Positions 1 through 64,000 of a stretch of 64,000 nucleotides of DNA are shown one piece after another (position 1 is the first letter of the stretch; each line of letters opens with the position of its first letter). Origin of the DNA: Ferruginibacter sp. HRS2-29 (GTDB lineage Bacteria; Bacteroidota; Bacteroidia; Chitinophagales; Chitinophagaceae); contig NZ_RJUB01000162.1 in assembly GCF_024343615.1 (NCBI RefSeq), positions 1-64,000 on the forward strand. The letters run 5' to 3'. The position numbers were made by a program, and so were the translations under genes. Under the pieces are notes generated by a model, which was not told the DNA's origin, searched no databases, and worked only from the letters and a program-made list of their open reading frames with translations.

Positions 1-80
1 TTTCATTTTTACGAAGTAAAATAATCTGTGTAATCCCCTAATCCATTTTAAATCTGTGATCCCTTCTATGCTTCAATCTT
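1..80. repeat. Right half of a cloverleaf-type composite intergenic element, cut by the window edge
   Basis: The first bases form a small hairpin (TTTTAC-GAA-GTAAAA, about 7-21). It is followed by AATCTGTGTAATCCCC and AAATCTGTGATCCC, the same words that make the right outer arm of the complete copies at 6590, 13224, 28598 and 57392. The left half must lie before the window. The element sits downstream of the minus-strand membrane-protein gene that ends at 170. Confidence 0.75.
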
Positions 81-86
81 CGCTCA

Positions 87-167
87 AATTCGTAATTCGT
101 AATTCGTAATTCGTAATTCGTAATTCGTAATTCGTAATTCGTAATTCGTAATTCGTAATTCGTAATT
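87..167. repeat. Heptanucleotide tandem repeat (AATTCGT)n
   Basis: About 11.5 perfect copies of the 7-mer AATTCGT run without interruption and end 3 nt before the stop codon (TGA, complement of 170-172) of the minus-strand gene. A period of 7 cannot encode a one-residue repeat. I see no sign of coding. The same heptamer recurs at 28807, 29817, 34692 and 52203. Confidence 0.95.
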
Positions 168-169
168 GA

Positions 170-1339
170 TCAAATGTATTTCAACCACCACTGCCCATGT
201 TCCATCTTATATTTATTGAACCACTTGCACGGAAGATACAAAACCCCCACTACGGATATCCAGATGAGGTATACTACCGGTAACCCATAGCCGAAATTAC
301 GTGGCCTGAAAAGGAATGGCGGATCGCTGGCAATCTGCGACATACCATAACCGCTGGCGAAAAAGACAATGACCAGCAGGAAATGAAGCAGGTAAATATG
401 CAGGATGTAGTAGAAGAACGGCACGCGGCCATAAATGCTGACAACATCCGTCCAGCGGGCTTTTATGTTTTCAAGAAGCGCCAGTAATATCATTCCCGGG
501 CCAAGAGTCATGCAGGTGTATTGCAGCGAAGGTGGGTATTTGCTGGTATCGAGGAACGAAAGTAAACTATGTTCCCCATTGACCCATCTGCCCGGATCGC
601 CATAACCTTGGAGCAAACGGCTTACAATAAATAGCACGATCATGGCGGAACCTGTAATCAGTAACAATTTTTTCCTGCGACTGGCATCCATCTCTTTCAC
701 AAACCAACGGCCCATTGCATAACCGGTGAACATGATTCCTGTCCAGGGCAGAATTGCATAAAATGCACCGATGAAATGTGCCGGACCCAGTGGTATGATC
801 GTGCCTCTTGCGGTAAAAAAGACTTTCCATATATTGGCTGCAAAGCCTGTAGCAGGAAGGTTGGCATAATCCAGTGCATTGTGCCCTACCACCAGCAGTA
901 GCCCGATCGGCAGTATGAGTTTACCGGAAATACGTGTCAGCAAACCAAGCAGGATCATACTGCAGCCGATAGCCCATATTACCTGCAGCATGATGAAATT
1001 GTAAAACGGGTTGAAAAATATGCCCAGTGTTACGATCACTATTTCCACTATCACCAGCCAGATGCCACGTTTTATGAGGAATGCGGAAGCCTCTTTCCGA
1101 CTTTTGTTTTTGGAAGAAAGGAATGCGGAGATACCTGATAACAATACGAATATCGGGGCGCAATAATGCGTGATCCAGCGGGTGAAATACAATGGGATGG
1201 TGGTAGTTTCCGGATTCATCGGATCGGCAGTGATCGCGCTGCTGTGAAAATAATCCCGGGTATGATCCAGTGCCATGATGATCATTACCAGTCCGCGAAG
1301 TATATCGATGGAATTGATACGGTATTGATTTTTTTGCAT
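170..1339 (-). CDS. DUF1624 / heparan-alpha-glucosaminide N-acetyltransferase-like membrane protein
   Basis: A 389-residue multi-pass inner-membrane protein. The N-terminus carries the family signature ILRGLVMIIMALDHTRD (about residues 12-28), including the Asp-His pair typical of DUF1624. About ten hydrophobic segments follow. Relatives move acetyl groups across a membrane onto glucosamine-type sugars, but the acceptor here cannot be told from sequence. It is transcribed alone. Its 5' side faces the divergent cyanophycinase-like gene across a tandem-repeat palindrome, and its stop codon abuts a heptamer run. The family call is firm; the enzymatic role is inference. Confidence 0.8.
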   Translation of the reverse strand: MQKNQYRINSIDILRGLVMIIMALDHTRDYFHSSAITADPMNPETTTIPLYFTRWITHYCAPIFVLLSGISAFLSSKNKSRKEASAFLIKRGIWLVIVEIVIVTLGIFFNPFYNFIMLQVIWAIGCSMILLGLLTRISGKLILPIGLLLVVGHNALDYANLPATGFAANIWKVFFTARGTIIPLGPAHFIGAFYAILPWTGIMFTGYAMGRWFVKEMDASRRKKLLLITGSAMIVLFIVSRLLQGYGDPGRWVNGEHSLLSFLDTSKYPPSLQYTCMTLGPGMILLALLENIKARWTDVVSIYGRVPFFYYILHIYLLHFLLVIVFFASGYGMSQIASDPPFLFRPRNFGYGLPVVYLIWISVVGVLYLPCKWFNKYKMEHGQWWLKYI

Positions 1340-1358
1340 GCAGAAAGATAATAATTAA

Positions 1359-1508
1359 ATGGATAATAGTATAATGGATAATGGTATAATGGATAATGGT
1401 ATAATGGATAATGGTATAATGGATAATGGTATAATGGATAATGGTATAATGAATAAATTTATAATGATCAATATTATCCATTGTAACATTATCCATTATA
1501 ACATTATA
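1359..1508. repeat. Palindrome with 15-mer tandem-repeat left arm (ATAATGGATAATGGT)n
   Basis: The left arm has about six copies of the 15-mer, itself built from ATAATGG and ATAATGGT. The right arm (about 1471-1508) reads ATTATCCATTGTAAC and ATTATCCATTATAAC, the reverse complement of the same words. It fills the space between two divergent genes, so it cannot be a 3' terminator for either. Confidence 0.9.
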
Positions 1509-1515
1509 TTCATGT

Positions 1516-2361
1516 ATGCTTAAAATCATTTCTCTGCTTCTCATAGCAGCATCTTCACCGGTGTTATTGCTGGCGCAAAAAAAATCCCCGCAGGGGAACC
1601 TGTTTATTATCGGTGGCGGCAATCGCGGGCCTGAACTGATGAAAACCATGCTGGACGTGGCGAAGCTGTCACCGGCAGATTATATCGTGGTATTGCCCAT
1701 GGCAAGTGAAGAGCCGGACAGCGCATTTTTTTACATGAAAAAATCATTGGAGGGGATAACTGCCAACGTGATGGTGTGCCTGAGATTCGACAGCAACGAT
1801 GCTCCGGGATCCCGGCTGGATTCTTTGGGGAAAGCGAAGCTGATCTTCATTTCCGGTGGTGATCAGTCGAGGTTCATGAAATCGATAAAATATACTCCGG
1901 TTGCATCTGTTATCCAACAGGCATATAATAGCGGGGCAACCATCGCGGGTACAAGTGCCGGTGCTGCGGTGATGAGTAAACAGATGATCACGGGAAAAGA
2001 GCTCATCAGTAATACGGGTTACAATGCTACTTTCAAAAAGATCGTAAAAGGGAATATCGAATTTGAACCCGGGCTTGGGTTATTGAAAAACGCCATTGTA
2101 GATCAGCATTTTATTGTGCGCAGCCGCTACAACCGTTTGATATCAGCACTTTCAGAGCATCCGGATCAACTTTGTATCGGCATCGATGAAGCCACCGCGA
2201 TCATTGTAAAACCTGGCAACAAAATTTCCGTTACGGGAGAAGCCCAGGTGTTGGTACTTTCAAAACCACGTAATACAGGGATTACCGCCAAAGGATTGAT
2301 TTATGCCGGGGAGATAGTGATGAGTATTTATGTAGCAGGACAGGAATTTGCGATCAGATAA
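1516..2361 (+). CDS. Secreted cyanophycinase-like serine peptidase (family S51)
   Basis: 281 residues. The first 20 look like a signal peptide ending before QKKSPQ, so the enzyme should be periplasmic or exported. GGDQ (residues 114-117) and GTSAGAAVM, with the probable nucleophile Ser147, match cyanophycinase and related S51 peptidases, which cleave beta-Asp-Arg or Asp-X dipeptide bonds. The length fits the family. It is a single-gene unit; the stop TAA runs straight into a palindromic repeat. I cannot tell whether it cleaves cyanophycin or other isoaspartyl substrates. No cyanophycin synthetase gene is seen in the window. Confidence 0.85.
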   Translation: MLKIISLLLIAASSPVLLLAQKKSPQGNLFIIGGGNRGPELMKTMLDVAKLSPADYIVVLPMASEEPDSAFFYMKKSLEGITANVMVCLRFDSNDAPGSRLDSLGKAKLIFISGGDQSRFMKSIKYTPVASVIQQAYNSGATIAGTSAGAAVMSKQMITGKELISNTGYNATFKKIVKGNIEFEPGLGLLKNAIVDQHFIVRSRYNRLISALSEHPDQLCIGIDEATAIIVKPGNKISVTGEAQVLVLSKPRNTGITAKGLIYAGEIVMSIYVAGQEFAIR

Positions 2362-2462
2362 TCTATGATCTATGATGTCTTCTGGTCAGAAGAATGTTCA
2401 TTTCATTAATGTCCTTTAATCAGAAGGAGATCATACATCATAGATCATACATCATAGATCAA
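2361..2462. repeat. Palindrome of ATGATCTATGATGT-type repeats between convergent genes
   Basis: The left arm ATCTATGATCTATGATG (2361-2377) is matched by reverse-complement words in 2430-2462, with a small inner hairpin CTTCTG-GT-CAGAAG. The right arm overlaps the 3' end of the next gene: its last four residues and stop codon are written in repeat sequence. Confidence 0.85.
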
Positions 2463-2681
2463 AGTAGCTTCATATCCCATTTCTTCCATCATCTTAATCA
2501 CAGGAGCAGCGGCTATCTCTCCCGATCGGCTTTCGATCCGCAGTATCCGGTCACAATCATGCAGGTCGAAATTGGCAAGATATGCTGTGAATGCCGCATG
2601 CAGCCGCTCCACGATCATATCGGCTTCGGCACGATCGTATACATCGGTTCGAAAGATCTCTATGTTGGGCAGGGAACGCAT
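2445..2681 (-). CDS. Small conserved-looking protein of unknown function
   Basis: 78 residues, soluble, no signal peptide. The C-terminal part (VIKMMEEMGYEATLIYDV) has the look of the last helix and strand of a ferredoxin-like or heavy-metal-associated fold, but there is no CxxC, so I do not assign metal binding. It starts 27 nt after the VOC-family gene upstream and is probably co-transcribed with it. The codons for LIYDV and the TGA stop lie inside the flanking tandem-repeat palindrome, so the natural C-terminus may have been set by the repeat. Confidence 0.6.
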   Translation of the reverse strand: MRSLPNIEIFRTDVYDRAEADMIVERLHAAFTAYLANFDLHDCDRILRIESRSGEIAAAPVIKMMEEMGYEATLIYDV

Positions 2682-2708
2682 GAAGATTTAATCACTCTGT
2701 TTTGTTTG

Positions 2709-3125
2709 TCAGTAATCGTAATTTACCATCCATTGTATGCCGAATTTATCGGTGAGCATACCAAACAGGGCGCCCCAGAACATTTTTTCCAAAGGCATAT
2801 CCACCTTGCCCCCTGCCGACAAGCCATCGAACAGTTTATGCGATTCTTCTTCGCTTTCGGTATTCAAAGAAATGGAAATATTGGTGCCCGTGGTAACCTG
2901 CGGCATAACGCTTGGCACATCCGTACCCATCAATATTGAATTAGAGGAGATCGGCAACGCTACATGCATGATGCCTTTTTGTTCATTCAGTGGAATATGC
3001 TCACAGCCCGGTGTGCCTTCGAAACGCTGGAGTGTAGTGAATTCGCCGCCAAAAACGGATCTGTAAAAGTTGAATGCTTCTTCGGTGTTGCCGTTGAAAT
3101 TCAAATAAGGATTTGCTGTTGCCAT
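2709..3125 (-). CDS. VOC-family protein, PhnB/glyoxalase-like
   Basis: 138 residues from the internal ATG (MATANPYLNFNG), chosen because family members begin just before this first strand; the longer frame to 3176 adds an unlikely N-terminus. Features of the PhnB-like VOC fold are NPYLNFNGNTEEAFNFYRSV, FGGEF, MHVALPI and the closing DKFGIQWMVNYD. Such proteins are small dimers whose substrate usually is not known. First gene of a two-gene minus-strand unit with the 78-residue protein. A tandem-repeat palindrome lies upstream (3232-3305). Confidence 0.8.
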   Translation of the reverse strand: MATANPYLNFNGNTEEAFNFYRSVFGGEFTTLQRFEGTPGCEHIPLNEQKGIMHVALPISSNSILMGTDVPSVMPQVTTGTNISISLNTESEEESHKLFDGLSAGGKVDMPLEKMFWGALFGMLTDKFGIQWMVNYDY

Positions 3126-3231
3126 GATGAATGCTTTAAAATAGATGATCGATACATCAAAGTTATTCCGTTGCATCCGGAACGTATGGGGCTAAAGAAG
3201 ACTTTGAAAGGGGCAGGAGGGACAAAGAGGT

Positions 3232-3305
3232 GGATAATGGATAATTGATAATGAGTTCGAAAGAGTTGACGCGCTGAGTGCTTTTTTACTAATTATCCAT
3301 TATCA
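3232..3305. repeat. Palindrome of GATAATGGATAAT repeats
   Basis: The left arm GATAATGGATAATTGATAATG (in two pieces, 3232-3252) pairs with AATTATCCATTATCAT at 3290-3305. The right arm ends 2 nt before the stop codon of the minus-strand pentapeptide gene at 3307. Confidence 0.8.
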
Positions 3306-3306
3306 T

Positions 3307-3879
3307 CTAGTCTATTTCAATATCATATTTATCCAGTAGCCCTGCAATTCCATCCGAAGAAAATTTCGCCTTTTTTATCCTGTTAAGTTCCGGATCGATG
3401 GAGTAGTGGAGGGCTGTGCGGAAGTCAGCCTGCTCCAGGTTGGTTTCATCAAACACGGAGCCGGCGAGGTCGCAGTCTTTGAAAATGGCTTCTGTCAGAT
3501 TAGCCTCGGTGAAATCCACTTCGTGTAAAACACAATCATCGAAGAAGGTGCCTTTCGCTTTAAGTTTATAAAACGAAGAAAAATTGAGGAGGCATTTTTC
3601 AAAGCGAACTTCAAATAATAATGGTTTGCATTGATCGAAGCGTACGCCTAATAATTTGCAATCATTGAAGGAAATATTCCGCCAGGCTGTATTCGCCGAA
3701 TTCACGAGACTGAAATTGCAGCCGCGGAAACTGCATTCTATAAAATTCACCCCGCTGATGTCGGCATTGGAAAAATCACAATTGATGAACGTGCAGTTCT
3801 CGTAATCGCCTTCGGCAAGTTTTTGCTCCGCGAAAGATTGGGTGTCGTATTCTTTATCGACGATGTAAACTTTTTCCAT
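3307..3879 (-). CDS. Pentapeptide-repeat protein
   Basis: 190 residues made almost wholly of A(D/N/C)F/L-x-x repeats, for example CDFSNADISGVNFIECSF and ADFRTALHY. This predicts a right-handed quadrilateral beta-helix. The size and the short non-repeat C-terminal tail (DPELNRIKKAKFSSDGIAGLLDKY, split here: DPELNRIKK and AKFSSDGIAGLL) resemble the Qnr/McbG group. Those can shield DNA gyrase from toxins or quinolones, but sequence alone does not show it here. It follows the DUF1801 gene by 6 nt on the minus strand, so the two form an operon. Confidence 0.85.
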   Translation of the reverse strand: MEKVYIVDKEYDTQSFAEQKLAEGDYENCTFINCDFSNADISGVNFIECSFRGCNFSLVNSANTAWRNISFNDCKLLGVRFDQCKPLLFEVRFEKCLLNFSSFYKLKAKGTFFDDCVLHEVDFTEANLTEAIFKDCDLAGSVFDETNLEQADFRTALHYSIDPELNRIKKAKFSSDGIAGLLDKYDIEID

Positions 3880-3885
3880 CAGGCG

Positions 3886-4278
3886 CTATTTATTCTTTTT
3901 CTTCAATCTTTTTGCTTCAGTCTTCCCGAGGTTTTCCTGTATACGAAATGCTACGATCTGCTTCACGAGGTCCAGCGGCAGTGGCTTATCCAGCGGAAAC
4001 TGCACGGAACCTTTCGCATGTTTATAACCAGCGATCTCTTTCTTGAAATTTTCTATTCCCGAAGCGCCGGGATAAAAACCGATGTGGCGCTCGTAGCCGG
4101 CAAAATACACCAGCGGGCCATGGAATTTATAGGCCGGCATCTGGTAACCGATGTATTCTTCCGCTCCCGGTGCAGCTTTGCGGATGGTGGTGCGCAATTG
4201 CTTCAGCAGTTTTTGCGTAGCTGCAGGAAAACCGGTGATATAGCTTTCCACGTCTTTGATGTCTGGCCTGGAGATCAT
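3886..4278 (-). CDS. DUF1801 (YdhG-like) protein
   Basis: 130 residues from the ATG giving MISRPDIKDVESY; the longer frame adds nine unlikely residues. DUF1801 hallmarks are the N-terminal helix pair ending in the TIRKAAPGAEEYIGYQMP strand, YFAGYERHIGFYP, and the C-terminal VKQIVAFRIQEN followed by a lysine-rich tail. Small cytosolic fold of unknown biochemical role, often next to other stress-type small genes. First gene of an operon with the pentapeptide protein; only 8 nt separate its start from a repeat palindrome. Confidence 0.8.
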   Translation of the reverse strand: MISRPDIKDVESYITGFPAATQKLLKQLRTTIRKAAPGAEEYIGYQMPAYKFHGPLVYFAGYERHIGFYPGASGIENFKKEIAGYKHAKGSVQFPLDKPLPLDLVKQIVAFRIQENLGKTEAKRLKKKNK

Positions 4279-4286
4279 GGGAGGAA

Positions 4287-4382
4287 GTTTCACGCAAAGT
4301 CGCAAAGATTTCGCAAAGAGGCAAAAATTATAATAAATTCCTTTGCGCCTTTTACTTTCCTCTTTGTGCCTTTACGGGAAAT
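4287..4382. repeat. Palindrome of CGCAAAG-type repeats
   Basis: The left arm contains CACGCAAAGTCGCAAAG and TTCGCAAAGAGGC. The right arm contains CCTTTGCGCC and CCTCTTTGTGCCTTTACG. The same CTTTGCG/CTCTGCG word family recurs at 43854 and 61588. A separate, conventional terminator for lpdA lies just beyond it, so this element is not needed for that job. Confidence 0.8.
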
Positions 4383-4413
4383 AAAAAAAGGACTACAGGT
4401 TTCCCTGCAATCC
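4383..4413 (-). terminator. Rho-independent terminator of the dihydrolipoyl dehydrogenase gene
   Basis: On the minus strand a 10-bp stem GGATTGCAGG / CCTGTAGTCC (two G-U pairs in RNA) closes a GAAA tetraloop and is followed directly by seven T. It begins about 45 nt after the lpdA stop codon. Confidence 0.85.
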
Positions 4414-4455
4414 CTTTCTTCTTCATGCTTATAAAAAGTTGTCACATCTGCCAAC

Positions 4456-5844
4456 TTAAATGTCGATTGCTTCGCCATAAGCTGCAGCAGTAGCTTCCTT
4501 CAGCGCTTCGCTCATGGTCGGGTGCGGGTGAACAGCGTTCATCAGTTCATACCCGGTAGTTTCAAGCTTACGGGCAACCACGGCTTCCGCGATGATCTCC
4601 GTTACGTTCATACCGATCATATGACATCCGAGGAATTCACCATATTTCGCATCGAAGATCACTTTTACAAAACCTTCGGTGGCGCCTGCCGCCACAGCTT
4701 TTCCGCTTGCTATGAATGGGAATTTGCCCACTTTTATTTCATATCCTGCTTCTTTGGCCGCTTTTTCGGTATATCCTACAGAAGCTATTTCCGGAGAAGT
4801 ATAGGTACAACCAGGGATATTATTGTAATCCAGCAGGTCTACTTTATGACCGCTCAGGTGCTCAGCAGCATTGATACCTTCTTTGGTAGCCACATGCGCC
4901 AACGCCTGACCAGGGGTACAATCCCCGATAGCGTACAGGCCCGGTACATTTGTCTGCTGGTAAGCATCCACCACGATCTTTCCTTTTTCAGTTTTTACAC
5001 CCAGTTCTTCCAGGCCAAGATTTTCAAGATTGGCAACGATACCTACAGCGCTCAACAGGATATCGGCTTCCAGCACCACTTCGCCGTCGGCAGTTTTTAC
5101 GGTAGCTTTCACTCCTTCGCCGCTGGTATCCACTTTGGTCACTTCACTGTTGGTCATGATGGTGATACCTTGTTTCTTGAACTGCTTTTCCATTTCCTTG
5201 CTGATATCTTCATCTTCTACCGGCACGATACGCGGCATGAACTCAACGATGGTCACTTTGGTACCCATGGTATTGTAGAAATAGGCGAATTCGCTTCCGA
5301 TAGCGCCGCTACCGCAAACGATCATGCTTTTTGGTTGCGTAGGCAAAGACATTGCCTTACGGTATTCGATGATCTTTTGACCATCGATCTTCATGCTCGG
5401 TAATTCCCTTGCACGGGCACCTGTTGCCAGGATGATATTTTTAGCTTCCACAGTTTGTTTGCTGCCGTCTGCTGCTGTTACTTCCAGTTTATTGGCTGCT
5501 ACCAGTTTACCTGTACCCATGATCACATCGATCTTGTTCTTTTTCATCAGGAACTGGATGCCCTTGCTCATTTTATCGGCTACGCCTCGGCTGCGGGTGA
5601 TCACTGCCGGGAAATCAGCCGTAGGATCGGCGATGTTCAGTCCGTAAGTGCTTGCATGTTTGGTGTAATCAAAAACCTGCGCGCTTTTCAGCAATGCTTT
5701 GGTAGGGATGCAACCCCAGTTGAGGCAGATACCGCCCAACGACTCCTTTTCAACGATAGCTACTTTTTTGCCCAGCTGGCTTGCCCTGATTGCAGCAGGG
5801 TATCCGCCCGGGCCGCTTCCTAAAACTATTACGTCGTATGCCAT
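4456..5844 (-). CDS. lpdA: Dihydrolipoyl dehydrogenase (E3)
   Basis: 462 residues, full length. It re-oxidises dihydrolipoamide of 2-oxoacid dehydrogenase and glycine-cleavage complexes, using FAD and NAD+. Visible are the FAD-binding GSGPGGYPAA, the redox disulfide GGICLNWGCIPTKAL (Cys40, Cys45), the NAD-binding GSGAIGSEFAYFY, the second FAD motif YAIGDCTPGQALAHVA, and the C-terminal catalytic HPHPTMSEALKEA. It stands alone, with a good Bacteroidota-type promoter upstream (5894-5925) and a terminator downstream. No E1 or E2 gene is nearby. Confidence 0.97.
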   Translation of the reverse strand: MAYDVIVLGSGPGGYPAAIRASQLGKKVAIVEKESLGGICLNWGCIPTKALLKSAQVFDYTKHASTYGLNIADPTADFPAVITRSRGVADKMSKGIQFLMKKNKIDVIMGTGKLVAANKLEVTAADGSKQTVEAKNIILATGARARELPSMKIDGQKIIEYRKAMSLPTQPKSMIVCGSGAIGSEFAYFYNTMGTKVTIVEFMPRIVPVEDEDISKEMEKQFKKQGITIMTNSEVTKVDTSGEGVKATVKTADGEVVLEADILLSAVGIVANLENLGLEELGVKTEKGKIVVDAYQQTNVPGLYAIGDCTPGQALAHVATKEGINAAEHLSGHKVDLLDYNNIPGCTYTSPEIASVGYTEKAAKEAGYEIKVGKFPFIASGKAVAAGATEGFVKVIFDAKYGEFLGCHMIGMNVTEIIAEAVVARKLETTGYELMNAVHPHPTMSEALKEATAAAYGEAIDI

Positions 5845-5893
5845 AAAAATGTATGATTTGATGATGTATGTTCAGTGAACTGAATTTCGTGTG

Positions 5894-5925
5894 CAAATTT
5901 AGTTTGAAATGGGGGATTAGCCAAA
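5894..5925 (-). promoter_or_regulatory. Bacteroidota-type promoter for lpdA
   Basis: Read on the minus strand: TTTG, 20 nt, TAAATTTG, matching the -33 TTTG / -7 TAnnTTTG consensus known for Bacteroidota housekeeping promoters. It predicts an untranslated leader of about 45 nt. Confidence 0.6.
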
Positions 5926-5929
5926 TTTA

Positions 5930-6074
5930 GTGAATAGGGAATAGTCAATAGTGAAACCTTCGATAGGTTGTTCATGAAGGCGGGTTTTAGTCAGATTTTT
6001 ATAGAACTGTTTTTGAAAAGCTTCGGTTGACTTTATAAACGTTAAAGTTTTGACTATTGCCTATTCACTATTGA
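5930..6074. repeat. Palindrome of GAATAGTCAATAGTG repeats between divergent genes
   Basis: The left arm GTGAATAGGGAATAGTCAATAG (in pieces, about 5930-5953) pairs with TGACTATTGCCTATTCACTATTGAC words at about 6051-6074. The arms are about 95 nt apart. It lies between the lpdA promoter and the start of the thioredoxin-like gene. Confidence 0.8.
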
Positions 6075-6097
6075 CTTTTCGAAGTTACCTTTGCCCC

Positions 6098-6583
6098 ATG
6101 AAAAAAGCATTCCTCATCCTCTCCCTCATCACTTTATCCATAGCGGCCAACAGCCAATCCATCAAAAAGTATAAGATCACCGATATTGAAAAATACATCG
6201 CCACTTCAAAAGATTCGGTACTGGTGATCAATTTCTGGGCTACTTTCTGCAAACCATGCGTGGCAGAAATACCATCGTTCATCAAAGTAACGGACCAGTA
6301 TAAACACCGTGGCGTGAAACTATTACTCGTAAGCCTCGACCTGCCGGCATTTTACCCCGCAAAGATCGCCAGCTTCGCAAAGGCGCACAATTTTACCTCC
6401 ACCATCGTGTGGCTCGACGAAACCAATGCGAATTATTTCTGTCCGAAGATCGATCCTAAATGGAGTGGATCCATCCCGGCCACGTTGATCGTCAATAAGA
6501 AAACGGGGTACAGGAAATTTTTTGAGGAAGAAATGGAAGAGAAGAAGTTTGAAGAAGAATTGAAGGCTGCCATAGGAAACTAG
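6098..6583 (+). CDS. TlpA-like periplasmic thioredoxin-fold protein
   Basis: 161 residues from MKKAFLILS; the ATG at 6098 is chosen because it opens a clear signal peptide (cleavage near ANSQS) and lies 4 nt after a promoter-like TACCTTTG. The mature part has the active-site segment NFWATFCKPCVAE with Cys51 and Cys54, followed by the usual cis-Pro region before TLIVNKKTG. The family handles thiol-disulfide exchange in the periplasm, for example for cytochrome maturation or as a resident reductase; the partner is unknown. Single gene, followed by a cloverleaf element. Confidence 0.85.
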   Translation: MKKAFLILSLITLSIAANSQSIKKYKITDIEKYIATSKDSVLVINFWATFCKPCVAEIPSFIKVTDQYKHRGVKLLLVSLDLPAFYPAKIASFAKAHNFTSTIVWLDETNANYFCPKIDPKWSGSIPATLIVNKKTGYRKFFEEEMEEKKFEEELKAAIGN

Positions 6584-6589
6584 AGAGCG

Positions 6590-6751
6590 ATCACGGATTT
6601 TAAATTGATTAGGCGATTACACAGATTATATTTTGCTGGCGCAAAATAAAAATGCAGTTTATAAAGTAATTCAACTTTTATAAACTGCATTTTTATTTTT
6701 ACGAAGTAAAAATCATCTGTGTAATCGCCTAATCAATTTAAAATCCGTGAT
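6590..6751. repeat. Cloverleaf-type composite palindrome (complete copy)
   Basis: The outer arms (6590-6626 and 6715-6751) are a perfect 37-bp inverted repeat starting ATCACGGATTTTAAATTG. Inside are three hairpins: a left side arm ATTTTGC-TGGC-GCAAAAT, an apical stem of 22 bp around AATGCAGTTTATAAA (about 6644-6665 with 6677-6698), and a right side arm TTTTTAC-GAA-GTAAAAA. The whole folds like a four-way junction. It separates the convergent tlpA-like and purE genes. It has no coding potential and no anticodon-like logic, so it is not a tRNA. Confidence 0.9.
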
Positions 6752-6768
6752 GCTGATCTTTGATATCT

Positions 6769-7245
6769 TTATTTGATTCCCTTAAGCACATCCAGTTCGA
6801 GCTGCTTTTTATATCCATCCAGTTTCTCTGCTACCACATTATCATTCGCGCCAATGATCTGTGTAGCCAATATCCCCGCATTCCTGGCCCCATTCAATGC
6901 TACCGTTGCCACCGGTACTCCGCCCGGCATCTGGAGGATAGACAGTACCGAATCCCATCCATCAATGGAATTAGACGATTTTACCGGCACGCCTATCACC
7001 GGCAGGCTGGTATAAGCAGCCACCATGCCAGGAAGATGTGCCGCACCGCCTGCCCCGGCAATGATCACCTTCAGTCCGCGGCCACGGGCTTCCATAGCAT
7101 AAGTACGCATACGGTCGGGTGTGCGATGCGCCGAAACGATGGTGATCTCGTACGGTATTTCAAACTGCTGAAGCATTTTTTCGGCTTCCTGCATCACAGG
7201 CATATCGCTCTGGCTGCCCATTATGATCCCTACTATTGGTTGCAT
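6769..7245 (-). CDS. purE: N5-carboxyaminoimidazole ribonucleotide mutase
   Basis: 158 residues, the length of class I PurE. It converts N5-CAIR, made by PurK, to CAIR in purine synthesis. Signatures are GSQSDMPVM near the N-terminus, SAHRTPDRM, and the substrate loop [19 protein letters not shown]. The partner gene purK is also on the minus strand but 6 kb away, beyond the RND operon, rather than adjacent as in many bacteria. Upstream is a TAGGGATTAG-type palindrome shared with the divergent efflux operon. Confidence 0.96.
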
Positions 7246-7295
7246 CGGGTTATTTTTTACGCAAAGAACGACAAAAATTCTACATGTTTGTAATA

Positions 7296-7360
7296 GTTTA
7301 GGGATTAGGGAATAGAGTTTAGTGTCCTGACGCCGAAACTCTGATCCCTAAACACTAATC
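7296..7360. repeat. Palindrome of TTTAGGGATTAGGG repeats between divergent genes
   Basis: The left arm GTTTAGGGATTAGGGAATAG...(7296-7320) pairs with AAACTCTGATCCCTAAACAC words at 7336-7360. It sits between the divergent purE and efflux-adaptor genes. Related words recur at 20641 and 63701. Confidence 0.8.
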
Positions 7361-7437
7361 TTCCTGTTATATCAACTTTAAATCATATCTCGCTACCATT
7401 CATATTATTGCGCCCGGCTTATCTTGGCAAACTGTTT

Positions 7438-7445
7438 TATATTTG
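7438..7445 (+). promoter_or_regulatory. Possible -7 box of the RND efflux operon
   Basis: TATATTTG fits TAnnTTTG and would give a leader of about 20 nt, but I see no TTTG at the expected -33 distance. Confidence 0.35.
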
Positions 7446-7470
7446 GCTTAATATTTATTAAATAGATGTA

Positions 7471-8556
7471 ATGAATTATCCTTCTAAATTCCTGGCAGCC
7501 GTATGCTCGCTGGTGATCTTGTTTTCTGCCTGCAAGGGCAAATCGAAAAAATCGGATAAGCCGAAAGAAAATCCTCCTACTGTAGTCGACGTCATGATAG
7601 CCCAACCTCAGCCCATCAGTAATGTAGTGGAAGCCAATGGTACCGTGCTGGCTGGAGAATACGTAGAACTTCGGCCTGAAGTAAGCGGCCGCCTCACCTA
7701 TCTCAACATTCCGGAAGGTAAGCCTGTGGCAAAAGGGCAGGTTCTGGCAAAGATCAACGATGCCGATCTGCGTGCACAGATCGGCAAAAGCAGGGTGCAA
7801 CTCGACCTCGCCATTAAAACTGTAGAACGTTATAAAAAACTGGTGGACGTAGGCGGGATCAATCAGAGTGATTACGACCTGGCAGTGAATTCCGTGAACG
7901 GTTACCGGGCGGATATTGCCTACACTGAATCGCTGATCGCTAAAACGGTGATAAGGGCGCCTTTTTCAGGTATCGCCGGTTTAAGGCAGGTGAGCCCGGG
8001 CGCTTATGTATCGGCTGCCACCATCCTGGCTACCATCCAGCAACTCAGCCAGGTAAAGATCGATTTCACTTTGCCGGAAGCTTATGGCAATATCATCAGG
8101 ATCGGTTCAGATATCGACGTTTACCTGAATACTGATACCGCTACGGATAAAGTAAAAGCAACCATCATAGCGATGGAGCCGGGTGCCAATACGGATACCC
8201 GCAACCTGAAAGTAAGGGCAATGCTGGACAAAGGTACAGTAAGCCCGGGGGCTTTCGTAAAAGTGAAGATCGATGCCGGAAAGAACAGGAATTCCATAGT
8301 TGTGCCTACCAATGCTATCATTCCGGATGACAAAAGCAACCAGGTGATCGTAGTGAAAAACGGGATCGCCAATTTCGTAAATGTACAGACCGGCAATCGC
8401 GAAGCGAATACGGTAGAGATCATTTCGGGACTGAACCAGGGAGATTCCATTGTGGTGACCGGTGTATTGTTTGCCCGTCCGAAAAGTAAATTAAAAGTAC
8501 GTGGGGTGAAAAAGATCAATGAGCTGCAGCCGGCAGATTCCTCGAAAGCACAATAA
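7471..8556 (+). CDS. RND efflux periplasmic adaptor (membrane fusion protein), lipoprotein
   Basis: 361 residues. A lipobox LVILFSAC with Cys21 predicts a lipid-anchored protein. Barrel-sandwich halves (VSGRLTYLNIPEGKPVAKGQ and VIRAPFSGIAGLRQVSPGAY) flank a short helical hairpin, then beta-barrel and membrane-proximal domains (NAIIPDD, GLNQGDSIVVTG). It links the inner-membrane pump to the outer-membrane channel encoded by the next two genes. A GGATAAT palindrome of about 110 nt separates it from the pump gene. Confidence 0.92.
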   Translation: MNYPSKFLAAVCSLVILFSACKGKSKKSDKPKENPPTVVDVMIAQPQPISNVVEANGTVLAGEYVELRPEVSGRLTYLNIPEGKPVAKGQVLAKINDADLRAQIGKSRVQLDLAIKTVERYKKLVDVGGINQSDYDLAVNSVNGYRADIAYTESLIAKTVIRAPFSGIAGLRQVSPGAYVSAATILATIQQLSQVKIDFTLPEAYGNIIRIGSDIDVYLNTDTATDKVKATIIAMEPGANTDTRNLKVRAMLDKGTVSPGAFVKVKIDAGKNRNSIVVPTNAIIPDDKSNQVIVVKNGIANFVNVQTGNREANTVEIISGLNQGDSIVVTGVLFARPKSKLKVRGVKKINELQPADSSKAQ

Positions 8557-8559
8557 GTA

Positions 8560-8672
8560 AATGGATAACGGAATAATGGATAATGGATAATTTTCCCGAG
8601 AGAAAAACCTTTCAATATTTGTACTGCGTTCCGGCTGAAAACATTATCCATTATCCATTATAAAATTATCAA
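8560..8672. repeat. Palindrome of GGATAATGGATAAT repeats inside the efflux operon
   Basis: The left arm starts right after the adaptor stop codon (ATGGATAACGGAATAATGG, ATAATGGATAATT); the right arm (8641-8672) reads ATTATCCATTATCCATTAT. It lies between two genes that should be co-expressed, so it either reads through or gives stepwise expression. Confidence 0.85.
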
Positions 8673-8692
8673 TTTAAAAACCTACGGTTTTT

Positions 8693-11600
8693 ATGAATAT
8701 ATCAGAATTATCACTAAGAAGGCCTGTAGGTGCAGCAGTACTCAACCTGATGATCATCCTGTTCGGTATTGTCGGGTTTACTTTCCTGGCCATCCGCGAT
8801 TACCCTGCTATCGATCCGGCGGTGATCAGCATCAGCACTTCTTATACAGGTGCCAATCCTGATATCATCGAGAGCCAGATCACGGAGCCGCTGGAAAAAC
8901 AGATCAATGGTATCCCGGGGATTAAAACCATCACTTCCTCCAGTTCGCTGGGTAGCAGCAATATTTCCGTGGAGTTTGAGCTGGGCGTGGACCTGGAAGC
9001 CGCGGCAAGTGATGTGCGTGACAAAGTAGGCCAGGCCAGCCGCAGCCTTCCGCAGGATATCGATGCGCCACCGGTGGTGACAAAAGCTGATGCCAACAGT
9101 GATTTCATCCTGATACTGGCCGTGCAAAGCCGCACCAAAGGCTTGCTCGAACTGAGTGATTATGCAGAAAACGTGCTGCAGCAACAGTTTCAGACGATCA
9201 ATGAAGTGAGTTCGGTAAATATATTCGGGCAAAAAAGATACGCGATGCGCCTCTGGCTCAACCCGGATAAGATGGATGGTTTCGGCGTTTCATTTACCGA
9301 TATCCGTACAGCACTCAATACCGAAAATATCGATCTGCCGCCCGGCAAAATTTATGGTAACAACACCGAGCTCACCATCAAAACAGTCGGCAGGCTAACA
9401 TCCGAAAAAGAATTCCAGGATCTCATCATCCGCGAAGACAGTGCAGGAATAGTGCGATTGAAGGATGTGGCAAGAGTGGAAATAGGCCCTGAAACGCTGG
9501 AACAAAGCTGGAAATACAATGGTGTTAACGCGGTAGGGTTGGTGATCATTCCGCAACCCGGCGCCAACAATATCCAGATAGCCGATGATTTCAACAAAAA
9601 ACTGGAGCAGATAAAAAAGAACAATAAGTCGGATATCGAAATGAATATCCTGCTCGACAATACCAGGAATATACGGAAGTCCATCAGCGAAGTGGAGGAA
9701 ACGCTGTTCATCTCTTTCGGGTTTGTAGTACTCGTGATCTTCTTCTTCTTCCGCGACTGGCTTATCGCCATTCGTCCGTTGATCGATATCCCGATCTCGC
9801 TGGTAGCCACTTTCTTCATCATGTACATTTCCGGGTTCTCGGTAAATATATTGACGCTGCTCGGTATCGTACTGGCCACGGGACTTGTGGTGGATGATGG
9901 TATTGTGGTCACGGAGAATATCTTCCGGAAAGTGGAAGAGGGGTTACCGATCAAACAGGCGGCGCTGGAAGGAAGCAAGGAAATTTTCTTCGCGGTTATT
10001 TCCACTTCCATCACACTGGCGATCGTGTTCCTGCCCGTGATCTTCCTCGAAGGTTTCATCGGGCGGCTTTTCCGCGAATTTGGTGTTACGCTGGCCGCAG
10101 CAGTATTGATCTCGGCATTGGTATCACTAACGATCACGCCTGTACTGAATGTGGTGCTCAGCCGCAAAAAACCAGGCCATGGAAAATTCTACATGAAGAC
10201 GGAACCGTTTTTTCAGGGAATGGAAAACGGGTACAAACGCTGGCTCACGGGTTTTCTCAAAGTGCGTTGGATCGCATTGCTGGTCATAGTGGTTTGTGGT
10301 GGAATGATCTGGCTTATCGGGGGAAGCCTTCAGAGTGAGATCGCGCCGCTGGAAGACAGGAGCAGCATACGTTTTACCGTTACTGCACCTGAAGGAACGA
10401 GTTACAGTAAAATGCAAAGGACGGCGGATGATATCAGCAATTACCTGTATGATTCAGTTCCGGAGAGGGATTTCGTTTTTGCCCGTACGCCGGCAGGTGC
10501 CATCAATAGTACGCAACCCAGGTTGGCGCTCGTTGATCCGGGAGACCGCGATCGTTCGCAGAATGATATAGCAAATGACCTGAACAGGAAAATGGCGCGG
10601 TTCAATGATGCAAAAATATTTGCCATCCAGGAACAGACGATCGCCGTGGGCGCCGGTTCCAGGGGGAGTTTGCCGGTGCAGTTCGTTCTGCAAAACCAGG
10701 ACCTGGAAAAAATGAAGGAAGATATTCCTAGGTTTTTGGATGAAGCCAGAAAGGATAAGACATTCTCTAACGTGGATGTGAACCTTAAATTCAACAAGCC
10801 TGAAATTGAACTGACTGTCGACCGGATGAAAGTGAAAGATCTCGGTCTTTCTTCGCAGGACGTGGTATCGGCCATTCAATCCGCTTTCAGCGGAGGAAGG
10901 CTGGCATACTTCTTAAAAGATGGCCGGCAATATTCGGTGATCGCTCAGGTAGAACGAAGCGACCGGGATAAACCCGATGATATTTCACGCCTGTATGTAC
11001 GCAACAACAAAGGCCAGAGCATACCATTGAGTGCCGTAATAAAACTGGAAGAAAGCAGCAGCCCGCCTTCGTTGTATCACTTTAACCGGTATAAAGCGGC
11101 TACTATTTCCGCATCACTTTCCGAAGGACATACAGTGGGAGATGGTATCAAAGCGATGGAAGCCATCAGGTCAAAGATCCTCGATGAGTCTTACCTGACG
11201 GCCCTTTCGGGGCCTTCGAGGGATTATTCGGAGAGTTCCTCAAATATCCTGTTCGCTTTTTTACTGGCATTGGTATTGATCTATCTTGTATTGGCTGCGC
11301 AATTTGAAAGTTTCGTAGATCCACTCATCATCATGATCACGGTGCCGCTGGCATTGGCGGGTGCATTGTTAAGCCTTTCGATATTTGGCCAGACATTGAA
11401 TATATTTTCCGAGATAGGCATGATCATGCTTATAGGACTTGTAACAAAGAACGGTATCCTTATCGTAGAATTCGCGAATCAGAAGAGAGAAGAGGGCCAT
11501 ACAAAATATGAAGCCATTCTGATCGCTTCGCAACAAAGGTTGCGCCCGATCCTGATGACCAGCCTTGCTACTTCGTTTGGTGCATTGCCTATTGCATTGA

Positions 11601-11902
11601 GCCTTGGCGCTGCCTCTACGAGCCGTGTACCATTAGGGATAGTGGTAGTAGGGGGTATCATTTTCTCTTTGATACTTACGTTGTTTGTGATACCTGCCAT
11701 GTACACTTTCCTTTCCAGGAGCAAGCAGCATCAGCATAAGGAAGTGGATGAATTTACTGGTAAAAAGATCGTTTCTGAAAAACATGAGACAATACAGCCG
11801 GAAGTTGTGGATGAAAACACGACACTATCAGATACGGATGATCAGAAAAAAAATACAGACGATAACGGAGCATTTTCAAAAGAGGATGTGCCCGGAAAAT
11901 AA
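8693..11902 (+). CDS. RND (HAE1-type) multidrug efflux pump, inner-membrane subunit
   Basis: 1069 residues. It exports hydrophobic or amphiphilic compounds using the proton gradient. The first membrane helix starts near residue 12; the proton-relay pair Asp401-Asp402 lies in TGLVVDDGIVVTENIF, and a Lys in GLVTKNGILIVEFANQ corresponds to the relay lysine of AcrB. The duplicated 6-helix plus large periplasmic-loop layout is complete. The last 60 or so residues form an acidic, low-complexity cytoplasmic tail that most AcrB proteins lack. Middle gene of adaptor-pump-channel. Confidence 0.95.
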   Translation: MNISELSLRRPVGAAVLNLMIILFGIVGFTFLAIRDYPAIDPAVISISTSYTGANPDIIESQITEPLEKQINGIPGIKTITSSSSLGSSNISVEFELGVDLEAAASDVRDKVGQASRSLPQDIDAPPVVTKADANSDFILILAVQSRTKGLLELSDYAENVLQQQFQTINEVSSVNIFGQKRYAMRLWLNPDKMDGFGVSFTDIRTALNTENIDLPPGKIYGNNTELTIKTVGRLTSEKEFQDLIIREDSAGIVRLKDVARVEIGPETLEQSWKYNGVNAVGLVIIPQPGANNIQIADDFNKKLEQIKKNNKSDIEMNILLDNTRNIRKSISEVEETLFISFGFVVLVIFFFFRDWLIAIRPLIDIPISLVATFFIMYISGFSVNILTLLGIVLATGLVVDDGIVVTENIFRKVEEGLPIKQAALEGSKEIFFAVISTSITLAIVFLPVIFLEGFIGRLFREFGVTLAAAVLISALVSLTITPVLNVVLSRKKPGHGKFYMKTEPFFQGMENGYKRWLTGFLKVRWIALLVIVVCGGMIWLIGGSLQSEIAPLEDRSSIRFTVTAPEGTSYSKMQRTADDISNYLYDSVPERDFVFARTPAGAINSTQPRLALVDPGDRDRSQNDIANDLNRKMARFNDAKIFAIQEQTIAVGAGSRGSLPVQFVLQNQDLEKMKEDIPRFLDEARKDKTFSNVDVNLKFNKPEIELTVDRMKVKDLGLSSQDVVSAIQSAFSGGRLAYFLKDGRQYSVIAQVERSDRDKPDDISRLYVRNNKGQSIPLSAVIKLEESSSPPSLYHFNRYKAATISASLSEGHTVGDGIKAMEAIRSKILDESYLTALSGPSRDYSESSSNILFAFLLALVLIYLVLAAQFESFVDPLIIMITVPLALAGALLSLSIFGQTLNIFSEIGMIMLIGLVTKNGILIVEFANQKREEGHTKYEAILIASQQRLRPILMTSLATSFGALPIALSLGAASTSRVPLGIVVVGGIIFSLILTLFVIPAMYTFLSRSKQHQHKEVDEFTGKKIVSEKHETIQPEVVDENTTLSDTDDQKKNTDDNGAFSKEDVPGK

Positions 11903-11911
11903 AAACAAGGA

Positions 11912-13210
11912 ATGAAAAAGAAATTTTTTCTAATAAATAGTTTTATTGTTTTCGCCTTTGGTGCAAACGCCCAATCCCTGCAATTGCAGGATGCGGTTAA
12001 CATTGCGCTCAAAAACAGCCTGGATATTCAACTGGCAAAAAACAGGATAGAAGCGGACAGTATCCTTAACCACATCGGTGTTGCCGGTGGCTTGCCCCTG
12101 GTTACCGGTACATTGAGCGATAATGAATCGATCACCAGTGTAAACCAGAAACTCAATACTGGTGCGGAGATCAGGCGTAACAATGCAGCGACCAATAATT
12201 TTGGTGCAGGCGTTACCGGTAGTATTCTTTTGTATAATGGAGGAAGGGTAGTAGCTACCAAAAAACGCCTCGGTGAATTACAATTGCAAAGTAAGGAACT
12301 GCTCAATTCACAGGTGCAGAACATACTGGCAGATGTGATGCTTGGTTATTATGATGTAGTACGCCAGCAGAATTATATAAAAACGATCGAGCAGTCGATC
12401 GAAGCATCCAACAAACAGCTCGACATTGTGAAGATCCGTCGCGAAGTAGGCCTGGCTAACAATGCGGATCTTTTCCAGGCGCAGATCGACCTGAATGTAT
12501 TACAGCAATCAAAGCTTGCACAGCAATTGGTGATCGATCAGGCGAAAGCCGAATTACTTCGGCAGCTTACATTGAAAGCGGATTCAGCCATCACCATAAA
12601 TGATACAATTCTTGTAGATAAAGGCGTGCAGCTGGAAAATATCATGAACAGCCTTACCAAAAATGCGGATATCAAGGCGGCGGAAAACCAGATCAGGATC
12701 AATGAACTGATCGTAAAAGAAACTGCGGCACTGCGTTACCCTTCTGTGAGGGCTACTACGGGCTATAATTTCAGCCGGAACCAGGCAGCAGCCGGTAACC
12801 TTTTGCTCAATCAGAATTTTGGCCCTACCGTCGGTATAAGTGTGGCGATACCTATTTACAATGGCTCTGCATTCCGCCGTCAGCAAGAGGTTGCGAAGAT
12901 CGATGTACGTAATGCAGGTATACAGAAAGATATATTGCTCAGGGATTACAATGCCGAAGTGGTGAAACAATTTCATGCTTACAGCAACACTTTGAGCCAA
13001 CTGGATACTGCCGTGCAGAATTATCAGTTATCAGAAAAATTGCTCGACCTGGCGCTCCTGCGATTTGAATACAAACAAGCAACTATCGTAGAAGTAAAAA
13101 ATGCCCAACAGAGTTTCGTAGAATCAGGCTACCGGTTGGTAAACCTGAATTTTGCGGCTAAGTCTTCCGAAATACAATTGAAGAGACTGGCAAATACACT
13201 TACTTTTTGA
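11912..13210 (+). CDS. TolC-like outer-membrane efflux channel
   Basis: 432 residues with a signal peptide ending at GANAQS. Two outer-membrane-efflux-protein repeats are visible, each starting with a LQDAVNIALKNSLDIQLAKN-type helix and rich in long amphipathic helices; the second repeat begins near ENIMNSLTKNADIKAAENQ. The start lies 9 nt after the pump stop codon, so the two are translationally close. Completes the tripartite pump. The stop codon is followed within 15 nt by a cloverleaf element. Confidence 0.93.
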   Translation: MKKKFFLINSFIVFAFGANAQSLQLQDAVNIALKNSLDIQLAKNRIEADSILNHIGVAGGLPLVTGTLSDNESITSVNQKLNTGAEIRRNNAATNNFGAGVTGSILLYNGGRVVATKKRLGELQLQSKELLNSQVQNILADVMLGYYDVVRQQNYIKTIEQSIEASNKQLDIVKIRREVGLANNADLFQAQIDLNVLQQSKLAQQLVIDQAKAELLRQLTLKADSAITINDTILVDKGVQLENIMNSLTKNADIKAAENQIRINELIVKETAALRYPSVRATTGYNFSRNQAAAGNLLLNQNFGPTVGISVAIPIYNGSAFRRQQEVAKIDVRNAGIQKDILLRDYNAEVVKQFHAYSNTLSQLDTAVQNYQLSEKLLDLALLRFEYKQATIVEVKNAQQSFVESGYRLVNLNFAAKSSEIQLKRLANTLTF

Positions 13211-13223
13211 TCTAAGCCAAAGG

Positions 13224-13390
13224 GGATCGCAGATTTCAAAGGGATGGAGGGGATTGCACAGATTATTTTTACTCCGTAAAAACAGAAATGCAGTTTGTAA
13301 GATTTTTACTAATCTTACAAACTGCATTTTCGTTTTGCGCCAGCAAAACAATCTGTGCAATCCCCTTCATCCCTTTGAAATCTGCGATCC
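13224..13390. repeat. Cloverleaf-type composite palindrome (complete copy)
   Basis: The outer arms 13224-13264 and 13350-13390 are a 41-bp inverted repeat with one mismatch (GGATCGCAGATTTCAAAGGG...). The left side hairpin is TTTTTAC-TCC-GTAAAAA (13266-13282); the apical stem is a perfect 19 bp with a 6-nt loop (13286-13304 / 13311-13329); the right side hairpin is GTTTTGC-GCCA-GCAAAAC (13332-13349). Compared with the 6590 copy, the GCAAAA-type hairpin is now on the right and the GTAAAA-type on the left. Confidence 0.92.
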
Positions 13391-13412
13391 TTGCTCGCTT
13401 CAATCTCCGCTC

Positions 13413-13438
13413 AAATTCTTAATTCTTAATTCTTAATT
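13413..13438. repeat. Heptamer run (AATTCTT)n overlapping the purK stop codon
   Basis: Three and a half copies of AATTCTT follow the TCGCTTCAATCTCCGCTC flank also seen in the element at position 1. The TAA stop of purK (complement of 13433-13435) is read from this run. Confidence 0.85.
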
Positions 13439-14557
13439 GGATATTACCTTAATTACGTGCTTAATCTGATTCGCTTTATGCAGCAATTCCTGCTTCTCGC
13501 TGCTCAGGATCGTAATATGCCCCATCTTTCTTCCGGGCTTTGTTTGCGTTTTGCCATAAATATGAACAAACACATTATCCATTGCCAGCACTTTATCAAG
13601 ACCATCGTACACAGCCGGCCCCGAATGTCCGGGTTCGCCGATCAGGTTTACGATGGCTGCAGGAAGTATATGATCCGTATTTCCCAATGGATAGCCCAGC
13701 ATGATGCGCCACAGCATATCGAACTGGCTGCTGTAGTTGGCTTCGATAGTATGGTGGCCGCTGTTGTGCACCCGTGGCGCAGTTTCGTTTACCCATACGT
13801 TATCATCGATATCGGCAAATAATTCTATCGCGAATATACCCGGACTTTTCAATTGTTTAACCACTTTCAACGCGATGGCTTCGGCTTTCCAGAAAACTTT
13901 CTCCGGCAATTCAGCCGGGCTGATCTGGTAGTTGAGGAGGTTGAGGCGCTGGTCAAACACCATGTCGACCGGCGGATAAATGGCGGTCTCACCGTCTTGC
14001 GATATCGCAATGATCACCGCAATTTCCTTTTTGATATGCACCAGTTTTTCAAGCACCGAGGGGGCATCAAAACCTGAAGGGATATCTTCCGTTTTTTTCA
14101 ACAACTGAACACCTTTGCCATCATATCCGCCAAGGGCGAGTTTATGTGCCGCCGGTAAAAAATCTCCATGACCCTGTAATTCCGAAAGGTTATTCGTGAT
14201 CACAAAATCGCTGGTGGGGATCTCGTTTTCTTTGTAAAACTGTTTCTGTAAAATTTTATTCCTGATGATCCTTAACGCCGAAGGCTTCGGTAAAACTTTC
14301 ACGCCTTCTGACTCCAGTTTTTCCAACGCTTCAAGGTTCACGCTTTCAATCTCTATAGTAAGTACATCCAGGCCTTTGCCAAAATTATAAACATCATCAA
14401 AATTGGTGATATCACCTTTGGTAAAATGCCCGCAAAGATGCGCCGCCGGGCACTCTGCATCGTTTTCCAATACATAAGTTTCAACAGGATAATTGGCAGC
14501 TGCCTGCAACAACATCCTTCCCAATTGCCCCCCCCCTAATATGCCCGCTTTTTTCAT
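13433..14557 (-). CDS. purK: N5-carboxyaminoimidazole ribonucleotide synthase
   Basis: 374 residues. An ATP-grasp enzyme that carboxylates AIR with ATP and bicarbonate; its product is the substrate of PurE encoded at 6769. Visible are the N-terminal GILGGGQLGRMLLQAA, the ATP-grasp glycine loop LGGYDGKGVQLL, FAIELFADIDDNVWVNETAPRVHNSGHHTIEA (cut: ELFADIDDNVWVNETAPR, HNSGHHTIEA), and the C-terminal domain with GRKMGHITIL. Monocistronic on the minus strand. The C-terminal end IKVISN and stop lie against a heptamer run. Confidence 0.96.
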   Translation of the reverse strand: MKKAGILGGGQLGRMLLQAAANYPVETYVLENDAECPAAHLCGHFTKGDITNFDDVYNFGKGLDVLTIEIESVNLEALEKLESEGVKVLPKPSALRIIRNKILQKQFYKENEIPTSDFVITNNLSELQGHGDFLPAAHKLALGGYDGKGVQLLKKTEDIPSGFDAPSVLEKLVHIKKEIAVIIAISQDGETAIYPPVDMVFDQRLNLLNYQISPAELPEKVFWKAEAIALKVVKQLKSPGIFAIELFADIDDNVWVNETAPRVHNSGHHTIEANYSSQFDMLWRIMLGYPLGNTDHILPAAIVNLIGEPGHSGPAVYDGLDKVLAMDNVFVHIYGKTQTKPGRKMGHITILSSEKQELLHKANQIKHVIKVISN

Positions 14558-14611
14558 TTGGCAAATATAAGAGAGGAAGAATAATTAAAATTAAGAATTA
14601 GAATTTATCAT

Positions 14612-14642
14612 AAAAAAGCCGGTCATCCTGCGATAACCGGCT
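14612..14642 (-). terminator. Rho-independent terminator of the type IX secreted protein gene
   Basis: On the minus strand AGCCGGTTATC...GATGACCGGCT forms a GC-rich stem followed by TTTTTT. It begins about 20 nt after the stop codon. Confidence 0.8.
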
Positions 14643-14660
14643 GAAGTAAGCGGGAATATT

Positions 14661-16232
14661 TTATTTCTTCACAAACGGAATTGTAAACTTTTCTCCGGTT
14701 TCGTTTTGCGCTACAAAAAAATATGTTCCCGGGATCAAGCTTTTTATATCAAGAGTGCTAAGGCTCGTACCCCTGTTTATCTGTGCTGTGTTTATCAGCA
14801 TTTCTTTACCGGTGGCATTGAATATCCTGATGGTATAACGACCATTGTTAGCAATGTTGCTCCAGCGTGCTGTCAGCGTTTGGGTGACCTGCATGCTATT
14901 GAGCAGCACAACACGTGATAATTCGCTGCAGGTAGTGTTTTTTTGCAGAATTTGTGAATAGGTGATTCTTCCATCATTATCTACTGCTTTTACTCTTGCG
15001 GTCACTAAGTTCCCGTCTACAGGAATAGACAAAGAATAAGTGTATCCATTTACGGCATTGATCGCTGGCAGGTTGCCGGCATTTACAAATACACCTTCTG
15101 CATTTCTTACTTCAAGCTCATAACGGTTTACATTGATTTCCTGGGCAATCACCCATTCGTAAGTGATCTCGCAGCGGTTTTCATTTGCCCTGAAAGACTG
15201 GAAAGTTACTGGAGTCGGACCCGCCGATATACCACCACATGTTGCCAGGTCGCCTCTCAAAGGTGACGGCACAGAAGCTGGATTCAATAATGTAATACCA
15301 CCCGTATAAACACCGGTTGCTGGTGAAACTGCTTTATAAGTGGCACCACCGGTAAACAATACCAGGAGATCACCTGTGAATGCTATGGCTACGCCTGCAA
15401 CTTCATTACTGGCATTTGCAAAACCCAACACTTGTGAAGGATAACAGGTAACCGTACCTGTAACCGGATCGGCGCTTAACAATTGTCCTTTGAAAATGCC
15501 CGAATTAGCGGGGTACTCAAAAGTCACATATGTATATAATTTATTGTCGGTCACGTTAAAAGCCAGATCCCTGAGACCGGTATTTTGCGCACTTTCCGGC
15601 GATACTGCCTGCTGAAGTGTATTCAGGTATTCACCGCAGGCGGCATTGCCAAAATTCAGTTTGGTATAAGTCGGCGAAATGGTACCTGTTCCGGCGGGTA
15701 GCGCTGTTGGGTTGATCTTTCCGATGTAAAATTCAAATGGGTTCAACGAAGGTGGATTTATATTAATAAATGCTGATAAGCCGGAGAAATAATAATTCCC
15801 GCTGTTGTCAAAAGTGCCAGCCGCCGGATTCACAAAAGAAAGTAAAGGAAAATTTACGCCGGGTGATGCCAGAACGCCTACCTGCTGTATTGCATAATTA
15901 CTTCCCATCCTGTAGAAACGTGGTAACAATCCCGGGTTGATACCGTAGAGAAAACCGTCGGCAGCATTAAGGCCTACAGCATTCATGTCAAAATTAAGCG
16001 CCTGAAACTGGGGATTTTTCAAAGGGCCGCCTGGTATCAAAGTGCCGGCGCCGGTTACCGGACTTATGTTGTAAAAACTAACGGGTTCGTTTTGATAATT
16101 ATTATTACCTGTCCTGGTTACAGCAATTGCACGCGCAGGGCAGCCGGTGAAGGGGGTTAAAGACTGTGAGTATGCGTTGGTGGCAGATAATGTTACCATA
16201 AAAGCAACGGCCAAATGTCTAGATAATCTCAT
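14661..16232 (-). CDS. Secreted protein with type IX secretion C-terminal sorting domain
   Basis: 523 residues from the ATG at 16232, chosen because it opens a signal peptide (MRLSRHLAVAFMVTLS, cleavage after AYSQ); the longer frame is unsupported. The middle (about 20-350) reads like a beta-propeller or SMP-type repeat region (NAADGFLYGIN, FDNSGNYYFSG, VTDNKLYTYV, GDLLVLFTGG). A fibronectin-like segment follows (about 355-440), then a type A sorting domain of about 75 residues ending TYFFVAQNETGEKFTIPFVK. Such proteins are exported through the Por/Gld system and attached to the cell surface or released. No catalytic motif seen; function unknown. Confidence 0.75.
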   Translation of the reverse strand: MRLSRHLAVAFMVTLSATNAYSQSLTPFTGCPARAIAVTRTGNNNYQNEPVSFYNISPVTGAGTLIPGGPLKNPQFQALNFDMNAVGLNAADGFLYGINPGLLPRFYRMGSNYAIQQVGVLASPGVNFPLLSFVNPAAGTFDNSGNYYFSGLSAFININPPSLNPFEFYIGKINPTALPAGTGTISPTYTKLNFGNAACGEYLNTLQQAVSPESAQNTGLRDLAFNVTDNKLYTYVTFEYPANSGIFKGQLLSADPVTGTVTCYPSQVLGFANASNEVAGVAIAFTGDLLVLFTGGATYKAVSPATGVYTGGITLLNPASVPSPLRGDLATCGGISAGPTPVTFQSFRANENRCEITYEWVIAQEINVNRYELEVRNAEGVFVNAGNLPAINAVNGYTYSLSIPVDGNLVTARVKAVDNDGRITYSQILQKNTTCSELSRVVLLNSMQVTQTLTARWSNIANNGRYTIRIFNATGKEMLINTAQINRGTSLSTLDIKSLIPGTYFFVAQNETGEKFTIPFVKK

Positions 16233-16246
16233 GTGTAGTAATTTTA

Positions 16247-16281
16247 AATAAAAAAATAACCATGCCGTTAGGGGGCATGGT
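16247..16281 (-). promoter_or_regulatory. Terminator-like hairpin in the 5' leader of the type IX secreted protein gene
   Basis: On the minus strand ACCATGCC-CCCTAAC-GGCATGGT (8-bp stem) is followed by a T-rich stretch (TATTTTTTTATTT), all within 50 nt upstream of the start codon at 16232. It could attenuate transcription, or be a terminator for something transcribed from the divergent region; no gene on that strand ends here. Confidence 0.45.
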
Positions 16282-16515
16282 CTTAAATAGTTTGGAAGTA
16301 CAATCATAGGTTGCACATGTCATGCCAAACACAGGGTAAAAGTCTTGTCAGGGCTTAATTAAGTGGATAATGTGCAAAACATTTCGAAAGTGAAGTTCAA
16401 CCGTTTTTCCTCACCCTGATTTTAACGGAAATTGTGTGTGTTAGAAATTAAACTAATTATTTAGTTATAAAACGAATAGTTTAGTTTAGGTTTGTGTTTT
16501 ATTAAATGATCAAGC

Positions 16516-18876
16516 ATGTTTCGGACTTCAGCTTTGTACTTCCTGTTGATGATAAATGTTGGGATAGTGTCCGGGCAAAAAATGTATACAGGTTCGGTCG
16601 TTGATGATCATCAGAAGCCGGTAGCTTTTGTCTCGGTGGCCTTGTTGTATGACGACCGGTTCCTATCGGGCACAACCTGCGATGAAACCGGCGTCTTCCG
16701 TATTTCATATGATTTTGAGGATAAACAACGATATACCATCCGGCTATCGCAGACAGGTATGACTGATGTGTCACATGAATTCGTTTATCCCGATACGATG
16801 CCGAATGTTTTTATCATGCATCCGGATAGGAATTTACTGAACGATGTAACGGTAACGGCTAAACGCCCGTTGATCACCCGCAGATCTGACCGCTACATCA
16901 TCAACATCGAAAACAGCCTGCTGGCAACTGGTAACTCGGGGCTGGAAGTTTTGCAGAAGTCGCCGGGGATCTGGGTAAACAGTGATGGCGCCATCCGCAT
17001 GAAAGGCAACCAGGCTGTAACCGTCATGATCAACGATGTGGTGCAGCGGATGACATCGGATGAACTGGTAGAATATTTGAAAACACTGCGTTCAGAAGAT
17101 ATCAGCAAAATAGAAGTGATACAGAATCCGCCTTCGGAATTTGAAGCTTCCGGTTCGGGCGGCATCGTTCACATCATTTTAAAGAAGGCAAGAAAAAACG
17201 GGCTTAACGGATCGGTAAATAGTTTCAACCGCCTGCAAGGGAAGACCGCGTTTATCAATGGCGGCTTATCGCTGGATTACAAGATCAATCGTTTTTATAT
17301 TTCCGGGGGGAGTTCTATTTCCCGCGACAGGAATGTTTCGACAGGGTTCACCAATGTCAGTTACCCCGACGAGGGGATCTACAATACTAATGGCAAACGC
17401 TATAACGACAACAGGCGGCAGCATTTCAGGGTGGGCATGGGCTATGATTTCAATCAGCAACAGTCGATCAGTATTCAATCTGCCGGCTTTGCCAACCAGT
17501 TTTTAAATAAATTTTACACAGCCAGTTATTATAAAGACCTGAATGAAGAAACTAACGGTAACGCCTACACGGACTGGATAAGAAAACCACTTTTTATCAG
17601 CACCACCTTAAATTATACCTGGAAAACGGATACTGCAGGATCTCTCTTCAAATTCATTGCCGATCATACTTACGGGAAGAAAACCGAAACCAATCTGTTC
17701 ATCGCGGATTATAGCGATCCCTCACAAAACGCCACTTACCTTGTGAGTACCCCAACCGGTACAGGAATATTTTCCCTGCAGGGGGATTATACAAAAGTGC
17801 TGAGCAGTAAGATCCAGGTGAAGATGGGGATGAAATTTGCTTCGTCGGAAAAAGACAATGAGTTGATCAGGGAAGATAAGATTGATGATACCTGGGAAAA
17901 AGACACTGCGTTAAGCAATCATTTTATCTATCGCGAAAATATATGGATGTACTATGCTTCGATGGAAAGGATATGGGGCAATACCAGCCTGAAAGCCGGT
18001 ATCCGTGCGGAACACACGATCTCAAAAGGGAATTCTATCACTTCGGAAGAAAAATTCAAACGCAGTTACCTGGGATTATTTCCTTCAGTTTTTATCACCC
18101 GGTCATTGAATGAAGCAAAAGGGAATTCTTTGTACCTGAATTATTCCCGGAGGTTGCAACGGCCCGGCTTCAGGGAGCTCAATCCATACCGCCTGCAATT
18201 CGATAATCATACTATCATGCTTGGAAACCCTTACCTGACGCCGCAATACACACATTCCATCGAAACGGGCGTCAACTTTCTCCGTGATTATTCTGCCTCT
18301 GTTTATCTCGCTGTTACCGAAAAAGTGATTGGTCAACTCGCTACAACTTTGCCTGGGAATAATATCGAATATAAATTTCAGAACCTTGATAAAAATACTG
18401 AATACGGGCTGATGCTTTCGTCGTCATTCAATATCCTGAAAGGATGGAATTCCACTAACGATGCATCGGTTTTTCATTCGGCTTATACCATTGGACAAAA
18501 TTTAGTGAGACAAAACAATTTTTCGGCAAGGTCTATTCACAGTATCTCATTGCGCAAGATCATGGACGTCGAAATAGCAGCCGAATACAGGTCGGGGGCT
18601 GTGGTAGCCAATACAAAGTACGCAGGCCAGTTTTATTGCGACATCGGCCTTAGCAGAAAAGTATGGAAAGGAAAGGGCAGGGTAAGGCTTTATTGTTCAG
18701 ACATTACCAACTCTTCGAGAGATAATGACGTGACGGATTATACCGGTACACATATTTATTTTTATCAAAAAAGACAAACGCGTAACCCGAGTATTTCATT
18801 CAGTTACAACTTCAGTTCGGGCAAAAAATTCAATGCTAAAAAAATCGAATCCGGCAATACTGATAACAGGAATTGA
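16516..18876 (+). CDS. TonB-dependent-receptor-like outer-membrane beta-barrel protein
   Basis: 786 residues with a signal peptide (cleavage near IVSGQ). An N-terminal carboxypeptidase-regulatory-like domain (YTGSVVDDHQKPVAFVSVAL, about 24-105) is followed by a plug domain (LEVLQKSPGIWVNSDGAIRM, ISKIEVIQNPPSEFEASG) and a long barrel with alternating aromatic strands ending NPSISFSYNFSSGKKF. This architecture matches the OMP_b-brl_3 group. It takes up or exports an unknown ligand and has no SusD partner. A TAGGTTTG box at 16487-16494 could be its -7 element. Confidence 0.85.
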   Translation: MFRTSALYFLLMINVGIVSGQKMYTGSVVDDHQKPVAFVSVALLYDDRFLSGTTCDETGVFRISYDFEDKQRYTIRLSQTGMTDVSHEFVYPDTMPNVFIMHPDRNLLNDVTVTAKRPLITRRSDRYIINIENSLLATGNSGLEVLQKSPGIWVNSDGAIRMKGNQAVTVMINDVVQRMTSDELVEYLKTLRSEDISKIEVIQNPPSEFEASGSGGIVHIILKKARKNGLNGSVNSFNRLQGKTAFINGGLSLDYKINRFYISGGSSISRDRNVSTGFTNVSYPDEGIYNTNGKRYNDNRRQHFRVGMGYDFNQQQSISIQSAGFANQFLNKFYTASYYKDLNEETNGNAYTDWIRKPLFISTTLNYTWKTDTAGSLFKFIADHTYGKKTETNLFIADYSDPSQNATYLVSTPTGTGIFSLQGDYTKVLSSKIQVKMGMKFASSEKDNELIREDKIDDTWEKDTALSNHFIYRENIWMYYASMERIWGNTSLKAGIRAEHTISKGNSITSEEKFKRSYLGLFPSVFITRSLNEAKGNSLYLNYSRRLQRPGFRELNPYRLQFDNHTIMLGNPYLTPQYTHSIETGVNFLRDYSASVYLAVTEKVIGQLATTLPGNNIEYKFQNLDKNTEYGLMLSSSFNILKGWNSTNDASVFHSAYTIGQNLVRQNNFSARSIHSISLRKIMDVEIAAEYRSGAVVANTKYAGQFYCDIGLSRKVWKGKGRVRLYCSDITNSSRDNDVTDYTGTHIYFYQKRQTRNPSISFSYNFSSGKKFNAKKIESGNTDNRN

Positions 18877-18898
18877 TTTTGCTTTTGTAACAAAGAGT

Positions 18899-19750
18899 TT
18901 ACCCTCCCGGTACCATCGGTGATGAACTTTCAAAGTCTTCCGACACATCATAATCATCCAGGATGAACATATTATTTAGCCATTTAGATTCTATCAGCCT
19001 GAACCGTGTTTTTCCTGTAAACTTCTTATAAGAGATCGTTTTTGTTCTTTCATCAAAATATATCTTATTGGCATCAGCCGGAGCGCTCATAAGGACTTCC
19101 ATTTCACAGTCCAGCTGAAAATAATTCCGTTGTTTTACAAATACTTTTTTATTGTAATTTCCCGGAACCTGGCCGAAAGCTTCGCCCCTGAACGCGGGCA
19201 TCATCTTCCAGGTTTTTCCTGTGGTAAGAAAAACCACAGCCTGTTTGCTGGTATTACGGTCGCCCGTTTTTTCTATCAATAAAACATGAGTGCTATCCAG
19301 GCCATAAATGTTTTCAACATAAGGAGTGATGGCATTTCCTTCATACACGATGCTGTTGGCCGCTACATCTTTGATCACATAATTTCGTTTGGCGTACGAT
19401 ACATAACTGTATACCACATACGCCTTTTTGTTTGCCGTAAAATCGGAAACATATAGTTCAATGCGGTTGTCCAGGTTACTGAACCTGCGGTTGGGCAATC
19501 CACGATCCTGCACCAGTTTTTCATACTGCTGGCTATTTGGGGCTAATGCAAAAGTCTTGAAAGACTGATCAGCTTTCCGCATGAATTTTTCCTGATTGGC
19601 TTTATTGAGTGGTAAAGAATCAAATTTTTTCAATAAAAAGTCGATGTAGAAATTGAGGTCTTTTTTGAAAGCTGTTATTTCTTTTTCCTGCGCCTGTAAA
19701 GCGTTTGAACAAAAAAAAGCAACTAGTAGTATAAGTAAAAACTTCGTCAT
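18899..19750 (-). CDS. Exported protein of unknown function
   Basis: 283 residues with a signal peptide (cleavage after ALQAQ). The rest is mixed alpha/beta and rich in Lys, Phe and Tyr, without a motif I recognise; the C-terminus (DDYDVSEDFESSSPMVPGG) is acidic and probably disordered. Third gene of a minus-strand operon behind a VOC protein and a single-helix membrane protein, with 5-nt gaps. Its convergent neighbour is the TonB-like receptor. The secretion call is firm; the role is unknown. Confidence 0.7.
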   Translation of the reverse strand: MTKFLLILLVAFFCSNALQAQEKEITAFKKDLNFYIDFLLKKFDSLPLNKANQEKFMRKADQSFKTFALAPNSQQYEKLVQDRGLPNRRFSNLDNRIELYVSDFTANKKAYVVYSYVSYAKRNYVIKDVAANSIVYEGNAITPYVENIYGLDSTHVLLIEKTGDRNTSKQAVVFLTTGKTWKMMPAFRGEAFGQVPGNYNKKVFVKQRNYFQLDCEMEVLMSAPADANKIYFDERTKTISYKKFTGKTRFRLIESKWLNNMFILDDYDVSEDFESSSPMVPGG

Positions 19751-19755
19751 AGAAA

Positions 19756-20220
19756 TTATTGATTGTTTTGTTTTTGAAATTTCTGACCCATCGAAATTAT
19801 CACCTGGGTTTTGAGTGTTGTAAAATAACCCGTATTGAATTTTTCGGTCGCTTGCATAAGCATTATCGTATCAGCAGTGATGCTGGTGTGCTGATCTGTC
19901 AGAATATCATTGAATCCGTGAATCCTGTTTTTTAGATCAATTTCCTGTTCTTTTGTTACCGGGTATTTTTGGTTCATCAGGGTATCAACAAACATCATCA
20001 GATCCCTGCCCATAAAACTGATCTTTGAGGCGTTCCTGATCTTTTCTGTATTCATCAATACGGTTAAACTGTCGTTTGATCTTTTCAACGAATTATCGAC
20101 GGTCTTGAATTCTTCAAGAATGGCATCAGATCTTTTTCTCGCTTTGTTTGCAATTAAGAGAAAAGTGATGCAGAGCAATGCAAAAACAACCAGGCTAAAA
20201 AATACAAGCTTGTTTTTCAT
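19756..20220 (-). CDS. Single-pass membrane protein with helical periplasmic part, unknown function
   Basis: 154 residues from MKNKLVFFS, chosen over the ATG at 20247, which would overlap the upstream gene by 22 nt. One hydrophobic helix (about 4-24, VFFSLVVFALLCITFLLIAN) is followed by Lys/Arg and a predicted helical, partly coiled-coil region (DAILEEFKTVDNSLKRSNDS). The topology resembles the N-terminal part of gliding-motor-type proteins, but similarity is too weak to name. Second gene of a three-gene operon; the 5-nt gaps suggest tight co-translation with both neighbours. Confidence 0.65.
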   Translation of the reverse strand: MKNKLVFFSLVVFALLCITFLLIANKARKRSDAILEEFKTVDNSLKRSNDSLTVLMNTEKIRNASKISFMGRDLMMFVDTLMNQKYPVTKEQEIDLKNRIHGFNDILTDQHTSITADTIMLMQATEKFNTGYFTTLKTQVIISMGQKFQKQNNQ

Positions 20221-20225
20221 GTCAA

Positions 20226-20612
20226 TTAAATTACGGAAGTGATCCACCAGGTATTTCCAAAAGGGTCTTCAATGCCACCACTGAGCCCGTACGGCTGTTC
20301 AGATAGAGGAGTTACCGCTTTTCCGCCGTTATCGAGTGCTTTTTTGTAAGTGTCTGTCGCGTCACTTACAAAAATGAATAACCCGGCATTTTGTGGGGGA
20401 TAATCGTTCGTCGCTTCCGCCAGCATGATGGTATTGGTTCCGCAAAGCATGATCTCAGCATGCATGATAGTAGTTTCGTCCCGCATTATTTTCTGAAGCT
20501 CGGTAGCATCAAAAACAGTTTTCACAAAAACGATAAATCCCGCCGCATCTTTCAGGATCAGGTAGGGCATCACGGGTTGATAATTTGCAGGGATCTTTAG
20601 ATTGTTAATCAT
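20226..20612 (-). CDS. VOC-family protein, PhnB/glyoxalase-like
   Basis: 128 residues. The two beta-alpha-beta-beta-beta halves are visible: YQPVMPYLILKDAAGFIVFV with FDATELQK, then FIFVSDATDTYKKALDNGGK and the terminal GGIEDPFGNTWWITSVI, the standard end of this family. Possible metal ligands are His in MHAEIML and Glu in MLAEA. Substrate unknown. First gene of the minus operon 20612-18899. Confidence 0.85.
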   Translation of the reverse strand: MINNLKIPANYQPVMPYLILKDAAGFIVFVKTVFDATELQKIMRDETTIMHAEIMLCGTNTIMLAEATNDYPPQNAGLFIFVSDATDTYKKALDNGGKAVTPLSEQPYGLSGGIEDPFGNTWWITSVI

Positions 20613-20640
20613 AGTTCTAAAGTTATGTATTTTCTTAGTT

Positions 20641-20690
20641 CGATGAGGGATTAGCGATTAGTGTTTAGGTTTAGAGGCTTTGAAAGTTTA
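20641..20690. repeat. Unpaired AGGGATTAGCGATTAG-type repeat arm
   Basis: Words AGGGATTAG, CGATTAGTG and TTTAGG match the left arms at 7296 and 63701, but I find no reverse-complement arm nearby. It looks like half of an element whose other half has been lost. Confidence 0.55.
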
Positions 20691-20731
20691 GAAGTCATCT
20701 GAATTCGGCAATTTCCTTACCTTTACGCCTC

Positions 20732-20827
20732 ATGCAACCCGATTACGCACATAAGATATTTGGCGACAAACGATTCAGCTACTCCCTGCTGATGATGGCG
20801 CTTGCGATGGATAAGGGTAATTCATAG
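20732..20827 (+). pseudogene. Short ORF, possible 5' remnant of a gene truncated by a repeat element
   Basis: 31 codons, MQPDYAHKIFGDKRFSYSLL then MMALAMDKGNS and stop. A TACCTTTA box lies about 15 nt upstream, as before real genes here. The composition looks like the start of an ordinary soluble protein, but the frame stops just as a GATAATGGATAAT palindrome begins. Either a tiny gene or a truncated one; I cannot identify the parent family. Confidence 0.35.
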
Positions 20828-20923
20828 TTGATAATGGATAATTGATAATGTTTTCGGATTGAAGTCTGTTCAAATATCAAATGATTTACGGTGGAAGCAT
20901 TATCCATTGTTCCGTTATCCATT
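20827..20923. repeat. Palindrome of GATAATGGATAATTGATAAT repeats
   Basis: The left arm 20827-20850 and right arm 20898-20923 (CATTATCCATTG, CCGTTATCCATT) are reverse complements with small differences. It occupies the space upstream of hppD together with an AT-rich leader. Confidence 0.8.
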
Positions 20924-20969
20924 CCCCGGATAATATAATTTCAAGAATAAAAAATTAAAATATATTAGA

Positions 20970-22097
20970 ATGAATTCAACTGCCCCAGCATCAACCATTG
21001 CTGCCACCACCGATTTTCTTCCGCTTCATGGCACAGACTATGTAGAATTTTACGTGGGTAACGCCAAGCAAGCTGCACATTTTTATAAAACTGCTTTTGG
21101 CTTTCAAAGCCTTGCCTATGCCGGGCCGGAGACCGGGCAAATGGATAGGGTGAGTTATGTGATACGTCAGAATAAACTCACTTTCATGCTCACAACACCA
21201 TTGCGCCCGGGTAATGAAATCGCCGATCATATCAGCAAACATGGTGATGGTGTAAAAATGCTGGCATTGATAGTAGACGATGCTACGGATGCCTGGCATC
21301 AAACAACCAGTCGCGGTGGAAAGAGTTATGTAGAGCCTTACAAATTAAACGATGAAAATGGCGAGATCGTGATCAGTGGTATCCATACTTACGGTGAAAC
21401 GGTACATCTTTTTATCGAACGTAAAAATTATAATGGTTTATTCATGCCGGGCTTCCGCAAATGGGAGAGCAACTACAATCCACCATCGGCGGGGCTTTTG
21501 TACGTGGATCATTGTGTAGGCAATGTTGGCTGGAACCAGATGAATCCATGGGTGAAGTTTTATGAAGAAGTGATGGGCTTTAAAAATATATTGAGTTTTG
21601 ATGACAACGATATCAGTACCGAATACAGTGCTCTGATGAGTAAAGTGATGAGTAACGGTAACGGCTACGTGAAATTTCCGATCAACGAACCTGCTGAAGG
21701 AAAGAAGAAAAGCCAGGTAGAAGAATACCTGGATTTTTACAATGGTGAAGGGGTGCAGCATGTGGCTATCGCAACAAATAACATCATTGAAACTGTTACG
21801 GATCTGCAAAACCGTGGCGTTGAATTTTTGAAAGTGCCGGCCAGTTATTATGCAGATGTATTGGATCGGGTAGGCAAGATCGATGAAGACCTGCAGCCAC
21901 TCAGCGAATTGGGTATCCTGATCGATAAAGATGAGGAAGGTTATCTTTTGCAGATATTCAGTAAACCACTACAAGACAGGCCTACATTGTTTTTCGAGAT
22001 CATACAACGTAAAGGGGCCAAAAGTTTTGGTAAAGGAAACTTCAAAGCATTGTTTGAAGCATTGGAAAGGGAACAGGATGCACGGGGAAACCTATAG
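20970..22097 (+). CDS. hppD: 4-hydroxyphenylpyruvate dioxygenase
   Basis: 375 residues, full length. It converts 4-hydroxyphenylpyruvate and O2 to homogentisate in tyrosine breakdown, with a non-haem Fe(II). Two VOC-type halves are present; the catalytic C-terminal half has the iron ligands His181 (LLYVDHCVGNV), His264 (GVQHVAIAT) and Glu343 (LFFEIIQRKGAKSFGKGNFK), the last motif being diagnostic. The other tyrosine-catabolic genes are not in this window. A strong terminator follows at 22128. Confidence 0.96.
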   Translation: MNSTAPASTIAATTDFLPLHGTDYVEFYVGNAKQAAHFYKTAFGFQSLAYAGPETGQMDRVSYVIRQNKLTFMLTTPLRPGNEIADHISKHGDGVKMLALIVDDATDAWHQTTSRGGKSYVEPYKLNDENGEIVISGIHTYGETVHLFIERKNYNGLFMPGFRKWESNYNPPSAGLLYVDHCVGNVGWNQMNPWVKFYEEVMGFKNILSFDDNDISTEYSALMSKVMSNGNGYVKFPINEPAEGKKKSQVEEYLDFYNGEGVQHVAIATNNIIETVTDLQNRGVEFLKVPASYYADVLDRVGKIDEDLQPLSELGILIDKDEEGYLLQIFSKPLQDRPTLFFEIIQRKGAKSFGKGNFKALFEALEREQDARGNL

Positions 22098-22120
22098 TCA
22101 ATTACGAATTAAGAATTAAG
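22098..22120. repeat. Short heptamer run (AATTAAG/AATTACG)
   Basis: Three copies of AATTACG/AATTAAG begin right at the hppD stop codon and lead into the terminator. No matching right arm is present, so this is a half-element. Confidence 0.65.
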
Positions 22121-22127
22121 AATGCAG

Positions 22128-22151
22128 ATCCCGCGGTGGCGGGATTTTTTT
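22128..22151 (+). terminator. Rho-independent terminator after hppD
   Basis: ATCCCGC-GGTG-GCGGGAT is a 7-bp GC-rich stem followed by seven T. Confidence 0.88.
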
Positions 22152-22288
22152 ATTCATATGTTTTCTTCACTTATAAATTTATTTTATAATTATTGATTCG
22201 TTAACCTTCCCGAAACATTCTCGTAAGATTGTGTTAACCATTTAGAAACATGATGCAGTGACTTTTGTACCCGAATAAAAACTACATC

Positions 22289-25200
22289 ATGAAACTGCTT
22301 TTTACCTACCTATTTTTATGTTTAATGTGCATTGCACAAACAGCCTATCCCCAGGCTCCCGAGCGGGTGAATACCACCGCTCCTATTACCATCAACGGTG
22401 TTGTGACAGACGCTGCAGGCAAGCCTGTAGCAGATCTCAGCGTTACCAACGATACTGATAAAACCTTGGGCCTTACCAATAAGGAAGGGCGTTTTACCGT
22501 AACAACGACCAATGGGAGCCGCCTGCATGTTTCCGGTATCGGCTTTGCTACCCATACTTTTACAGCCAATCCGAATAATGCTGCGATCAATATCAACATT
22601 AAGCCAGATAGTAAAAATATGGATGAAGTGGTAGTGACGGCATTGGGCATTACCCGCAGGGAAAAATCATTGGGATATGCTACACAGACACTCGACTCCA
22701 AAGCCATGAACGACGCACGTTCCAACAACTGGTCGGATGCCCTGAATGGAAAAATTGCCGGTGTAAATCTCACCTCCTCCGGTTCCGGGCCGGTAAATTC
22801 CACCAGGATAAATCTTCGTGGTGACGTGTCGTTGAATCCTAATAACAACAGCGCATTGATCGTTGTAGATGGTGTGCCGGTGAACAGTGACCTTACCACT
22901 TCAGGTGTTGAGAATGCCTACGGTGCGGGATCGGGTAATGACGTGCCGATCGATTTCGGTAACGGTATTTCCAACATCAATCCCGATGATATCGAAAGTG
23001 TGACTACGCTTAAAGGGCCTGGTGCTACGGCATTGTACGGTAGCCGTGCCGCCAACGGTGCTGTGTTGATCACCACCAAATCCGGTGCTGCAAAAAAGAA
23101 TGGCATCGGCGTTACTTTTAATTCCAACACAAGTGTGAATACTGTTTTGAAGTGGCCGGACTATCAATACCAATACGGACAAGGTACCGGCAAGGCTTTG
23201 AATACTGCGGGACAATTTTATTATTCTTACGGTGCTTCTGCAGATGGTGCAAGTACCAGCGGAACGAGCAGCGCGTTCGGGCCAAAATTCAACGGGCAAA
23301 TGTATTACCAGTTTGATCCGGTACGCCAGGGGCAAGGGCTGGAGCGTACTTTGTGGAGGCCGTACACAGATAATATCAAAGGATTCTGGAGAACCGGTTC
23401 CACTTTTACCAACAATATTTCTTTAGAAGGGGGCAATGATAAAAACTCGGGACGTGTGTCTGTTACCCATTCGAAAAATGAATGGATCATGCCAAATACA
23501 GGATACGAGCGTATTTCAGTACAGACAAGCTTTAGTCTTAAAGTATCAGAAAGATTAAAGATCAGTTCTAAGATCAATTACACCAACATGAAGAGTGACA
23601 ATCTTCCTGCCACAGGTTATAATAACCAGTCGATCGCATATTTCATGATCTTCCAGAATCCGAACGTCAATCTGAAATGGTATGAAGCCCGTTGGAAAAA
23701 TGGACAGGAAGGGGTGGATCAACTGCATCCATACAGCAGTTTCATTGACAATCCATATCTCATCGCATATGAAATGACGAATGCAGTCAGGAAGAACAAT
23801 GTGATAGGAACAGTGTCTGCAAATTATAACATCAATAAAAATTTCGATCTGATGTTACGCACTGCGCTTGACCTTACTACAGATAAACGCCAGCAGAAAA
23901 GGCCGTTCAGTACCGCGAATTTCCTGAAAGGTTATTACAGGACGCAGAACATCATGCAGACTGAAATAAATAGTGATTTCCTTTTGAGTTATCATATGGC
24001 CCGCAAAAGCAAGCTGACTTTCAATGCATCCATCGGTGCAAATAACAGGACAGATCATTACGACCGTGTAGACGGATATGTGGACGGGCTGGTTATCCCG
24101 GGAGTTTATAAATTAAGCAATGGTTTGGCGAGCCCGACGATGCTAACATTTGATCGTAACAAAACCGTAAACAGCGTCTACGGGTTGGCGTCAGTAGGAT
24201 ATAAAAACATTTACTTCCTGGATGTTACCGGTCGAAACGATTGGTCAAGTACGTTACCACAGAAGAACTGGTCGTTCTTTTATCCCTCCGTGAATGCGGC
24301 AGTGGTATTGTCGGATGCATTCAGATTGCCTGCCGTAGTTTCATTTGCAAAACTGAGATTGTCGGCGGCGCAGGCCGGTAACGATACTGATCCGTATCAG
24401 ACCACCAAATATTATGGCACCAGCGAATTTCCAAGTTCAGGTTCTGTAAATACCACCTTGTTCAATGCCAACCTGAAGCCGGAAATTGCTACCAGTTATG
24501 AAGCAGGCCTGGATGTCCGTTTCTTCAAAGGTAGGCTGGGACTGGATCTTACGTATTATTCCAACAGAACAAAAAATCAGCTGGCGACGGTGCCCCTGGA
24601 TCCTACAACAGGTTATCAATATGCTTTTGTAAATGTAGGTGAAGTGGGAAACAAGGGCGTGGAAGTTATATTGAAAGGCCAGCCGGTAAAATCTAAAAAT
24701 TTCAACTGGTCAACCACCATCACCTGGTCGAAAAATAAAAATAAAGTTCTGTCACTGGCAGATGGTGTAACCAGCAAAGACATCGCTTATGGCGGAAACG
24801 CTACTATCAGGGCTACTGTAGGAGGTTCTACCGGTGATATCTGGGGCTTCGGTTTTGTACGCGATCCACAGGGTAATATCGTATACACAGCTGCCGGCCT
24901 GCCGGCTCGGCCCGCGGAAATAAAATATATCGGTAATGCCTATGCTGACTGGAAAGGCGGCATACAAAATGAATTCTCTTACAAAAATTACCGCATCAGT
25001 TTCCTGATCGATGGACAGTACGGCGGGCTGATCTATTCGCAGACGCATCATAAATCTACAGAGCAAGGTAAACTGCAGCATACACTTGCCGGGCGTGAAG
25101 AAAATTATATTATCGGTGTAGGCGTGGTGGATGATGGTACAGGCCATTATGTTCCGAATACGAAAAAAGTCCTGCCGGTTGATTATTATGCTGATTATTA

Positions 25201-25483
25201 TCGCAGGGCGAATGTAGAGGCTAATTCATTTGATGCTTCTTATGTAAAACTGCGTGAGCTAAGGCTGGACTACACGTTGACTTCAGCTGTATTGGGCAAA
25301 TCATTCATAAAGTCGGCCAGTGTCGGATTGTATGGCAGGGATCTTTTTATGATCACGAGCTTCCCGATATTCGATCCGCAGACAGCTTCTTCCCTGAATG
25401 GTGGAACATTAGTGCCGGGTGTGGAAATGGGGCAGTTGCCATCTACTACCACAATGGGTATCAACCTGACTCTTAAATTCTAA
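22289..25483 (+). CDS. SusC/RagA-family TonB-dependent outer-membrane transporter
   Basis: 1064 residues from MKLLFTYLF, preferred to the upstream ATG at 22265 because it opens a signal peptide (cleavage near AYPQA). An N-terminal carboxypeptidase-regulatory-like domain (ITINGVVTDAAGKPVADL) is followed by the SusC signature VVTALGITRREKSLGYA, the plug (RGDVSLNPNNNSALIVVDGV, GPGATALYGSRAANGAVLIT) and a large barrel ending TTMGINLTLKF. With the SusD lipoprotein encoded 19 nt downstream it forms a lidded importer. The phosphoesterase gene behind suggests a phosphorus-containing substrate (inference). Confidence 0.95.
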   Translation: MKLLFTYLFLCLMCIAQTAYPQAPERVNTTAPITINGVVTDAAGKPVADLSVTNDTDKTLGLTNKEGRFTVTTTNGSRLHVSGIGFATHTFTANPNNAAININIKPDSKNMDEVVVTALGITRREKSLGYATQTLDSKAMNDARSNNWSDALNGKIAGVNLTSSGSGPVNSTRINLRGDVSLNPNNNSALIVVDGVPVNSDLTTSGVENAYGAGSGNDVPIDFGNGISNINPDDIESVTTLKGPGATALYGSRAANGAVLITTKSGAAKKNGIGVTFNSNTSVNTVLKWPDYQYQYGQGTGKALNTAGQFYYSYGASADGASTSGTSSAFGPKFNGQMYYQFDPVRQGQGLERTLWRPYTDNIKGFWRTGSTFTNNISLEGGNDKNSGRVSVTHSKNEWIMPNTGYERISVQTSFSLKVSERLKISSKINYTNMKSDNLPATGYNNQSIAYFMIFQNPNVNLKWYEARWKNGQEGVDQLHPYSSFIDNPYLIAYEMTNAVRKNNVIGTVSANYNINKNFDLMLRTALDLTTDKRQQKRPFSTANFLKGYYRTQNIMQTEINSDFLLSYHMARKSKLTFNASIGANNRTDHYDRVDGYVDGLVIPGVYKLSNGLASPTMLTFDRNKTVNSVYGLASVGYKNIYFLDVTGRNDWSSTLPQKNWSFFYPSVNAAVVLSDAFRLPAVVSFAKLRLSAAQAGNDTDPYQTTKYYGTSEFPSSGSVNTTLFNANLKPEIATSYEAGLDVRFFKGRLGLDLTYYSNRTKNQLATVPLDPTTGYQYAFVNVGEVGNKGVEVILKGQPVKSKNFNWSTTITWSKNKNKVLSLADGVTSKDIAYGGNATIRATVGGSTGDIWGFGFVRDPQGNIVYTAAGLPARPAEIKYIGNAYADWKGGIQNEFSYKNYRISFLIDGQYGGLIYSQTHHKSTEQGKLQHTLAGREENYIIGVGVVDDGTGHYVPNTKKVLPVDYYADYYRRANVEANSFDASYVKLRELRLDYTLTSAVLGKSFIKSASVGLYGRDLFMITSFPIFDPQTASSLNGGTLVPGVEMGQLPSTTTMGINLTLKF

Positions 25484-25502
25484 TCATACCAAAATTTTCA
25501 TT

Positions 25503-26942
25503 ATGAAAAATTATATAAAAATATTTTCAGCTTTGCTGATAACGGGTACCGCATTGGTTTCCTGTACGAAAGATTTTGAATCTATCAATAAGGATCCCAA
25601 CAGGATCGATCAGATCAGCCCGGGAACATTGCTGAACCCGATCATCTACGAAACAAGCAATTTTAATATGTTGCGCAGCGATGATATCACGTTTAACCTG
25701 ATGCAGGTGGCGCTTCCTTATCCAAGCGCTTCGGGTGGCCTTCACCGTTATGATGTGTCTGAAAATATTGGTGGCTCAACGTGGAACACTTACTACCGCT
25801 GGCTTACCAACGTAAAGGAAATGTACCAGGCATCGGTAAAAGCAGGCGACCCGAACTACCAGGCCATTGCCTTGACATTGAATGCGTGGATATATGGAAA
25901 TCTTACCGATTGTTTTGGTGATGTGCCAATGACTGAAGCCAGCAGGGGAGACGAAGGTTTGCTGAAACCGAAATTCAATACGCAGAAAGAAGTCTATACG
26001 AAGGTTCTTGCTGATCTTGATTCTGCAAATAAATTATTCAATACCTCCAAGACGATGATCTATGGTACTGATATCCTTTATGGGAACAATGTAACTAAAT
26101 GGAAGAAATTCTGTAATTCGTTGCATATGCGTCTACTCCTCAGGGTTAGTAAAAAAACGGAGATGAATGCAATGGCGCAACTGAGGACAATCATTGATAA
26201 CCCGACTATTTACCCGGTGTTTAGCGCTAATTCTGAAGCCGCTGTTCTTACCCTGACAGGGATCACGCCTTTGGCCGGTACATGGGGCAGGCCGGTTGAT
26301 TTTACATCTTACCGTGCTGTAGGAAAATTCTTCCTCGATAGCCTGAATGCATTCAATGATCCCCGCAGGGCAAGGTTCGCCACACAGGCGAGAAATGCAG
26401 CAGGTTCTGCAAACATAGGCTACCAGGGTATTCCAAGTGGTTATACAGGAAGTGAAAACCAGTTCAATTACATTCCTTCCAATGTGAATGTTGCCATGGT
26501 GACTGCTCCCCACATCAATCCTATACTGCCTTACAGCGAAGTGGAACTGATCAGGGCGGAGGTAGAACTTTTTTACAACAATACCACAGCTGCGCAAACA
26601 GCTTATGAAAAAGGGGTGAAAGCTTCTGTTGAACAATGGGGCGCTGTTATGCCAGCGGACTATTTTACCAATCCGAATACTGCATTCAATAATACTTTGT
26701 CACGCATCCATATCCAGAAATATTATGCATTGATGTTTGTCGATTTTCAATCATGGTTCGAATATCGTCGCACGGGTTATCCTGTAATGCCGGTGGCTGC
26801 AGGGATGATGAACAATCAGAAAATACCTTCCCGGTTTTATTACCCGATCTCGATCCGCAACAGTAATACAGAAAACTATCATGCGGCGCTTGAATCAAAC
26901 GGGCCTGATAATATCAATACAAAAGTGTGGTGGGCGCAGTAA
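25503..26942 (+). CDS. SusD/RagB-family outer-membrane lipoprotein
   Basis: 479 residues. Lipobox LVSC (Cys about residue 22) follows a short signal peptide. FESINKDPNRIDQI is the N-terminal signature of the SusD-like_2 group; LNAWIYGNLTDCFGDVPMTEA and the C-terminal LMFVDFQSWFEYRRTGYPV plus IPSRFYYP are typical conserved stretches. It is the surface lid that captures substrate for the SusC channel encoded just upstream. The 163-nt gap to the next gene is filled by a palindrome. Confidence 0.95.
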   Translation: MKNYIKIFSALLITGTALVSCTKDFESINKDPNRIDQISPGTLLNPIIYETSNFNMLRSDDITFNLMQVALPYPSASGGLHRYDVSENIGGSTWNTYYRWLTNVKEMYQASVKAGDPNYQAIALTLNAWIYGNLTDCFGDVPMTEASRGDEGLLKPKFNTQKEVYTKVLADLDSANKLFNTSKTMIYGTDILYGNNVTKWKKFCNSLHMRLLLRVSKKTEMNAMAQLRTIIDNPTIYPVFSANSEAAVLTLTGITPLAGTWGRPVDFTSYRAVGKFFLDSLNAFNDPRRARFATQARNAAGSANIGYQGIPSGYTGSENQFNYIPSNVNVAMVTAPHINPILPYSEVELIRAEVELFYNNTTAAQTAYEKGVKASVEQWGAVMPADYFTNPNTAFNNTLSRIHIQKYYALMFVDFQSWFEYRRTGYPVMPVAAGMMNNQKIPSRFYYPISIRNSNTENYHAALESNGPDNINTKVWWAQ

Positions 26943-26946
26943 AACC

Positions 26947-27077
26947 GACCACAGACCACTGACAACAGACAACCGTCCGTTCTTTAAATTTGAGTATTGT
27001 AATATCTCGGAAAGTCTATGTAGTTTTCAGCTTTAATGAACGAACGGTGGTCAGTAGTCCGTCGTCTGTCGTCGTTC
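26947..27077. repeat. Palindrome of GACCACAGACCACTGAC-type repeats
   Basis: The left arm (26947-26989, with GACCACAGACCACTGAC and ACCGTCCGTTC) pairs with 27035-27077 (GAACGAACGGTGGTCAG, GTCGTCTGTCGTCG). It separates susD from the phosphoesterase gene. A single-armed relative lies at 60291-60325. Confidence 0.8.
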
Positions 27078-27105
27078 TTAAAACTTCCAATCAAAAAAAC
27101 TAACC

Positions 27106-28572
27106 ATGTTAAGAAGAAACTTTTTAAAAAATATCGGGTTATTATCTGCAGCTTCTACAGTGCCTGTAAGCCTTAGTGCCAGCGGCCTGCAGGATTCCGA
27201 AGAGAACATCATCAGTGGTAAAGTGAGTTCCAAAGGGAAAGGTATAGCGAATGTAGTGGTGAGCGATGGTTATAATGTGGTGAAGACCGGGAGCGATGGA
27301 AGCTATCGATTTACGGCTAACCGCGGTGCAAGATTTGTACACGTATCATTGCCATCAGGTTACCAGGTGCCGCATGAAAAAGGCATCGCCCGTTTTTATA
27401 AAAAAATTGAAGCGGGAAATATCAGGCAGGTAGCCAATTTTGACCTGGAGAAGGGTAGTGAGGATGATAAACACGCGTTCATCGTTTGGGGTGATACGCA
27501 GATCCAGAGCGAGAAAGATGCAGAACTTCTAAAAACTATTTCGGCGCCCGATACCAAAGCCTGCATCACTACTTTGGGCAATCTCCCGGTCCATGGCATC
27601 GGTTGCGGTGATCTTGTATTTGATAAATTTGAATTGTTTGAAGATTATAAAGAAGCCGTGGCCATTACCGGCATTCCGTACTTCCAGCTCATCGGCAATC
27701 ACGATATGGATTACACTGCCCGCACGGATGAAGGATCTCAGGCTACCTATGAATCACATTTCGGGCCTACCTGGTATTCATTCAACCGTGGTAAAATCCA
27801 TTACGTAGTATTGGATGATGTATTTTTCATCGGCCTGGCGCACCGTTATATCGGTTACCTCACCGAAACTCAACTGAGCTGGCTGGAGAAAGATCTTCGC
27901 CATGTTGCTGCCGGAACTACAGTGGTGGTTTGTCTGCACATACCTACCTGGAACGGGGTGAAAGTTTCCAAAGGCGCCAAGGAGGCCGATCTTGGCGGAA
28001 TGGTGAGCAATCGCGAAGCTTTGTATGCATTGCTGAAAGATTACAAAGTGCATATCATGTCGGGGCATACGCACTATAACGAAAACTGGGAGAAGGGAAA
28101 TATCATGGAACACAATCACGGTACAGTTTGCGGTGCATGGTGGACAGGCCCTGTATGCGGCGATGGTACGCCGAATGGATATGGCGTGTATACGGTTGAT
28201 GGGGATAATATTTCGTGGTATTATAAATCTGTTGGTTTTGATAAAACCCATCAGTTATCTGTGTACGGAAAAAATTCTGTGAAAGAAAAACCTGCAGCGG
28301 TCATGGCAAATGTATGGAATTATGATCCTGCATGGAAAGTAGAATGGCTGGAGGATGGTGTCAATAAAGGTTCTATGGAACAATACAGCGGCCAGGATCC
28401 GCAGGCAGTGGCATTGTACCTCGGGCCTCAACTGCCGGCAAAACATACCTGGGTAGAGCCTGTGATCACGAATCATTTATTCATCGCCACACCTTCTGAA
28501 ACCGCAAAAGAGATTGTGGTGAAAGCGACGGATAGGTTTGGAAATGTTTACACGGAGTCAATTAAGAATTAA
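27106..28572 (+). CDS. Calcineurin-like metallophosphoesterase, exported
   Basis: 488 residues. The N-terminus MLRRNFLKNIGLLSAAS resembles a Tat signal. Then come a beta-sandwich (about 32-105, ISGKVSSKGKGIANVVVSDG), the phosphoesterase core with FIVWGDTQIQ, LIGNHDMDYT and IMSGHTHYNE as metal-binding blocks, and a C-terminal beta domain from about residue 385. This three-domain layout matches the Metallophos_N / Metallophos / Metallophos_C group of Bacteroidota. The usual core Asp-x-His is here GDTQ, as in many of this group. It probably releases phosphate or a diester product for the SusCD importer upstream. Ends in a heptamer run. Confidence 0.88.
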   Translation: MLRRNFLKNIGLLSAASTVPVSLSASGLQDSEENIISGKVSSKGKGIANVVVSDGYNVVKTGSDGSYRFTANRGARFVHVSLPSGYQVPHEKGIARFYKKIEAGNIRQVANFDLEKGSEDDKHAFIVWGDTQIQSEKDAELLKTISAPDTKACITTLGNLPVHGIGCGDLVFDKFELFEDYKEAVAITGIPYFQLIGNHDMDYTARTDEGSQATYESHFGPTWYSFNRGKIHYVVLDDVFFIGLAHRYIGYLTETQLSWLEKDLRHVAAGTTVVVCLHIPTWNGVKVSKGAKEADLGGMVSNREALYALLKDYKVHIMSGHTHYNENWEKGNIMEHNHGTVCGAWWTGPVCGDGTPNGYGVYTVDGDNISWYYKSVGFDKTHQLSVYGKNSVKEKPAAVMANVWNYDPAWKVEWLEDGVNKGSMEQYSGQDPQAVALYLGPQLPAKHTWVEPVITNHLFIATPSETAKEIVVKATDRFGNVYTESIKN

Positions 28573-28597
28573 GAATTGATCGAAGCCGAGAAAGGGA

Positions 28598-28779
28598 ATC
28601 GCAGATTATTAAGGGATGAAGGGGATTGCACAGATTATTTCCTGCAGGCAGGAAATGAAAATGCAGTCGGTACAAGTTTGTTCCATTTTAAGGGGTATCA
28701 ATTTTCACCAACTGCATTTAAATTTTTACGAAGTAAAAATAATCTGTGCAATCCCCTTCATCCCTTAATAATCTGCGAT
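28598..28779. repeat. Cloverleaf-type composite palindrome (complete copy)
   Basis: The outer arms 28598-28639 and 28738-28779 are a perfect 42-bp inverted repeat (ATCGCAGATTATTAAGGGAT...). The left side hairpin is TTTCCTGC-AG-GCAGGAAA, the apical stem is about 13 bp with one mismatch (AAATGCAGTCGGT / ACCAACTGCATTT) and a long loop, and the right side hairpin is TTTTTAC-GAA-GTAAAAA. It is flanked on the left by AATTAAG heptamers and GATCGAAGC, and on the right by a long heptamer run. Confidence 0.92.
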
Positions 28780-28806
28780 CCTGTTTTCGCTTAGCTCTTC
28801 GCATCC

Positions 28807-28949
28807 ATTCGTAATTCGTAATTCGTAATTCGTAATTCGTAATTCGTAATTCGTAATTCGTAATTCGTAATTCGTAATTCGTAATTCGTAATTCGTAATT
28901 CGTAATTCGTAATTCGTAATTCGTAATTCGTAATTCATAATTCGTAATT
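28807..28949. repeat. Long heptanucleotide tandem repeat (ATTCGTA)n
   Basis: About 20 copies, all identical except one unit near 28932 with CATA for CGTA. It is the longest run in the window. Its near-perfect identity points to recent expansion. It precedes the L,D-transpeptidase gene by about 90 nt. Frames through it give only a seven-residue peptide repeat and are not genes. Confidence 0.95.
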
Positions 28950-29037
28950 GATCTTTTTTCTTTTTTAACAACCGATTTTCAATTTTTTGGCTATTTTAGC
29001 GTTCACAGGTATTGTAACCCCCAATCCTTTTTCTGTG

Positions 29038-29808
29038 ATGAATCTAAAAAAGCTGCATTTTTTTGGCATTGTATCAGTAGCTACCTGCTTCAGTATCAAT
29101 GTATCCGCTCAAGGCGCCAGTGCGCCCGATTTTAAATCGATGAATTCGCGTGCATCGGTTGTTTTCAGCAAAAAAGAAGATTCTGTAAGGGCTCAGTTTG
29201 AAAAACAAAAGCTGACCTGGCCACCAGAAGCTATGTATGTACGTTCCTTTAAATATGATCGCCAGCTGGAAGTGTGGGTAAAAGGAAATGCCGGGGAGCC
29301 GTACAAACTTTTTAAAACGTATAAGGTTTGTATGCAAAGCGGCACAATGGGGCCCAAAAGGGTAGAAGGCGATTACCAGGTGCCGGAAGGTTTTTATTAC
29401 ATCAACGAATTCAATCCGAACAGTAATTTTCATCTTTCGCTCGGGCTTAATTATCCGAATGCTTCTGACCGCATCCTCAGCGATTCACTCAGGCCGGGCA
29501 GTGCAATATATATCCATGGAAATTGTGTGAGCACCGGCTGCATCCCTATCAGCGACGAACCGATTGAAGAGTTGTACATTATCGCTTCTTATGTAAAAGC
29601 AAATGGACAGGAGTTCATTCCTGTGCACGTTTTCCCGGTCCGGTACAACGTAAAAAAATCTACTGAATATCTCGCAACCACCATCAAGGATAATGCTTAT
29701 CTGCAGCAGTTCAACAAGAATATCAAAGAAGTTTTTGATTATTTTGAAACAAAGAAACAGCTGCCGGTTATTATGGTCAATAAAAGAGGCGAATACGTAT
29801 ACAATTAA
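29038..29808 (+). CDS. Murein L,D-transpeptidase, YafK-like (YkuD domain)
   Basis: 256 residues from MNLKKLHFFG, chosen as the start of the signal peptide (cleavage after NVSAQ). The catalytic region reads IYIHGNCVSTGCIPISDEP, the His...Ser-x-Gly-Cys motif of YkuD enzymes. An upstream KVCMQSGTMGPKRVEGD strand-turn and GFYYINEFNPNSNFHLSLG are as in YafK/ErfK relatives. It makes or breaks links to peptidoglycan meso-diaminopimelate. Single gene; the stop codon runs into heptamers and a terminator. Confidence 0.88.
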   Translation: MNLKKLHFFGIVSVATCFSINVSAQGASAPDFKSMNSRASVVFSKKEDSVRAQFEKQKLTWPPEAMYVRSFKYDRQLEVWVKGNAGEPYKLFKTYKVCMQSGTMGPKRVEGDYQVPEGFYYINEFNPNSNFHLSLGLNYPNASDRILSDSLRPGSAIYIHGNCVSTGCIPISDEPIEELYIIASYVKANGQEFIPVHVFPVRYNVKKSTEYLATTIKDNAYLQQFNKNIKEVFDYFETKKQLPVIMVNKRGEYVYN

Positions 29809-29816
29809 GAATTGAT

Positions 29817-29922
29817 AATTACGAATTACGAATTGTCTTTTAATAGAAAGGCCTTCATCGTTTGAAATGCTTCAAAAGATGAAGGCCTTTAATTTTATAG
29901 AACCATTCGTAATTCGTAATTG
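29817..29922. repeat. AATTACG heptamer palindrome enclosing a bidirectional terminator
   Basis: The outer arms AATTACGAATTACGAATT (29817-29834) and ATTCGTAATTCGTAATT (29906-29922) flank a hairpin at 29847-29890. It lies between two convergent genes. Confidence 0.85.
29847..29890. terminator. Bidirectional rho-independent terminator
   Basis: AAAGGCCTTCATC / GATGAAGGCCTTT forms a 13-bp stem with a further inner TTTGAA-ATGC-TTCAAA stem. A-rich and T-rich flanks allow use from both strands, as fits the convergent L,D-transpeptidase and aspartate kinase genes. Confidence 0.85.
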
Positions 29923-31188
29923 TTAATTCCTGATCAGCATTTGTACCGTTGTCATCGTCTTCTGCTGCAGCACCACCACCTTATCATTCGTCAGCAGATC
30001 GATCGTAGCTTCATCATAATGCCTGATCGTTATCAGCGAAAGATTTTTCTCCAGTTCAACATCAAATATTTCAGACGCGTCGGATGCCAGCTGAGCGATC
30101 TTTTCTTCCTTATCATCAAAACAACAGAGCAAAGAGATCGCGGTATTTTGTGAAAGGTTCGGACTGATCTTAATGTTGTCATAGATGCCGTGAAGCTGCT
30201 CTACTGGCTTGTCTTCCACGAAAGAGAAATCTTTTGATTTGAATTGTATCAGCACCTGGTTATCCTTTACCACAATCACTGGTGGAAGGTTTTTAGCAGC
30301 CTTGCCATCAATCACGGTTCCTTCAAGCGTCGGATCCAGGAAACTTTTTACCAGTAACGGAATGTTCTTATTCTGCAATGGCTTGATCGTTTTGGGATGG
30401 ATCACCTGCGCACCATAATAAGCCATCTCGATCACTTCGGTGTAACTCAGGTGATGGATGTTGGTGGCGCTAGGAAATACTTTGGGATCGGCACTCATCA
30501 CCGCTTCCACATCTTTCCAGATAGTTACGGAATCAGCTTTCAGCAGGTTGGCAAAAATCGCCGCCGTATAATCGCTCCCTTCGCGGCCAAGCGTGGTGCT
30601 TTCATTTTCATCGGTGCTGCCGATAAACCCCTGCGTGATAATGACATCGTATTTATCAAAAAGCGGTGAAATATTTTCAGCGATATTCTTTTCCGTAAAA
30701 TCCCAGTCGATGCCCGCGTCGCGGAAATTGTTATCTGTGCGGATCACATCCCTCACATCTATCCACGTGGCGTTGGCCTTTTCTTCCACGAGATAATTAC
30801 ACAACAGGCTGCTGCTGAAAAGTTCGCCGCAGCAAACGATCTGGTCGTAATAATAATCGTAACCACGAACGGGTTTGTCGTGAAGCAGCCATTCTATTTC
30901 TGTAAAAAAATCCTTGAGCTGATTCTCCGCATGTAGCCATTGAACGGTGGTAAGAAATTTGACCAGTTGCAGATGGTTTTCTTTGATACCTTCAAATAAT
31001 TTCAATGCATCTTCCTGCCTGCCTTCAAAAAAAGCATTCACCACAGATTCCAGTGCATTGGTGGTTTTGCCCATGGCAGAAACTACTACGAGCAGTTTTT
31101 CGCCGGCATGCTGCTGAATGATTTTGCCCGTATTTTTTATCCTCTCGAGATTGTTGATACTTGCCCCGCCAAATTTATATACTTTCAT
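29923..31188 (-). CDS. Aspartate kinase
   Basis: 421 residues, monofunctional. It phosphorylates aspartate, the first step to lysine, threonine, methionine and diaminopimelate. Visible are MKVYKFGGASINN at the N-terminus, VVVSAMGKTTNAL, the catalytic TTLGREGSDYTAA, and MSADPKVFPSA; the last 130 residues carry two ACT-like regulatory segments (VLIQFKSKDFSFV, LSLITIRHYD), so feedback control is likely but the effector cannot be told. No homoserine dehydrogenase fusion. A repeat palindrome starts 3 nt upstream of its ATG. Confidence 0.93.
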   Translation of the reverse strand: MKVYKFGGASINNLERIKNTGKIIQQHAGEKLLVVVSAMGKTTNALESVVNAFFEGRQEDALKLFEGIKENHLQLVKFLTTVQWLHAENQLKDFFTEIEWLLHDKPVRGYDYYYDQIVCCGELFSSSLLCNYLVEEKANATWIDVRDVIRTDNNFRDAGIDWDFTEKNIAENISPLFDKYDVIITQGFIGSTDENESTTLGREGSDYTAAIFANLLKADSVTIWKDVEAVMSADPKVFPSATNIHHLSYTEVIEMAYYGAQVIHPKTIKPLQNKNIPLLVKSFLDPTLEGTVIDGKAAKNLPPVIVVKDNQVLIQFKSKDFSFVEDKPVEQLHGIYDNIKISPNLSQNTAISLLCCFDDKEEKIAQLASDASEIFDVELEKNLSLITIRHYDEATIDLLTNDKVVVLQQKTMTTVQMLIRN

Positions 31189-31190
31189 AA

Positions 31191-31310
31191 ATGTATGATG
31201 TGTGATGTAGGATGTATGATCTATGGCTTCTCCGGTAGGAGCTGACTATAATTTTTTGAAGTCTTTACAAAATGAAAGACATCATACATCATACGTCATA
31301 CATCACACAT
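31191..31310. repeat. Palindrome of ATGATGTATGATGT-type repeats between divergent genes
   Basis: The left arm 31191-31224 (ATGTATGATGTGTGATG, GGATGTATGAT) pairs with 31281-31310 (ATCATACATCATACGTC, ATACATCACAC). It lies between divergent aspartate kinase and fbp genes, so both leaders would contain part of it. Confidence 0.85.
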
Positions 31311-31368
31311 CTTTTGTACTTTTGATGTGCAAATCTAACTTCGTAAACTGTAAACAGAAAATTGTTTT

Positions 31369-32433
31369 ATGGTAATCAATAGAAAAGTCCAGACCCTCGA
31401 TGAATTCACCCTGCAGCAATTACGGGATTTCCCAAAAGCTACGGGAGAATTATCCAATCTTCTGAGAGATATCGGGCTTGCCGCCAAACGGATCAATGTA
31501 GAAGTAAATAAAGCAGGATTGGTCGATATCCTGGGCGATCACGGTTCCATGAATGTGCAGGGTGAAGAAGTGAAAAAGCTGGATATTTTTGCCAATAACC
31601 AACTGGTAGGGGTGTTGAGGCACGGGGTAAGTTGCGCAGGTATCGGCAGTGAAGAGCTGGACGATATCCTGGTATTTGACGATGAGATCAGCAATAAATC
31701 AAAATATGTGTGCCTTTTCGATCCGCTGGATGGAAGCAGCAATATTGATGTAAATGTGTCGATCGGTACCATCTTCAGCGTATTCCGCAGGGTGAGCGAA
31801 CTAGGAAAACCCGCAACGGCAGAGGATTTTCTTCAGCCCGGCAATAAGCAGGTAGCGGCCGGATACGTGATCTATGGTTCGTCTACGATGCTGGTGTATG
31901 CAACCCGCAGGGGCGTGAATGGTTTTACCCTCGATCAATCTATCGGGGAGTTTACCCTCAGTCATCCCGATATAAAATGCCCGGAAAGCGGTAAATTCTA
32001 CTCGGTCAACCATGGTAATTTTTTCCAGATGGATCAGAAAGTGAAGGAATATATCACCAATTGCCAGAAAAAAAATAAGACCAACGGCGGCCCCTACACG
32101 CAGCGTTATATCGGCAGTATGGTGGCCGATGTACACCGCAACCTGATAAAAGGCGGTATCTTCATGTATCCCGGCACGGTGGATAAACCAAAAGGCAAGC
32201 TACGATTGCTTTACGAGTGTAATCCATTCGCTTTTATCGTGGAAAAAGCGGGTGGCAAATCCAGCAATGGAATAGTGAACATCCTTGATATCCAGCCGAA
32301 AGAACTGCACGAAAGAGCGCCATTTTTTATCGGCAGCATGAAAATGATGGAGGAACTGGAAGATTTTTTGAGCGGTAAAAGGAGCGTGGAAATGAAGAAT
32401 ATTGTGTACTCTGAGGCGCCGGAAAGTGAATAG
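31369..32433 (+). CDS. fbp: Fructose-1,6-bisphosphatase, class I
   Basis: 354 residues. Key gluconeogenic enzyme hydrolysing fructose 1,6-bisphosphate. The signature VCLFDPLDGSSNIDVNVSIG carries the metal-binding Asp residues; GVSCAGIGSEELDD, GGIFMYPGT and the late LLYECNPFAFIVEKAGGKSS are further class I blocks. A TACTTTTG box at 31317-31324 may be its -7 element. The C-terminal SE and TAG stop are encoded by the first unit of an AGTGAATAG repeat. Confidence 0.96.
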   Translation: MVINRKVQTLDEFTLQQLRDFPKATGELSNLLRDIGLAAKRINVEVNKAGLVDILGDHGSMNVQGEEVKKLDIFANNQLVGVLRHGVSCAGIGSEELDDILVFDDEISNKSKYVCLFDPLDGSSNIDVNVSIGTIFSVFRRVSELGKPATAEDFLQPGNKQVAAGYVIYGSSTMLVYATRRGVNGFTLDQSIGEFTLSHPDIKCPESGKFYSVNHGNFFQMDQKVKEYITNCQKKNKTNGGPYTQRYIGSMVADVHRNLIKGGIFMYPGTVDKPKGKLRLLYECNPFAFIVEKAGGKSSNGIVNILDIQPKELHERAPFFIGSMKMMEELEDFLSGKRSVEMKNIVYSEAPESE

Positions 32434-32493
32434 TGAATAGTGAATAGTGAATGGTGAATGGTGAATGGTGAAAGCTTCGGAGTGTTCACTATT
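32425..32493. repeat. Octamer tandem repeat (AGTGAATA/GGTGAATG)n overlapping the fbp stop codon
   Basis: Six copies of an 8-mer, AGTGAATA drifting to TGGTGAATGG, from 32425 to about 32472, with a short reverse-complement GTTCACTATTG at 32483-32493. The fbp TAG stop lies in the second unit. Confidence 0.85.
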
Positions 32494-32521
32494 GTTCGGA
32501 CTAATTAATTTCTGCTTTTTG

Positions 32522-32598
32522 CCGTTCCGTAGGAACGTATTGTGGGTAGAAAAAAAATATCAGATTCTTCACCGTTCCGTAGGAACGTTTTGTAGGTA
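32522..32598. repeat. Two copies of a 27-bp repeat with core palindrome CGTTCC-GTA-GGAACG
   Basis: Units at 32522-32548 and 32572-32598 read CCGTTCCGTAGGAACGT then TTGT and GGTA, differing at about 3 positions. Each contains a perfect 6-bp hairpin. They form the leader of the ABC ATPase gene. Confidence 0.85.
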
Positions 32599-32609
32599 AA
32601 TAATAACAA

Positions 32610-33371
32610 ATGGAAAAGGTCATCATTTCAGTAAAAGATCTTGTCAAGAATTATGGCAATTTCGAAGCCGTGCGTTCTATCTCTTTTGATGTATTTGAAG
32701 GAGAAATATTCGGTTTGCTGGGGCCAAATGGCGCCGGCAAATCTACCACGCTGGAGATCATCGAAACCTTGCGCAGCAAGACAAGCGGATCCGTAAGTGT
32801 TGACGGCTTCGACCTCGACAAACAACCCGACGAGATCAAAAAGATCATTGGCGTTCAGCTCCAGACATCCGGTTTTTATCCCGGTTTGAATTTGCTGGAG
32901 TTGATCAGTATGTTCAGCGGATTATATAATAAAAAAGTGGATGCCATAGAGTTGCTCAAAAAAGTAAATCTCGAAGACAAGGCAAAAAATAAAAGTAAGG
33001 AATTGAGCGGCGGCCAGAAACAACGTTTTTCCATCGCCACCACATTGATCAATAACCCCAAGATCATCTTCCTCGATGAACCTACCACCGGGCTTGATCC
33101 GCAGGCCAGGCGCAATCTCTGGAATCTTATCAGGGAGATACGCAACAACGGTACTACGGTCATCATCACCACCCATTACATGGATGAGGCTGAGCAGTTG
33201 TGCGACCGCATCGCCATCATGGATAAAGGGCAGATCATTCAGCTCGCCTCACCTGATAAAATGATCGACGATCTTGTGGCTACCGGTTTTGAACGCCCCA
33301 AGCAGGTAAAAGCCGCCAATCTGGAAGACGTTTTTATACATTTAACAGGCAGGGAGATGCGGGATGAATAA
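32610..33371 (+). CDS. ABC-2-type transporter ATP-binding protein
   Basis: 253 residues, one nucleotide-binding domain: Walker A GPNGAGKSTTLEI (about 38-50), Q-loop near VQLQTSGFYPGLN, signature LSGGQKQR, Walker B IIFLDEPTTGLDP, and the switch His in IITTHYMDEAEQLCDR. The C-terminal LEDVFIHLTGREMRD is typical of drug- or polysaccharide-type ABC-2 ATPases. It should pair with a membrane permease, but none is adjacent: the next gene is an FKBP isomerase. Either the permease is elsewhere or it has been lost. Confidence 0.92.
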   Translation: MEKVIISVKDLVKNYGNFEAVRSISFDVFEGEIFGLLGPNGAGKSTTLEIIETLRSKTSGSVSVDGFDLDKQPDEIKKIIGVQLQTSGFYPGLNLLELISMFSGLYNKKVDAIELLKKVNLEDKAKNKSKELSGGQKQRFSIATTLINNPKIIFLDEPTTGLDPQARRNLWNLIREIRNNGTTVIITTHYMDEAEQLCDRIAIMDKGQIIQLASPDKMIDDLVATGFERPKQVKAANLEDVFIHLTGREMRDE

Positions 33372-33418
33372 AGTTCCTTTTATTTGCATTTTATATTTTA
33401 TCAATAAATAAACGATTA

Positions 33419-34162
33419 ATGAAGAAAGTTCTTATCTGTGCGTTGGCAGCTACGGCATTGGTATCTACCGCTGATGCGCAAACAAAAAAGCCAGCAAAAC
33501 CGGCGGTTAAAACCGGCATCGCACCGGCTCCTGTGAAATCGATCATGAAGAACCTGAACGATAGTTTCAGCTACGCGGCTGGTATCAACATCGCTAATAG
33601 CATGAAGGAACAGGGGATCACAAAGCTCAATTCGTCGCTGATACAAAAAGCGATAGATGATGTGTTCACAGACAAAAAATTATTAATGACTCAAGAACAA
33701 TGTGGTATGACTTTACAACAACAATTACAGGAATTTGCCCAGAAAAAAAGTGCAGCGCAAAGGGCAGCGGGAGAAGAATTCCTTGAACTCAATAAGAAAA
33801 AAGCAGGCGTAACTGTTTTGCCAAACGGTCTTCAATATGAAGTGCTGAAAGGTGGCGAAGTCAATGGTCCGAAGCCCAAAGCTGAAGATACCGTAGTAGT
33901 GCATTATGTAGGTACATTGACCGATGGCAAAGAATTTGATAACTCAGTGAAAAGGGGCGAACCTGCTACCTTCCCGCTGAACGGAGTGATCAGGGGCTGG
34001 ACAGAGATCCTGCAGCTGATGCCACGCCAGGCAAAATGGAAAGTATATATCCCAAGCGAATTAGGTTATGGCGACAGGGGCGCAGGTGGCGCTATTCCTC
34101 CGGGTGCAGTGCTGATTTTCGAGATTGAATTACTGGACATCAAACCAGCAGTTAAAATGTAA
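33419..34162 (+). CDS. FKBP-type peptidyl-prolyl isomerase, periplasmic (Mip/FklB-like)
   Basis: 247 residues with a signal peptide (cleavage after TADAQ). A Pro/Lys-rich linker and a helical dimerisation domain (about 40-125, NDSFSYAAGINIANSMKEQG) precede the FKBP domain: VLPNGLQYEVLKGG, VVVHYVGTLTDGKEFDNS, GWTEILQLMPRQAKWKVYIP, LGYGDRGAGGAIPPGAVLIF. A folding helper for exported proteins. Its TAA stop shares one base with the ATG of the next gene (TAATG), so translation is coupled. Confidence 0.93.
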   Translation: MKKVLICALAATALVSTADAQTKKPAKPAVKTGIAPAPVKSIMKNLNDSFSYAAGINIANSMKEQGITKLNSSLIQKAIDDVFTDKKLLMTQEQCGMTLQQQLQEFAQKKSAAQRAAGEEFLELNKKKAGVTVLPNGLQYEVLKGGEVNGPKPKAEDTVVVHYVGTLTDGKEFDNSVKRGEPATFPLNGVIRGWTEILQLMPRQAKWKVYIPSELGYGDRGAGGAIPPGAVLIFEIELLDIKPAVKM

Positions 34163-34689
34163 TGGAAGAATTAAAATATCCCATAGGGAAATATGTTGAG
34201 CAGCCATATTCTGACAAGCAATTGCAGGAATGGCTGCTTGACATTATGACCCTTCCCAACAGGCTCGAATATGCCGTGCTCAATCTTGATGAAGCACAAT
34301 TGCAGACGCCTTACAGGCCCGGTGGCTGGACGGTGCACCAGGTAGTGCATCATGTGGCCGATAGTCACGTAAACGCATACACGCGTTTCAAGCTCGGGCT
34401 CACGGAAGATAACCCTGCCATCAAACCTTATGATGAAGAAGCATGGGCCGAACTTAGTGATACCACAAACCTGCCTGTCAATATTTCGCTCACCTTATTG
34501 CATGCGTTGCATAAGCGTCTGCACGAAGTCGTTAGCAACATAAAAAGCGGGCAATGGCAACGAACCATCTACCACCCGGGTTCTCAGCAGCAGATGACAC
34601 TCTGGTACCTGCTGGGCTTGTATGCATGGCATGGAAAACATCATACAGCGCATATACTGACGCTGAGGGATAGGGAGAAATGGTGGTAA
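34162..34689 (+). CDS. DinB/YfiT-like putative metal-dependent hydrolase
   Basis: 175 residues. A four-helix DinB-fold protein of the YfiT/BstA type. The three expected metal ligands are visible as histidines in GGWTVHQVVHHVADSH (first) and WHGKHHTAHILTL (two more). Relatives act as bacillithiol or other thiol transferases, or have unknown hydrolase activity. Starts within the stop codon of the FKBP gene. The stop codon is followed at once by AATTACG heptamers. Confidence 0.85.
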   Translation: MEELKYPIGKYVEQPYSDKQLQEWLLDIMTLPNRLEYAVLNLDEAQLQTPYRPGGWTVHQVVHHVADSHVNAYTRFKLGLTEDNPAIKPYDEEAWAELSDTTNLPVNISLTLLHALHKRLHEVVSNIKSGQWQRTIYHPGSQQQMTLWYLLGLYAWHGKHHTAHILTLRDREKWW

Positions 34690-34691
34690 TC

Positions 34692-34841
34692 AATTACGAA
34701 TTACGAATTACGAATTACGAATTACGAATTACGATAGAATTTTTGCGTCGCAAATTATAAAATAAATAAAACAAAAATTGATTAGAATTACCAACCGAAT
34801 GTCTCCCATTCGTAATTCGTAATTGATAATTGATAATTAAT
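34692..34841. repeat. AATTACG heptamer palindrome
   Basis: The left arm has six copies of AATTACG (34692-34733). The right arm (34808-34841) has two copies of ATTCGTA and then AATTGAT units, ending 1 nt before the Nudix ATG. Thus both a stop codon and a start codon border the element. Confidence 0.9.
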
Positions 34842-34842
34842 T

Positions 34843-35388
34843 ATGTCCTTCAAAAAACTAACCTCCCGATACATCAGCAATCATCAATACTTCACTGCAC
34901 GCGAAGACAGTTACGAAACAGCCGGCGGGAAAAAAGTGGATGCCTATTTTGTAGTGGAATTGCCTGCAAGCGCTTGTGCCATGGCTATTACAGAGAATAA
35001 TGAAGTAGTGCTGGTGAACCAGTTCCGTTATCCCGTTGAAGATAATTTCATTGAGCTGCCGGGTGGTTTCATCGATGAAGGCGAACATGCACAACAGGGT
35101 ATAGCAAGGGAATTATTGGAAGAAACCGGTTATTCATTCAGCAGTATACAATACCTGGGTATGACAGCCGCTAATCCCGGTGTGCTCAACAACTACACGC
35201 ATATGTTCCTGGCATTGGGAGGGAAAAAAACTGCTGAGCAAACATTGGACAACAATGAAGAAATAGAGATCATGCTCAAGCCTTTGGATGAAGTGAGGAG
35301 GATGCTGGATCAGCATGAGATCAAACAGGCGATGCATGCACTGTGCCTTTTCTACGGGTTTCAGTTTTTGGAAAAGAATATAAAATAA
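34843..35388 (+). CDS. Nudix hydrolase, ADP-ribose pyrophosphatase-like
   Basis: 181 residues. The Nudix box GGFIDEGEHAQQGIARELLE then ETGY matches Gx5Ex7REUxEExGU exactly. Upstream VVLVNQFRYPVEDNFIELPG is the typical entry to ADP-ribose-pyrophosphatase-like enzymes, and the acidic DNNEEIEIMLKPLDE is in the usual place for the catalytic loop. Substrate likely ADP-ribose or a related nucleoside diphosphate derivative (inference). Its 5' leader is made of heptamer repeats. Confidence 0.9.
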   Translation: MSFKKLTSRYISNHQYFTAREDSYETAGGKKVDAYFVVELPASACAMAITENNEVVLVNQFRYPVEDNFIELPGGFIDEGEHAQQGIARELLEETGYSFSSIQYLGMTAANPGVLNNYTHMFLALGGKKTAEQTLDNNEEIEIMLKPLDEVRRMLDQHEIKQAMHALCLFYGFQFLEKNIK

Positions 35389-35449
35389 GAAAGATAAAAT
35401 AAGGAATAAGAAAGTCTGGTTTGCAACTTTTTTATTCCTTATTTTATTT
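35380..35449. repeat. AAATAAG-type palindrome between convergent genes
   Basis: AAAATAAGAAAGATAAAATAAGG on the left (in pieces) pairs with CCTTATTTTATTTC on the right, each overlapping the 3' end of a convergent gene (Nudix and folC). AT-rich with T-runs on both strands, so it could end both transcripts. Confidence 0.75.
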
Positions 35450-36725
35450 CTGCGATGATGAAAAAGCTTCCGCAAACCATGATCACATCTTTATCTCCTG
35501 CATTTTTCTTCGCGGCATCAATGGCTTCATTCACATCATCAAAAGCTTCTCCCGTTAAGTTTTTTGATCTGGCTGATTCCTGTAGTTCCTTTGCCGATAA
35601 GGCTCTTGGTATGTGTGCATTGGTGAAATAATACTTCGCATCTTTCGGGAAAAGTTCCAGTACATGTATTACATCTTTATCTTTTACAAAACCCAATACA
35701 AAATGGAATCCTGCATCGGGGTAATCATGTACCAGTTGTTGCAGCACCTGCCCGATACCATCCTCGTTGTGCGCCACATCATGGATGATCACAGGAGATC
35801 CCTGAATGATATCCCATCGCCCCGCAAGCCCGGTGAGTTTTTTGACATTGGCTAATGCGTATTTATTATCCGCTTTGGAAATCGGGAACCCCGATTCATG
35901 TAGTATCTTTTCTGCGGCTAATACCGTTCGGAGATTTTTTGCCTGGTAAAGGCCTTTCAGATCCAGCTGGAAATCTTCAGCATGACCATTGCTTTTGTCA
36001 GAAACCGTGAGATGAAGTTTTCCGGATTGTTTCGGCCCTCCAATTTCAAATAATTCTTCTGCAAAATAAACAGGTGCCTGCATAGAAATTGCCTTTGCTT
36101 CAAACACCGGCCTGGTTTCCGGCAAATATTCTCCAATCACAACCGGTACCTGTTGTTTAATGATCCCGGCTTTTTCGCCGGCGATTTTCTCCAGAGTATT
36201 TCCCAGCAATTGCACATGGTCGAAACCGATATTTGTTATAACAGAAAGCAATGGTGTGATCACGTTTGTGCTGTCAAGACGGCCTCCCAGCCCGGTTTCT
36301 ACCACAGCAATATCTACTTTTTCCGTCGCGAAATACTCAAATGCCATCGCAACAGTCAGTTCAAAAAATGAAGGCTGTATATCATGCGCCAGTTGTTTTG
36401 TCCTTTCTGCAAAATCCACCACAAACGCTTCATCGATCATCTGCCCATTGATGCGGATACGTTCGCCGAAATCTTTGATGTGGGGCGACGTGTACAAACC
36501 GGTTTTATAACCAGCCTGTTGCAGCATGGCCGCCAGCATATGACTGGTGCTGCCTTTGCCGTTGGTGCCGGCAATATGGATGCTTTTGAATTTGTGTTGC
36601 GGGTTGCCAAGCGCTTCGCAAAGTGCAATCGTATTATCGAGATCCTCTTTGTAGGCTGCAGCGCCGATGCGGGTAAACATGGGCAACTGATCATACAGGT
36701 ATTCGAGTGTTTGCTGGTAAGTCAT
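35439..36725 (-). CDS. folC: Bifunctional folylpolyglutamate synthase / dihydrofolate synthase
   Basis: 428 residues. It adds glutamate to dihydropteroate and to folates. The ATP loop IAGTNGKGSTSHMLAAML (about 48-65), GLYTSPHIKDFGERIRING, VVETGLGGRLDSTNV, NIGFDHVQLLG and HDVAHNEDG are all present, the usual Mur-ligase-like layout. It is the second gene of a minus-strand pair; the META-domain lipoprotein gene ends 15 nt before its start. Confidence 0.94.
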   Translation of the reverse strand: MTYQQTLEYLYDQLPMFTRIGAAAYKEDLDNTIALCEALGNPQHKFKSIHIAGTNGKGSTSHMLAAMLQQAGYKTGLYTSPHIKDFGERIRINGQMIDEAFVVDFAERTKQLAHDIQPSFFELTVAMAFEYFATEKVDIAVVETGLGGRLDSTNVITPLLSVITNIGFDHVQLLGNTLEKIAGEKAGIIKQQVPVVIGEYLPETRPVFEAKAISMQAPVYFAEELFEIGGPKQSGKLHLTVSDKSNGHAEDFQLDLKGLYQAKNLRTVLAAEKILHESGFPISKADNKYALANVKKLTGLAGRWDIIQGSPVIIHDVAHNEDGIGQVLQQLVHDYPDAGFHFVLGFVKDKDVIHVLELFPKDAKYYFTNAHIPRALSAKELQESARSKNLTGEAFDDVNEAIDAAKKNAGDKDVIMVCGSFFIIAEIK

Positions 36726-36740
36726 TTCTAAGAATATTTA

Positions 36741-37517
36741 TCACGCTTTCCTGAATTCAAGTGTGCTGTCGTCAATGAGATAAAGATATAATCTGCCATT
36801 CCTGAAATAATAATCTGCTGTCTTGTTGCTTAGTTTTTCCATAAAGATCCTGCGTATACTGTTGTTTTTACAACTACCATTGCCGCCGGTGATAGTTGAG
36901 AAACTGATGCGGCTTCCCTGTATCCGTATGGACGAACTGATGTCGCTGCATCCATCGGAGCCCGTCATTTTATTTTCAGCAATAGTAAAAACGATTTTAG
37001 GCAAACCGTGTGGAAAGTCTTTTGCATGAAGGATCTGATTATCATTTTTCTCCAATATCCATGTATCGTTGATGGCATTGTTGTACAGATCTTTGCCGCA
37101 TCCCGAATAGCGTGTACCGTTCACCGTTACCTCTACTTTTTTTCCACTTGTTCCTGCGCATGACTGATCGAAAACCAGGACCGACATATCGCCCTGGCGG
37201 CTGCTGTAGGAATAACTGTTGGCAGCGATATCGCTGTTCCTTGAAGGCTTTACCGCGGGTATTTCAAAAGAAATACCGTTCGAGGCTTTGAAATAATAAC
37301 CTTTATCGATATCCATGTCAATCTTCCAGGAAATTGGCTGGTTGCCTTCAGCAAAAAAATCTATTCCATCCGCCTGCTTTTGCAAAAGGCTGTCCGGCAG
37401 TTTGATCTCAAGTTGTTCAGCTTCGGTTTTCTTGATAGCGGTTTCCCTGCTGCTGTTGCAGGCTGTAAACAAACCCATCAAAAAAAGTGAATACAATATG
37501 TAGCGGAGTGGGTGCAT
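36741..37517 (-). CDS. META-domain lipoprotein
   Basis: 258 residues with lipobox LFTAC (Cys20). The first half includes a COG3650-like block (VEVTVNGTRYSGCGKDLYNN). The second half (about 145-258) is a META/HslJ-type domain: INDTWILEKNDNQ, KIVFTIAENKMTGSDGCSD, and RIFMEKLSNKTADYYFRN with RLYLYLIDDSTLEFRKA. Such proteins are envelope-stress or motility-linked lipoproteins without known activity. Likely co-transcribed with folC, which seems functionally unrelated. Confidence 0.78.
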   Translation of the reverse strand: MHPLRYILYSLFLMGLFTACNSSRETAIKKTEAEQLEIKLPDSLLQKQADGIDFFAEGNQPISWKIDMDIDKGYYFKASNGISFEIPAVKPSRNSDIAANSYSYSSRQGDMSVLVFDQSCAGTSGKKVEVTVNGTRYSGCGKDLYNNAINDTWILEKNDNQILHAKDFPHGLPKIVFTIAENKMTGSDGCSDISSSIRIQGSRISFSTITGGNGSCKNNSIRRIFMEKLSNKTADYYFRNGRLYLYLIDDSTLEFRKA

Positions 37518-37618
37518 GTTTTTTTATGGTAACTTTGCCGACAGCCAAATTAGTATCTTTTACACGAATTATGTGTTGTGGTTCCTATAAAGTTTTGTAA
37601 CATCAGAAAATAGTCAAC

Positions 37619-38419
37619 ATGAAAAATATTTTACTTATCGCAATGGCATTTATCGCTGCCTGCAGCCCTTCAAAAAAGGCGACCGTCAATTCACAACCAT
37701 CCCAGGGGAATTATGTGATCGGCGGCAAAGTTTTTACCAGCCTTTACCAGCAAAAAGCCGCCGAATACAGGGCGCTTTGCCTGCAGGCCTATAATATTGC
37801 CGCATTAAGGATCAGCCACTATTCCGGCATCAGTGCGAAGCCGAAAGCCATCGTGACGGACATCGACGAAACTATCCTCGACAACAGCCCTTATGCCGTA
37901 CACCGCGGCCTTGAGGGAAAAGATTATGATGTTAACACCTGGTACGAATGGACGGCCAGGGCAGAGGCCGATACAATGCCGGGCGCTGCCATGTTGCTGA
38001 ATTATGCCCGCTCAAAAGGGATCGATATATTTTACATCACCAACCGCGACCTTCGCGAGCGTGATGCCACCATCCGCAATCTGCAGCGCTTCAACCTCCC
38101 CAATGCCGACACCAATCACGTGATCATGCGCCAGGGTACTTCCAGCAAGGAAGCCAGGCGGCAGAAAGTATTACAGACACATGAGATCGTGCTGCTCATG
38201 GGGGATAACCTCGCCGATTTCAGCAGTTTATTCGACAAAAAGACCGTGGAAGAAAGGAAAACCAATACAGATATGTCAGCAGCGGATTTCGGCAACCGGT
38301 TCATCGTATTTCCCAACCCGGATTACGGCGATTGGGAAAGCAGTATTTTCAAATACAATTACAACCTCACGCCAGCACAAAAAGACAGCGTGATCAGGAG
38401 TGTATTAAAGAATTATTAG
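37619..38419 (+). CDS. e(P4)-family acid phosphatase / 5'-nucleotidase lipoprotein
   Basis: 266 residues with lipobox FIAAC (Cys15). HAD-superfamily class C (DDDD-type) phosphatase: the nucleophile motif IVTDIDETILDNSPY, FYITNRDLRERDAT as motif II, and MGDNLADFSSLF as the acidic motif. An outer-membrane-anchored enzyme that dephosphorylates nucleotides such as NMN so that the nucleoside can be taken up. Single gene, ending about 25 nt before a perfect 52-bp palindrome. Confidence 0.92.
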   Translation: MKNILLIAMAFIAACSPSKKATVNSQPSQGNYVIGGKVFTSLYQQKAAEYRALCLQAYNIAALRISHYSGISAKPKAIVTDIDETILDNSPYAVHRGLEGKDYDVNTWYEWTARAEADTMPGAAMLLNYARSKGIDIFYITNRDLRERDATIRNLQRFNLPNADTNHVIMRQGTSSKEARRQKVLQTHEIVLLMGDNLADFSSLFDKKTVEERKTNTDMSAADFGNRFIVFPNPDYGDWESSIFKYNYNLTPAQKDSVIRSVLKNY

Positions 38420-38444
38420 AAAATGAATATTTAAATTAAAACGA

Positions 38445-38496
38445 GTGTCATCCTGAGCTTGTCGAAGGATATCCTTCGACAAGCTCAGGATGACAC
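38445..38496. repeat. Perfect 52-bp palindrome (CCTGAGCTTGTCGAAGGAT family)
   Basis: Positions 38445-38470 and 38471-38496 are exact reverse complements with no spacer. The core word TCATCCTGAGCTTGTCGAAG is one I know as recurring between genes of many unrelated bacteria. In RNA it would give a hairpin of about 24 bp after the e(P4) phosphatase gene, but without a T-run. Confidence 0.93.
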
Positions 38497-38572
38497 AGAA
38501 ATCAGAAAAATATTTTAACATTCCGGCGCCTTTTGGTGTATCGTTTCTACCCATCAATTGTTAACTTGCACC

Positions 38573-39004
38573 GTGAACAAAAAATATTTCCCGTTTATCG
38601 CTTTGCTGGCAGCAGTGTTGTTGTTTTTCTGGGTAAAAAAGAATCAGCGTGGATACAGGCCGGAAGTAAGACCTGAGAAGATTGAAACCGTAGTGCCCGC
38701 TATCGTTCCGGTGGGTGATCCTCCGGGCTTCGACAGGGCAGCCAGCCGGATCGTTTACAGCAAACATGCCCGTTGCAGGATGGATTGCAGGCATATTGAC
38801 GAATCGGAAGTAAAAGAAATATTACAGAGAGGTAATATCAATACGGAGAAGATCGAGCAGGGCAATAAAGGTACTTCGTACCCTTTGGAAGGCATTACCC
38901 ACGACAAACAACGTGTACGCATCGTTTTCGCCCCGCATGAAAGTGAAATGGTAGTGGTAACGGTGATTGACCTGGATAAAGAATGGCAATGTGATTGCAA
39001 TTAA
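38573..39004 (+). CDS. Membrane-anchored DUF4258 protein
   Basis: 143 residues from a GTG start (MNKKYFPFIALL), preferred to the TTG at 38558 because it directly opens the membrane helix (about 5-20) and lies 4 nt after a TTAACTTG promoter-like box. After a Pro-rich linker, the DUF4258 domain (about 65-143) begins with YSKHARCRMDCRHIDESEVK and continues GVTHDK-like GITHDKQRVRIVFAP. DUF4258 is related in fold to small RNase-like toxin domains, but no antitoxin is next to it. Four Cys (CRMDC, CDC) might bind metal. Confidence 0.75.
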   Translation: MNKKYFPFIALLAAVLLFFWVKKNQRGYRPEVRPEKIETVVPAIVPVGDPPGFDRAASRIVYSKHARCRMDCRHIDESEVKEILQRGNINTEKIEQGNKGTSYPLEGITHDKQRVRIVFAPHESEMVVVTVIDLDKEWQCDCN

Positions 39005-39043
39005 ATTACCCGGCACCTGGTGTCGCAATAATTTACGAGGACG

Positions 39044-40540
39044 ATGAAAATAAAATCTTTTTTAGCAAAACCCCTGGCATCTTATATCCATAAACAGATC
39101 AGGAAAGGGATGGTCACCGCGGTGGCTGATCAGCAACAGATCTTACAGCAATTGGTCAAGACAGGGCTGAAGACCCAGTTTGGCGCCGATCATCAATTTT
39201 CCGAAATAAAAACATACGAGGATTTTGTGCAGCATGTGCCCATCCGCGATTATGAGGCATTTAAGCCTTATATCGAAAAAGTGAAAGAAGGAAAACATAA
39301 TATCCTCTGGAAAGGATTGCCCATTTATTTTGCCAAAACAAGCGGCACTACCAGCGGCGCCAAATATATTCCCATCACCAAAGAAAGTATTCCCAACCAT
39401 ATCAATACTGCCCGCAACGCTTTGTTGTGTTACATGGCGGAAACAGGCAACAGTAATTTCGCCGATGGAAAACTGATCTTTCTCAGTGGTTCGCCCGTAC
39501 TGGAACGAGTGGGAGGTGTGCCGACAGGCCGCCTGAGTGGCATCGTTAATCACCATGTTCCGAAATATCTGCGGGCCAACCAGATGCCTTCTTACGAAAC
39601 GAATTGTATTGAAGACTGGGAAGAAAAGCTGGATAAGATTGTAGACGAAACTATCAACCAGAACATGACGCTCATCAGTGGCATACCCCCATGGATGCAG
39701 ATGTATTTCGACCGGCTGGAAGAACGTTCCGGCAAGAAGATCGGCGAATTGTTTCCCAATTTCAGCGTGATGGTGCAGGGTGGGGTAAATTTTGAACCCT
39801 ACAAAGCGAAGCTTACAGAAAGTATCGGCCGCAATATAGATACTATAGAATTATTTCCGGCCAGCGAAGGCTTTTTCGCCTTCCAGGATACGCAAAAAGC
39901 ACCGGGCATGTTGTTGAATACCAACAGCGGGATATTTTTTGAGTTTATCCCTATGACGGAATACGATAAGGAAAACCCGAAAAGGATCATGCTGAAAGAT
40001 GTGGAAGTGGGGGTGAACTATGCCCTGATCGTGAGCAGCAATGCAGGTTTGTGGGCATACAACATCGGCGATACGGTGAAGTTCGTTTCCACAGAGCCAT
40101 ACCGGCTTGTAGTGACCGGGCGTACCAAACATTTCATTTCGGCCTTTGGCGAACATGTGATCGTGGAAGAAGTGGAAGATGCCATGATGAAAGCTGCTGA
40201 GCAGGAAAAAGTGGCGGTAAGGGAGTTTACAGTAGCACCATACATTGCACAGGAAGAAGGAAAAAGTTATCATGAATGGTTCGTGGAGTTTGAAGAAGCG
40301 CCCAAAGACCTGGCGACCTTCTCCAAAGCCATCGACGATAACCTGCGCAAGAAAAATACTTATTATGAAGACCTGATAGCCGGAAATATCCTCGAAAGGC
40401 TGAAGATCACACCTATCAAAAAGAACGGGTTCCTGGATTATATGAAAAGCATCGGCAAGCTTGGCGGGCAAAATAAAGTGGCCCGGCTGGGAAATGACAG
40501 AAAGATAGCGGATGCGCTTTCTGAATGGATAATGAAGTAA
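39044..40540 (+). CDS. GH3-family acyl-adenylating protein
   Basis: 498 residues. The GH3 family is best known for plant acyl-acid amido synthetases. The adenylate-forming motifs are visible: YFAKTSGTTSGAKYIPITKE (ATP loop), ELFPASEGFFAFQ, and VVTGRTKHFISAFGEHV with the C-terminal domain lysine near KKNGFLDYMK. It presumably activates a carboxylic acid with ATP and joins it to an amine; substrates in Bacteroidota are not known to me. Its last codons (tgg ata atg) already belong to the GGATAATG repeat that follows. Confidence 0.87.
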   Translation: MKIKSFLAKPLASYIHKQIRKGMVTAVADQQQILQQLVKTGLKTQFGADHQFSEIKTYEDFVQHVPIRDYEAFKPYIEKVKEGKHNILWKGLPIYFAKTSGTTSGAKYIPITKESIPNHINTARNALLCYMAETGNSNFADGKLIFLSGSPVLERVGGVPTGRLSGIVNHHVPKYLRANQMPSYETNCIEDWEEKLDKIVDETINQNMTLISGIPPWMQMYFDRLEERSGKKIGELFPNFSVMVQGGVNFEPYKAKLTESIGRNIDTIELFPASEGFFAFQDTQKAPGMLLNTNSGIFFEFIPMTEYDKENPKRIMLKDVEVGVNYALIVSSNAGLWAYNIGDTVKFVSTEPYRLVVTGRTKHFISAFGEHVIVEEVEDAMMKAAEQEKVAVREFTVAPYIAQEEGKSYHEWFVEFEEAPKDLATFSKAIDDNLRKKNTYYEDLIAGNILERLKITPIKKNGFLDYMKSIGKLGGQNKVARLGNDRKIADALSEWIMK

Positions 40541-40641
40541 TGGATAATGGATAATCAGTTCACAAAATTGGTGATCCAATATTTTTACAACGTTTAAAAT
40601 GAAAACATTATCCATTGTCCATTATTAAATTATCCATTATT
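40539..40641. repeat. Palindrome of GGATAATGGATAAT repeats
   Basis: The left arm AATGGATAATGGATAAT (40539-40555) starts at the GH3 stop codon; the right arm 40607-40641 has ATTATCCATTGTCCATTATT and another ATTATCCATTATT. Confidence 0.85.
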
Positions 40642-40700
40642 CGCTTTTTAGCTTTTACAAAAAATTAATAAATTAACCTTCTATATAAATTTTTTTACGC

Positions 40701-40708
40701 TATTTTTG
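40701..40708 (+). promoter_or_regulatory. Likely -7 box of the arginine operon
   Basis: TATTTTTG matches TAnnTTTG. It would give a leader of about 210 nt before the first structural gene. A clear -33 TTTG is absent. Confidence 0.45.
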
Positions 40709-40780
40709 TGTCCTCAAATTTAAAATGACGATAAGTTGAAAAAAAGCGGCTTACATAATACCTTTTTTGCTACTTCCACT

Positions 40781-40810
40781 ATGGCTACTCAAAGCCGACG
40801 TGGTTGCTGA
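40781..40810 (+). CDS. Candidate leader peptide of the arginine operon (MATQSRRGC)
   Basis: A nine-codon ORF, ATG GCT ACT CAA AGC CGA CGT GGT TGC TGA, lies in the long leader of the arginine genes. Two adjacent Arg codons suit attenuation: a ribosome stalled there would cover AAGCCG (40792-40797), which can pair with CGGCTT at 40746-40751. I found no classic terminator downstream, so the mechanism could be translational. A second mini-ORF of four codons lies at 40725-40739. The ORF is seen; its regulatory role is inference. Confidence 0.45.
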   Translation: MATQSRRGC

Positions 40811-40925
40811 TAGGCCGAGCATTTCCAACATGCCCCTGTCAGTGAAAAAATCCCCCGGACATTTTCTGCACAATTTGTGCTTATAGTTTCTTCTAATTTA
40901 TTTATTCATTTCAATTTTCAGCAAA
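40811..40925 (+). promoter_or_regulatory. Remainder of the arginine operon leader
   Basis: Contains possible small stems (GCATTTCC-AACATGC type near 40819 and GCACAA-T-TTGTGC near 40869) and an AT-rich stretch before the TTG start. I recognise no known riboswitch class. Confidence 0.35.
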
Positions 40926-41624
40926 TTGGAACAATCAAGCATCATTATTCGTACTGCTGTTGAAGCAGACGTGCAATACGCAGCTATCATCACTGATGAA
41001 ATGGAGGCTTCTGCAAAGGCAAGGGGTACCGGCATCGCCAAACGTTCTACCGAGTATGTGGCAGAGAAGATGAGGGAAGGTAAAGCTGTGATCGCCCTTA
41101 CCGGAAATGGCGATTGGGTAGGTTTTTGTTATATAGAAGCCTGGGGGCACGATTCGTTTGTGGCCAACAGCGGATTGATAGTTTCGCCGGCGTTCAGGAA
41201 AAGCGGTGTGGCAAAACAGATCAAAGAAAAGATCTTCCAGTTGTCGCGGCAGAAATATCCTGAGGCGAAAATTTTCGGCCTCACCACTGGCCTCGCCGTC
41301 ATGAAGATCAATTCAGACCTCGGCTACGAACCGGTTACCTACAGCGAGTTAACGGATGACGACCAGTTTTGGGCTGGCTGCAAAAGCTGTGTTAACTATG
41401 ATATCCTGATGAGCAAGGATCGCAAGAACTGCATGTGCACCGCGATGCTCTATGATCCCAAAGATCACTACGAACCCGAAGAAACAGCAGAAGAATTTAA
41501 AAAGCAGTCCAAGATATATGAGCGCTTCATGCGCCTCAAACAAAGCAGGCTTATCAGGCTCCTGAAAGGCAATCAGAAAAGCGCAGGCCGAAAAAAATTA
41601 CTCCATTATTTTTTCAATCTATAA
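40926..41624 (+). CDS. GNAT acetyltransferase, probable N-acylglutamate synthase
   Basis: 232 residues from a TTG start, the only good start before the first strand (EQSSIIIRTAVEADVQYAA). The GNAT core shows GDWVGFCYIEAW and the acyl-CoA loop SPAFRKSGVAKQIKEKIF. Placed first in an arginine operon that has argB, argC and argD but no ArgJ or classical ArgA, so it probably acetylates glutamate. After the core, a Cys-rich stretch (GCKSCVNYDIL, RKNCMCTAMLYDP) and a basic C-terminus are unusual and might bind metal. It lies 16 nt before argG. Confidence 0.75.
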   Translation: MEQSSIIIRTAVEADVQYAAIITDEMEASAKARGTGIAKRSTEYVAEKMREGKAVIALTGNGDWVGFCYIEAWGHDSFVANSGLIVSPAFRKSGVAKQIKEKIFQLSRQKYPEAKIFGLTTGLAVMKINSDLGYEPVTYSELTDDDQFWAGCKSCVNYDILMSKDRKNCMCTAMLYDPKDHYEPEETAEEFKKQSKIYERFMRLKQSRLIRLLKGNQKSAGRKKLLHYFFNL

Positions 41625-41640
41625 AATTTTCAGAAGAGCA

Positions 41641-42876
41641 ATGAGCAATTCAACAGGTGAAAATTCAACAGGAAAAAAACTCGTATTAGGCTTCAGTGGC
41701 GGACTTGATACCACTTTCTGCGCCATTTATCTCACACGTGAAAAAGGATATGACGTCCATTCGGTGATCGTAAATACGGGAGGTTTTTCGGAGGAAGAAC
41801 TGGCGCAGATCGAAGCACATGCGTACAAACTGGGTGTAACCACCCATACCACTATTGATGCGGTAAAAGATTATTATAACTCTATCGTGAAATACCTGGT
41901 GTTTGGAAATGTATTAAAAAACAATACGTATCCTTTGAGCGTAAGCGCCGAAAGGCTTAGCCAGGCATTGAACATTGCGGCCCACGCCAAAAAACTGGAT
42001 GCCGTTGCCGTTGCCCATGGAAGTACCGGTGCGGGCAACGACCAGGTTCGTTTCGACATGATCTTCAACACCATGATCCCGGGAGTGGAGATCATCACAC
42101 CTATCCGCGACCTCAGGCTCAGCCGCGAAGCGGAAATAGAATATTTGAAAAAGCATGGAGTTGAAATGAATTTCGAAAAAGCTGCATACTCGATCAATAA
42201 AGGATTGTGGGGCACAAGTGTTGGTGGAAAAGAAACGTTGAAAAGTAACGGGATGCTGCCTGAATCTGCATGGCCGACACAACTCGATCGTTCGGCAGAG
42301 CCGAAAAATATAAAATTATCTTTCACAAAAGGTGAACTGACTGCGATCGACGGACAAACGTTCGCTCATCCTTCCGAAGCCATTCAGCAACTGCAGAAGA
42401 TCGCTGGTGGATACGCTATCGGCCGTGGTGTGCATGTGGGAGATACCATCATCGGTATTAAAGGCCGCGTAGGCTTTGAAGCGGCTGCGCCGATGGTGAT
42501 ATTGAAAGCGCATCATGCACTGGAAAAGCATGTGCTGACCAAATGGCAACTGAACCTCAAAGATCAGCTTTCGCAGTTTTATGGTAACTGGTTACATGAA
42601 GGGCAGATCATGGATCCCGTGATGCGGGATGTGGAAGCTTTTTTTGAAAGCACTCAGCAACAGGTGACGGGTGATGTGTTTGTGGAGTTGTTACCTTATC
42701 GTTTTGTTGTTACCGGCATCGAATCTCAATTCGATCTGATGAGCAGCAAATTCGGCAGTTACGGTGAAATGAACAATGGCTGGACAGGGGAAGATGTACG
42801 CGGCTTCTCGAAAATATTTGGTAACCAGACAGGGATTTATCATCTTATTAAAGACAGCGCAAATGCAGAAAATTAA
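41641..42876 (+). CDS. argG: Argininosuccinate synthase
   Basis: 411 residues. It joins citrulline and aspartate with ATP. The N-terminus has the PP-loop LVLGFSGGLDTTFCAIYL; AVAHGSTGAGNDQVRFDM is the second diagnostic block. The first residues contain a duplicated STGENSTGK. Unusually for this pathway it comes before argC; the two overlap by 14 nt. Length is normal. Confidence 0.95.
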   Translation: MSNSTGENSTGKKLVLGFSGGLDTTFCAIYLTREKGYDVHSVIVNTGGFSEEELAQIEAHAYKLGVTTHTTIDAVKDYYNSIVKYLVFGNVLKNNTYPLSVSAERLSQALNIAAHAKKLDAVAVAHGSTGAGNDQVRFDMIFNTMIPGVEIITPIRDLRLSREAEIEYLKKHGVEMNFEKAAYSINKGLWGTSVGGKETLKSNGMLPESAWPTQLDRSAEPKNIKLSFTKGELTAIDGQTFAHPSEAIQQLQKIAGGYAIGRGVHVGDTIIGIKGRVGFEAAAPMVILKAHHALEKHVLTKWQLNLKDQLSQFYGNWLHEGQIMDPVMRDVEAFFESTQQQVTGDVFVELLPYRFVVTGIESQFDLMSSKFGSYGEMNNGWTGEDVRGFSKIFGNQTGIYHLIKDSANAEN

Positions 42877-43849
42877 GATCGGTATCATTGGTGGCGCGGG
42901 TTACACGGGTGGTGAACTCGTACGCATCCTGGTTAACCATCCCAATGCCAGCATTGATTTCATACAAAGCAACAGCAATGCCGGCAACAATGTGGGCAAA
43001 GTGCACGAAGATCTTTATGGGGAAACAAACCTTGAATTTTCCGCCGGCCATCATTTCGATGTGGATGTGATCTTCTTTTGCGCAGGGCATGGTGAAGCGA
43101 AAAAATTTGTAGCGCAGAATAATATCCCTTCTTCGGTAAAACTGATCGATATCGGAAATGATTTTCGTCTGCAGAAAGATTCGGTACTCAACGGCCGTCA
43201 GTTTGTATATGGCCTGCCGGAGCTTAACAAAGCGGCTATTAAAAAAGCGAACAGCATCGCCAATCCCGGTTGTTTTGCTACCGCGATACAACTGGGATTG
43301 TTGCCGTTGGCCGAACTGGGATTGCTTTCAAAAGTATATACCACAGGTATTACCGGTTCTACCGGTGCCGGACAAGCGCTTTCCGCAACAGGGCATTTCA
43401 GCTGGAGAGCTAATAACATACAAGCCTACAAAACCCTTACCCATCAGCATCTTGGAGAGATCGGTCAATCGCTTCGTCAGCTGCAACCTTCGTTGAATGC
43501 GGAAAGTGTTGTGAATTTTATTCCCTGGAGAGGCGATTTTGCAAGAGGCATTTTTGTGAGTTCACAACTGGGATCTGATATCCTGATAGAAGAGTTGTAC
43601 GATATTTTTGAAACATTTTACAACGATCATCCTTCGGTGACCGTAAGCAAAGATCCGATCAGCCTGAAACAGGTGGTGAATACAAACAACGCGATCATTC
43701 AACTGGAAAAAAATGGCAACGATCTCGTCATACATTCAGCGATTGATAATTTACTGAAAGGCGCCAGCGGACAGGCGGTGCAGAATATGAATTTGATGTT
43801 TGGGCTGGAAGAGAGGACTGGATTGAAGTTGAAGGGATCGGCATTTTAA
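42863..43849 (+). CDS. argC: N-acetyl-gamma-glutamyl-phosphate reductase
   Basis: 328 residues from MQKIKIGIIGG, chosen because the NADP-binding IGIIGGAGYTGGELVRIL should start near the N-terminus; the longer frame from 42776 lies inside argG. The active-site Cys is in ANPGCFATAIQLGLLPL. Reduces the acylglutamyl phosphate made by ArgB. Its start overlaps argG by 14 nt. A palindrome (43854-43939) separates it from argD. Confidence 0.95.
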   Translation: MQKIKIGIIGGAGYTGGELVRILVNHPNASIDFIQSNSNAGNNVGKVHEDLYGETNLEFSAGHHFDVDVIFFCAGHGEAKKFVAQNNIPSSVKLIDIGNDFRLQKDSVLNGRQFVYGLPELNKAAIKKANSIANPGCFATAIQLGLLPLAELGLLSKVYTTGITGSTGAGQALSATGHFSWRANNIQAYKTLTHQHLGEIGQSLRQLQPSLNAESVVNFIPWRGDFARGIFVSSQLGSDILIEELYDIFETFYNDHPSVTVSKDPISLKQVVNTNNAIIQLEKNGNDLVIHSAIDNLLKGASGQAVQNMNLMFGLEERTGLKLKGSAF

Positions 43850-43853
43850 GTTC

Positions 43854-43939
43854 ACTGCAGAGAAAAGAGAGAGCAGAGTTTTCGCAGAGATTAGTTCTCT
43901 TCTCTGCGCAAACTCTTTTAACTCACGTTCTCTGCGGTT
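43854..43939. repeat. CTCTGCG-type palindrome within the arginine cluster
   Basis: ACTGCAGAGAAAAGAGAG and TTTTCGCAGAG on the left face TCTCTGCGCAAACTC and GTTCTCTGCGGTT on the right. It begins 5 nt after the argC stop and splits the cluster between argC and argD. Related to the elements at 4287 and 61588. Confidence 0.85.
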
Positions 43940-43975
43940 AAAGAAAAATTTAAGAATTATAAACTCAATAAATAA

Positions 43976-45103
43976 ATGAAATTATTCGACGTATATCCTT
44001 TAAATGATGTTACAATCGTAAAAGCAAAAGGCAGTAATGTCTGGGATGATAAAGGTGAAAAATATTTGGACCTTTATGGTGGCCACGCTGTAATAAGTAT
44101 CGGCCATACCAACGATCATTGGGTAAAACGTATCGAAGATCAACTGCACGAAATTTCTTTTTATTCCAACTCTATAAAAATTCCTTTACAGCAGGCACTT
44201 GCAGATAAATTGGGTAAGATTTCCGGTAAAGAAGATTACCAGTTATTCCTTTGTAATTCGGGCGCAGAGGCGAATGAGAATGCGTTGAAAGTGGCTTCTT
44301 TTTATAATGGAAGAAAAAAGGTCATCACATTTAAAAAAGCATTTCACGGACGAACTTCATTGGCTGTAGCGGTTACAGATAACCCGTCAATTGTTGCGCC
44401 GGTGAATGAAACAGACAACGTGATATTTCTTCCATTCAACGACGAAGCTGGCCTGGAACAGGCTTTCAAAGAAAATGAGATCGCTGCGGTCATCATTGAA
44501 GGGATCCAGGGAGTAGGAGGGATAAGGGAGGCCAATGCCGATTTTCTGAAAGCGATCCGTCGTTTGTGCGATCAGTATGATGCTGTATACATAGCGGATT
44601 CGGTGCAATGCGGTTATGGACGTACGGGCCAATTTTATTCGCATGATATCGCCGGGGTAAATGCCGACATATATACTATGGCTAAAGGCATGGGCAATGG
44701 TTTTCCTGTAGCAGGGATTTCTATCGCACCAAAATTTGCGGCCAAACATTTTATGCTCGGCACAACGTTCGGCGGTAATCATCTGGCGTGTGCCGCGTCA
44801 CTGGCGGTGTTGGAAGAGATCGAAAAAAATGGGCTGATGAAAAATGCCGCGGAGATCGGCACCTACCTTATCACGGAATTGAAGAAGCTGCCGAAAATAA
44901 AAGAAGTCCGTGGCCGTGGATTGATGATAGGAATAGAACTTCCCGAAGAGTTAAACGATGTGAAAAAGAATCTTTTATTAAAGCACAAAATATTTACGGG
45001 GGAAGCAAAACCCAATGTGATAAGGCTTTTGCCGGCACTCACATTGACCAGGGAAGAGGCGGACACATTTTTGCAGGCAATCAAAACAGAACTAGGCGCA
45101 TGA
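43976..45103 (+). CDS. argD: Acetylornithine aminotransferase
   Basis: 375 residues, class III PLP aminotransferase. Blocks seen: NVWDDKGEKYLDLYGGHAV, LFLCNSGAEANENALK, FHGRTSLAVAVT, ADSVQCGYGRTGQF (with Ser where many relatives have Glu), the PLP-lysine TMAKGMGNGFPVAG, and GTTFGGNHLACAA. It transfers an amino group from glutamate to the acylated semialdehyde. Its TGA overlaps the ATG of the next gene by four bases (ATGA). Confidence 0.93.
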   Translation: MKLFDVYPLNDVTIVKAKGSNVWDDKGEKYLDLYGGHAVISIGHTNDHWVKRIEDQLHEISFYSNSIKIPLQQALADKLGKISGKEDYQLFLCNSGAEANENALKVASFYNGRKKVITFKKAFHGRTSLAVAVTDNPSIVAPVNETDNVIFLPFNDEAGLEQAFKENEIAAVIIEGIQGVGGIREANADFLKAIRRLCDQYDAVYIADSVQCGYGRTGQFYSHDIAGVNADIYTMAKGMGNGFPVAGISIAPKFAAKHFMLGTTFGGNHLACAASLAVLEEIEKNGLMKNAAEIGTYLITELKKLPKIKEVRGRGLMIGIELPEELNDVKKNLLLKHKIFTGEAKPNVIRLLPALTLTREEADTFLQAIKTELGA

Positions 45104-46068
45104 ACAATTTTATTTCAGTAAAGGATGTAACGGATATCGATGCCCTGGTGGCAAAAGCTTTACTATTCAAGCAGCAGCCATTTGCAGAGAGTTTGTTGGG
45201 CAACAACAAAAAGATCGGCCTGTTGTTTTTGAATCCAAGCCTTAGAACCCGTATAAGCACACAGGTTGCGGCGAAGAACCTCGGCATGGAAGCAATCGTT
45301 TTTAATGTAGATAAAGAAGGGTGGGCGCTGGAATTCACCGAAGGTGCCGTCATGAACGGCACTACGGTTGAGCATGTAAAAGATGCCGCCCCGGTGCTGG
45401 GAAGTTATTTCGATATCTTATGTATCCGTACTTTTCCTTCTTTAAAAAACAGGGAAGAGGATTACGCGGAAACTATCATCAACCAGTTTATTCTGCATGC
45501 AGGCGTTCCCGTTATAAGCCTGGAGAGCGCTACGCTTCATCCGCTGCAATCCCTTACCGACGTGATCACCATCACCGAATCATTGAAAGAAAAAAATATT
45601 ACAAAACCGAAGATAGTACTTAGCTGGGCTCCGCATATCAAACCGCTGCCGCAATGTGTAGCCAATTCATTCTCGCAATGGATCAATGCCTGGGGCAAAG
45701 CGGATTTTGTGATCACGCATCCTGAAGGGTATGAACTCGATGAGCAATTTACCAAAGGTGCGACCATAACACATGATCAGCAGGAAGCATTGAAGAATGC
45801 AGATTTTGTGTACGTCAAAAACTGGAGTTCATACCATGATTATGGGGCTATGCCAGCCGTAGAGGGAGACTGGATGTTGACCAATGAAAAACTGGCTTCG
45901 GGTAACCAGGCAAAGATCATGCATTGCCTGCCGGTACGAAGAAACGTGGAACTAAGTGATGAATTGCTGGATGGGCCCAACAGCCTGGTAACGGAACAAG
46001 GCGCCAACAGGGTTTGGGCGGCACAGGCAGTTATTGCAGAAATGCTAACCCGCAAAACCAACAAATAA
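45100..46068 (+). CDS. argF': N-acylornithine carbamoyltransferase (ArgF')
   Basis: 322 residues from the ATG in the ATGA overlap with argD. Carbamoyl-phosphate binding block FLNPSLRTRISTQ, then ATLHPLQSLTDVITI, WAPHIKPLPQ and MHCLPVRRN. This is the Bacteroidota/Xanthomonas-type enzyme that carbamoylates N-acetyl- or N-succinylornithine rather than ornithine. At the position that, as I recall, sets specificity (Pro90 in the Bacteroides succinylornithine enzyme, Glu92 in the Xanthomonas acetylornithine enzyme) this protein has Val90 (GTTVEHVKD). The acyl group is therefore open. Confidence 0.92.
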   Translation: MNNFISVKDVTDIDALVAKALLFKQQPFAESLLGNNKKIGLLFLNPSLRTRISTQVAAKNLGMEAIVFNVDKEGWALEFTEGAVMNGTTVEHVKDAAPVLGSYFDILCIRTFPSLKNREEDYAETIINQFILHAGVPVISLESATLHPLQSLTDVITITESLKEKNITKPKIVLSWAPHIKPLPQCVANSFSQWINAWGKADFVITHPEGYELDEQFTKGATITHDQQEALKNADFVYVKNWSSYHDYGAMPAVEGDWMLTNEKLASGNQAKIMHCLPVRRNVELSDELLDGPNSLVTEQGANRVWAAQAVIAEMLTRKTNK

Positions 46069-46138
46069 TAATGCATGAACTGCAAAGTTATCTTTGCTCC
46101 TTTGTGTTTCTTGCCGGCCTTACGTGAAACTTTTTATT

Positions 46139-46948
46139 ATGACCAATTCACTAAATATCATTCCTGAAAAATTAGCTGTCGTGAAGATCGGCGGAAATAT
46201 TATCGATGATGAGGCGCAATTGTCTTCGTTCCTGAACGCATTTGCGGCAATTGACGGAAAGAAAATTCTGGTACACGGTGGTGGCAAGCTCGCTACCCGT
46301 GTGGCTGAAGCTATGGGCATCTCGCAGGAAATGGTAAATGGAAGAAGGATCACGGATGCTGAAACCCTGAAAGTGGTGACGATGGTGTATGCGGGTTTTA
46401 TCAATAAGAATATCGTAGCACAATTACAGGCTGCCGGATGTAACGCGATCGGTTTATCCGGGGCGGATGGTAATATTATACAAGGGCACAAACGTATTGC
46501 AACTACTATCGATTATGGCTTTGTGGGGGATATCGATGCTGTCAATGCCGGCTTTGTGAAACAATTGCTCTCGCACAATGCAGCGCTTGTGCTTTCTCCC
46601 ATTACTCATAACGGTAACGGCCAGTTGCTGAATACCAACGCAGACACCATTGCCCAGGAGATCGCAAAAGCGATGAGCGCTTACTATGAAGTTTCGTTAC
46701 TGTATTGTTTTGAAAAGAAAGGCGTGTTGCTCGATCCGGCCGATGATAGCAGTATCATTCCGGTGATCGACCGCTTGTATTTTGAGAAACTCAAGGAAGA
46801 CCTTGTTATTTCTGCAGGGATGATCCCTAAACTGGATAACGCTTTCGAAGCCTTATCTGCAGGTGTGCAACATATATTTATCGGGCATGCGGCCGAATTA
46901 CCGCAGCTTATTCTTCATCAATCCGGAACTTCCATCGTACATGAATGA
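46139..46948 (+). CDS. argB: Acetylglutamate kinase
   Basis: 269 residues from MTNSLNIIPEK, chosen because the first strand LAVVKIGGNIIDDEAQ follows directly. ILVHGGGKLATRVAEAMG and VINGRRITD-like NGRRITDAETLKVVTMVYAG bind acylglutamate and ATP; the C-terminal DLVISAGMIPKLDNAFEAL is also conserved. No N-terminal helix of the arginine-inhibited type is seen, so feedback control may be at another step. A TATCTTTG box at 46089-46096 might give an internal promoter. Overlaps argE by 8 nt. Confidence 0.93.
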   Translation: MTNSLNIIPEKLAVVKIGGNIIDDEAQLSSFLNAFAAIDGKKILVHGGGKLATRVAEAMGISQEMVNGRRITDAETLKVVTMVYAGFINKNIVAQLQAAGCNAIGLSGADGNIIQGHKRIATTIDYGFVGDIDAVNAGFVKQLLSHNAALVLSPITHNGNGQLLNTNADTIAQEIAKAMSAYYEVSLLYCFEKKGVLLDPADDSSIIPVIDRLYFEKLKEDLVISAGMIPKLDNAFEALSAGVQHIFIGHAAELPQLILHQSGTSIVHE

Positions 46949-48044
46949 TCCGAAAATAAATAGCTTATATGAAGATGCTGTGAAATTATTGCAGCAACTG
47001 ATCAGCATTCCGTCATTGAGCCGGGAAGAAGATAAGACTGCGCTGGCGATTGAGAACTTTCTTCATCAAAAAAATATTGTTGCCGATCGTGCAATGAACA
47101 ATGTTTGGGCCACCAACAGATTTTTTGATGCATCCAGGCCATCCATCCTGCTAAACTCACATCACGACACGGTTCCGGCGAATTCCAAATACAGTAATGA
47201 TCCGTTTGATCCAAAAATAGAAGAGGGTAAATTATTCGGATTGGGAAGTACGGATGCCGGTGCATCGTTGGTTAGCCTCCTGGCTTGTTTCATTTATTTT
47301 TACGAAAAAAAAGACCTGCCTTTCAATATTGTTTTTGCTGCAAGCGCTGAAGAGGAAATCAGTGGTGCTAACGGGATTGAAAAATTATTCAGCGAAAAGA
47401 GTTTCAACGATCTTTTTAAAAATGAAAACAGCTTCGCGATTGTTGGCGAACCTACACAGCTGGAACTGGCTGTTGCTGAAAAAGGCTTGCTGGTACTGGA
47501 TTGTACTGCAAATGGAAAAGCCGGGCATGCTGCAAGAGAGGAAGGTGATAATGCTATCTATAAAGCCATCGCGGCCATTGAATGGTTCAAAGCATATCGT
47601 TTTGATAAAGTTTCCCCATTGCTGGGCGAAGTAAAAATGACGGTAACGTCCATTCATACAGAAAACAAAGCGCACAATGTAGTGCCCGCCACCTGTAGCT
47701 TTGTGGTAGATGTCCGTGTGACGGAAATGTATACTCACCAGGAGATCATACAAACCATCAATCAATATGTGGAAGTGGATGTAAAAGCAAGAAGTACAAG
47801 ATTGCGTTCATCTTACATCACTGAAGATCATCCAGTAATAAGGGCCGGGAAGAAACTGGGTAAAAAAATATACGGTTCACCTACCTTATCCGACAAAGCG
47901 CTGATACCATTACCTGCTCTTAAATGCGGCCCTGGATTCAGCGCTCAAAGCCATAGTGCGGATGAGTTTGTATTGTTGAATGATATAAAGCAGGGAGTTG
48001 GATTTTATATAGAACTTCTGGAGGAATTAATAATTAATAATTGA
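46941..48044 (+). CDS. argE: M20-family deacylase of the arginine pathway (ArgE-like)
   Basis: 367 residues from the ATG that overlaps the end of argB by 8 nt. Metal-binding motifs of the M20 family: LLNSHHDTVPAN, GLGSTDAGASLVS, FAASAEEEISGANG. With ArgF' upstream, the natural substrate should be N-acylcitrulline rather than N-acetylornithine (inference from pathway order). The C-terminal residues ELIINN and the TGA stop are encoded by an AATTAAT tandem repeat. Confidence 0.88.
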   Translation: MNDPKINSLYEDAVKLLQQLISIPSLSREEDKTALAIENFLHQKNIVADRAMNNVWATNRFFDASRPSILLNSHHDTVPANSKYSNDPFDPKIEEGKLFGLGSTDAGASLVSLLACFIYFYEKKDLPFNIVFAASAEEEISGANGIEKLFSEKSFNDLFKNENSFAIVGEPTQLELAVAEKGLLVLDCTANGKAGHAAREEGDNAIYKAIAAIEWFKAYRFDKVSPLLGEVKMTVTSIHTENKAHNVVPATCSFVVDVRVTEMYTHQEIIQTINQYVEVDVKARSTRLRSSYITEDHPVIRAGKKLGKKIYGSPTLSDKALIPLPALKCGPGFSAQSHSADEFVLLNDIKQGVGFYIELLEELIINN

Positions 48045-48169
48045 TAATTAATAATTCTTTCGAAGGAAAATCTTTTAAAATAGGGTTCTGTCTTAAGTTT
48101 TAAAAGTCCAATAAAACAATAATGTATCAACCTGAAACATTATTAATTATTAATTATTAACTATTAATT
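48025..48169. repeat. AATTAAT heptamer palindrome
   Basis: The left arm 48025-48056 (AATTAATAATTAATAATTG...) includes the end of argE; the right arm 48139-48169 (ATTATTAATTATTAATTATT...) ends 2 nt before the argH start codon. It fills the whole argE-argH gap. Confidence 0.88.
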
Positions 48170-48171
48170 GA

Positions 48172-49503
48172 ATGAAGCTTTGGCAAAAAAATACAAACGT
48201 CCATTCCGCTGTAGAAAATTTTACCGTAGGTAATGATAAGGATTTTGACCTGATGCTGGCGCCGTTTGATGTGCTGGGCAACATCGCTCATGCGAAAATG
48301 CTTGCCAGTATAGGTTTGCTCACACATGAGGATGCGGATGTATTGGTGATAGAGTTGAAAAAGATCTATAAAAATATTGAGGAAGGAAAATTTATTATAC
48401 AGGATGGGATGGAAGATGTGCATTCGCAGGTGGAGTTTTTACTCACAGAGAAACTCGGCGATGCCGGAAAAAAAATACACTCGGCCCGCAGCCGCAATGA
48501 CCAGGTATTGGTAGATGTAAAACTTTATCTAAGGCATGAGATCGAACAACTGGTTCATGCTATCGGATCTTTCTTTGAATTGCTTCAGCAAAAAAGTGAG
48601 CAATACAAAAAACATCTGCTGCCGGGTTACACACACCTCCAAATAGCGATGCCTTCTTCCTTCGGGCTTTGGTTTGGCGCATACGCCGAAAGCCTAGTGG
48701 ATGATGTAGAGACATTGCGTGCGGCTTATACAGTTGTCAATAAAAATCCTCTGGGAAGTGCCGCCGGATATGGTTCTTCGTTTCCCATCAATCGCACGCT
48801 GACAACGGAACTGCTCGGTTTTTCAGCACTCAATTACAATGTAGTGTATGCACAAATGGGGCGTGGAAAAGCAGAACGGATTACTGCGCAGGCTATGGCG
48901 AATGTGGCAGATACGTTGGCTAAAATGAGCATGGATATGTGCCTTTACCTCAATCAGAATTTTGATTTTGTTTCTTTCCCGGCAGAACTTACCACCGGAA
49001 GCAGCATCATGCCGCATAAAAAAAATCCGGATGTTTTTGAACTGATCCGTTCGCATTGCAACCGCATTAAAGCATTGCCGAACGAGATCACCATGATGAC
49101 CACCAATCTGCCGAGCGGTTACCATCGCGATCTTCAGCTGCTGAAAGAACATCTTTTCCCGGCATTCGGAACATTGCAGGATTGCATCAATATGGCATCG
49201 CTCATGTTTTCTTCCATCACGGTGAAGGAAAATATCCTGGCAGATGAAAAGTATAAATACCTCTTCAGCGTGGAAGAAGTGAATAAACTGGTGTTGCAGG
49301 GGGTGCCATTCCGCGACGCGTATAAAAAAGTAGGGGGCGATATCGAGCAAGACAACTTTAGTTACGATGCCAACATCGCCCATACACATGAAGGTTCGAT
49401 CAACAACCTGCAGACTGCTCAGATCTCGGAGTTGATGCAGTCAGCCATTCGCCAATTCAATTTTAGCAAGGTCAATGCTGCTTTAAAAGAATTAATACAG
49501 TAA
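48172..49503 (+). CDS. argH: Argininosuccinate lyase
   Basis: 443 residues. It splits argininosuccinate into arginine and fumarate. Fumarase/aspartase-superfamily signature TTGSSIMPHKKNPDVFE with the catalytic Ser; DVHSQVEFLLTEKLGDAG, ARSRNDQVLVDVKLYLRHE and PGYTHLQIAMPSSFG are further lyase blocks. Last gene of the arginine cluster. A weak AAATTGC/GCAATTT hairpin follows the stop. Confidence 0.95.
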   Translation: MKLWQKNTNVHSAVENFTVGNDKDFDLMLAPFDVLGNIAHAKMLASIGLLTHEDADVLVIELKKIYKNIEEGKFIIQDGMEDVHSQVEFLLTEKLGDAGKKIHSARSRNDQVLVDVKLYLRHEIEQLVHAIGSFFELLQQKSEQYKKHLLPGYTHLQIAMPSSFGLWFGAYAESLVDDVETLRAAYTVVNKNPLGSAAGYGSSFPINRTLTTELLGFSALNYNVVYAQMGRGKAERITAQAMANVADTLAKMSMDMCLYLNQNFDFVSFPAELTTGSSIMPHKKNPDVFELIRSHCNRIKALPNEITMMTTNLPSGYHRDLQLLKEHLFPAFGTLQDCINMASLMFSSITVKENILADEKYKYLFSVEEVNKLVLQGVPFRDAYKKVGGDIEQDNFSYDANIAHTHEGSINNLQTAQISELMQSAIRQFNFSKVNAALKELIQ

Positions 49504-49547
49504 ATTGCCAACCGGATCAGCAATTTATTATACACTAAAATTCTAAT

Positions 49548-50717
49548 ATGGGATCAGCAGAACCAAAAAAACGTATAGCCATCATGGGCTCTACGGGTTC
49601 AATAGGCACGCAGACGCTGGATGTCATACGTTCGCACTCCGAACTATTTGAAGTAGAAATACTTACGGCACATTCCAACGATGAGTTGCTGATCAAACAG
49701 GCACTGGAATTCAGGCCGAATGCCGTGGTAATATGCGATGAAAAGAAGTATGAAGCTGTAAAATCTGCGCTTTCTTCCACAGATATTAAAGTTTTCGCCG
49801 GTGAAAATGCGCTCGAACAGGTAGCCGATTTTGACACTTATGATATCATGCTGGCCGCCATTGTAGGCTTTGCCGGGCTGAAACCAACGTTAAAAGCTGT
49901 CAATAAGGGTAAAATGATCGCCCTGGCAAATAAGGAAACATTGGTGGTTGCCGGTGATATTGTGATGCAGACAGCCCTTGAAAAAAGGGCGCCGATCATC
50001 CCGGTCGATAGCGAACATTCCGCCATCTTTCAATGCCTGGTGGGTGAGGCCAGGAACCCGATTGAAAAAGTGATCCTCACAGCAAGTGGTGGCCCTTTTT
50101 TGGGTAAAAAACCTAATTTTTTGGTGAATGTAAAACGCGATCATGCATTACAGCACCCTAATTGGAGCATGGGTGCTAAAATTTCCATCGACTCTGCCAC
50201 ACTGATGAATAAAGGGCTGGAGATGATAGAAGCCAAATGGCTTTTCAATCTCGAACCAAAGCAGGTAGAAGTGGTGATCCATCCGCAAAGCATCGTGCAC
50301 AGCCTCGTGCAATTTGAAGACGGCAGCCTGAAAGCACAGATGGGATTGCCGGATATGAAATTGCCCATCCAGTACGCGTTGGGTTTTCCGGGGCGTATAA
50401 AAAACGATTTTCCCCGGTTCAATTTCAGGAAATACCCGACGCTGAGCTTCGAGGAGCCGGATTACAAGACATTCCGCAACCTTGGACTGGCGATAGAAGC
50501 ATTGAAAACAGGCGGAAATATGCCCTGCATCCTCAATGCTGCCAACGAGATAGCAGTGTGGGCATTTTTGAAGAACAGGATCGGTTTCCTGGATATCACA
50601 GCCGTAGTGGAAAAAACGATGGAAAGCATCTCTTTGATCGCCAAACCAACACTGGAGGAATATTTTGACAGCGACGGTGAGGCCCGTAACTTTGCAGCTT
50701 CATTGATGAAATTGTAA
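49548..50717 (+). CDS. dxr: 1-deoxy-D-xylulose 5-phosphate reductoisomerase
   Basis: 389 residues. Second step of the MEP isoprenoid pathway, NADPH-dependent. NADPH loop IAIMGSTGSIGTQTLDVIRS, ALANKETLVVAGDIV, the metal/substrate region IPVDSEHSAIFQCLVGE, and HPNWSMGAKISIDSATLMNK. Full length. It follows argH by 44 nt on the same strand but belongs to another pathway. A GTAAGCGTA-type palindrome follows. Confidence 0.96.
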   Translation: MGSAEPKKRIAIMGSTGSIGTQTLDVIRSHSELFEVEILTAHSNDELLIKQALEFRPNAVVICDEKKYEAVKSALSSTDIKVFAGENALEQVADFDTYDIMLAAIVGFAGLKPTLKAVNKGKMIALANKETLVVAGDIVMQTALEKRAPIIPVDSEHSAIFQCLVGEARNPIEKVILTASGGPFLGKKPNFLVNVKRDHALQHPNWSMGAKISIDSATLMNKGLEMIEAKWLFNLEPKQVEVVIHPQSIVHSLVQFEDGSLKAQMGLPDMKLPIQYALGFPGRIKNDFPRFNFRKYPTLSFEEPDYKTFRNLGLAIEALKTGGNMPCILNAANEIAVWAFLKNRIGFLDITAVVEKTMESISLIAKPTLEEYFDSDGEARNFAASLMKL

Positions 50718-50720
50718 TAT

Positions 50721-50760
50721 TATACGTTTGTAAGCGTATGTATACGCTTGTAAACGTATG
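50721..50760. repeat. Small palindrome of TACGTTTGTAAGCGTA units
   Basis: TATACGTTTGTAAGCGTATG is followed by TATACGCTTGTAAACGTATG: both a near direct repeat and an imperfect inverted repeat (ACGTTT..AAGCGTA / TACGCTT..AAACGT). It starts 3 nt after the dxr stop codon. Confidence 0.75.
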
Positions 50761-50808
50761 TTAATCTCATATTTTGATTCACCGATTTAAATAATACAAA
50801 TAACCATA

Positions 50809-52203
50809 ATGGTTTTAGAAACAATATTAGCGATCAACTGGTCCAGCGTGGGGTTAAAAGCAGCCCAATTATTACTTTCCTTATCCATACTCGTTGTCTT
50901 ACACGAATTCGGGCATTATATCACCGCCAAATGGTTCAAGTGCCGCGTAGAAAAATTCTATCTTTTCTTCGATCCATGGTTTTCCATTTTCAAGAAAAAA
51001 GTAGGGGAAACAGAATACGGTATCGGATGGCTGCCGCTCGGCGGATATGTGAAGATATCCGGCATGATCGATGAGAGCATGGACAAGGAGCAGATGAAAC
51101 AACCACCTCAACCATGGGAGTTCCGCAGCAAGCCGGCCTGGCAAAGGCTGATCATCATGCTCGGAGGTGTTACGGTGAACGTGTTGCTGGCTTTCGTTAT
51201 TTATGCTATGATACTTTTTGTGTGGGGAGAAGATAAGATCCCGAACAAATCTGTAAAAGATGGCGTCTGGATCACCGATTCGCTCATGTACCAGATCGGC
51301 CTGCGGGATGGAGATAAGATCATGGGGGTCAACAATGATACGATCCACTACTTTGATGATGTACCTAAAAAGATCTTGTTCAGCAAAGGCGGAACCATCA
51401 ATATTGAAAGGGACGGGAAGCCACAAGACATCAAGATCCCGGTGCAACTGGTAGGTGACCTGATCACCAAGAAGAAATCCAAAGGCAAATTGTTCCTTTT
51501 CCGCATGCCGCCGATCATTGGCAAATTTGACAAAAAGGATACTTCCAACGCCGCGAAAGCGAAACTGCAATACCGGGATAAGATCGAAAAAGTTGATTCC
51601 ACACCAGTGCAGTTTTTCGATCAGGTGGTGGCTTACAACGACAGGCACCGCAATGCTGTTGTGAACTTCACGGTGAACCGTAATGGCAATTTGCTGAACG
51701 TTCCGGTGCAGATAGATTCTAACGGGCTTACAGGAGCTCCATTCCTTACACCAATGGAATATGACAGCCTTGGAGTGATAAAAGTAGAGCATACTTCTTA
51801 TAGCTTCCTAGCATCTTTCCCTGCCGGCGTAAAAGCGACTTTCACCTCTTTAAAAGATTATATCGATCAGTTCAAACTTATCCTCTCTCCTGAAACCGGT
51901 GCCTATAAAGGCGTTGGCGGTTTCAAAGGAATGGCTTCCGTTTTCTCCGGCACAGGCTGGGACTGGCAGCGTTTCTGGGAAATGACGGCGATGTTCTCGA
52001 TCATACTGGCGTTCATGAACCTGCTGCCGATACCAGCGCTCGATGGTGGTCACGTGGTGTTCACCCTCGGTGAGATGATCACAGGCCGCAAACCAAGCGA
52101 AAAATTCCTGGAATATGCACAGATCGTAGGTTTTGTGATATTGATGGCATTGATGCTCTATGCGAATGGAAATGATTGGTTCGGGTGGGGGAAAGGGAAG
52201 TAA
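50809..52203 (+). CDS. rseP: RseP-like site-2 intramembrane metalloprotease
   Basis: 464 residues. Zinc motif VVLHEFGHYITAKWF (His32, Glu33, His36) in the first membrane helix, and the third ligand Asp in NLLPIPALDGGHVVF near the C-terminus. A PDZ domain lies about 150-230 (GLRDGDKIMGVNNDTIHYFD), and probably a second one (KVDSTPVQFFDQVVAYNDRH). Cleaves membrane-bound anti-sigma factors or signal-peptide remnants. Next to dxr, as in several bacteria. The stop codon runs into AATTACG heptamers. Confidence 0.93.
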   Translation: MVLETILAINWSSVGLKAAQLLLSLSILVVLHEFGHYITAKWFKCRVEKFYLFFDPWFSIFKKKVGETEYGIGWLPLGGYVKISGMIDESMDKEQMKQPPQPWEFRSKPAWQRLIIMLGGVTVNVLLAFVIYAMILFVWGEDKIPNKSVKDGVWITDSLMYQIGLRDGDKIMGVNNDTIHYFDDVPKKILFSKGGTINIERDGKPQDIKIPVQLVGDLITKKKSKGKLFLFRMPPIIGKFDKKDTSNAAKAKLQYRDKIEKVDSTPVQFFDQVVAYNDRHRNAVVNFTVNRNGNLLNVPVQIDSNGLTGAPFLTPMEYDSLGVIKVEHTSYSFLASFPAGVKATFTSLKDYIDQFKLILSPETGAYKGVGGFKGMASVFSGTGWDWQRFWEMTAMFSIILAFMNLLPIPALDGGHVVFTLGEMITGRKPSEKFLEYAQIVGFVILMALMLYANGNDWFGWGKGK

Positions 52204-52356
52204 ATTACGAATTACGAATTACGAATTACGAATTACGAATTACGAATTACGAATTACGAATCAATTTTTTGCTCCGCAAGTTAAATCATATAATCATTCA
52301 TGAGAATAGCTTTGCGAATGAACACATTCGTAATTCGTAATTCTTAATTCATAATT
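52203..52356. repeat. AATTACG heptamer palindrome
   Basis: The left arm has eight perfect AATTACG copies (52203-52259) starting inside the rseP stop codon; the right arm (52323-52356) is ATTCGTAATTCGTAATTC followed by TTAATTCATAATTATT. Unequal arm lengths suggest that each arm expands on its own. Confidence 0.9.
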
Positions 52357-52360
52357 ATTT

Positions 52361-52663
52361 ATGCGTTTTCTGGCAAAACTCACCCTCATCTTCAACGTCT
52401 GCTTTCTCCTGTGGGTGCTCGGCTATGTGATCGAGATATTTCATAAAGTGAAAGGCAGCAGCAACGGGCAACTGGATACGCACCCGCTGTTGAGTAGTAT
52501 TGTGGTATTAGGAGTGGTATCTATTTTTATCAATGTATTTTTTGTGATTCTTTTCCTGGCAAGATTTTCTTCAAAAAAAATGAACAATATCCCGCGGTGG
52601 ATCGTTTATTTCAATCTTATAATACTGCCCATGCAGATATATTTTTATTTTATCAGCAAATAA
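52361..52663 (+). CDS. Small integral membrane protein of unknown function
   Basis: 100 residues with three predicted membrane helices (about 5-27, 45-68, 78-97) and a short charged loop (KVKGSSNGQLDTHP). No motif recognised. It sits 7 nt before the queuosine-precursor transporter gene and is probably co-transcribed; it might assist it, but nothing in sequence shows that. Its leader consists of heptamer repeats. Confidence 0.65.
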   Translation: MRFLAKLTLIFNVCFLLWVLGYVIEIFHKVKGSSNGQLDTHPLLSSIVVLGVVSIFINVFFVILFLARFSSKKMNNIPRWIVYFNLIILPMQIYFYFISK

Positions 52664-52670
52664 AAAAAGA

Positions 52671-53459
52671 ATGATCAAAAACATACTGAACGATAAACCT
52701 ACCAAACTGTTTGTGATCTTTGCAGCTTTTTTTGTGGCCAATGCGTTGATCGCGGAATGCATCGGAGGTAAAATATTTTCCCTCGAAAAATTATTCGGTG
52801 CACAGCCACTCAGCTTCTCTCTCCTTGGCGAAAGCGGGTTAGCCATCAGCCTTACCTGCGGGGTTTTGTTGTGGCCGCTGGAATTCGTGATGACCGACAT
52901 CATCAATGAATATTACGGCCCAAAAGCAGTTCGCAGGATATCCTACATCGCAGTAGCGCTCATCTCTTATGCCTTCCTGATGTTTTACATGGCCATGCAT
53001 GTACCTGCCGCAGATTTCTGGTATGGTACCGGTGTGCAGGATGGTGTTCCCGATATGTCCAAAGCATTCAATGCTGTTTTTGGCCAGGGAATGTGGATCA
53101 TATTAGGAAGCCTCACCGCTTTCCTGGTGAGCCAGATCGTGGATGTGACCGTTTTTCATAAGATCAAAAAAGTGACCGGCGAAAAAAAAATGTGGCTGCG
53201 TGCTACAGGGTCTACTGTGATCTCGCAGCTGGTAGATAGTTTCATCGTATTATTCATAGCATTTTACCTGGGCAAAGGATGGAGCATACAAAAGGTACTG
53301 GCCATCTGTATGGTGAATTATGCGTACAAGTTTACAGTAGCGGTATTACTCACGCCAGTGATATACCTCATTCACAACAGGATCAATAAATACCTGGGAA
53401 AAGAAACTGCGGAAAAGATGCAGTTAGCCGCAATGGGGAAGGAGATAAACGCTGATTAA
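52671..53459 (+). CDS. yhhQ: Queuosine precursor transporter (YhhQ/VUT family)
   Basis: 262 residues, about six membrane helices. Family signatures are TDIINEYYGPKAVRRISYIA after the second helix and RATGSTVISQLVDSFIVLFI in the fifth. Imports 7-cyano-7-deazaguanine or related queuosine precursors. The insertion containing HVPAADFWYGTGVQDGVP is typical of the longer Bacteroidota form. The stop codon is inside an inverted repeat (AACGCTGATTAAAA). Confidence 0.9.
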   Translation: MIKNILNDKPTKLFVIFAAFFVANALIAECIGGKIFSLEKLFGAQPLSFSLLGESGLAISLTCGVLLWPLEFVMTDIINEYYGPKAVRRISYIAVALISYAFLMFYMAMHVPAADFWYGTGVQDGVPDMSKAFNAVFGQGMWIILGSLTAFLVSQIVDVTVFHKIKKVTGEKKMWLRATGSTVISQLVDSFIVLFIAFYLGKGWSIQKVLAICMVNYAYKFTVAVLLTPVIYLIHNRINKYLGKETAEKMQLAAMGKEINAD

Positions 53460-53531
53460 AAATGATTACGCTGATTCCACAGATTATAAGTTAAATTCAT
53501 TTCGTAATGATATTACCTTTTAATCAGCGTT
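53448..53531. repeat. Palindrome with AACGCTGATTAAAA arms overlapping the yhhQ stop codon
   Basis: AACGCTGATTAAAA (53448-53461) is exactly reversed by TTTTAATCAGCGTT (53518-53531). The left arm codes for the last residues (NAD) of the transporter and its TAA. Confidence 0.8.
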
Positions 53532-53550
53532 CCTTTTCTCCTTATGAAAA

Positions 53551-53637
53551 ATGTATTTTATGGAAATGATCTCCTTTGATAAAGACTGGTTGCTCACCCT
53601 GGCATTTTTCGTTGCTTTATTATTTGGGATCCTTTAA
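53551..53637 (+). CDS. Possible 28-residue single-helix membrane peptide
   Basis: ATG at 53551 opens MYFMEMISFDKDWLL followed by TLAFFVALLFGIL and stop: a short acidic/basic head and one hydrophobic helix. There is no clear promoter box. The frame ends exactly where the next palindrome starts. It may be a genuine small membrane protein or chance. Confidence 0.3.
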   Translation: MYFMEMISFDKDWLLTLAFFVALLFGIL

Positions 53638-53655
53638 GAGTTCAAAAGTTGAAAA

Positions 53656-53710
53656 AGTTCAAGAGTTCAAAAGTTGTTCCTGCCGGAAGCAACTTTTGAA
53701 CCCTTGAACT
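53656..53710. repeat. Palindrome of AGTTCAAGAGTTCAAAAG repeats
   Basis: The arms 53656-53676 and 53690-53710 are 21-bp reverse complements with one mismatch (AGTTCAAGAGTTCAAAAGTTG), extended outwards by more GTTCAA/TTGAAC units. It lies between convergent genes. Confidence 0.88.
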
Positions 53711-53730
53711 TTTTTTGAACCTTGAACCTT

Positions 53731-53922
53731 TTAAATATGCCTTCTCAATGAAGAGGTAGTCTTATTAGTTTTTCTAAGTTTCCACAGATCAACTGCACCA
53801 AATGTCGGGTTGCCTGCATTGGCGAGAATGCCGGTTGCAAGTGTTTCTTTCGTTTCTGTCAATAGTTCTTTCAGTTCGTCTTTGTTAATCGGGGTTACGA
53901 TACCCACTGTACTCGTTTTCAT
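53731..53922 (-). CDS. Small protein of unknown function with basic C-terminal motif
   Basis: 63 residues. An acidic helical N-terminal half (NKDELKELLTETKETLATG) is followed by Gly/Asn (NAGNPTFG) and a basic tail AVDLWKLRKTNKTTSSLRRH. I believe the LWKLRK...RR tail style is recurrent in small Bacteroidota proteins, but I cannot name a family. Expression is supported by a near-perfect promoter (54052-54082), a long leader and an A-rich sequence before the ATG, usual for Bacteroidota start sites. It could be a peptide precursor or a regulator. Confidence 0.6.
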   Translation of the reverse strand: MKTSTVGIVTPINKDELKELLTETKETLATGILANAGNPTFGAVDLWKLRKTNKTTSSLRRHI

Positions 53923-54051
53923 AACTTGTTTTGTTTGTTTTTCGTTTATTTTTTATATGGCTGGCAACGAAATGTATGATCACTAACGGATCGGAGGCAC
54001 TCAGGAAGAAATTTTCTTATTATCTATCGCGGTAGTACTGAATTGCGGGCG

Positions 54052-54082
54052 CAAAGGTAAGTGCAATTTCTGCCGCTGCAAA
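54052..54082 (-). promoter_or_regulatory. Bacteroidota-type promoter for the 63-residue protein gene
   Basis: On the minus strand TTTG, exactly 19 nt, TACCTTTG. This is the best consensus match I found in the window. It predicts a 5' leader of about 125 nt before the ATG at 53922. Confidence 0.65.
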
Positions 54083-54200
54083 AAAACTGGTACTTAATTT
54101 GAGTGATTTGTGTGTTCTTTAACAGTTCCTTAAAGTATCGTTATCGTATGACTTTGTTAGATAACTTTACACGCACACATTAAAATTTTTTCATAGCCTG

Positions 54201-56039
54201 ATGTATATATCTTATCTGCTGCGTTCGCTGCTGCTTGCCGGTTTATTGTGTAGTTGTATAGGCGTTTCAGCGCAGGTAAACCCCGCAAATGATACTAGCT
54301 CAAAGAAAAAAAGACGGCTTATCAGCAGGCTGATGAAAAGCATTTCCCGCAATGGCGAACCTACTGAGCCTGTAAAAACTGTAAATCCATTTCTTAAGCA
54401 GGCTGGGAAGACCATCCGTTCCATCACCATCGTTCCGTTAGGTTTCGACCGCAATCTGTATGATACCAGCGTTATCAGGAAAAATTTTGCCACCGATGTC
54501 GCCAATGCATTTCATCTCAACAGTTCAACAGACCTCATCCGGAAAAATCTTTTTTTCAGGGAGGGGGATAAAGTATTGCCACTTCTGCTGGCGGATAATG
54601 AACGTTTTTTGCGTGAGCAGGAATTCCTGCAGGATGCGCTTATCCGCGTGGGAAGAACCGATAGCACCAGGAATAGTAAAGATTCGATCGATGTAGTGGT
54701 ATTCACCAAGGATGTATTTTCGCTGGGTGGGGGTGGAAGCCTGAGCAGGGTTGATAAGGCCCGCCTGGAAATACGGGAGGAAAATTTCGCAGGATGGGGC
54801 GATAAATTTTCCCTTGGCCTATTATACGATGGCGAGCGGCAACCCAGTATAGGTTATGGCGGAGAAATATTGAAACGGAATATCCGCGGCAGTTTTGTTA
54901 ACTGGGCAACAGGCTTTACTACTTTCAGCAATGAAATAACGAGCCAGTTGCAGGAAGAGAACCGATTTTACACGATCATCGAACGGCCACTCGTAAGCCG
55001 TTATAAGGAATGGACCGGCCGGCTTGAGCTTTCGCTGAATCAGACAGCAAATAATTACTGGGCAGATTCCCCTGCAATTTATAAGTCACGTTATAGTTAC
55101 AGCTACGTTCAGATGGATCTATGGGGTGGTTACAACTTCGGTGCAAAAGACCGGAAGTCAAAAGATTCCAATAAACGCCTGAGGCATTTCGTGGGGATAC
55201 GTGGATTTTACAACGATTTCAACCGTGTACCAACCATCTACAAAGATTCTTTTGATTTCAAATACGCCAATATCAACGGCTCGTTGTTGTCTTACACGCT
55301 TTACAAACAAAACTTCTACCGCACCAATTTCATTTATGGCTTCGGTAGGAATGAAGACGTACCCGAAGGTATCAGCGCTTCCATCATAGGTGGGTATACC
55401 AATAAACAGGGGGTAAGGCGATCTTATTACGGGCTGGATTTTTCAGCGACCCATTTTTCGCCCCGCGGGCATTTTACCAATTATACCTTTCGCTATGGCG
55501 GATTTGTAAATAAAAAAACGTTTGAAGATGTCGATCTTTTATTAGGCATCGATCACTTCACCCGGCTACGCCAGATAAGCCCGACCTGGCGCAACAGGAA
55601 TTTTGTTTCTGTATCCTACACCAAACAGCTGAAGTTGAAACTGAACGAACCTTTGTTCATCTCCAGCGTATTTGGGTTACCTTACTACAGGAATGCGGAA
55701 ATATTTGCAGATACGAGGGCAACGGTAAAACTGGAATCGGTGTTTTATAACCTATCCAAGATTGCGGGGTTCAGGGTAGCACCTTTTATTTTTTCGGATA
55801 TTAGTTTTTTAAAACCTATCAAGGCATCTTTTGATAAAACGAAAGGCTATTCCGCATTTGGCGGCGGTTTCAGGACGAGGAATGAAAACCTTATTTTCGG
55901 AACGATCGAATTGCGGGGATATATTTTCCCGACCCCGGTTGCCGGTATGCGCAACTGGAAAGTTGACCTGAGCACTAACCTTAGATTTAAATATAACAGC
56001 AGCTTTATAAAACGCCCCGATTTTGTGGTGGCTAATTAA
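54201..56039 (+). CDS. Omp85/BamA-TamA-like outer-membrane barrel with POTRA region
   Basis: 612 residues with a signal peptide (cleavage after GVSAQ). A basic spacer (SSKKKRRLISRLMKSISRNG) leads to POTRA-like segments (about 70-190: IRSITIVPLGFDRNLYDTS, FFREGDKVLPLLLADNERFL, DSIDVVVFTKDVFSLGGGGS). A barrel follows from about 195 to the end (GWGDKFSLGLLYDGE, RNENLIFGTIELRGYIFPTP). Possibly inserts outer-membrane proteins or lipids; the role is unknown. It overlaps nothing and precedes the DUF4268 gene by 3 nt. Confidence 0.78.
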   Translation: MYISYLLRSLLLAGLLCSCIGVSAQVNPANDTSSKKKRRLISRLMKSISRNGEPTEPVKTVNPFLKQAGKTIRSITIVPLGFDRNLYDTSVIRKNFATDVANAFHLNSSTDLIRKNLFFREGDKVLPLLLADNERFLREQEFLQDALIRVGRTDSTRNSKDSIDVVVFTKDVFSLGGGGSLSRVDKARLEIREENFAGWGDKFSLGLLYDGERQPSIGYGGEILKRNIRGSFVNWATGFTTFSNEITSQLQEENRFYTIIERPLVSRYKEWTGRLELSLNQTANNYWADSPAIYKSRYSYSYVQMDLWGGYNFGAKDRKSKDSNKRLRHFVGIRGFYNDFNRVPTIYKDSFDFKYANINGSLLSYTLYKQNFYRTNFIYGFGRNEDVPEGISASIIGGYTNKQGVRRSYYGLDFSATHFSPRGHFTNYTFRYGGFVNKKTFEDVDLLLGIDHFTRLRQISPTWRNRNFVSVSYTKQLKLKLNEPLFISSVFGLPYYRNAEIFADTRATVKLESVFYNLSKIAGFRVAPFIFSDISFLKPIKASFDKTKGYSAFGGGFRTRNENLIFGTIELRGYIFPTPVAGMRNWKVDLSTNLRFKYNSSFIKRPDFVVAN

Positions 56040-56042
56040 AAC

Positions 56043-56489
56043 ATGTATACAGCACACGAAGCATCAGAGATACGCCAGCAGTTCTGGACAAGCCTTGGGC
56101 AATACCTGGCACCCGTTCCTTCGGCATCCGGTGAAAAAGTAAACTGGATCAATTATAAGACCGGAGTAAAAGGCATCCGTTTCCGGATGGATGCTCAGAA
56201 TAGGTATTCATTTGTAGCGATAGAGATAAGGGCGGAGGAAGAAAAACGGGCACAGTTTTACGAAGTGTTTCAATCCCTGCGTGACCAGCTACCTGAAAAT
56301 TACGAATGGATAGAAGAATGTGAAGATGAACATGGAAAATCCCTGAGCCGCATCTATTGCGAGCTCGAAGGCCCTACGTTGTTCAATAAGGCGCACTGGC
56401 CCGACCTGATCGCGTTTTTCAAGACGAATATTGTACTTCTTGATGCCTTCTGGGCAGAGAACAAAGACATATTCGATATGATGAGTTAA
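56043..56489 (+). CDS. DUF4268 protein
   Basis: 148 residues, cytosolic. Typical DUF4268 blocks: EIRQQFWTSLGQYLAPVPSA, VNWINYKTGVKGIRFRMDA, WIEECEDEHGKSLSRIYCEL, and the C-terminal WPDLIAFFKTNIVLLDAFW. The domain is often fused to nuclease-like or HTH domains in other proteins, but stands alone here. It lies 3 nt behind the Omp85-like gene and 26 nt before a hydrolase gene. Confidence 0.85.
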   Translation: MYTAHEASEIRQQFWTSLGQYLAPVPSASGEKVNWINYKTGVKGIRFRMDAQNRYSFVAIEIRAEEEKRAQFYEVFQSLRDQLPENYEWIEECEDEHGKSLSRIYCELEGPTLFNKAHWPDLIAFFKTNIVLLDAFWAENKDIFDMMS

Positions 56490-56515
56490 TTTTGACTTTT
56501 AAATAAACAATTTTT

Positions 56516-57367
56516 ATGAAACACTTATTCAATACGGCGCTTGCTACAGCATTTGCATTCAGTTTTGCAGCCTGCAATAACAATTCCGCCAAAACATCCG
56601 AAGCAGGTAAATCTGCTGACACGGCTAAAACGGTAACAGTCGCGGTCAAAGAAGAACCAGTGGATTATAGCGACGGATCAGTTACGATGAAAGGCTTTGT
56701 AGCTTACGATTCAAATTCCACGGCTAAGCGGCCTGTGGTACTCATCATTCCTGAGTGGTGGGGGATAGGCGATTATGTAAAGAACAGGGCAAAACAACTG
56801 GCTGAATTGGGGTATATAGCCATGGCCCTGGATTTTTACGGCAATGCGGCGCAAGGAGAAACACCTGAAACAGCCGGTAAATTGGCGGAGCCATTTTACA
56901 AAGATCCCCAGCTGGCAAAAAAACGTTTTGATGCCGCATTGGCGAAGATCAAAACATTTGCGCAGGCAGATACTTCAAAGATCGCCGCTATCGGTTATTG
57001 CTTCGGTGGTGCACAGGTGCTCAACCTGGCAAGGCTCGGAGAAAACCTTGCGGGTGTTGTCAGCTTTCATGGAAACCTGGTGGGTGTAACGCCTGATAAA
57101 AATAAAGTGAAAGCCAAAATATTGGTCTGCCATGGCGAAAACGATCAGTTTGTTCCAAAAGAAGAAGTGGAGAAATTCAAAAAGCAAACAGACAGCGCAG
57201 GAGTAGCATATACATTCAAGTCGTACTCCAATGCTACACACGCTTTCACCAATCCTGAAGCCACCGAAAAAGGAAAGAAATTCAAGCTGCCCATCGAATA
57301 CAACGAAGCTGCTGATAAGGCATCGTGGACGGATATGAAGGTTTTCTTCAGTGAAATCTTTAAATAA
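56516..57367 (+). CDS. Dienelactone-hydrolase-family lipoprotein
   Basis: 283 residues with lipobox FAAC (Cys20). Alpha/beta-hydrolase of the dienelactone group: LIIPEWWGIGDYVKNRAKQL near the start of the core, nucleophile elbow AAIGYCFGGAQVL (Cys), then Asp in VCHGENDQFVP and His in SYSNATHAFTNP as triad partners. Hydrolyses an ester or lactone in the envelope; substrate unknown. Last gene of the 54201-57367 group and followed by a cloverleaf element. Confidence 0.88.
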   Translation: MKHLFNTALATAFAFSFAACNNNSAKTSEAGKSADTAKTVTVAVKEEPVDYSDGSVTMKGFVAYDSNSTAKRPVVLIIPEWWGIGDYVKNRAKQLAELGYIAMALDFYGNAAQGETPETAGKLAEPFYKDPQLAKKRFDAALAKIKTFAQADTSKIAAIGYCFGGAQVLNLARLGENLAGVVSFHGNLVGVTPDKNKVKAKILVCHGENDQFVPKEEVEKFKKQTDSAGVAYTFKSYSNATHAFTNPEATEKGKKFKLPIEYNEAADKASWTDMKVFFSEIFK

Positions 57368-57391
57368 TTAAGAATGGTGATCGAAGCGGAT

Positions 57392-57581
57392 GGGGATCGC
57401 AGATTTTAAAAAGATAAAAGGACTACACAGATTATTTTTCACTGCGTGAAAACCAAAATGCAGTTGATAAGACTTCGGCTTTAATTAATAAGTCACAGTC
57501 TTATCAACTGCATTTTGGTTTCCTGCAAAGCAGGAAACAATCTGTGCAATCCCCTTCATCCCTTTGAAATCTGTGATCCCC
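57392..57581. repeat. Cloverleaf-type composite palindrome (outer arm partly decayed)
   Basis: The right outer arm 57539-57581 matches the other copies (AATCTGTGCAATCCCC, CTTCATCCCTTTGAAATCTG). The left arm 57392-57433 keeps GGGGATCGCAGATTTTAAA and CACAGATT but differs in between, mostly G to A. The left side hairpin is TTTTCAC-TGC-GTGAAAA, the apical stem a perfect 22 bp (57453-57474 / 57497-57518), and the right side hairpin GTTTCCTGC-AAA-GCAGGAAAC. The decay in one arm alone shows that arms are not always kept matched. Confidence 0.88.
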
Positions 57582-57603
57582 TTTCGCTCTATTCTCCGCC
57601 AGC

Positions 57604-57632
57604 ATTCTTAATTCTTAATTTTTAATTCTTCA
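57604..57632. repeat. Short AATTCTT heptamer run
   Basis: ATTCTTAATTCTTAATTTTT and AATTCTTC close the composite element and end 5 nt before the stop codon of the next minus-strand gene. Confidence 0.7.
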
Positions 57633-57636
57633 TTGA

Positions 57637-58236
57637 TCACCTGTATTTTTCCGCGATCGTATAACACACCCTATCCGTTATCTTATGAAACACCTGCCCG
57701 TTCAGCTTTCGCAGCCGGCTTGCCCTTCTTCCATCCAGCAACCTGCCTTTTTCATCAAAGGTTTGGGGGCGTTCAAAATAAGCGATGATATAATACTTTG
57801 GTGGCGATAACGGATACCGCACCACTACAGGTTTGATGCTGATGAAGATCAGTCTTCGCTCATTATCATTGACGTAATAGTCGAAATTGTTGATCCATGT
57901 GCAACTCACTTTTTGCATGCTGCCGATGAGTGCCAGCACACTGTCGGCCTCTAGTCCATATTTATGAAGCGTATCGGAAAGCCTTTTTTCACTTACCTCA
58001 AAATCATAGATGTAGGTAAGGCTGTCGGTGATCATTTCCACAGAAACCTTGCTGAGGTCTTTGTTGGTAAACGCAAGGCTGAAAGGCTTTTTACTGTACA
58101 GGCGTTTATAATTCTGCTCGATCTTCTGTAGTTCTTCACCATGCTCCTGGTAAAAATTCTTTGATACGATCTTTGCGGAGCAAGACCATAAAAACGCCAT
58201 CACCGGCAACAACGATATGGTATGATTCAGTTTCAT
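57637..58236 (-). CDS. Lipoprotein of unknown function
   Basis: 199 residues with lipobox FLWSC (Cys19). Mixed alpha/beta with no recognised motif; the C-terminal half (PPKYYIIAYFERPQTFDEKG, then RASRLRKLNGQVFHKITDRV) is basic. Its ATG overlaps the TGA of the upstream gene by four bases, so it is translated together with the papain-like protein and may be its partner (inference). Confidence 0.65.
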   Translation of the reverse strand: MKLNHTISLLPVMAFLWSCSAKIVSKNFYQEHGEELQKIEQNYKRLYSKKPFSLAFTNKDLSKVSVEMITDSLTYIYDFEVSEKRLSDTLHKYGLEADSVLALIGSMQKVSCTWINNFDYYVNDNERRLIFISIKPVVVRYPLSPPKYYIIAYFERPQTFDEKGRLLDGRRASRLRKLNGQVFHKITDRVCYTIAEKYR

Positions 58237-59141
58237 ATCAGCTCATTTTTGGTGCAGAAACTGATGCCATAAATGATCTTCTTCAAAACTTTCGGGGTTA
58301 TCTGTAACAATGTTTTTCCGCCATAATCCCAATAGGTGAGTGTTATGAGGCCATTATCTTCCATCCGGATATTTTCAAGCACCACAAAATGTGTGGGAAT
58401 GGAAAGTTTCACTTTGTCGTGGTTCTTTTTGTGGATCACGCGGTTGTTGATGTACAATACCATCACACCTTTGCCCAGCCTGTCGTGCAGGTAACGGAAG
58501 GTGTTTTTCAACCAGGGATGAAAAAGGTCGCTGCCGACGGCTTTCGTTTTGTAATGGCACATCTTGCGCACCATGCGGTTGAATTTAGCGAAGTTGGTAG
58601 CAGCCCAGAAGCGGTCTTCATCGCCAAGATCATAATTTGGATTGAAGATATTCAGGTAACCTTTGAAATGGTCGGCCAGCACGAGGAACCAGATCTGCTC
58701 TGCATGGCGGATGTCAAGCACACCTTTGAACCGTAAGGTGCCCGCGGCGGATTTTATTGATTCTGAAGGCGTGAAATTGTTGCCGTTATAAGTCGCTTTG
58801 CCGGTCCGGTAAAGCGAGAGCATAAACTGTGCGTACCCCAACGGATCGTCTTTTATAACGAGATAAGACAATGCACCGTAAGCGCAAAAGTTAGTTCCCC
58901 GGCCAGGATAAAAACTCAGCGGCTGATGTATATTCAGCTTCAGGTTACTGAGGAACAACGTTGATTTCACATGCGGCCAGTAACCGCTTGGCTCGAGCGT
59001 TTTGATGGAATCGATGAAACTGATGGCCTGTTGCTGCGTAGATGTAGATGTTATGACGGTATCCGTACCTGATGCGAGCAGGCGGTTATTTACAAGAAAA
59101 AAAATAAAGATCAATAAAAAAATCCTGATGTTGAACTTCAA
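58233..59141 (-). CDS. Exported protein, possibly papain-like/C39-like cysteine peptidase
   Basis: 302 residues with a signal peptide (cleavage after LLASG). I see a possible Cys-His-Asp set in the right order: GTNFCAYGALSYLVI near residue 86, IPTHFVVLENIRM near 256, and LTYWDYGGKTLLQI near 273, spaced as in papain-fold enzymes. That assignment rests on motif shape only. First gene of a two-gene minus operon with the lipoprotein. Confidence 0.5.
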   Translation of the reverse strand: MKFNIRIFLLIFIFFLVNNRLLASGTDTVITSTSTQQQAISFIDSIKTLEPSGYWPHVKSTLFLSNLKLNIHQPLSFYPGRGTNFCAYGALSYLVIKDDPLGYAQFMLSLYRTGKATYNGNNFTPSESIKSAAGTLRFKGVLDIRHAEQIWFLVLADHFKGYLNIFNPNYDLGDEDRFWAATNFAKFNRMVRKMCHYKTKAVGSDLFHPWLKNTFRYLHDRLGKGVMVLYINNRVIHKKNHDKVKLSIPTHFVVLENIRMEDNGLITLTYWDYGGKTLLQITPKVLKKIIYGISFCTKNELI

Positions 59142-59212
59142 TCCTGTTGGCGTTGGTTATGAATAGATTTTTTGAAAATTAATCTAAAAAACGGCAATAA
59201 CCGCCATCCTTA

Positions 59213-59620
59213 TTAAAACTTTTTAGCTTCGATCGTTGCCCTTGCCGGCATATCGTCTTTCAGTAAAGTCACATTTTCTTTGAGGTCGGCGCTACCGTTC
59301 TCATTCATAGTAGCCACTACTTTTTTTACACGGCTGATGAAAAGCGTGCGTTGTTTTTTGGAGAGTTCTTTCAGGGTGAAAGCCAGTTTATATTCGCCTT
59401 CGCGGCCATACGGGCCGATGCGGTCTGCTGAAATGGACTTGATCTTATTGGCCTTCCTGAATTTTGCGATATAATCAGTCAGTGGTTTGCTGCTCGGTAC
59501 GCCGGAAGCGAAGCTGTGGAAAGAAACGACCATCTTGTAGTTGCGGGCAGAATCGGATTGTGCAAAAGCGCCTGAGAATAATAAACCGGTGACAGCGAGT
59601 AAAAATAGCTTCTTTAACAT
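59213..59620 (-). CDS. Small exported protein of unknown function
   Basis: 135 residues with a clear signal peptide (MLKKLFLLAVTGLLFSGAFA, cleavage after FAQ). The mature part has a beta-alpha-beta-like pattern with many Lys (SKKQRTLFISRVKKVVATMN). No motif recognised. Single gene, preceded by the large non-coding region 59621-60460. A weak hairpin with a T-run (GCGG/CCGT, near 59190) follows. Confidence 0.65.
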   Translation of the reverse strand: MLKKLFLLAVTGLLFSGAFAQSDSARNYKMVVSFHSFASGVPSSKPLTDYIAKFRKANKIKSISADRIGPYGREGEYKLAFTLKELSKKQRTLFISRVKKVVATMNENGSADLKENVTLLKDDMPARATIEAKKF

Positions 59621-59933
59621 GATTGTTTTTTCTTTTAAGAGTGTTCTTTTTTGTAAATGTTTAATCCAATGGCAGATCAGGAGGCAAAACTATCCATTTA
59701 AAGGCTAAATGAATGGTTAAAAGCATTTTTGATACCTTTTATATATATCAAATTACACTCCGGAAGGAAAAAAATGCCTTTCGTTTGTCCATTTCTACCA
59801 TTCGCTAACTGTATTATTAATGTAAAAATTACCGGATGCATCTTTACATTATCAAACAGCGGTACAACAGCAAGCAACGGAAAAAGCTTTTGATGCGTCT
59901 TTGGAATAAACAGATCTGTATAAAAATATTTTA
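59621..59933. other. Non-coding AT-rich region, no feature recognised
   Basis: No ORF of note on either strand and no long palindrome. It holds the presumed promoter of the gene ending at 59213 and leads into the first of two homologous repeats. Confidence 0.5.
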
Positions 59934-60031
59934 AGACAGGAAGTAAACGATCCTGGCTTATAAACTCGGTTTTTCATAGGATATTGAATTTAAAACGGGG
60001 TTGGATTTCTATCTAAGCCCCCTTATTTTTT
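59934..60031 (+). ncRNA. Candidate small RNA, copy 1 of a duplicated terminator-ended unit
   Basis: It shares with 60186-60280 a central block (CTGGCTTATAAACTCGG, TTTTTCATAGGATATTGAA) that is identical, flanked by diverging parts. Near the 5' end CAGGA...TCCTG can pair. The 3' end GGGGTT...AAGCCCCC followed by TTATTTTTT is terminator-like. No ORF. It could also be a pair of repeated terminators; no consensus promoter is visible upstream. Confidence 0.4.
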
Positions 60032-60185
60032 CTTAAGAACTTATAAAACTGACCGCTTGTAGGATAAAAACCGCCGTTTGTAGGATACGGTTGGCAGGGA
60101 CAAAAAAGAAATGCATTTTTACAAGGTGGATATGAGGAAAGGACAGAGAGGGTTAAAACATAACACAACGAACACAAAAATATTG

Positions 60186-60280
60186 AGACAGGAATTAAAC
60201 TCCCCTGGCTTATAAACTCGGTTTTTCATAGGATATTGAATTTAAACGGGGCTGGATTTTTATCCTGGCCCCTTTTTTTT
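60186..60280 (+). ncRNA. Candidate small RNA, copy 2 of a duplicated terminator-ended unit
   Basis: Starts GAGACAGGAATTAAAC (the start of the copy, AGACAGGAA, is shared with copy 1). CAGG and CCCTG can pair as in copy 1 although the bases between differ. The 3' end GGGGCTGGAT-TTTT-ATCCTGGCCCC is followed by eight T, a strong rho-independent terminator. About 150 nt separate it from copy 1. Confidence 0.45.
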
Positions 60281-60290
60281 CGCATGAATT

Positions 60291-60325
60291 ACTGACGACT
60301 GACCACTGACCACAGACCATCGACG
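60291..60325. repeat. Unpaired GACCACTGACCACAGACC repeat arm
   Basis: Words GACGACTGACCACTGACCAC and AGACCATCGACG match the left arm at 26947 but have no partner arm nearby. Confidence 0.6.
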
Positions 60326-60448
60326 ATTTTCAGCGGATGACCACAGGCTTTATAGAACTGTTGGGTTAATTATCTTCTTCGCGAATTCGTAGAATTTGTG
60401 TAATTCGTCCGGCACGGGCGGAAATTCGTGTAATTCATCTAATTACCC

Positions 60449-60456
60449 TAATTTTG
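60449..60456 (+). promoter_or_regulatory. Possible -7 box of prfB
   Basis: TAATTTTG fits TAnnTTTG and ends only 4 nt before the prfB ATG, so the transcript could begin at or next to the start codon. No TTTG at -33. Confidence 0.4.
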
Positions 60457-60460
60457 CCGC

Positions 60461-61556
60461 ATGACAATAGAATTACTTAAAGATATGAGAGACCGTTTGG
60501 TGGTTTTGAGGAGGTTTCTTTGACGTCGCTAACCGCGAATCCAAAATCAACAACGACAAACAATTATCACTCTCTCCCGGCTTCTGGGACGATAATGCCC
60601 GTGCCACCTCCATTTTAAAAGAGATCAATGCCAATGAGTATTGGGTCAACATGTACCATCGTGTATCTACCCTGGTAGAAGACTTTGCCGTGCTTTTTGA
60701 GTTCTGGAAAGAAGGCGAGGCTACCGAGGAGGAGGCACGACAGGCTTTTGATGCCGCCAATGCCGCCATTGAAGATGCGGAATTCAAAAGTACCCTCAAC
60801 GATCCTTCCGATGCGCTTCCTGCCGTGGTGCAGATCAACAGCGGTGCCGGTGGTACCGAAAGCCAGGATTGGGCAGAGATCCTGCTGCGCATGTACCGCA
60901 TGTATGGCGAAAAGCAGGGCTGGAAACTCACCGAAGTGGATTACCAGGAAGGCGATGGCGCCGGTATAAAAAGCGCTACCATCGAGTTTGAAGGACCATT
61001 TGCCTACGGTTTTCTTAAAGCCGAAAGTGGTGTGCACCGCCTGGTACGTATTTCGCCATTCGACAGCAACGCCCGCAGGCATACTTCTTTCGCCAGTGTA
61101 TATGTGTATCCGCTCATCGATGATACGATCGAGATCGAGATCAACCCGGCTGACGTGAAAATGGAAACCTCGCGAAGCGGTGGCGCCGGCGGACAGAATG
61201 TGAATAAAGTAGAAACCAAAGTGCAGCTCACGCATATTCCTACAGGCATAGTAGTGGTTTGTCAGCAGGATCGCAGCCAGCTAGGCAACCGCGAGCTCGC
61301 CATGCAGATGCTCAAAAGCCGCCTGTACGAAATAGAACTTCAAAAACGCAATGCACTGAAAGATGCCGCCAACAGCAGCAAGAAAAAGATAGAGTGGGGA
61401 AGCCAGATACGATCATACGTTTTTCATCCTTATAAAATGATCAAGGACCACCGTACCGATTACGAAGTGGGCAATGTTGGCCCGGTAATGGATGGCGAAC
61501 TCGATGGTTTCATAAAAGCATACCTGATGAGTGAGAAAGATTCGGAGGCAAATTAA
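60461..61556 (+). CDS. prfB: Peptide chain release factor 2, with programmed +1 frameshift
   Basis: 364 residues after a +1 shift. Codons 1-20 ([20 protein letters not shown]) run from 60461 to an in-frame TGA at 60521-60523; skipping one base continues as [11 protein letters not shown]. The site has the classic parts: AGGAGG, then TTT CTT TGA C. The body shows the stop-codon-reading SPF motif ([15 protein letters not shown]) and the peptidyl-hydrolysis motif [14 protein letters not shown]2 reads UGA, so low RF2 favours the shift and restores RF2. It is intact, not a pseudogene. Confidence 0.96.
60509..60524 (+). promoter_or_regulatory. prfB recoding signal
   Basis: AGGAGG (60509-60514), spacer TTT, slippery CTT (60518-60520), stop TGA and following C. 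The internal Shine-Dalgarno-like element is notable because ordinary genes in this window lack one. Confidence 0.92.
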
Positions 61557-61587
61557 AAAAGTTTCTGGTTGTTTGATCGTTTGCGTA

Positions 61588-61683
61588 GAACTCTGCGAAA
61601 CCTTTGCGTTCTCTGGCTCTCTGCGGTATAGGAAACGTCGCGTGACCGCAGAGAACGAGAGTTAAAAGAGTTTTCGCAGAGAG
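61588..61683. repeat. CTCTGCG-type palindrome
   Basis: The left arm 61588-61630 (AACTCTGCGAAACC, TTTGCGTTCTCTGGC, TCTCTGCGG) pairs with 61642-61683 (CCGCAGAGAACGAGAGTT, AAAAGAGTTTTCGCAGAG). It lies between prfB and the next lipoprotein gene. Confidence 0.85.
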
Positions 61684-61757
61684 AATAGGCTGAGCTTCGC
61701 GAACGATGAATGAACCCGCCACTCGTCACCTGCAACCAACTAATAAAAGATCCATTT

Positions 61758-62285
61758 ATGAAATATTGCCTCATTATACTATCAGCCTCTGTTTTGTTTT
61801 CCTGTAATTCAGGAAGTGAAAAAAACACTACTGCCATATCGGATACTGCAAATGTACAATCTCCAGCTGCGGCGGATAACGCAGGTTATTCTGCTCCGCA
61901 AAACGGTTCATTGGCCGTCACACCTTTTGAAATGAAAGACGACAGCGTATTTGTAGATGGCTCAGTGCCCGCCAGTTGGGAAAACGCGGGTTTTACCGAT
62001 GTAAAAGCATTCAAGCTTTTTTTGAAACAGGCACAGCTTTGGATCATGGATAACGACAAGCAAAAACTGGCTTCAATTGTACGTTATCCCTTAAAGAATA
62101 TCAAAACTCCTGAAGAACTGGTAGAAAAATACGACGCGGTTTTTACCAAGGATGTAAAACTTTCTTTCGCCACGATCAACTTCAATCAGATCTTCCGCAA
62201 CCAGCAGGGTGCCAGCACGGAAGGTGGCAAAGTCTGGTTTGCGCAGCAGGGAAAAGATTTTAAGATCATCGCCGTTAATTACTGA
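61758..62285 (+). CDS. Lipoprotein of unknown function
   Basis: 175 residues from MKYCLIILS, chosen because it opens a lipoprotein signal with lipobox VLFSC (Cys15); the longer frame is unsupported. After a low-complexity linker, the second half (about 65-175: FKLFLKQAQLWIMDNDKQKL, EELVEKYDAVFTKDVKLSFA, GKVWFAQQGKDFKIIAVNY) looks like a small NTF2/cystatin-like alpha+beta domain. No enzymatic motif. It ends 5 nt before the transporter gene and is probably co-transcribed. Confidence 0.7.
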   Translation: MKYCLIILSASVLFSCNSGSEKNTTAISDTANVQSPAAADNAGYSAPQNGSLAVTPFEMKDDSVFVDGSVPASWENAGFTDVKAFKLFLKQAQLWIMDNDKQKLASIVRYPLKNIKTPEELVEKYDAVFTKDVKLSFATINFNQIFRNQQGASTEGGKVWFAQQGKDFKIIAVNY

Positions 62286-62290
62286 GCTTA

Positions 62291-63700
62291 TTGAAGAAAA
62301 ACACCTGGATACTGATCACCCTTATGTTGGGCACAATGATGGCCGCACTCGACAGCAGCATTGTTAATGTGTCCTTGCCCGTCATCCGTAACGAATTCCG
62401 GGAATCACTTTCAAATATCGAATGGGTCGTTACGGCATACATGATCTGTTTCTGTCTCTTCATTCCGCTTACCAACTGGCTCAAGCTCCGCATCGGTTAT
62501 TACAACCTTTTTCTTTTCAGCGTGATCATGTTCACATCGGGCTCCCTGCTTTGCAGCCTTTCGCAAAGCCTGCCCATGCTTGTTACAGCCAGGGTGATAC
62601 AAGCCACCGGCGGAGCCCTGATCTCTCCGGTTTCTCTTGCCATACTCAGCGAAAATTATCCACCCGAAAAACGAGGCAGCGCCATCGGCTGGTGGGGTAT
62701 CGGAAACGTAATGGGGCCTGCACTGGGGCCTACTTTGGGCGGACTGCTCACCAACCTGCTGGGATGGCAATCCATTTTTTACATCAATATCCCGCTGGGA
62801 ATACTCACCATTTTTCTTACCATACGTCATTTAGGGTTTCTAAAAGCGCAACCAGTTTCAAATACGAAATTCGACCTGGCAGGATATTTCTTTTTCGCCG
62901 TATTTATCCTGTCGTTACAATATATGGTCACCGCCATTTCCAGCTTTGGTATTTCCTGGCAACTGGCTGCAGGAGTGGCCGGCACAGGCATATTCCTGTT
63001 CCTGTTTCTCCGGTCGTCCACCAGGACGTTTCCATTACTGGACCTTACCGTTTTCAAATCCCGGGTTTTCCGCAAATCGGCCATCATCGTGGTCATTCGT
63101 TCGCTGGCATTGTACGGCGGATTATTCTTTCTGCCCTTTTTATTACAGGGGGTGATGGGGTTCACTTCGCTGGAATCCGGGCTCATATTGCTGCCCAATG
63201 CGCTGATGATGCTTTTCACCCGCCCGCTGGCGGGAAAACTGGCCGATAAAGGCATGGTGCGGAATGTGTCCATCACCGGGATCATTATCGTAGCGGCATC
63301 TTTTGTGCTGTTTGCTTTTGTAGAAAAAGGGGTTCCGCTCTGGTTCATCATACTGCCGATGGTCATACGTGGATTGGGGATGAGCCTGCTGGTGGCGCCG
63401 GTTTCCACGGCATTGCTCAATTCGGTTACCGCGGCGCAAACCAGCACTTCCACAGCCATCAACAGCCTGCTGCAGCAGATCGGTGGTTCCATCGGTATCG
63501 CATTGAGCGGCGTGATCCATACTTTTATCAATGATCATTATATCAGTAAACAGCATACTGCGGAAGTGGCCGAACATTTTGCTTTGCAGGATGGATTTTT
63601 CATTTCCGCTTTCATCATTGCTTTGGCGATCATCCCGGCGTTGGGATTGCCGGAGAAACAGGCGGTCAAAAATGCCGTGAGAACTTCAGTAGCAAATTGA
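62291..63700 (+). CDS. DHA2-family (EmrB/QacA-like) major facilitator drug exporter
   Basis: 469 residues from a TTG start (MKKNTWILITLMLGTMMAAL); the next ATG would cut into the first helix. Fourteen predicted membrane segments fit DHA2. Motifs: LDSSIVNVSLP in helix 1, the helix 5 antiporter block RVIQATGGALISPVSLAIL, GWWGIGNVMGPALGPTLGGL. Proton-driven export of drugs or metabolites. No partner adaptor gene is next to it. Confidence 0.9.
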   Translation: MKKNTWILITLMLGTMMAALDSSIVNVSLPVIRNEFRESLSNIEWVVTAYMICFCLFIPLTNWLKLRIGYYNLFLFSVIMFTSGSLLCSLSQSLPMLVTARVIQATGGALISPVSLAILSENYPPEKRGSAIGWWGIGNVMGPALGPTLGGLLTNLLGWQSIFYINIPLGILTIFLTIRHLGFLKAQPVSNTKFDLAGYFFFAVFILSLQYMVTAISSFGISWQLAAGVAGTGIFLFLFLRSSTRTFPLLDLTVFKSRVFRKSAIIVVIRSLALYGGLFFLPFLLQGVMGFTSLESGLILLPNALMMLFTRPLAGKLADKGMVRNVSITGIIIVAASFVLFAFVEKGVPLWFIILPMVIRGLGMSLLVAPVSTALLNSVTAAQTSTSTAINSLLQQIGGSIGIALSGVIHTFINDHYISKQHTAEVAEHFALQDGFFISAFIIALAIIPALGLPEKQAVKNAVRTSVAN

Positions 63701-63793
63701 GATCAGAGATTAGGGATTAGACTTTGGATGGAATAAGTTTGAACCTAAATCCTGGTCTCTGATCACTAAACCCTAATCTCTAATCTCTAATCC
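63701..63793. repeat. Palindrome of AGAGATTAGGGATTAG repeats
   Basis: The left arm GATCAGAGATTAGGGATTAG begins at the exporter stop codon; the right arm 63752-63793 has CTCTGATCAC, CCCTAATCTCTAATCTCTAA. The 8-mer words match those at 7296 and 20641. Confidence 0.82.
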
Positions 63794-63794
63794 T

Positions 63795-63802
63795 TATTTT
63801 TG
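63795..63802 (+). promoter_or_regulatory. Possible -7 box of the P5C dehydrogenase gene
   Basis: TATTTTTG matches TAnnTTTG; the leader would be about 15-20 nt. It lies directly after the repeat arm. Confidence 0.4.
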
Positions 63803-63821
63803 CCATCTAAAAATTACCATT

Positions 63822-64000
63822 ATGCAATACGGAGATTTTTATTACCCGATGCCGGTCAATGAGCCTGTTCTTAACTACGCTCCCGGTAGTAAGGAAAAAT
63901 TAGCCCTTAAAGCGGCATTGAAAGAATTGAAAAGCACCAAAACGGACGTTCCGATGTACATCGGCTCGGAACAAGTTCGCACCGGAAATACAGTAGAAAT
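63822..64000 (+). CDS. Delta-1-pyrroline-5-carboxylate dehydrogenase, N-terminal part (cut by the window)
   Basis: The first 59 residues are visible, beginning MQYGDFYYPMPVNEPVLNYA. The segment NEPVLNYAPGSKEKLALKAA and KSTKTDVPMYIGSEQVRTGN matches the start of eukaryote-like (ALDH4-type) P5C dehydrogenases, which oxidise glutamate-5-semialdehyde to glutamate in proline breakdown. The catalytic domain lies beyond the window, so this rests on the N-terminus alone. Confidence 0.8.
   Translation, partial: MQYGDFYYPMPVNEPVLNYAPGSKEKLALKAALKELKSTKTDVPMYIGSEQVRTGNTVE

Follow-up and report, generated by a model that had tools for sequence, protein, structure and literature searches.

In the window (the whole 64,000-nt stretch of Ferruginibacter sp. 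HRS2-29 DNA analysed here), we found a cloverleaf palindromic element in four complete copies and half of a fifth. On balance, they probably belong, as non-autonomous members without a gene, to a palindromic mobile element that encodes a GxxExxY protein in its full form. The initial annotation had described a cloverleaf family at positions 1, 6590, 13224, 28598 and 57392, and this family was confirmed by an independent scan for paired arms and by whole-genome counts. The copies and the parts of the 6590 copy are as follows:

6590–6751, no strand assigned: gene-less element (6590 copy), outer arms 6590–6626/6715–6751 with 37 of 37 positions paired in the independent scan
6630–6647, no strand assigned: class II side hairpin of the 6590 copy, ATTTTGC-TGGC-GCAAAAT
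6648–6694, no strand assigned: apical stem of the 6590 copy, AATGCAGTTTATAA / TTATAAACTGCATT, whose position is taken by the GxxExxY gene in locus L005
6695–6713, no strand assigned: class I side hairpin of the 6590 copy, ATTTTTAC-GAA-GTAAAAAT
13224–13390, no strand assigned: gene-less element (13224 copy), arms 13224–13269/13345–13390 with 44 of 46 paired, class I hairpin left and class II right (inverted relative to the 6590 copy)
28598–28779, no strand assigned: gene-less element (28598 copy), arms 28598–28640/28737–28779 with 43 of 43 paired, class II hairpin left and class I right
57394–57579, no strand assigned: gene-less element (57392 copy), two different arm alleles, with AATTAAGAAT words outside on both sides
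about 1–62, no strand assigned: half copy, the right half of a further copy, with ATTCGTAATTCGT repeats to its right

The copy at position 1 consists of a right half only because the window edge cuts it. The 57392 copy folds like the other copies, but its two arms are not identical and it was missed by the arm scan. Directly outside the 28598 copy, AATTA[CA]GAAT words stand on both sides. The words reported as shared are present in the family, but not each of them occurs in each copy; the 6590 copy has CACGGATT and lacks CGCAGATT. The four full copies sit between ORFs, seven of these eight ORFs having a Pfam domain, and the copies contain no gene. That all copies lie outside genes held for 31 of 34 copies, which overlap no ORF of at least 150 aa by more than 20 bp, but this mechanical test also returned three overlaps. 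Plasmid and phage collections gave no match to 13216–13398, the DNA of one copy.

From the outside in, the element is composed of a purine-rich collar (GCGAAG-like words), arms of about 37–47 bp, two side hairpins and an apical stem, and the collar often lies within an outer AATTACGAATT palindrome. The arm words of the gene-less elements are CACAGATT/CGCAGATT/CACGGATT. To describe the family, we aligned 31 copies, which remained from 36 candidate elements after two were set aside as non-family and three more were omitted. Two unlike side hairpins were found at opposite ends, class I with the core AC-NNN-GT and class II with the core GC-NNN-GC; the classes were set by eye from the bases closing the loop, the class I hairpin of L010 being imperfect and the class II hairpin of L011 degenerate. 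The results showed that 29 of the 31 copies carry a mixed pair and two carry two class II hairpins, while no copy has two class I hairpins or two of the same subtype. When the hairpins were shuffled, a mean of 15.7 mixed pairs was obtained and 29 was never reached in 200,000 trials; zero same-subtype pairs occurred in 47 of the 200,000. Oriented with class II first, the copies aligned cleanly, 14 of them lying in that orientation and 15 in the opposite one, which indicates that the element has a polarity masked by its palindromic arms. The anatomy is thus stricter than had been described, with two non-interchangeable side hairpins. The consensus fold of the 31 aligned copies contains 48 pairs, and at 17 of them at least one copy has both paired bases changed; the element folds are very stable.

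The arms had also been described as kept matched within each copy. On average this is correct, the identity between the two arms of a copy being 0.893 compared with 0.825 between arms of different copies (31 copies; none of 20,000 permutations as high), but the own arm was the best or tied partner in just 12 of the 31, and several copies combine two different arm alleles. Among the arm mismatches of the 29 oriented copies, we counted 33 G.T, 39 A.C and 30 transversions, with no bias between G.T and A.C (p 0.56); an earlier count with mixed orientations (G.T 34, A.C 44, transversions 35) is unfit for a test of RNA pairing. Since RNA pairing of one strand would favour G.T or A.C, the lack of bias makes DNA-level homogenisation, together with exchange among copies, the simpler reading of the arm pattern. 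Quasi-palindrome correction can make arms match.

Throughout the genome, we counted the 13-base core AATCTGTGYAATC 67 times in forward and 66 times in reverse orientation, and its reversed-pattern control not once. Both cores at the right spacing were found at 32 places, again with a control of zero, and these counts against zero controls exclude chance. The paired core was found in none of 146 other genomes of the family, and the single core was counted 0 to 6 times in each of 39 other genus genomes. A stricter pattern applied to the relatives recovered just five places even from the own genome, and little weight attaches to the zeros it gave elsewhere. We also inspected by eye 23 further stretches of the own genome (L235–L257) holding 25 cores, mostly ones without an exact partner, and assigned 18 of these to full copies (two already counted) and seven to half or partial copies. 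The number of located copies is estimated at about 65, composed of 34 in the set used for flank words, 16 from the further stretches and 15 found by a covariance model and present in neither set. The covariance-model search scored the best 66 candidates per genome and gave at least 36 distinct places in the own genome; two of its places, C7:390 and C17:552, have identical scores and may be one locus. At the contig ends L258 and L260 (G000:C6 and C140), six or seven copies of the element core follow one another in tandem, spaced about 212 bases apart, which could be either tandem amplification or an assembly artefact; part of a stretch similar to these tandem cores reads N in L259.

Short, dispersed, non-autonomous sequences with inverted-repeat ends, amplified in one genome of those sampled, resemble classical MITEs, whose parent would be a DDE-transposase insertion sequence either lost or still to be found. 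We consider this origin improbable. In 29 further stretches of the own genome, inverted repeats with these cores enclose at most 207 bases, and a parent insertion sequence was not seen in the fetched stretches. The arms vary between copies in a mosaic manner, and they match a GxxExxY element instead, as described below.

To compare syntenic sites, we measured two gene gaps in relatives. Between the pRiA4b-ORF3-like gene and miaA, the gap is 261 bp here including a 183-bp element (78 bp without it), compared with 0–244 bp in 23 relatives (median 79). Between lon and the poly(A)-polymerase/cca-like gene, it is 398 bp here, compared with 66–289 bp, and in one case 1,213 bp, among 26 relatives (median 150). 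A covariance model (R1) run over 30 fetched loci of both gene pairs found the element only in this genome. The presence of a copy here and of none in the relatives at the two gene pairs suggests, from gap length and model comparison, that the element was probably gained at both in this lineage. A weak R1 hit at the lon–cca pair of L183 (E 0.0039) was rejected because it is a palindrome of another, TTCAAAAGG-type family. In relatives, other palindromes or runs of arm words were observed next to the cca-like gene that neighbours the element here, at about 2976–3043 of L183 (TTCAAAAGG) and about 2940–3010 of L193 (CGCAGAT). The suggestion in the initial annotation of a non-autonomous mobile element is therefore well supported by amplification in this genome alone among those sampled, by absence at two syntenic pairs of relatives, and by a gene-bearing relative (below).

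The 29 copies whose gene context could be placed comprised 15 convergent, 12 tandem and 2 divergent sites (5 more at an edge) against a background of 46, 125 and 46. This bias, the intergenic position and the very stable folds would fit a domesticated element at gene ends, either a structured RNA or a bidirectional terminator. Promoter avoidance, however, would give the same bias towards convergent sites, the oriented arm mismatches hold no G.T excess, and the element is absent at the syntenic gene pairs of relatives, so we regard a domesticated RNA as unlikely. A search of the whole window with Rfam 15 at the gathering threshold gave no match; by E-value, seven sub-threshold hits were obtained in 6500–13500, six of them miRNA hairpins. 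The RNA landmark considered earlier thus found no positive sign in either Rfam or the mismatches. The initial annotation could not assign the elements to a known class; the link to GxxExxY genes, to which we now turn, supplies one.

Whether GxxExxY genes sit in palindromes was put to the test here. In the own genome, PF13366 gave nine matches at eight loci, one of them a fragment. We collected 117 GxxExxY loci, dropped eight as too short, and scored the best inverted repeat spanning each gene; L003 and L004 are a single locus on two contigs, and one row was dropped. For most loci from named GTDB genomes, the gene ends were taken as 2501–2860, which is not the exact match end. The results showed that 61 of 109 loci exceed the 99th percentile obtained from 461 shifted controls (Mann-Whitney p 1.8e-40), namely 6 of 7 in the own genome, 38 of 74 in the named GTDB genomes and 17 of 28 in the genus; the other 48 genes have no strong flanking repeat by the same test. 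Cross-pairing of the flanks as a null, in which 12 of 82 passed, was replaced by the shifted controls, being too strict because the genomes have arm words in common. The arm words of these loci include CACAGATT, CGCAGAG, CACGAATT and CACAAAG. Protein similarity tracks the arm words over 61 loci (Mantel r 0.312, 0 of 1,000 permutations), also for pairs below 50% identity (r 0.151, 6 of 1,000) and without significance for pairs below 40% (173 of 1,000); L005, L139 and L148 form a cluster with common arm words. This correlation could also reflect co-inheritance without recognition.

Four results link these genes to the gene-less elements, the first two from L005, a GxxExxY locus of the own genome whose product matches TIGR04256 at 5.8e-38. 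Its arms score 27.5 and 23.5 against the arms of the gene-less family, compared with at most 15.5 for the seven other GxxExxY loci of the genome that were tested. Among 4,000 random segments of the same genome, five reached 20, and by inspection four of these were unlisted copies of the family. The L005 arms lie at the edge of the family, not at its centre. A class II hairpin, GATTTTAGC-TGC-GCTAAAATC, precedes the gene and a class I hairpin, AAAATGAC-GAA-GTCATTTT, follows it, and the GAA loop of the latter recurs among the class I hairpins of the gene-less family. The hairpin order is that of the gene-less copies (29 of 31 after orientation), with the gene replacing the apical stem; L005 therefore has both the arm words and the hairpin classes of elements that are themselves gene-less. 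In the relative G016, a GxxExxY gene split into two frames lies between arms that score 26.5 and 18.0 against the 6590 arm. A covariance-model search of relatives, as proposed in the initial annotation, was performed with a model of 31 gene-less copies on 39 other genomes of the genus, and two hits at E <=0.001 were found among the matches listed. The hit in G014 (E 5.9e-6) ends 12 bases 5' of the ATG of a GxxExxY gene, while the hit in G059 (E 4.8e-4) is a CACAGAT palindrome that carries no gene, and the 4.1 kb retrieved there contain no GxxExxY gene. Side hairpins on both flanks were found only at L005 and L142 of the 117 loci, both of those at L142 being class II-like, and hairpins showed no enrichment at GxxExxY loci (15 of 117 compared with 56 of 483 controls). 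We therefore rejected the idea that side hairpins mark GxxExxY loci in general and assign them to one sub-lineage.

To characterise the protein, we modelled a relative, L049, with AF2 (43 sequences; mean pLDDT 94). With Foldseek and VIA-align, its best structural match was 4ic1 (SSO0001, which we take to be a Cas4 protein; Z 9.2), followed by lower matches to lambda exonuclease, BglII, BamHI and Hjc (Z 6.6). Since Foldseek gave no E-value below 0.001 for this model and structural Z values below 8 are common by chance, only the fold class is claimed and no function. Across seven aligned GxxExxY proteins of the own genome, H, E, D, E-x-K and Q are invariant. These results point to GxxExxY (TIGR04256/PF13366) as a small protein that, judged from the model, belongs to the PD-(D/E)XK nuclease fold class.

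By analogy, the nearest known kind of system is REPIN/RAYT. Both have a palindrome-flanked gene and many gene-less paired palindromes in intergenic DNA, and PMC2817692 and PMC3116915 describe the same overall layout, in which inverted repeats come in pairs, most copies have no gene, and a gene is bordered by the same palindrome. The partner of the present elements would be a PD-(D/E)XK-fold GxxExxY protein, whereas that of REPINs is a Y1 transposase. The elements also differ in being about 160–200 bp long, with long arms that vary between copies, two unlike side hairpins and a polarity. In PMC2817692 and PMC3733652, the REP head motif is of the GTAG/CGTC type; the arms of the present elements begin GATCACAG/GATCGCAG, with their true ends lying inside the variable collar. 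A RAYT-like Y1 transposase had been proposed as the mover, but this palindrome type is missing from the surrounding 1.5 kb or so at all three PF01797 loci in the genome, neither CACAGATT cores nor AATGCAGTTTATAA words being found there with one substitution allowed, and we consider it very unlikely that these are REPIN-like miniature elements moved by RAYT. Two of the three loci have AATTACGAATT-like words about 0.5–0.9 kb away. In L234, a weak Y1_Tnp match at 1093–2037 was observed between 88-nt inverted repeats (72 matching) that are 769 bp apart.

To analyse the surroundings of the elements, we searched for AATTA[CA]GAAT words within 60 bp outside each copy, and found them on 32 of 68 sides and at 21 of 34 copies, all in palindromic orientation and none the wrong way; 13 of the 34 copies have none. 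In random controls, the word occurred in 148 of 20,000 segments of 65 bp. The same words also flank a 23S-IVP gene of this genome at L033. The correct orientation of the flank words and their sharing with L033 indicate that the element is often centred in the palindrome of another element, and this nesting may be either sequential insertion or one composite unit. We applied the GxxExxY threshold to 36 IVP (PF05635) loci, left from 37 after one was dropped as too short, and 28 of them scored above it compared with 1 of 139 controls. According to PMC4990558, the 23S rRNA intervening sequence takes the place of the small loop that caps an already existing rRNA helix and brings inverted repeats of its own. 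Like that sequence (S23/IVP), the elements combine a palindrome with a small gene in the related full form and resemble a loop replacement where they lie inside AATTACGAATT palindromes, but the window copies are outside rRNA, have no IVP gene within and have other arm words.

The nesting in other palindromes, the IVP gene family with the same habit and other words, the G059 palindrome that has no nearby gene, and an association that comes without demonstrated enzyme action would also fit GxxExxY genes that are passengers or targets. In that case, the palindromes would be moved by another enzyme or by template-switching during replication, and GxxExxY would only home into them. The arm words follow the protein sub-family, however, which is not needed for passengers, and we rate the passenger role as distinctly unlikely. 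If the elements are instead gene-less members of a GxxExxY-encoding mobile element, we infer nuclease activity, mobilisation in trans and targeting of palindrome tips. The element would extrude as a cruciform or a lagging-strand hairpin, and a nuclease supplied in trans by a gene-bearing copy would recognise either the junction or the arm words. Polarity would come from the inequality of the two side hairpins, which would also stop the core from closing into a plain stem. The nuclease would cut at the recognised site and repair would copy or paste the element into new sites, the preferred ones being the tips of other palindromes. Movement by the nuclease with insertion at palindrome tips would be a reasonable mechanism.

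GxxExxY genes were found in 28 and 23S-IVP genes in 38 of the 40 genus genomes sampled, and GxxExxY genes also occur in other phyla. We found no job for GxxExxY or 23S-IVP proteins outside rRNA, and no description of dispersed palindromes with GxxExxY or IVP genes in the open-licence PubMed Central literature. Tentatively, the GxxExxY proteins and the 23S-IVP proteins (four-helix bundles) might drive two branches of a single, so far unrecognised class of mobile palindromes in prokaryotes, with arm words of 7–10 bp as identity, gene-less cloverleaf derivatives, and tip insertion leading to nested stacking. If both genes ride mobile palindromes, a single mechanism would account for them as well as for a large class of intergenic palindromes now lacking an explanation. 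A mobile element of this sort would rely on a PD-(D/E)XK-fold protein and not on a known transposase, with insertion guided by DNA shape, and the GxxExxY link would offer a probable role for a widespread gene family whose function is unknown.

Other gene-less palindromes were also observed in the window. The one at 61591–61681 has CGCAGAG/CTCTGCGG words, which are the arm words of the GxxExxY loci L003/L004. Those at 34689–34834, 48025–48169, 52207–52366 and 29804–29934 have AATTACGAATT or AATTAATAATT words, and the AATTACGAATT words are the arm words of the IVP (PF05635) gene at L033. At 1330–1525, 8558–8676 and 40524–40638, there are ATAATGGATAATGG palindromes resembling the arms of the IVP locus L034, and the palindromes at 5928–6070, 31191–31311 and 53652–53714 (TAGTGAATAG/AATAGTCAATAGTG, GATGTATGATCTATG and AAGTTCAAGAGTTCAAAAG) are like the arms of the IVP loci L032, L036 and L037. 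Short, near-perfect GAGCTTGTCGAAGG palindromes of a different repeat family were found at 38445–38496 of the window, 8992–9061 of L010 and 10657–10727 of L013.
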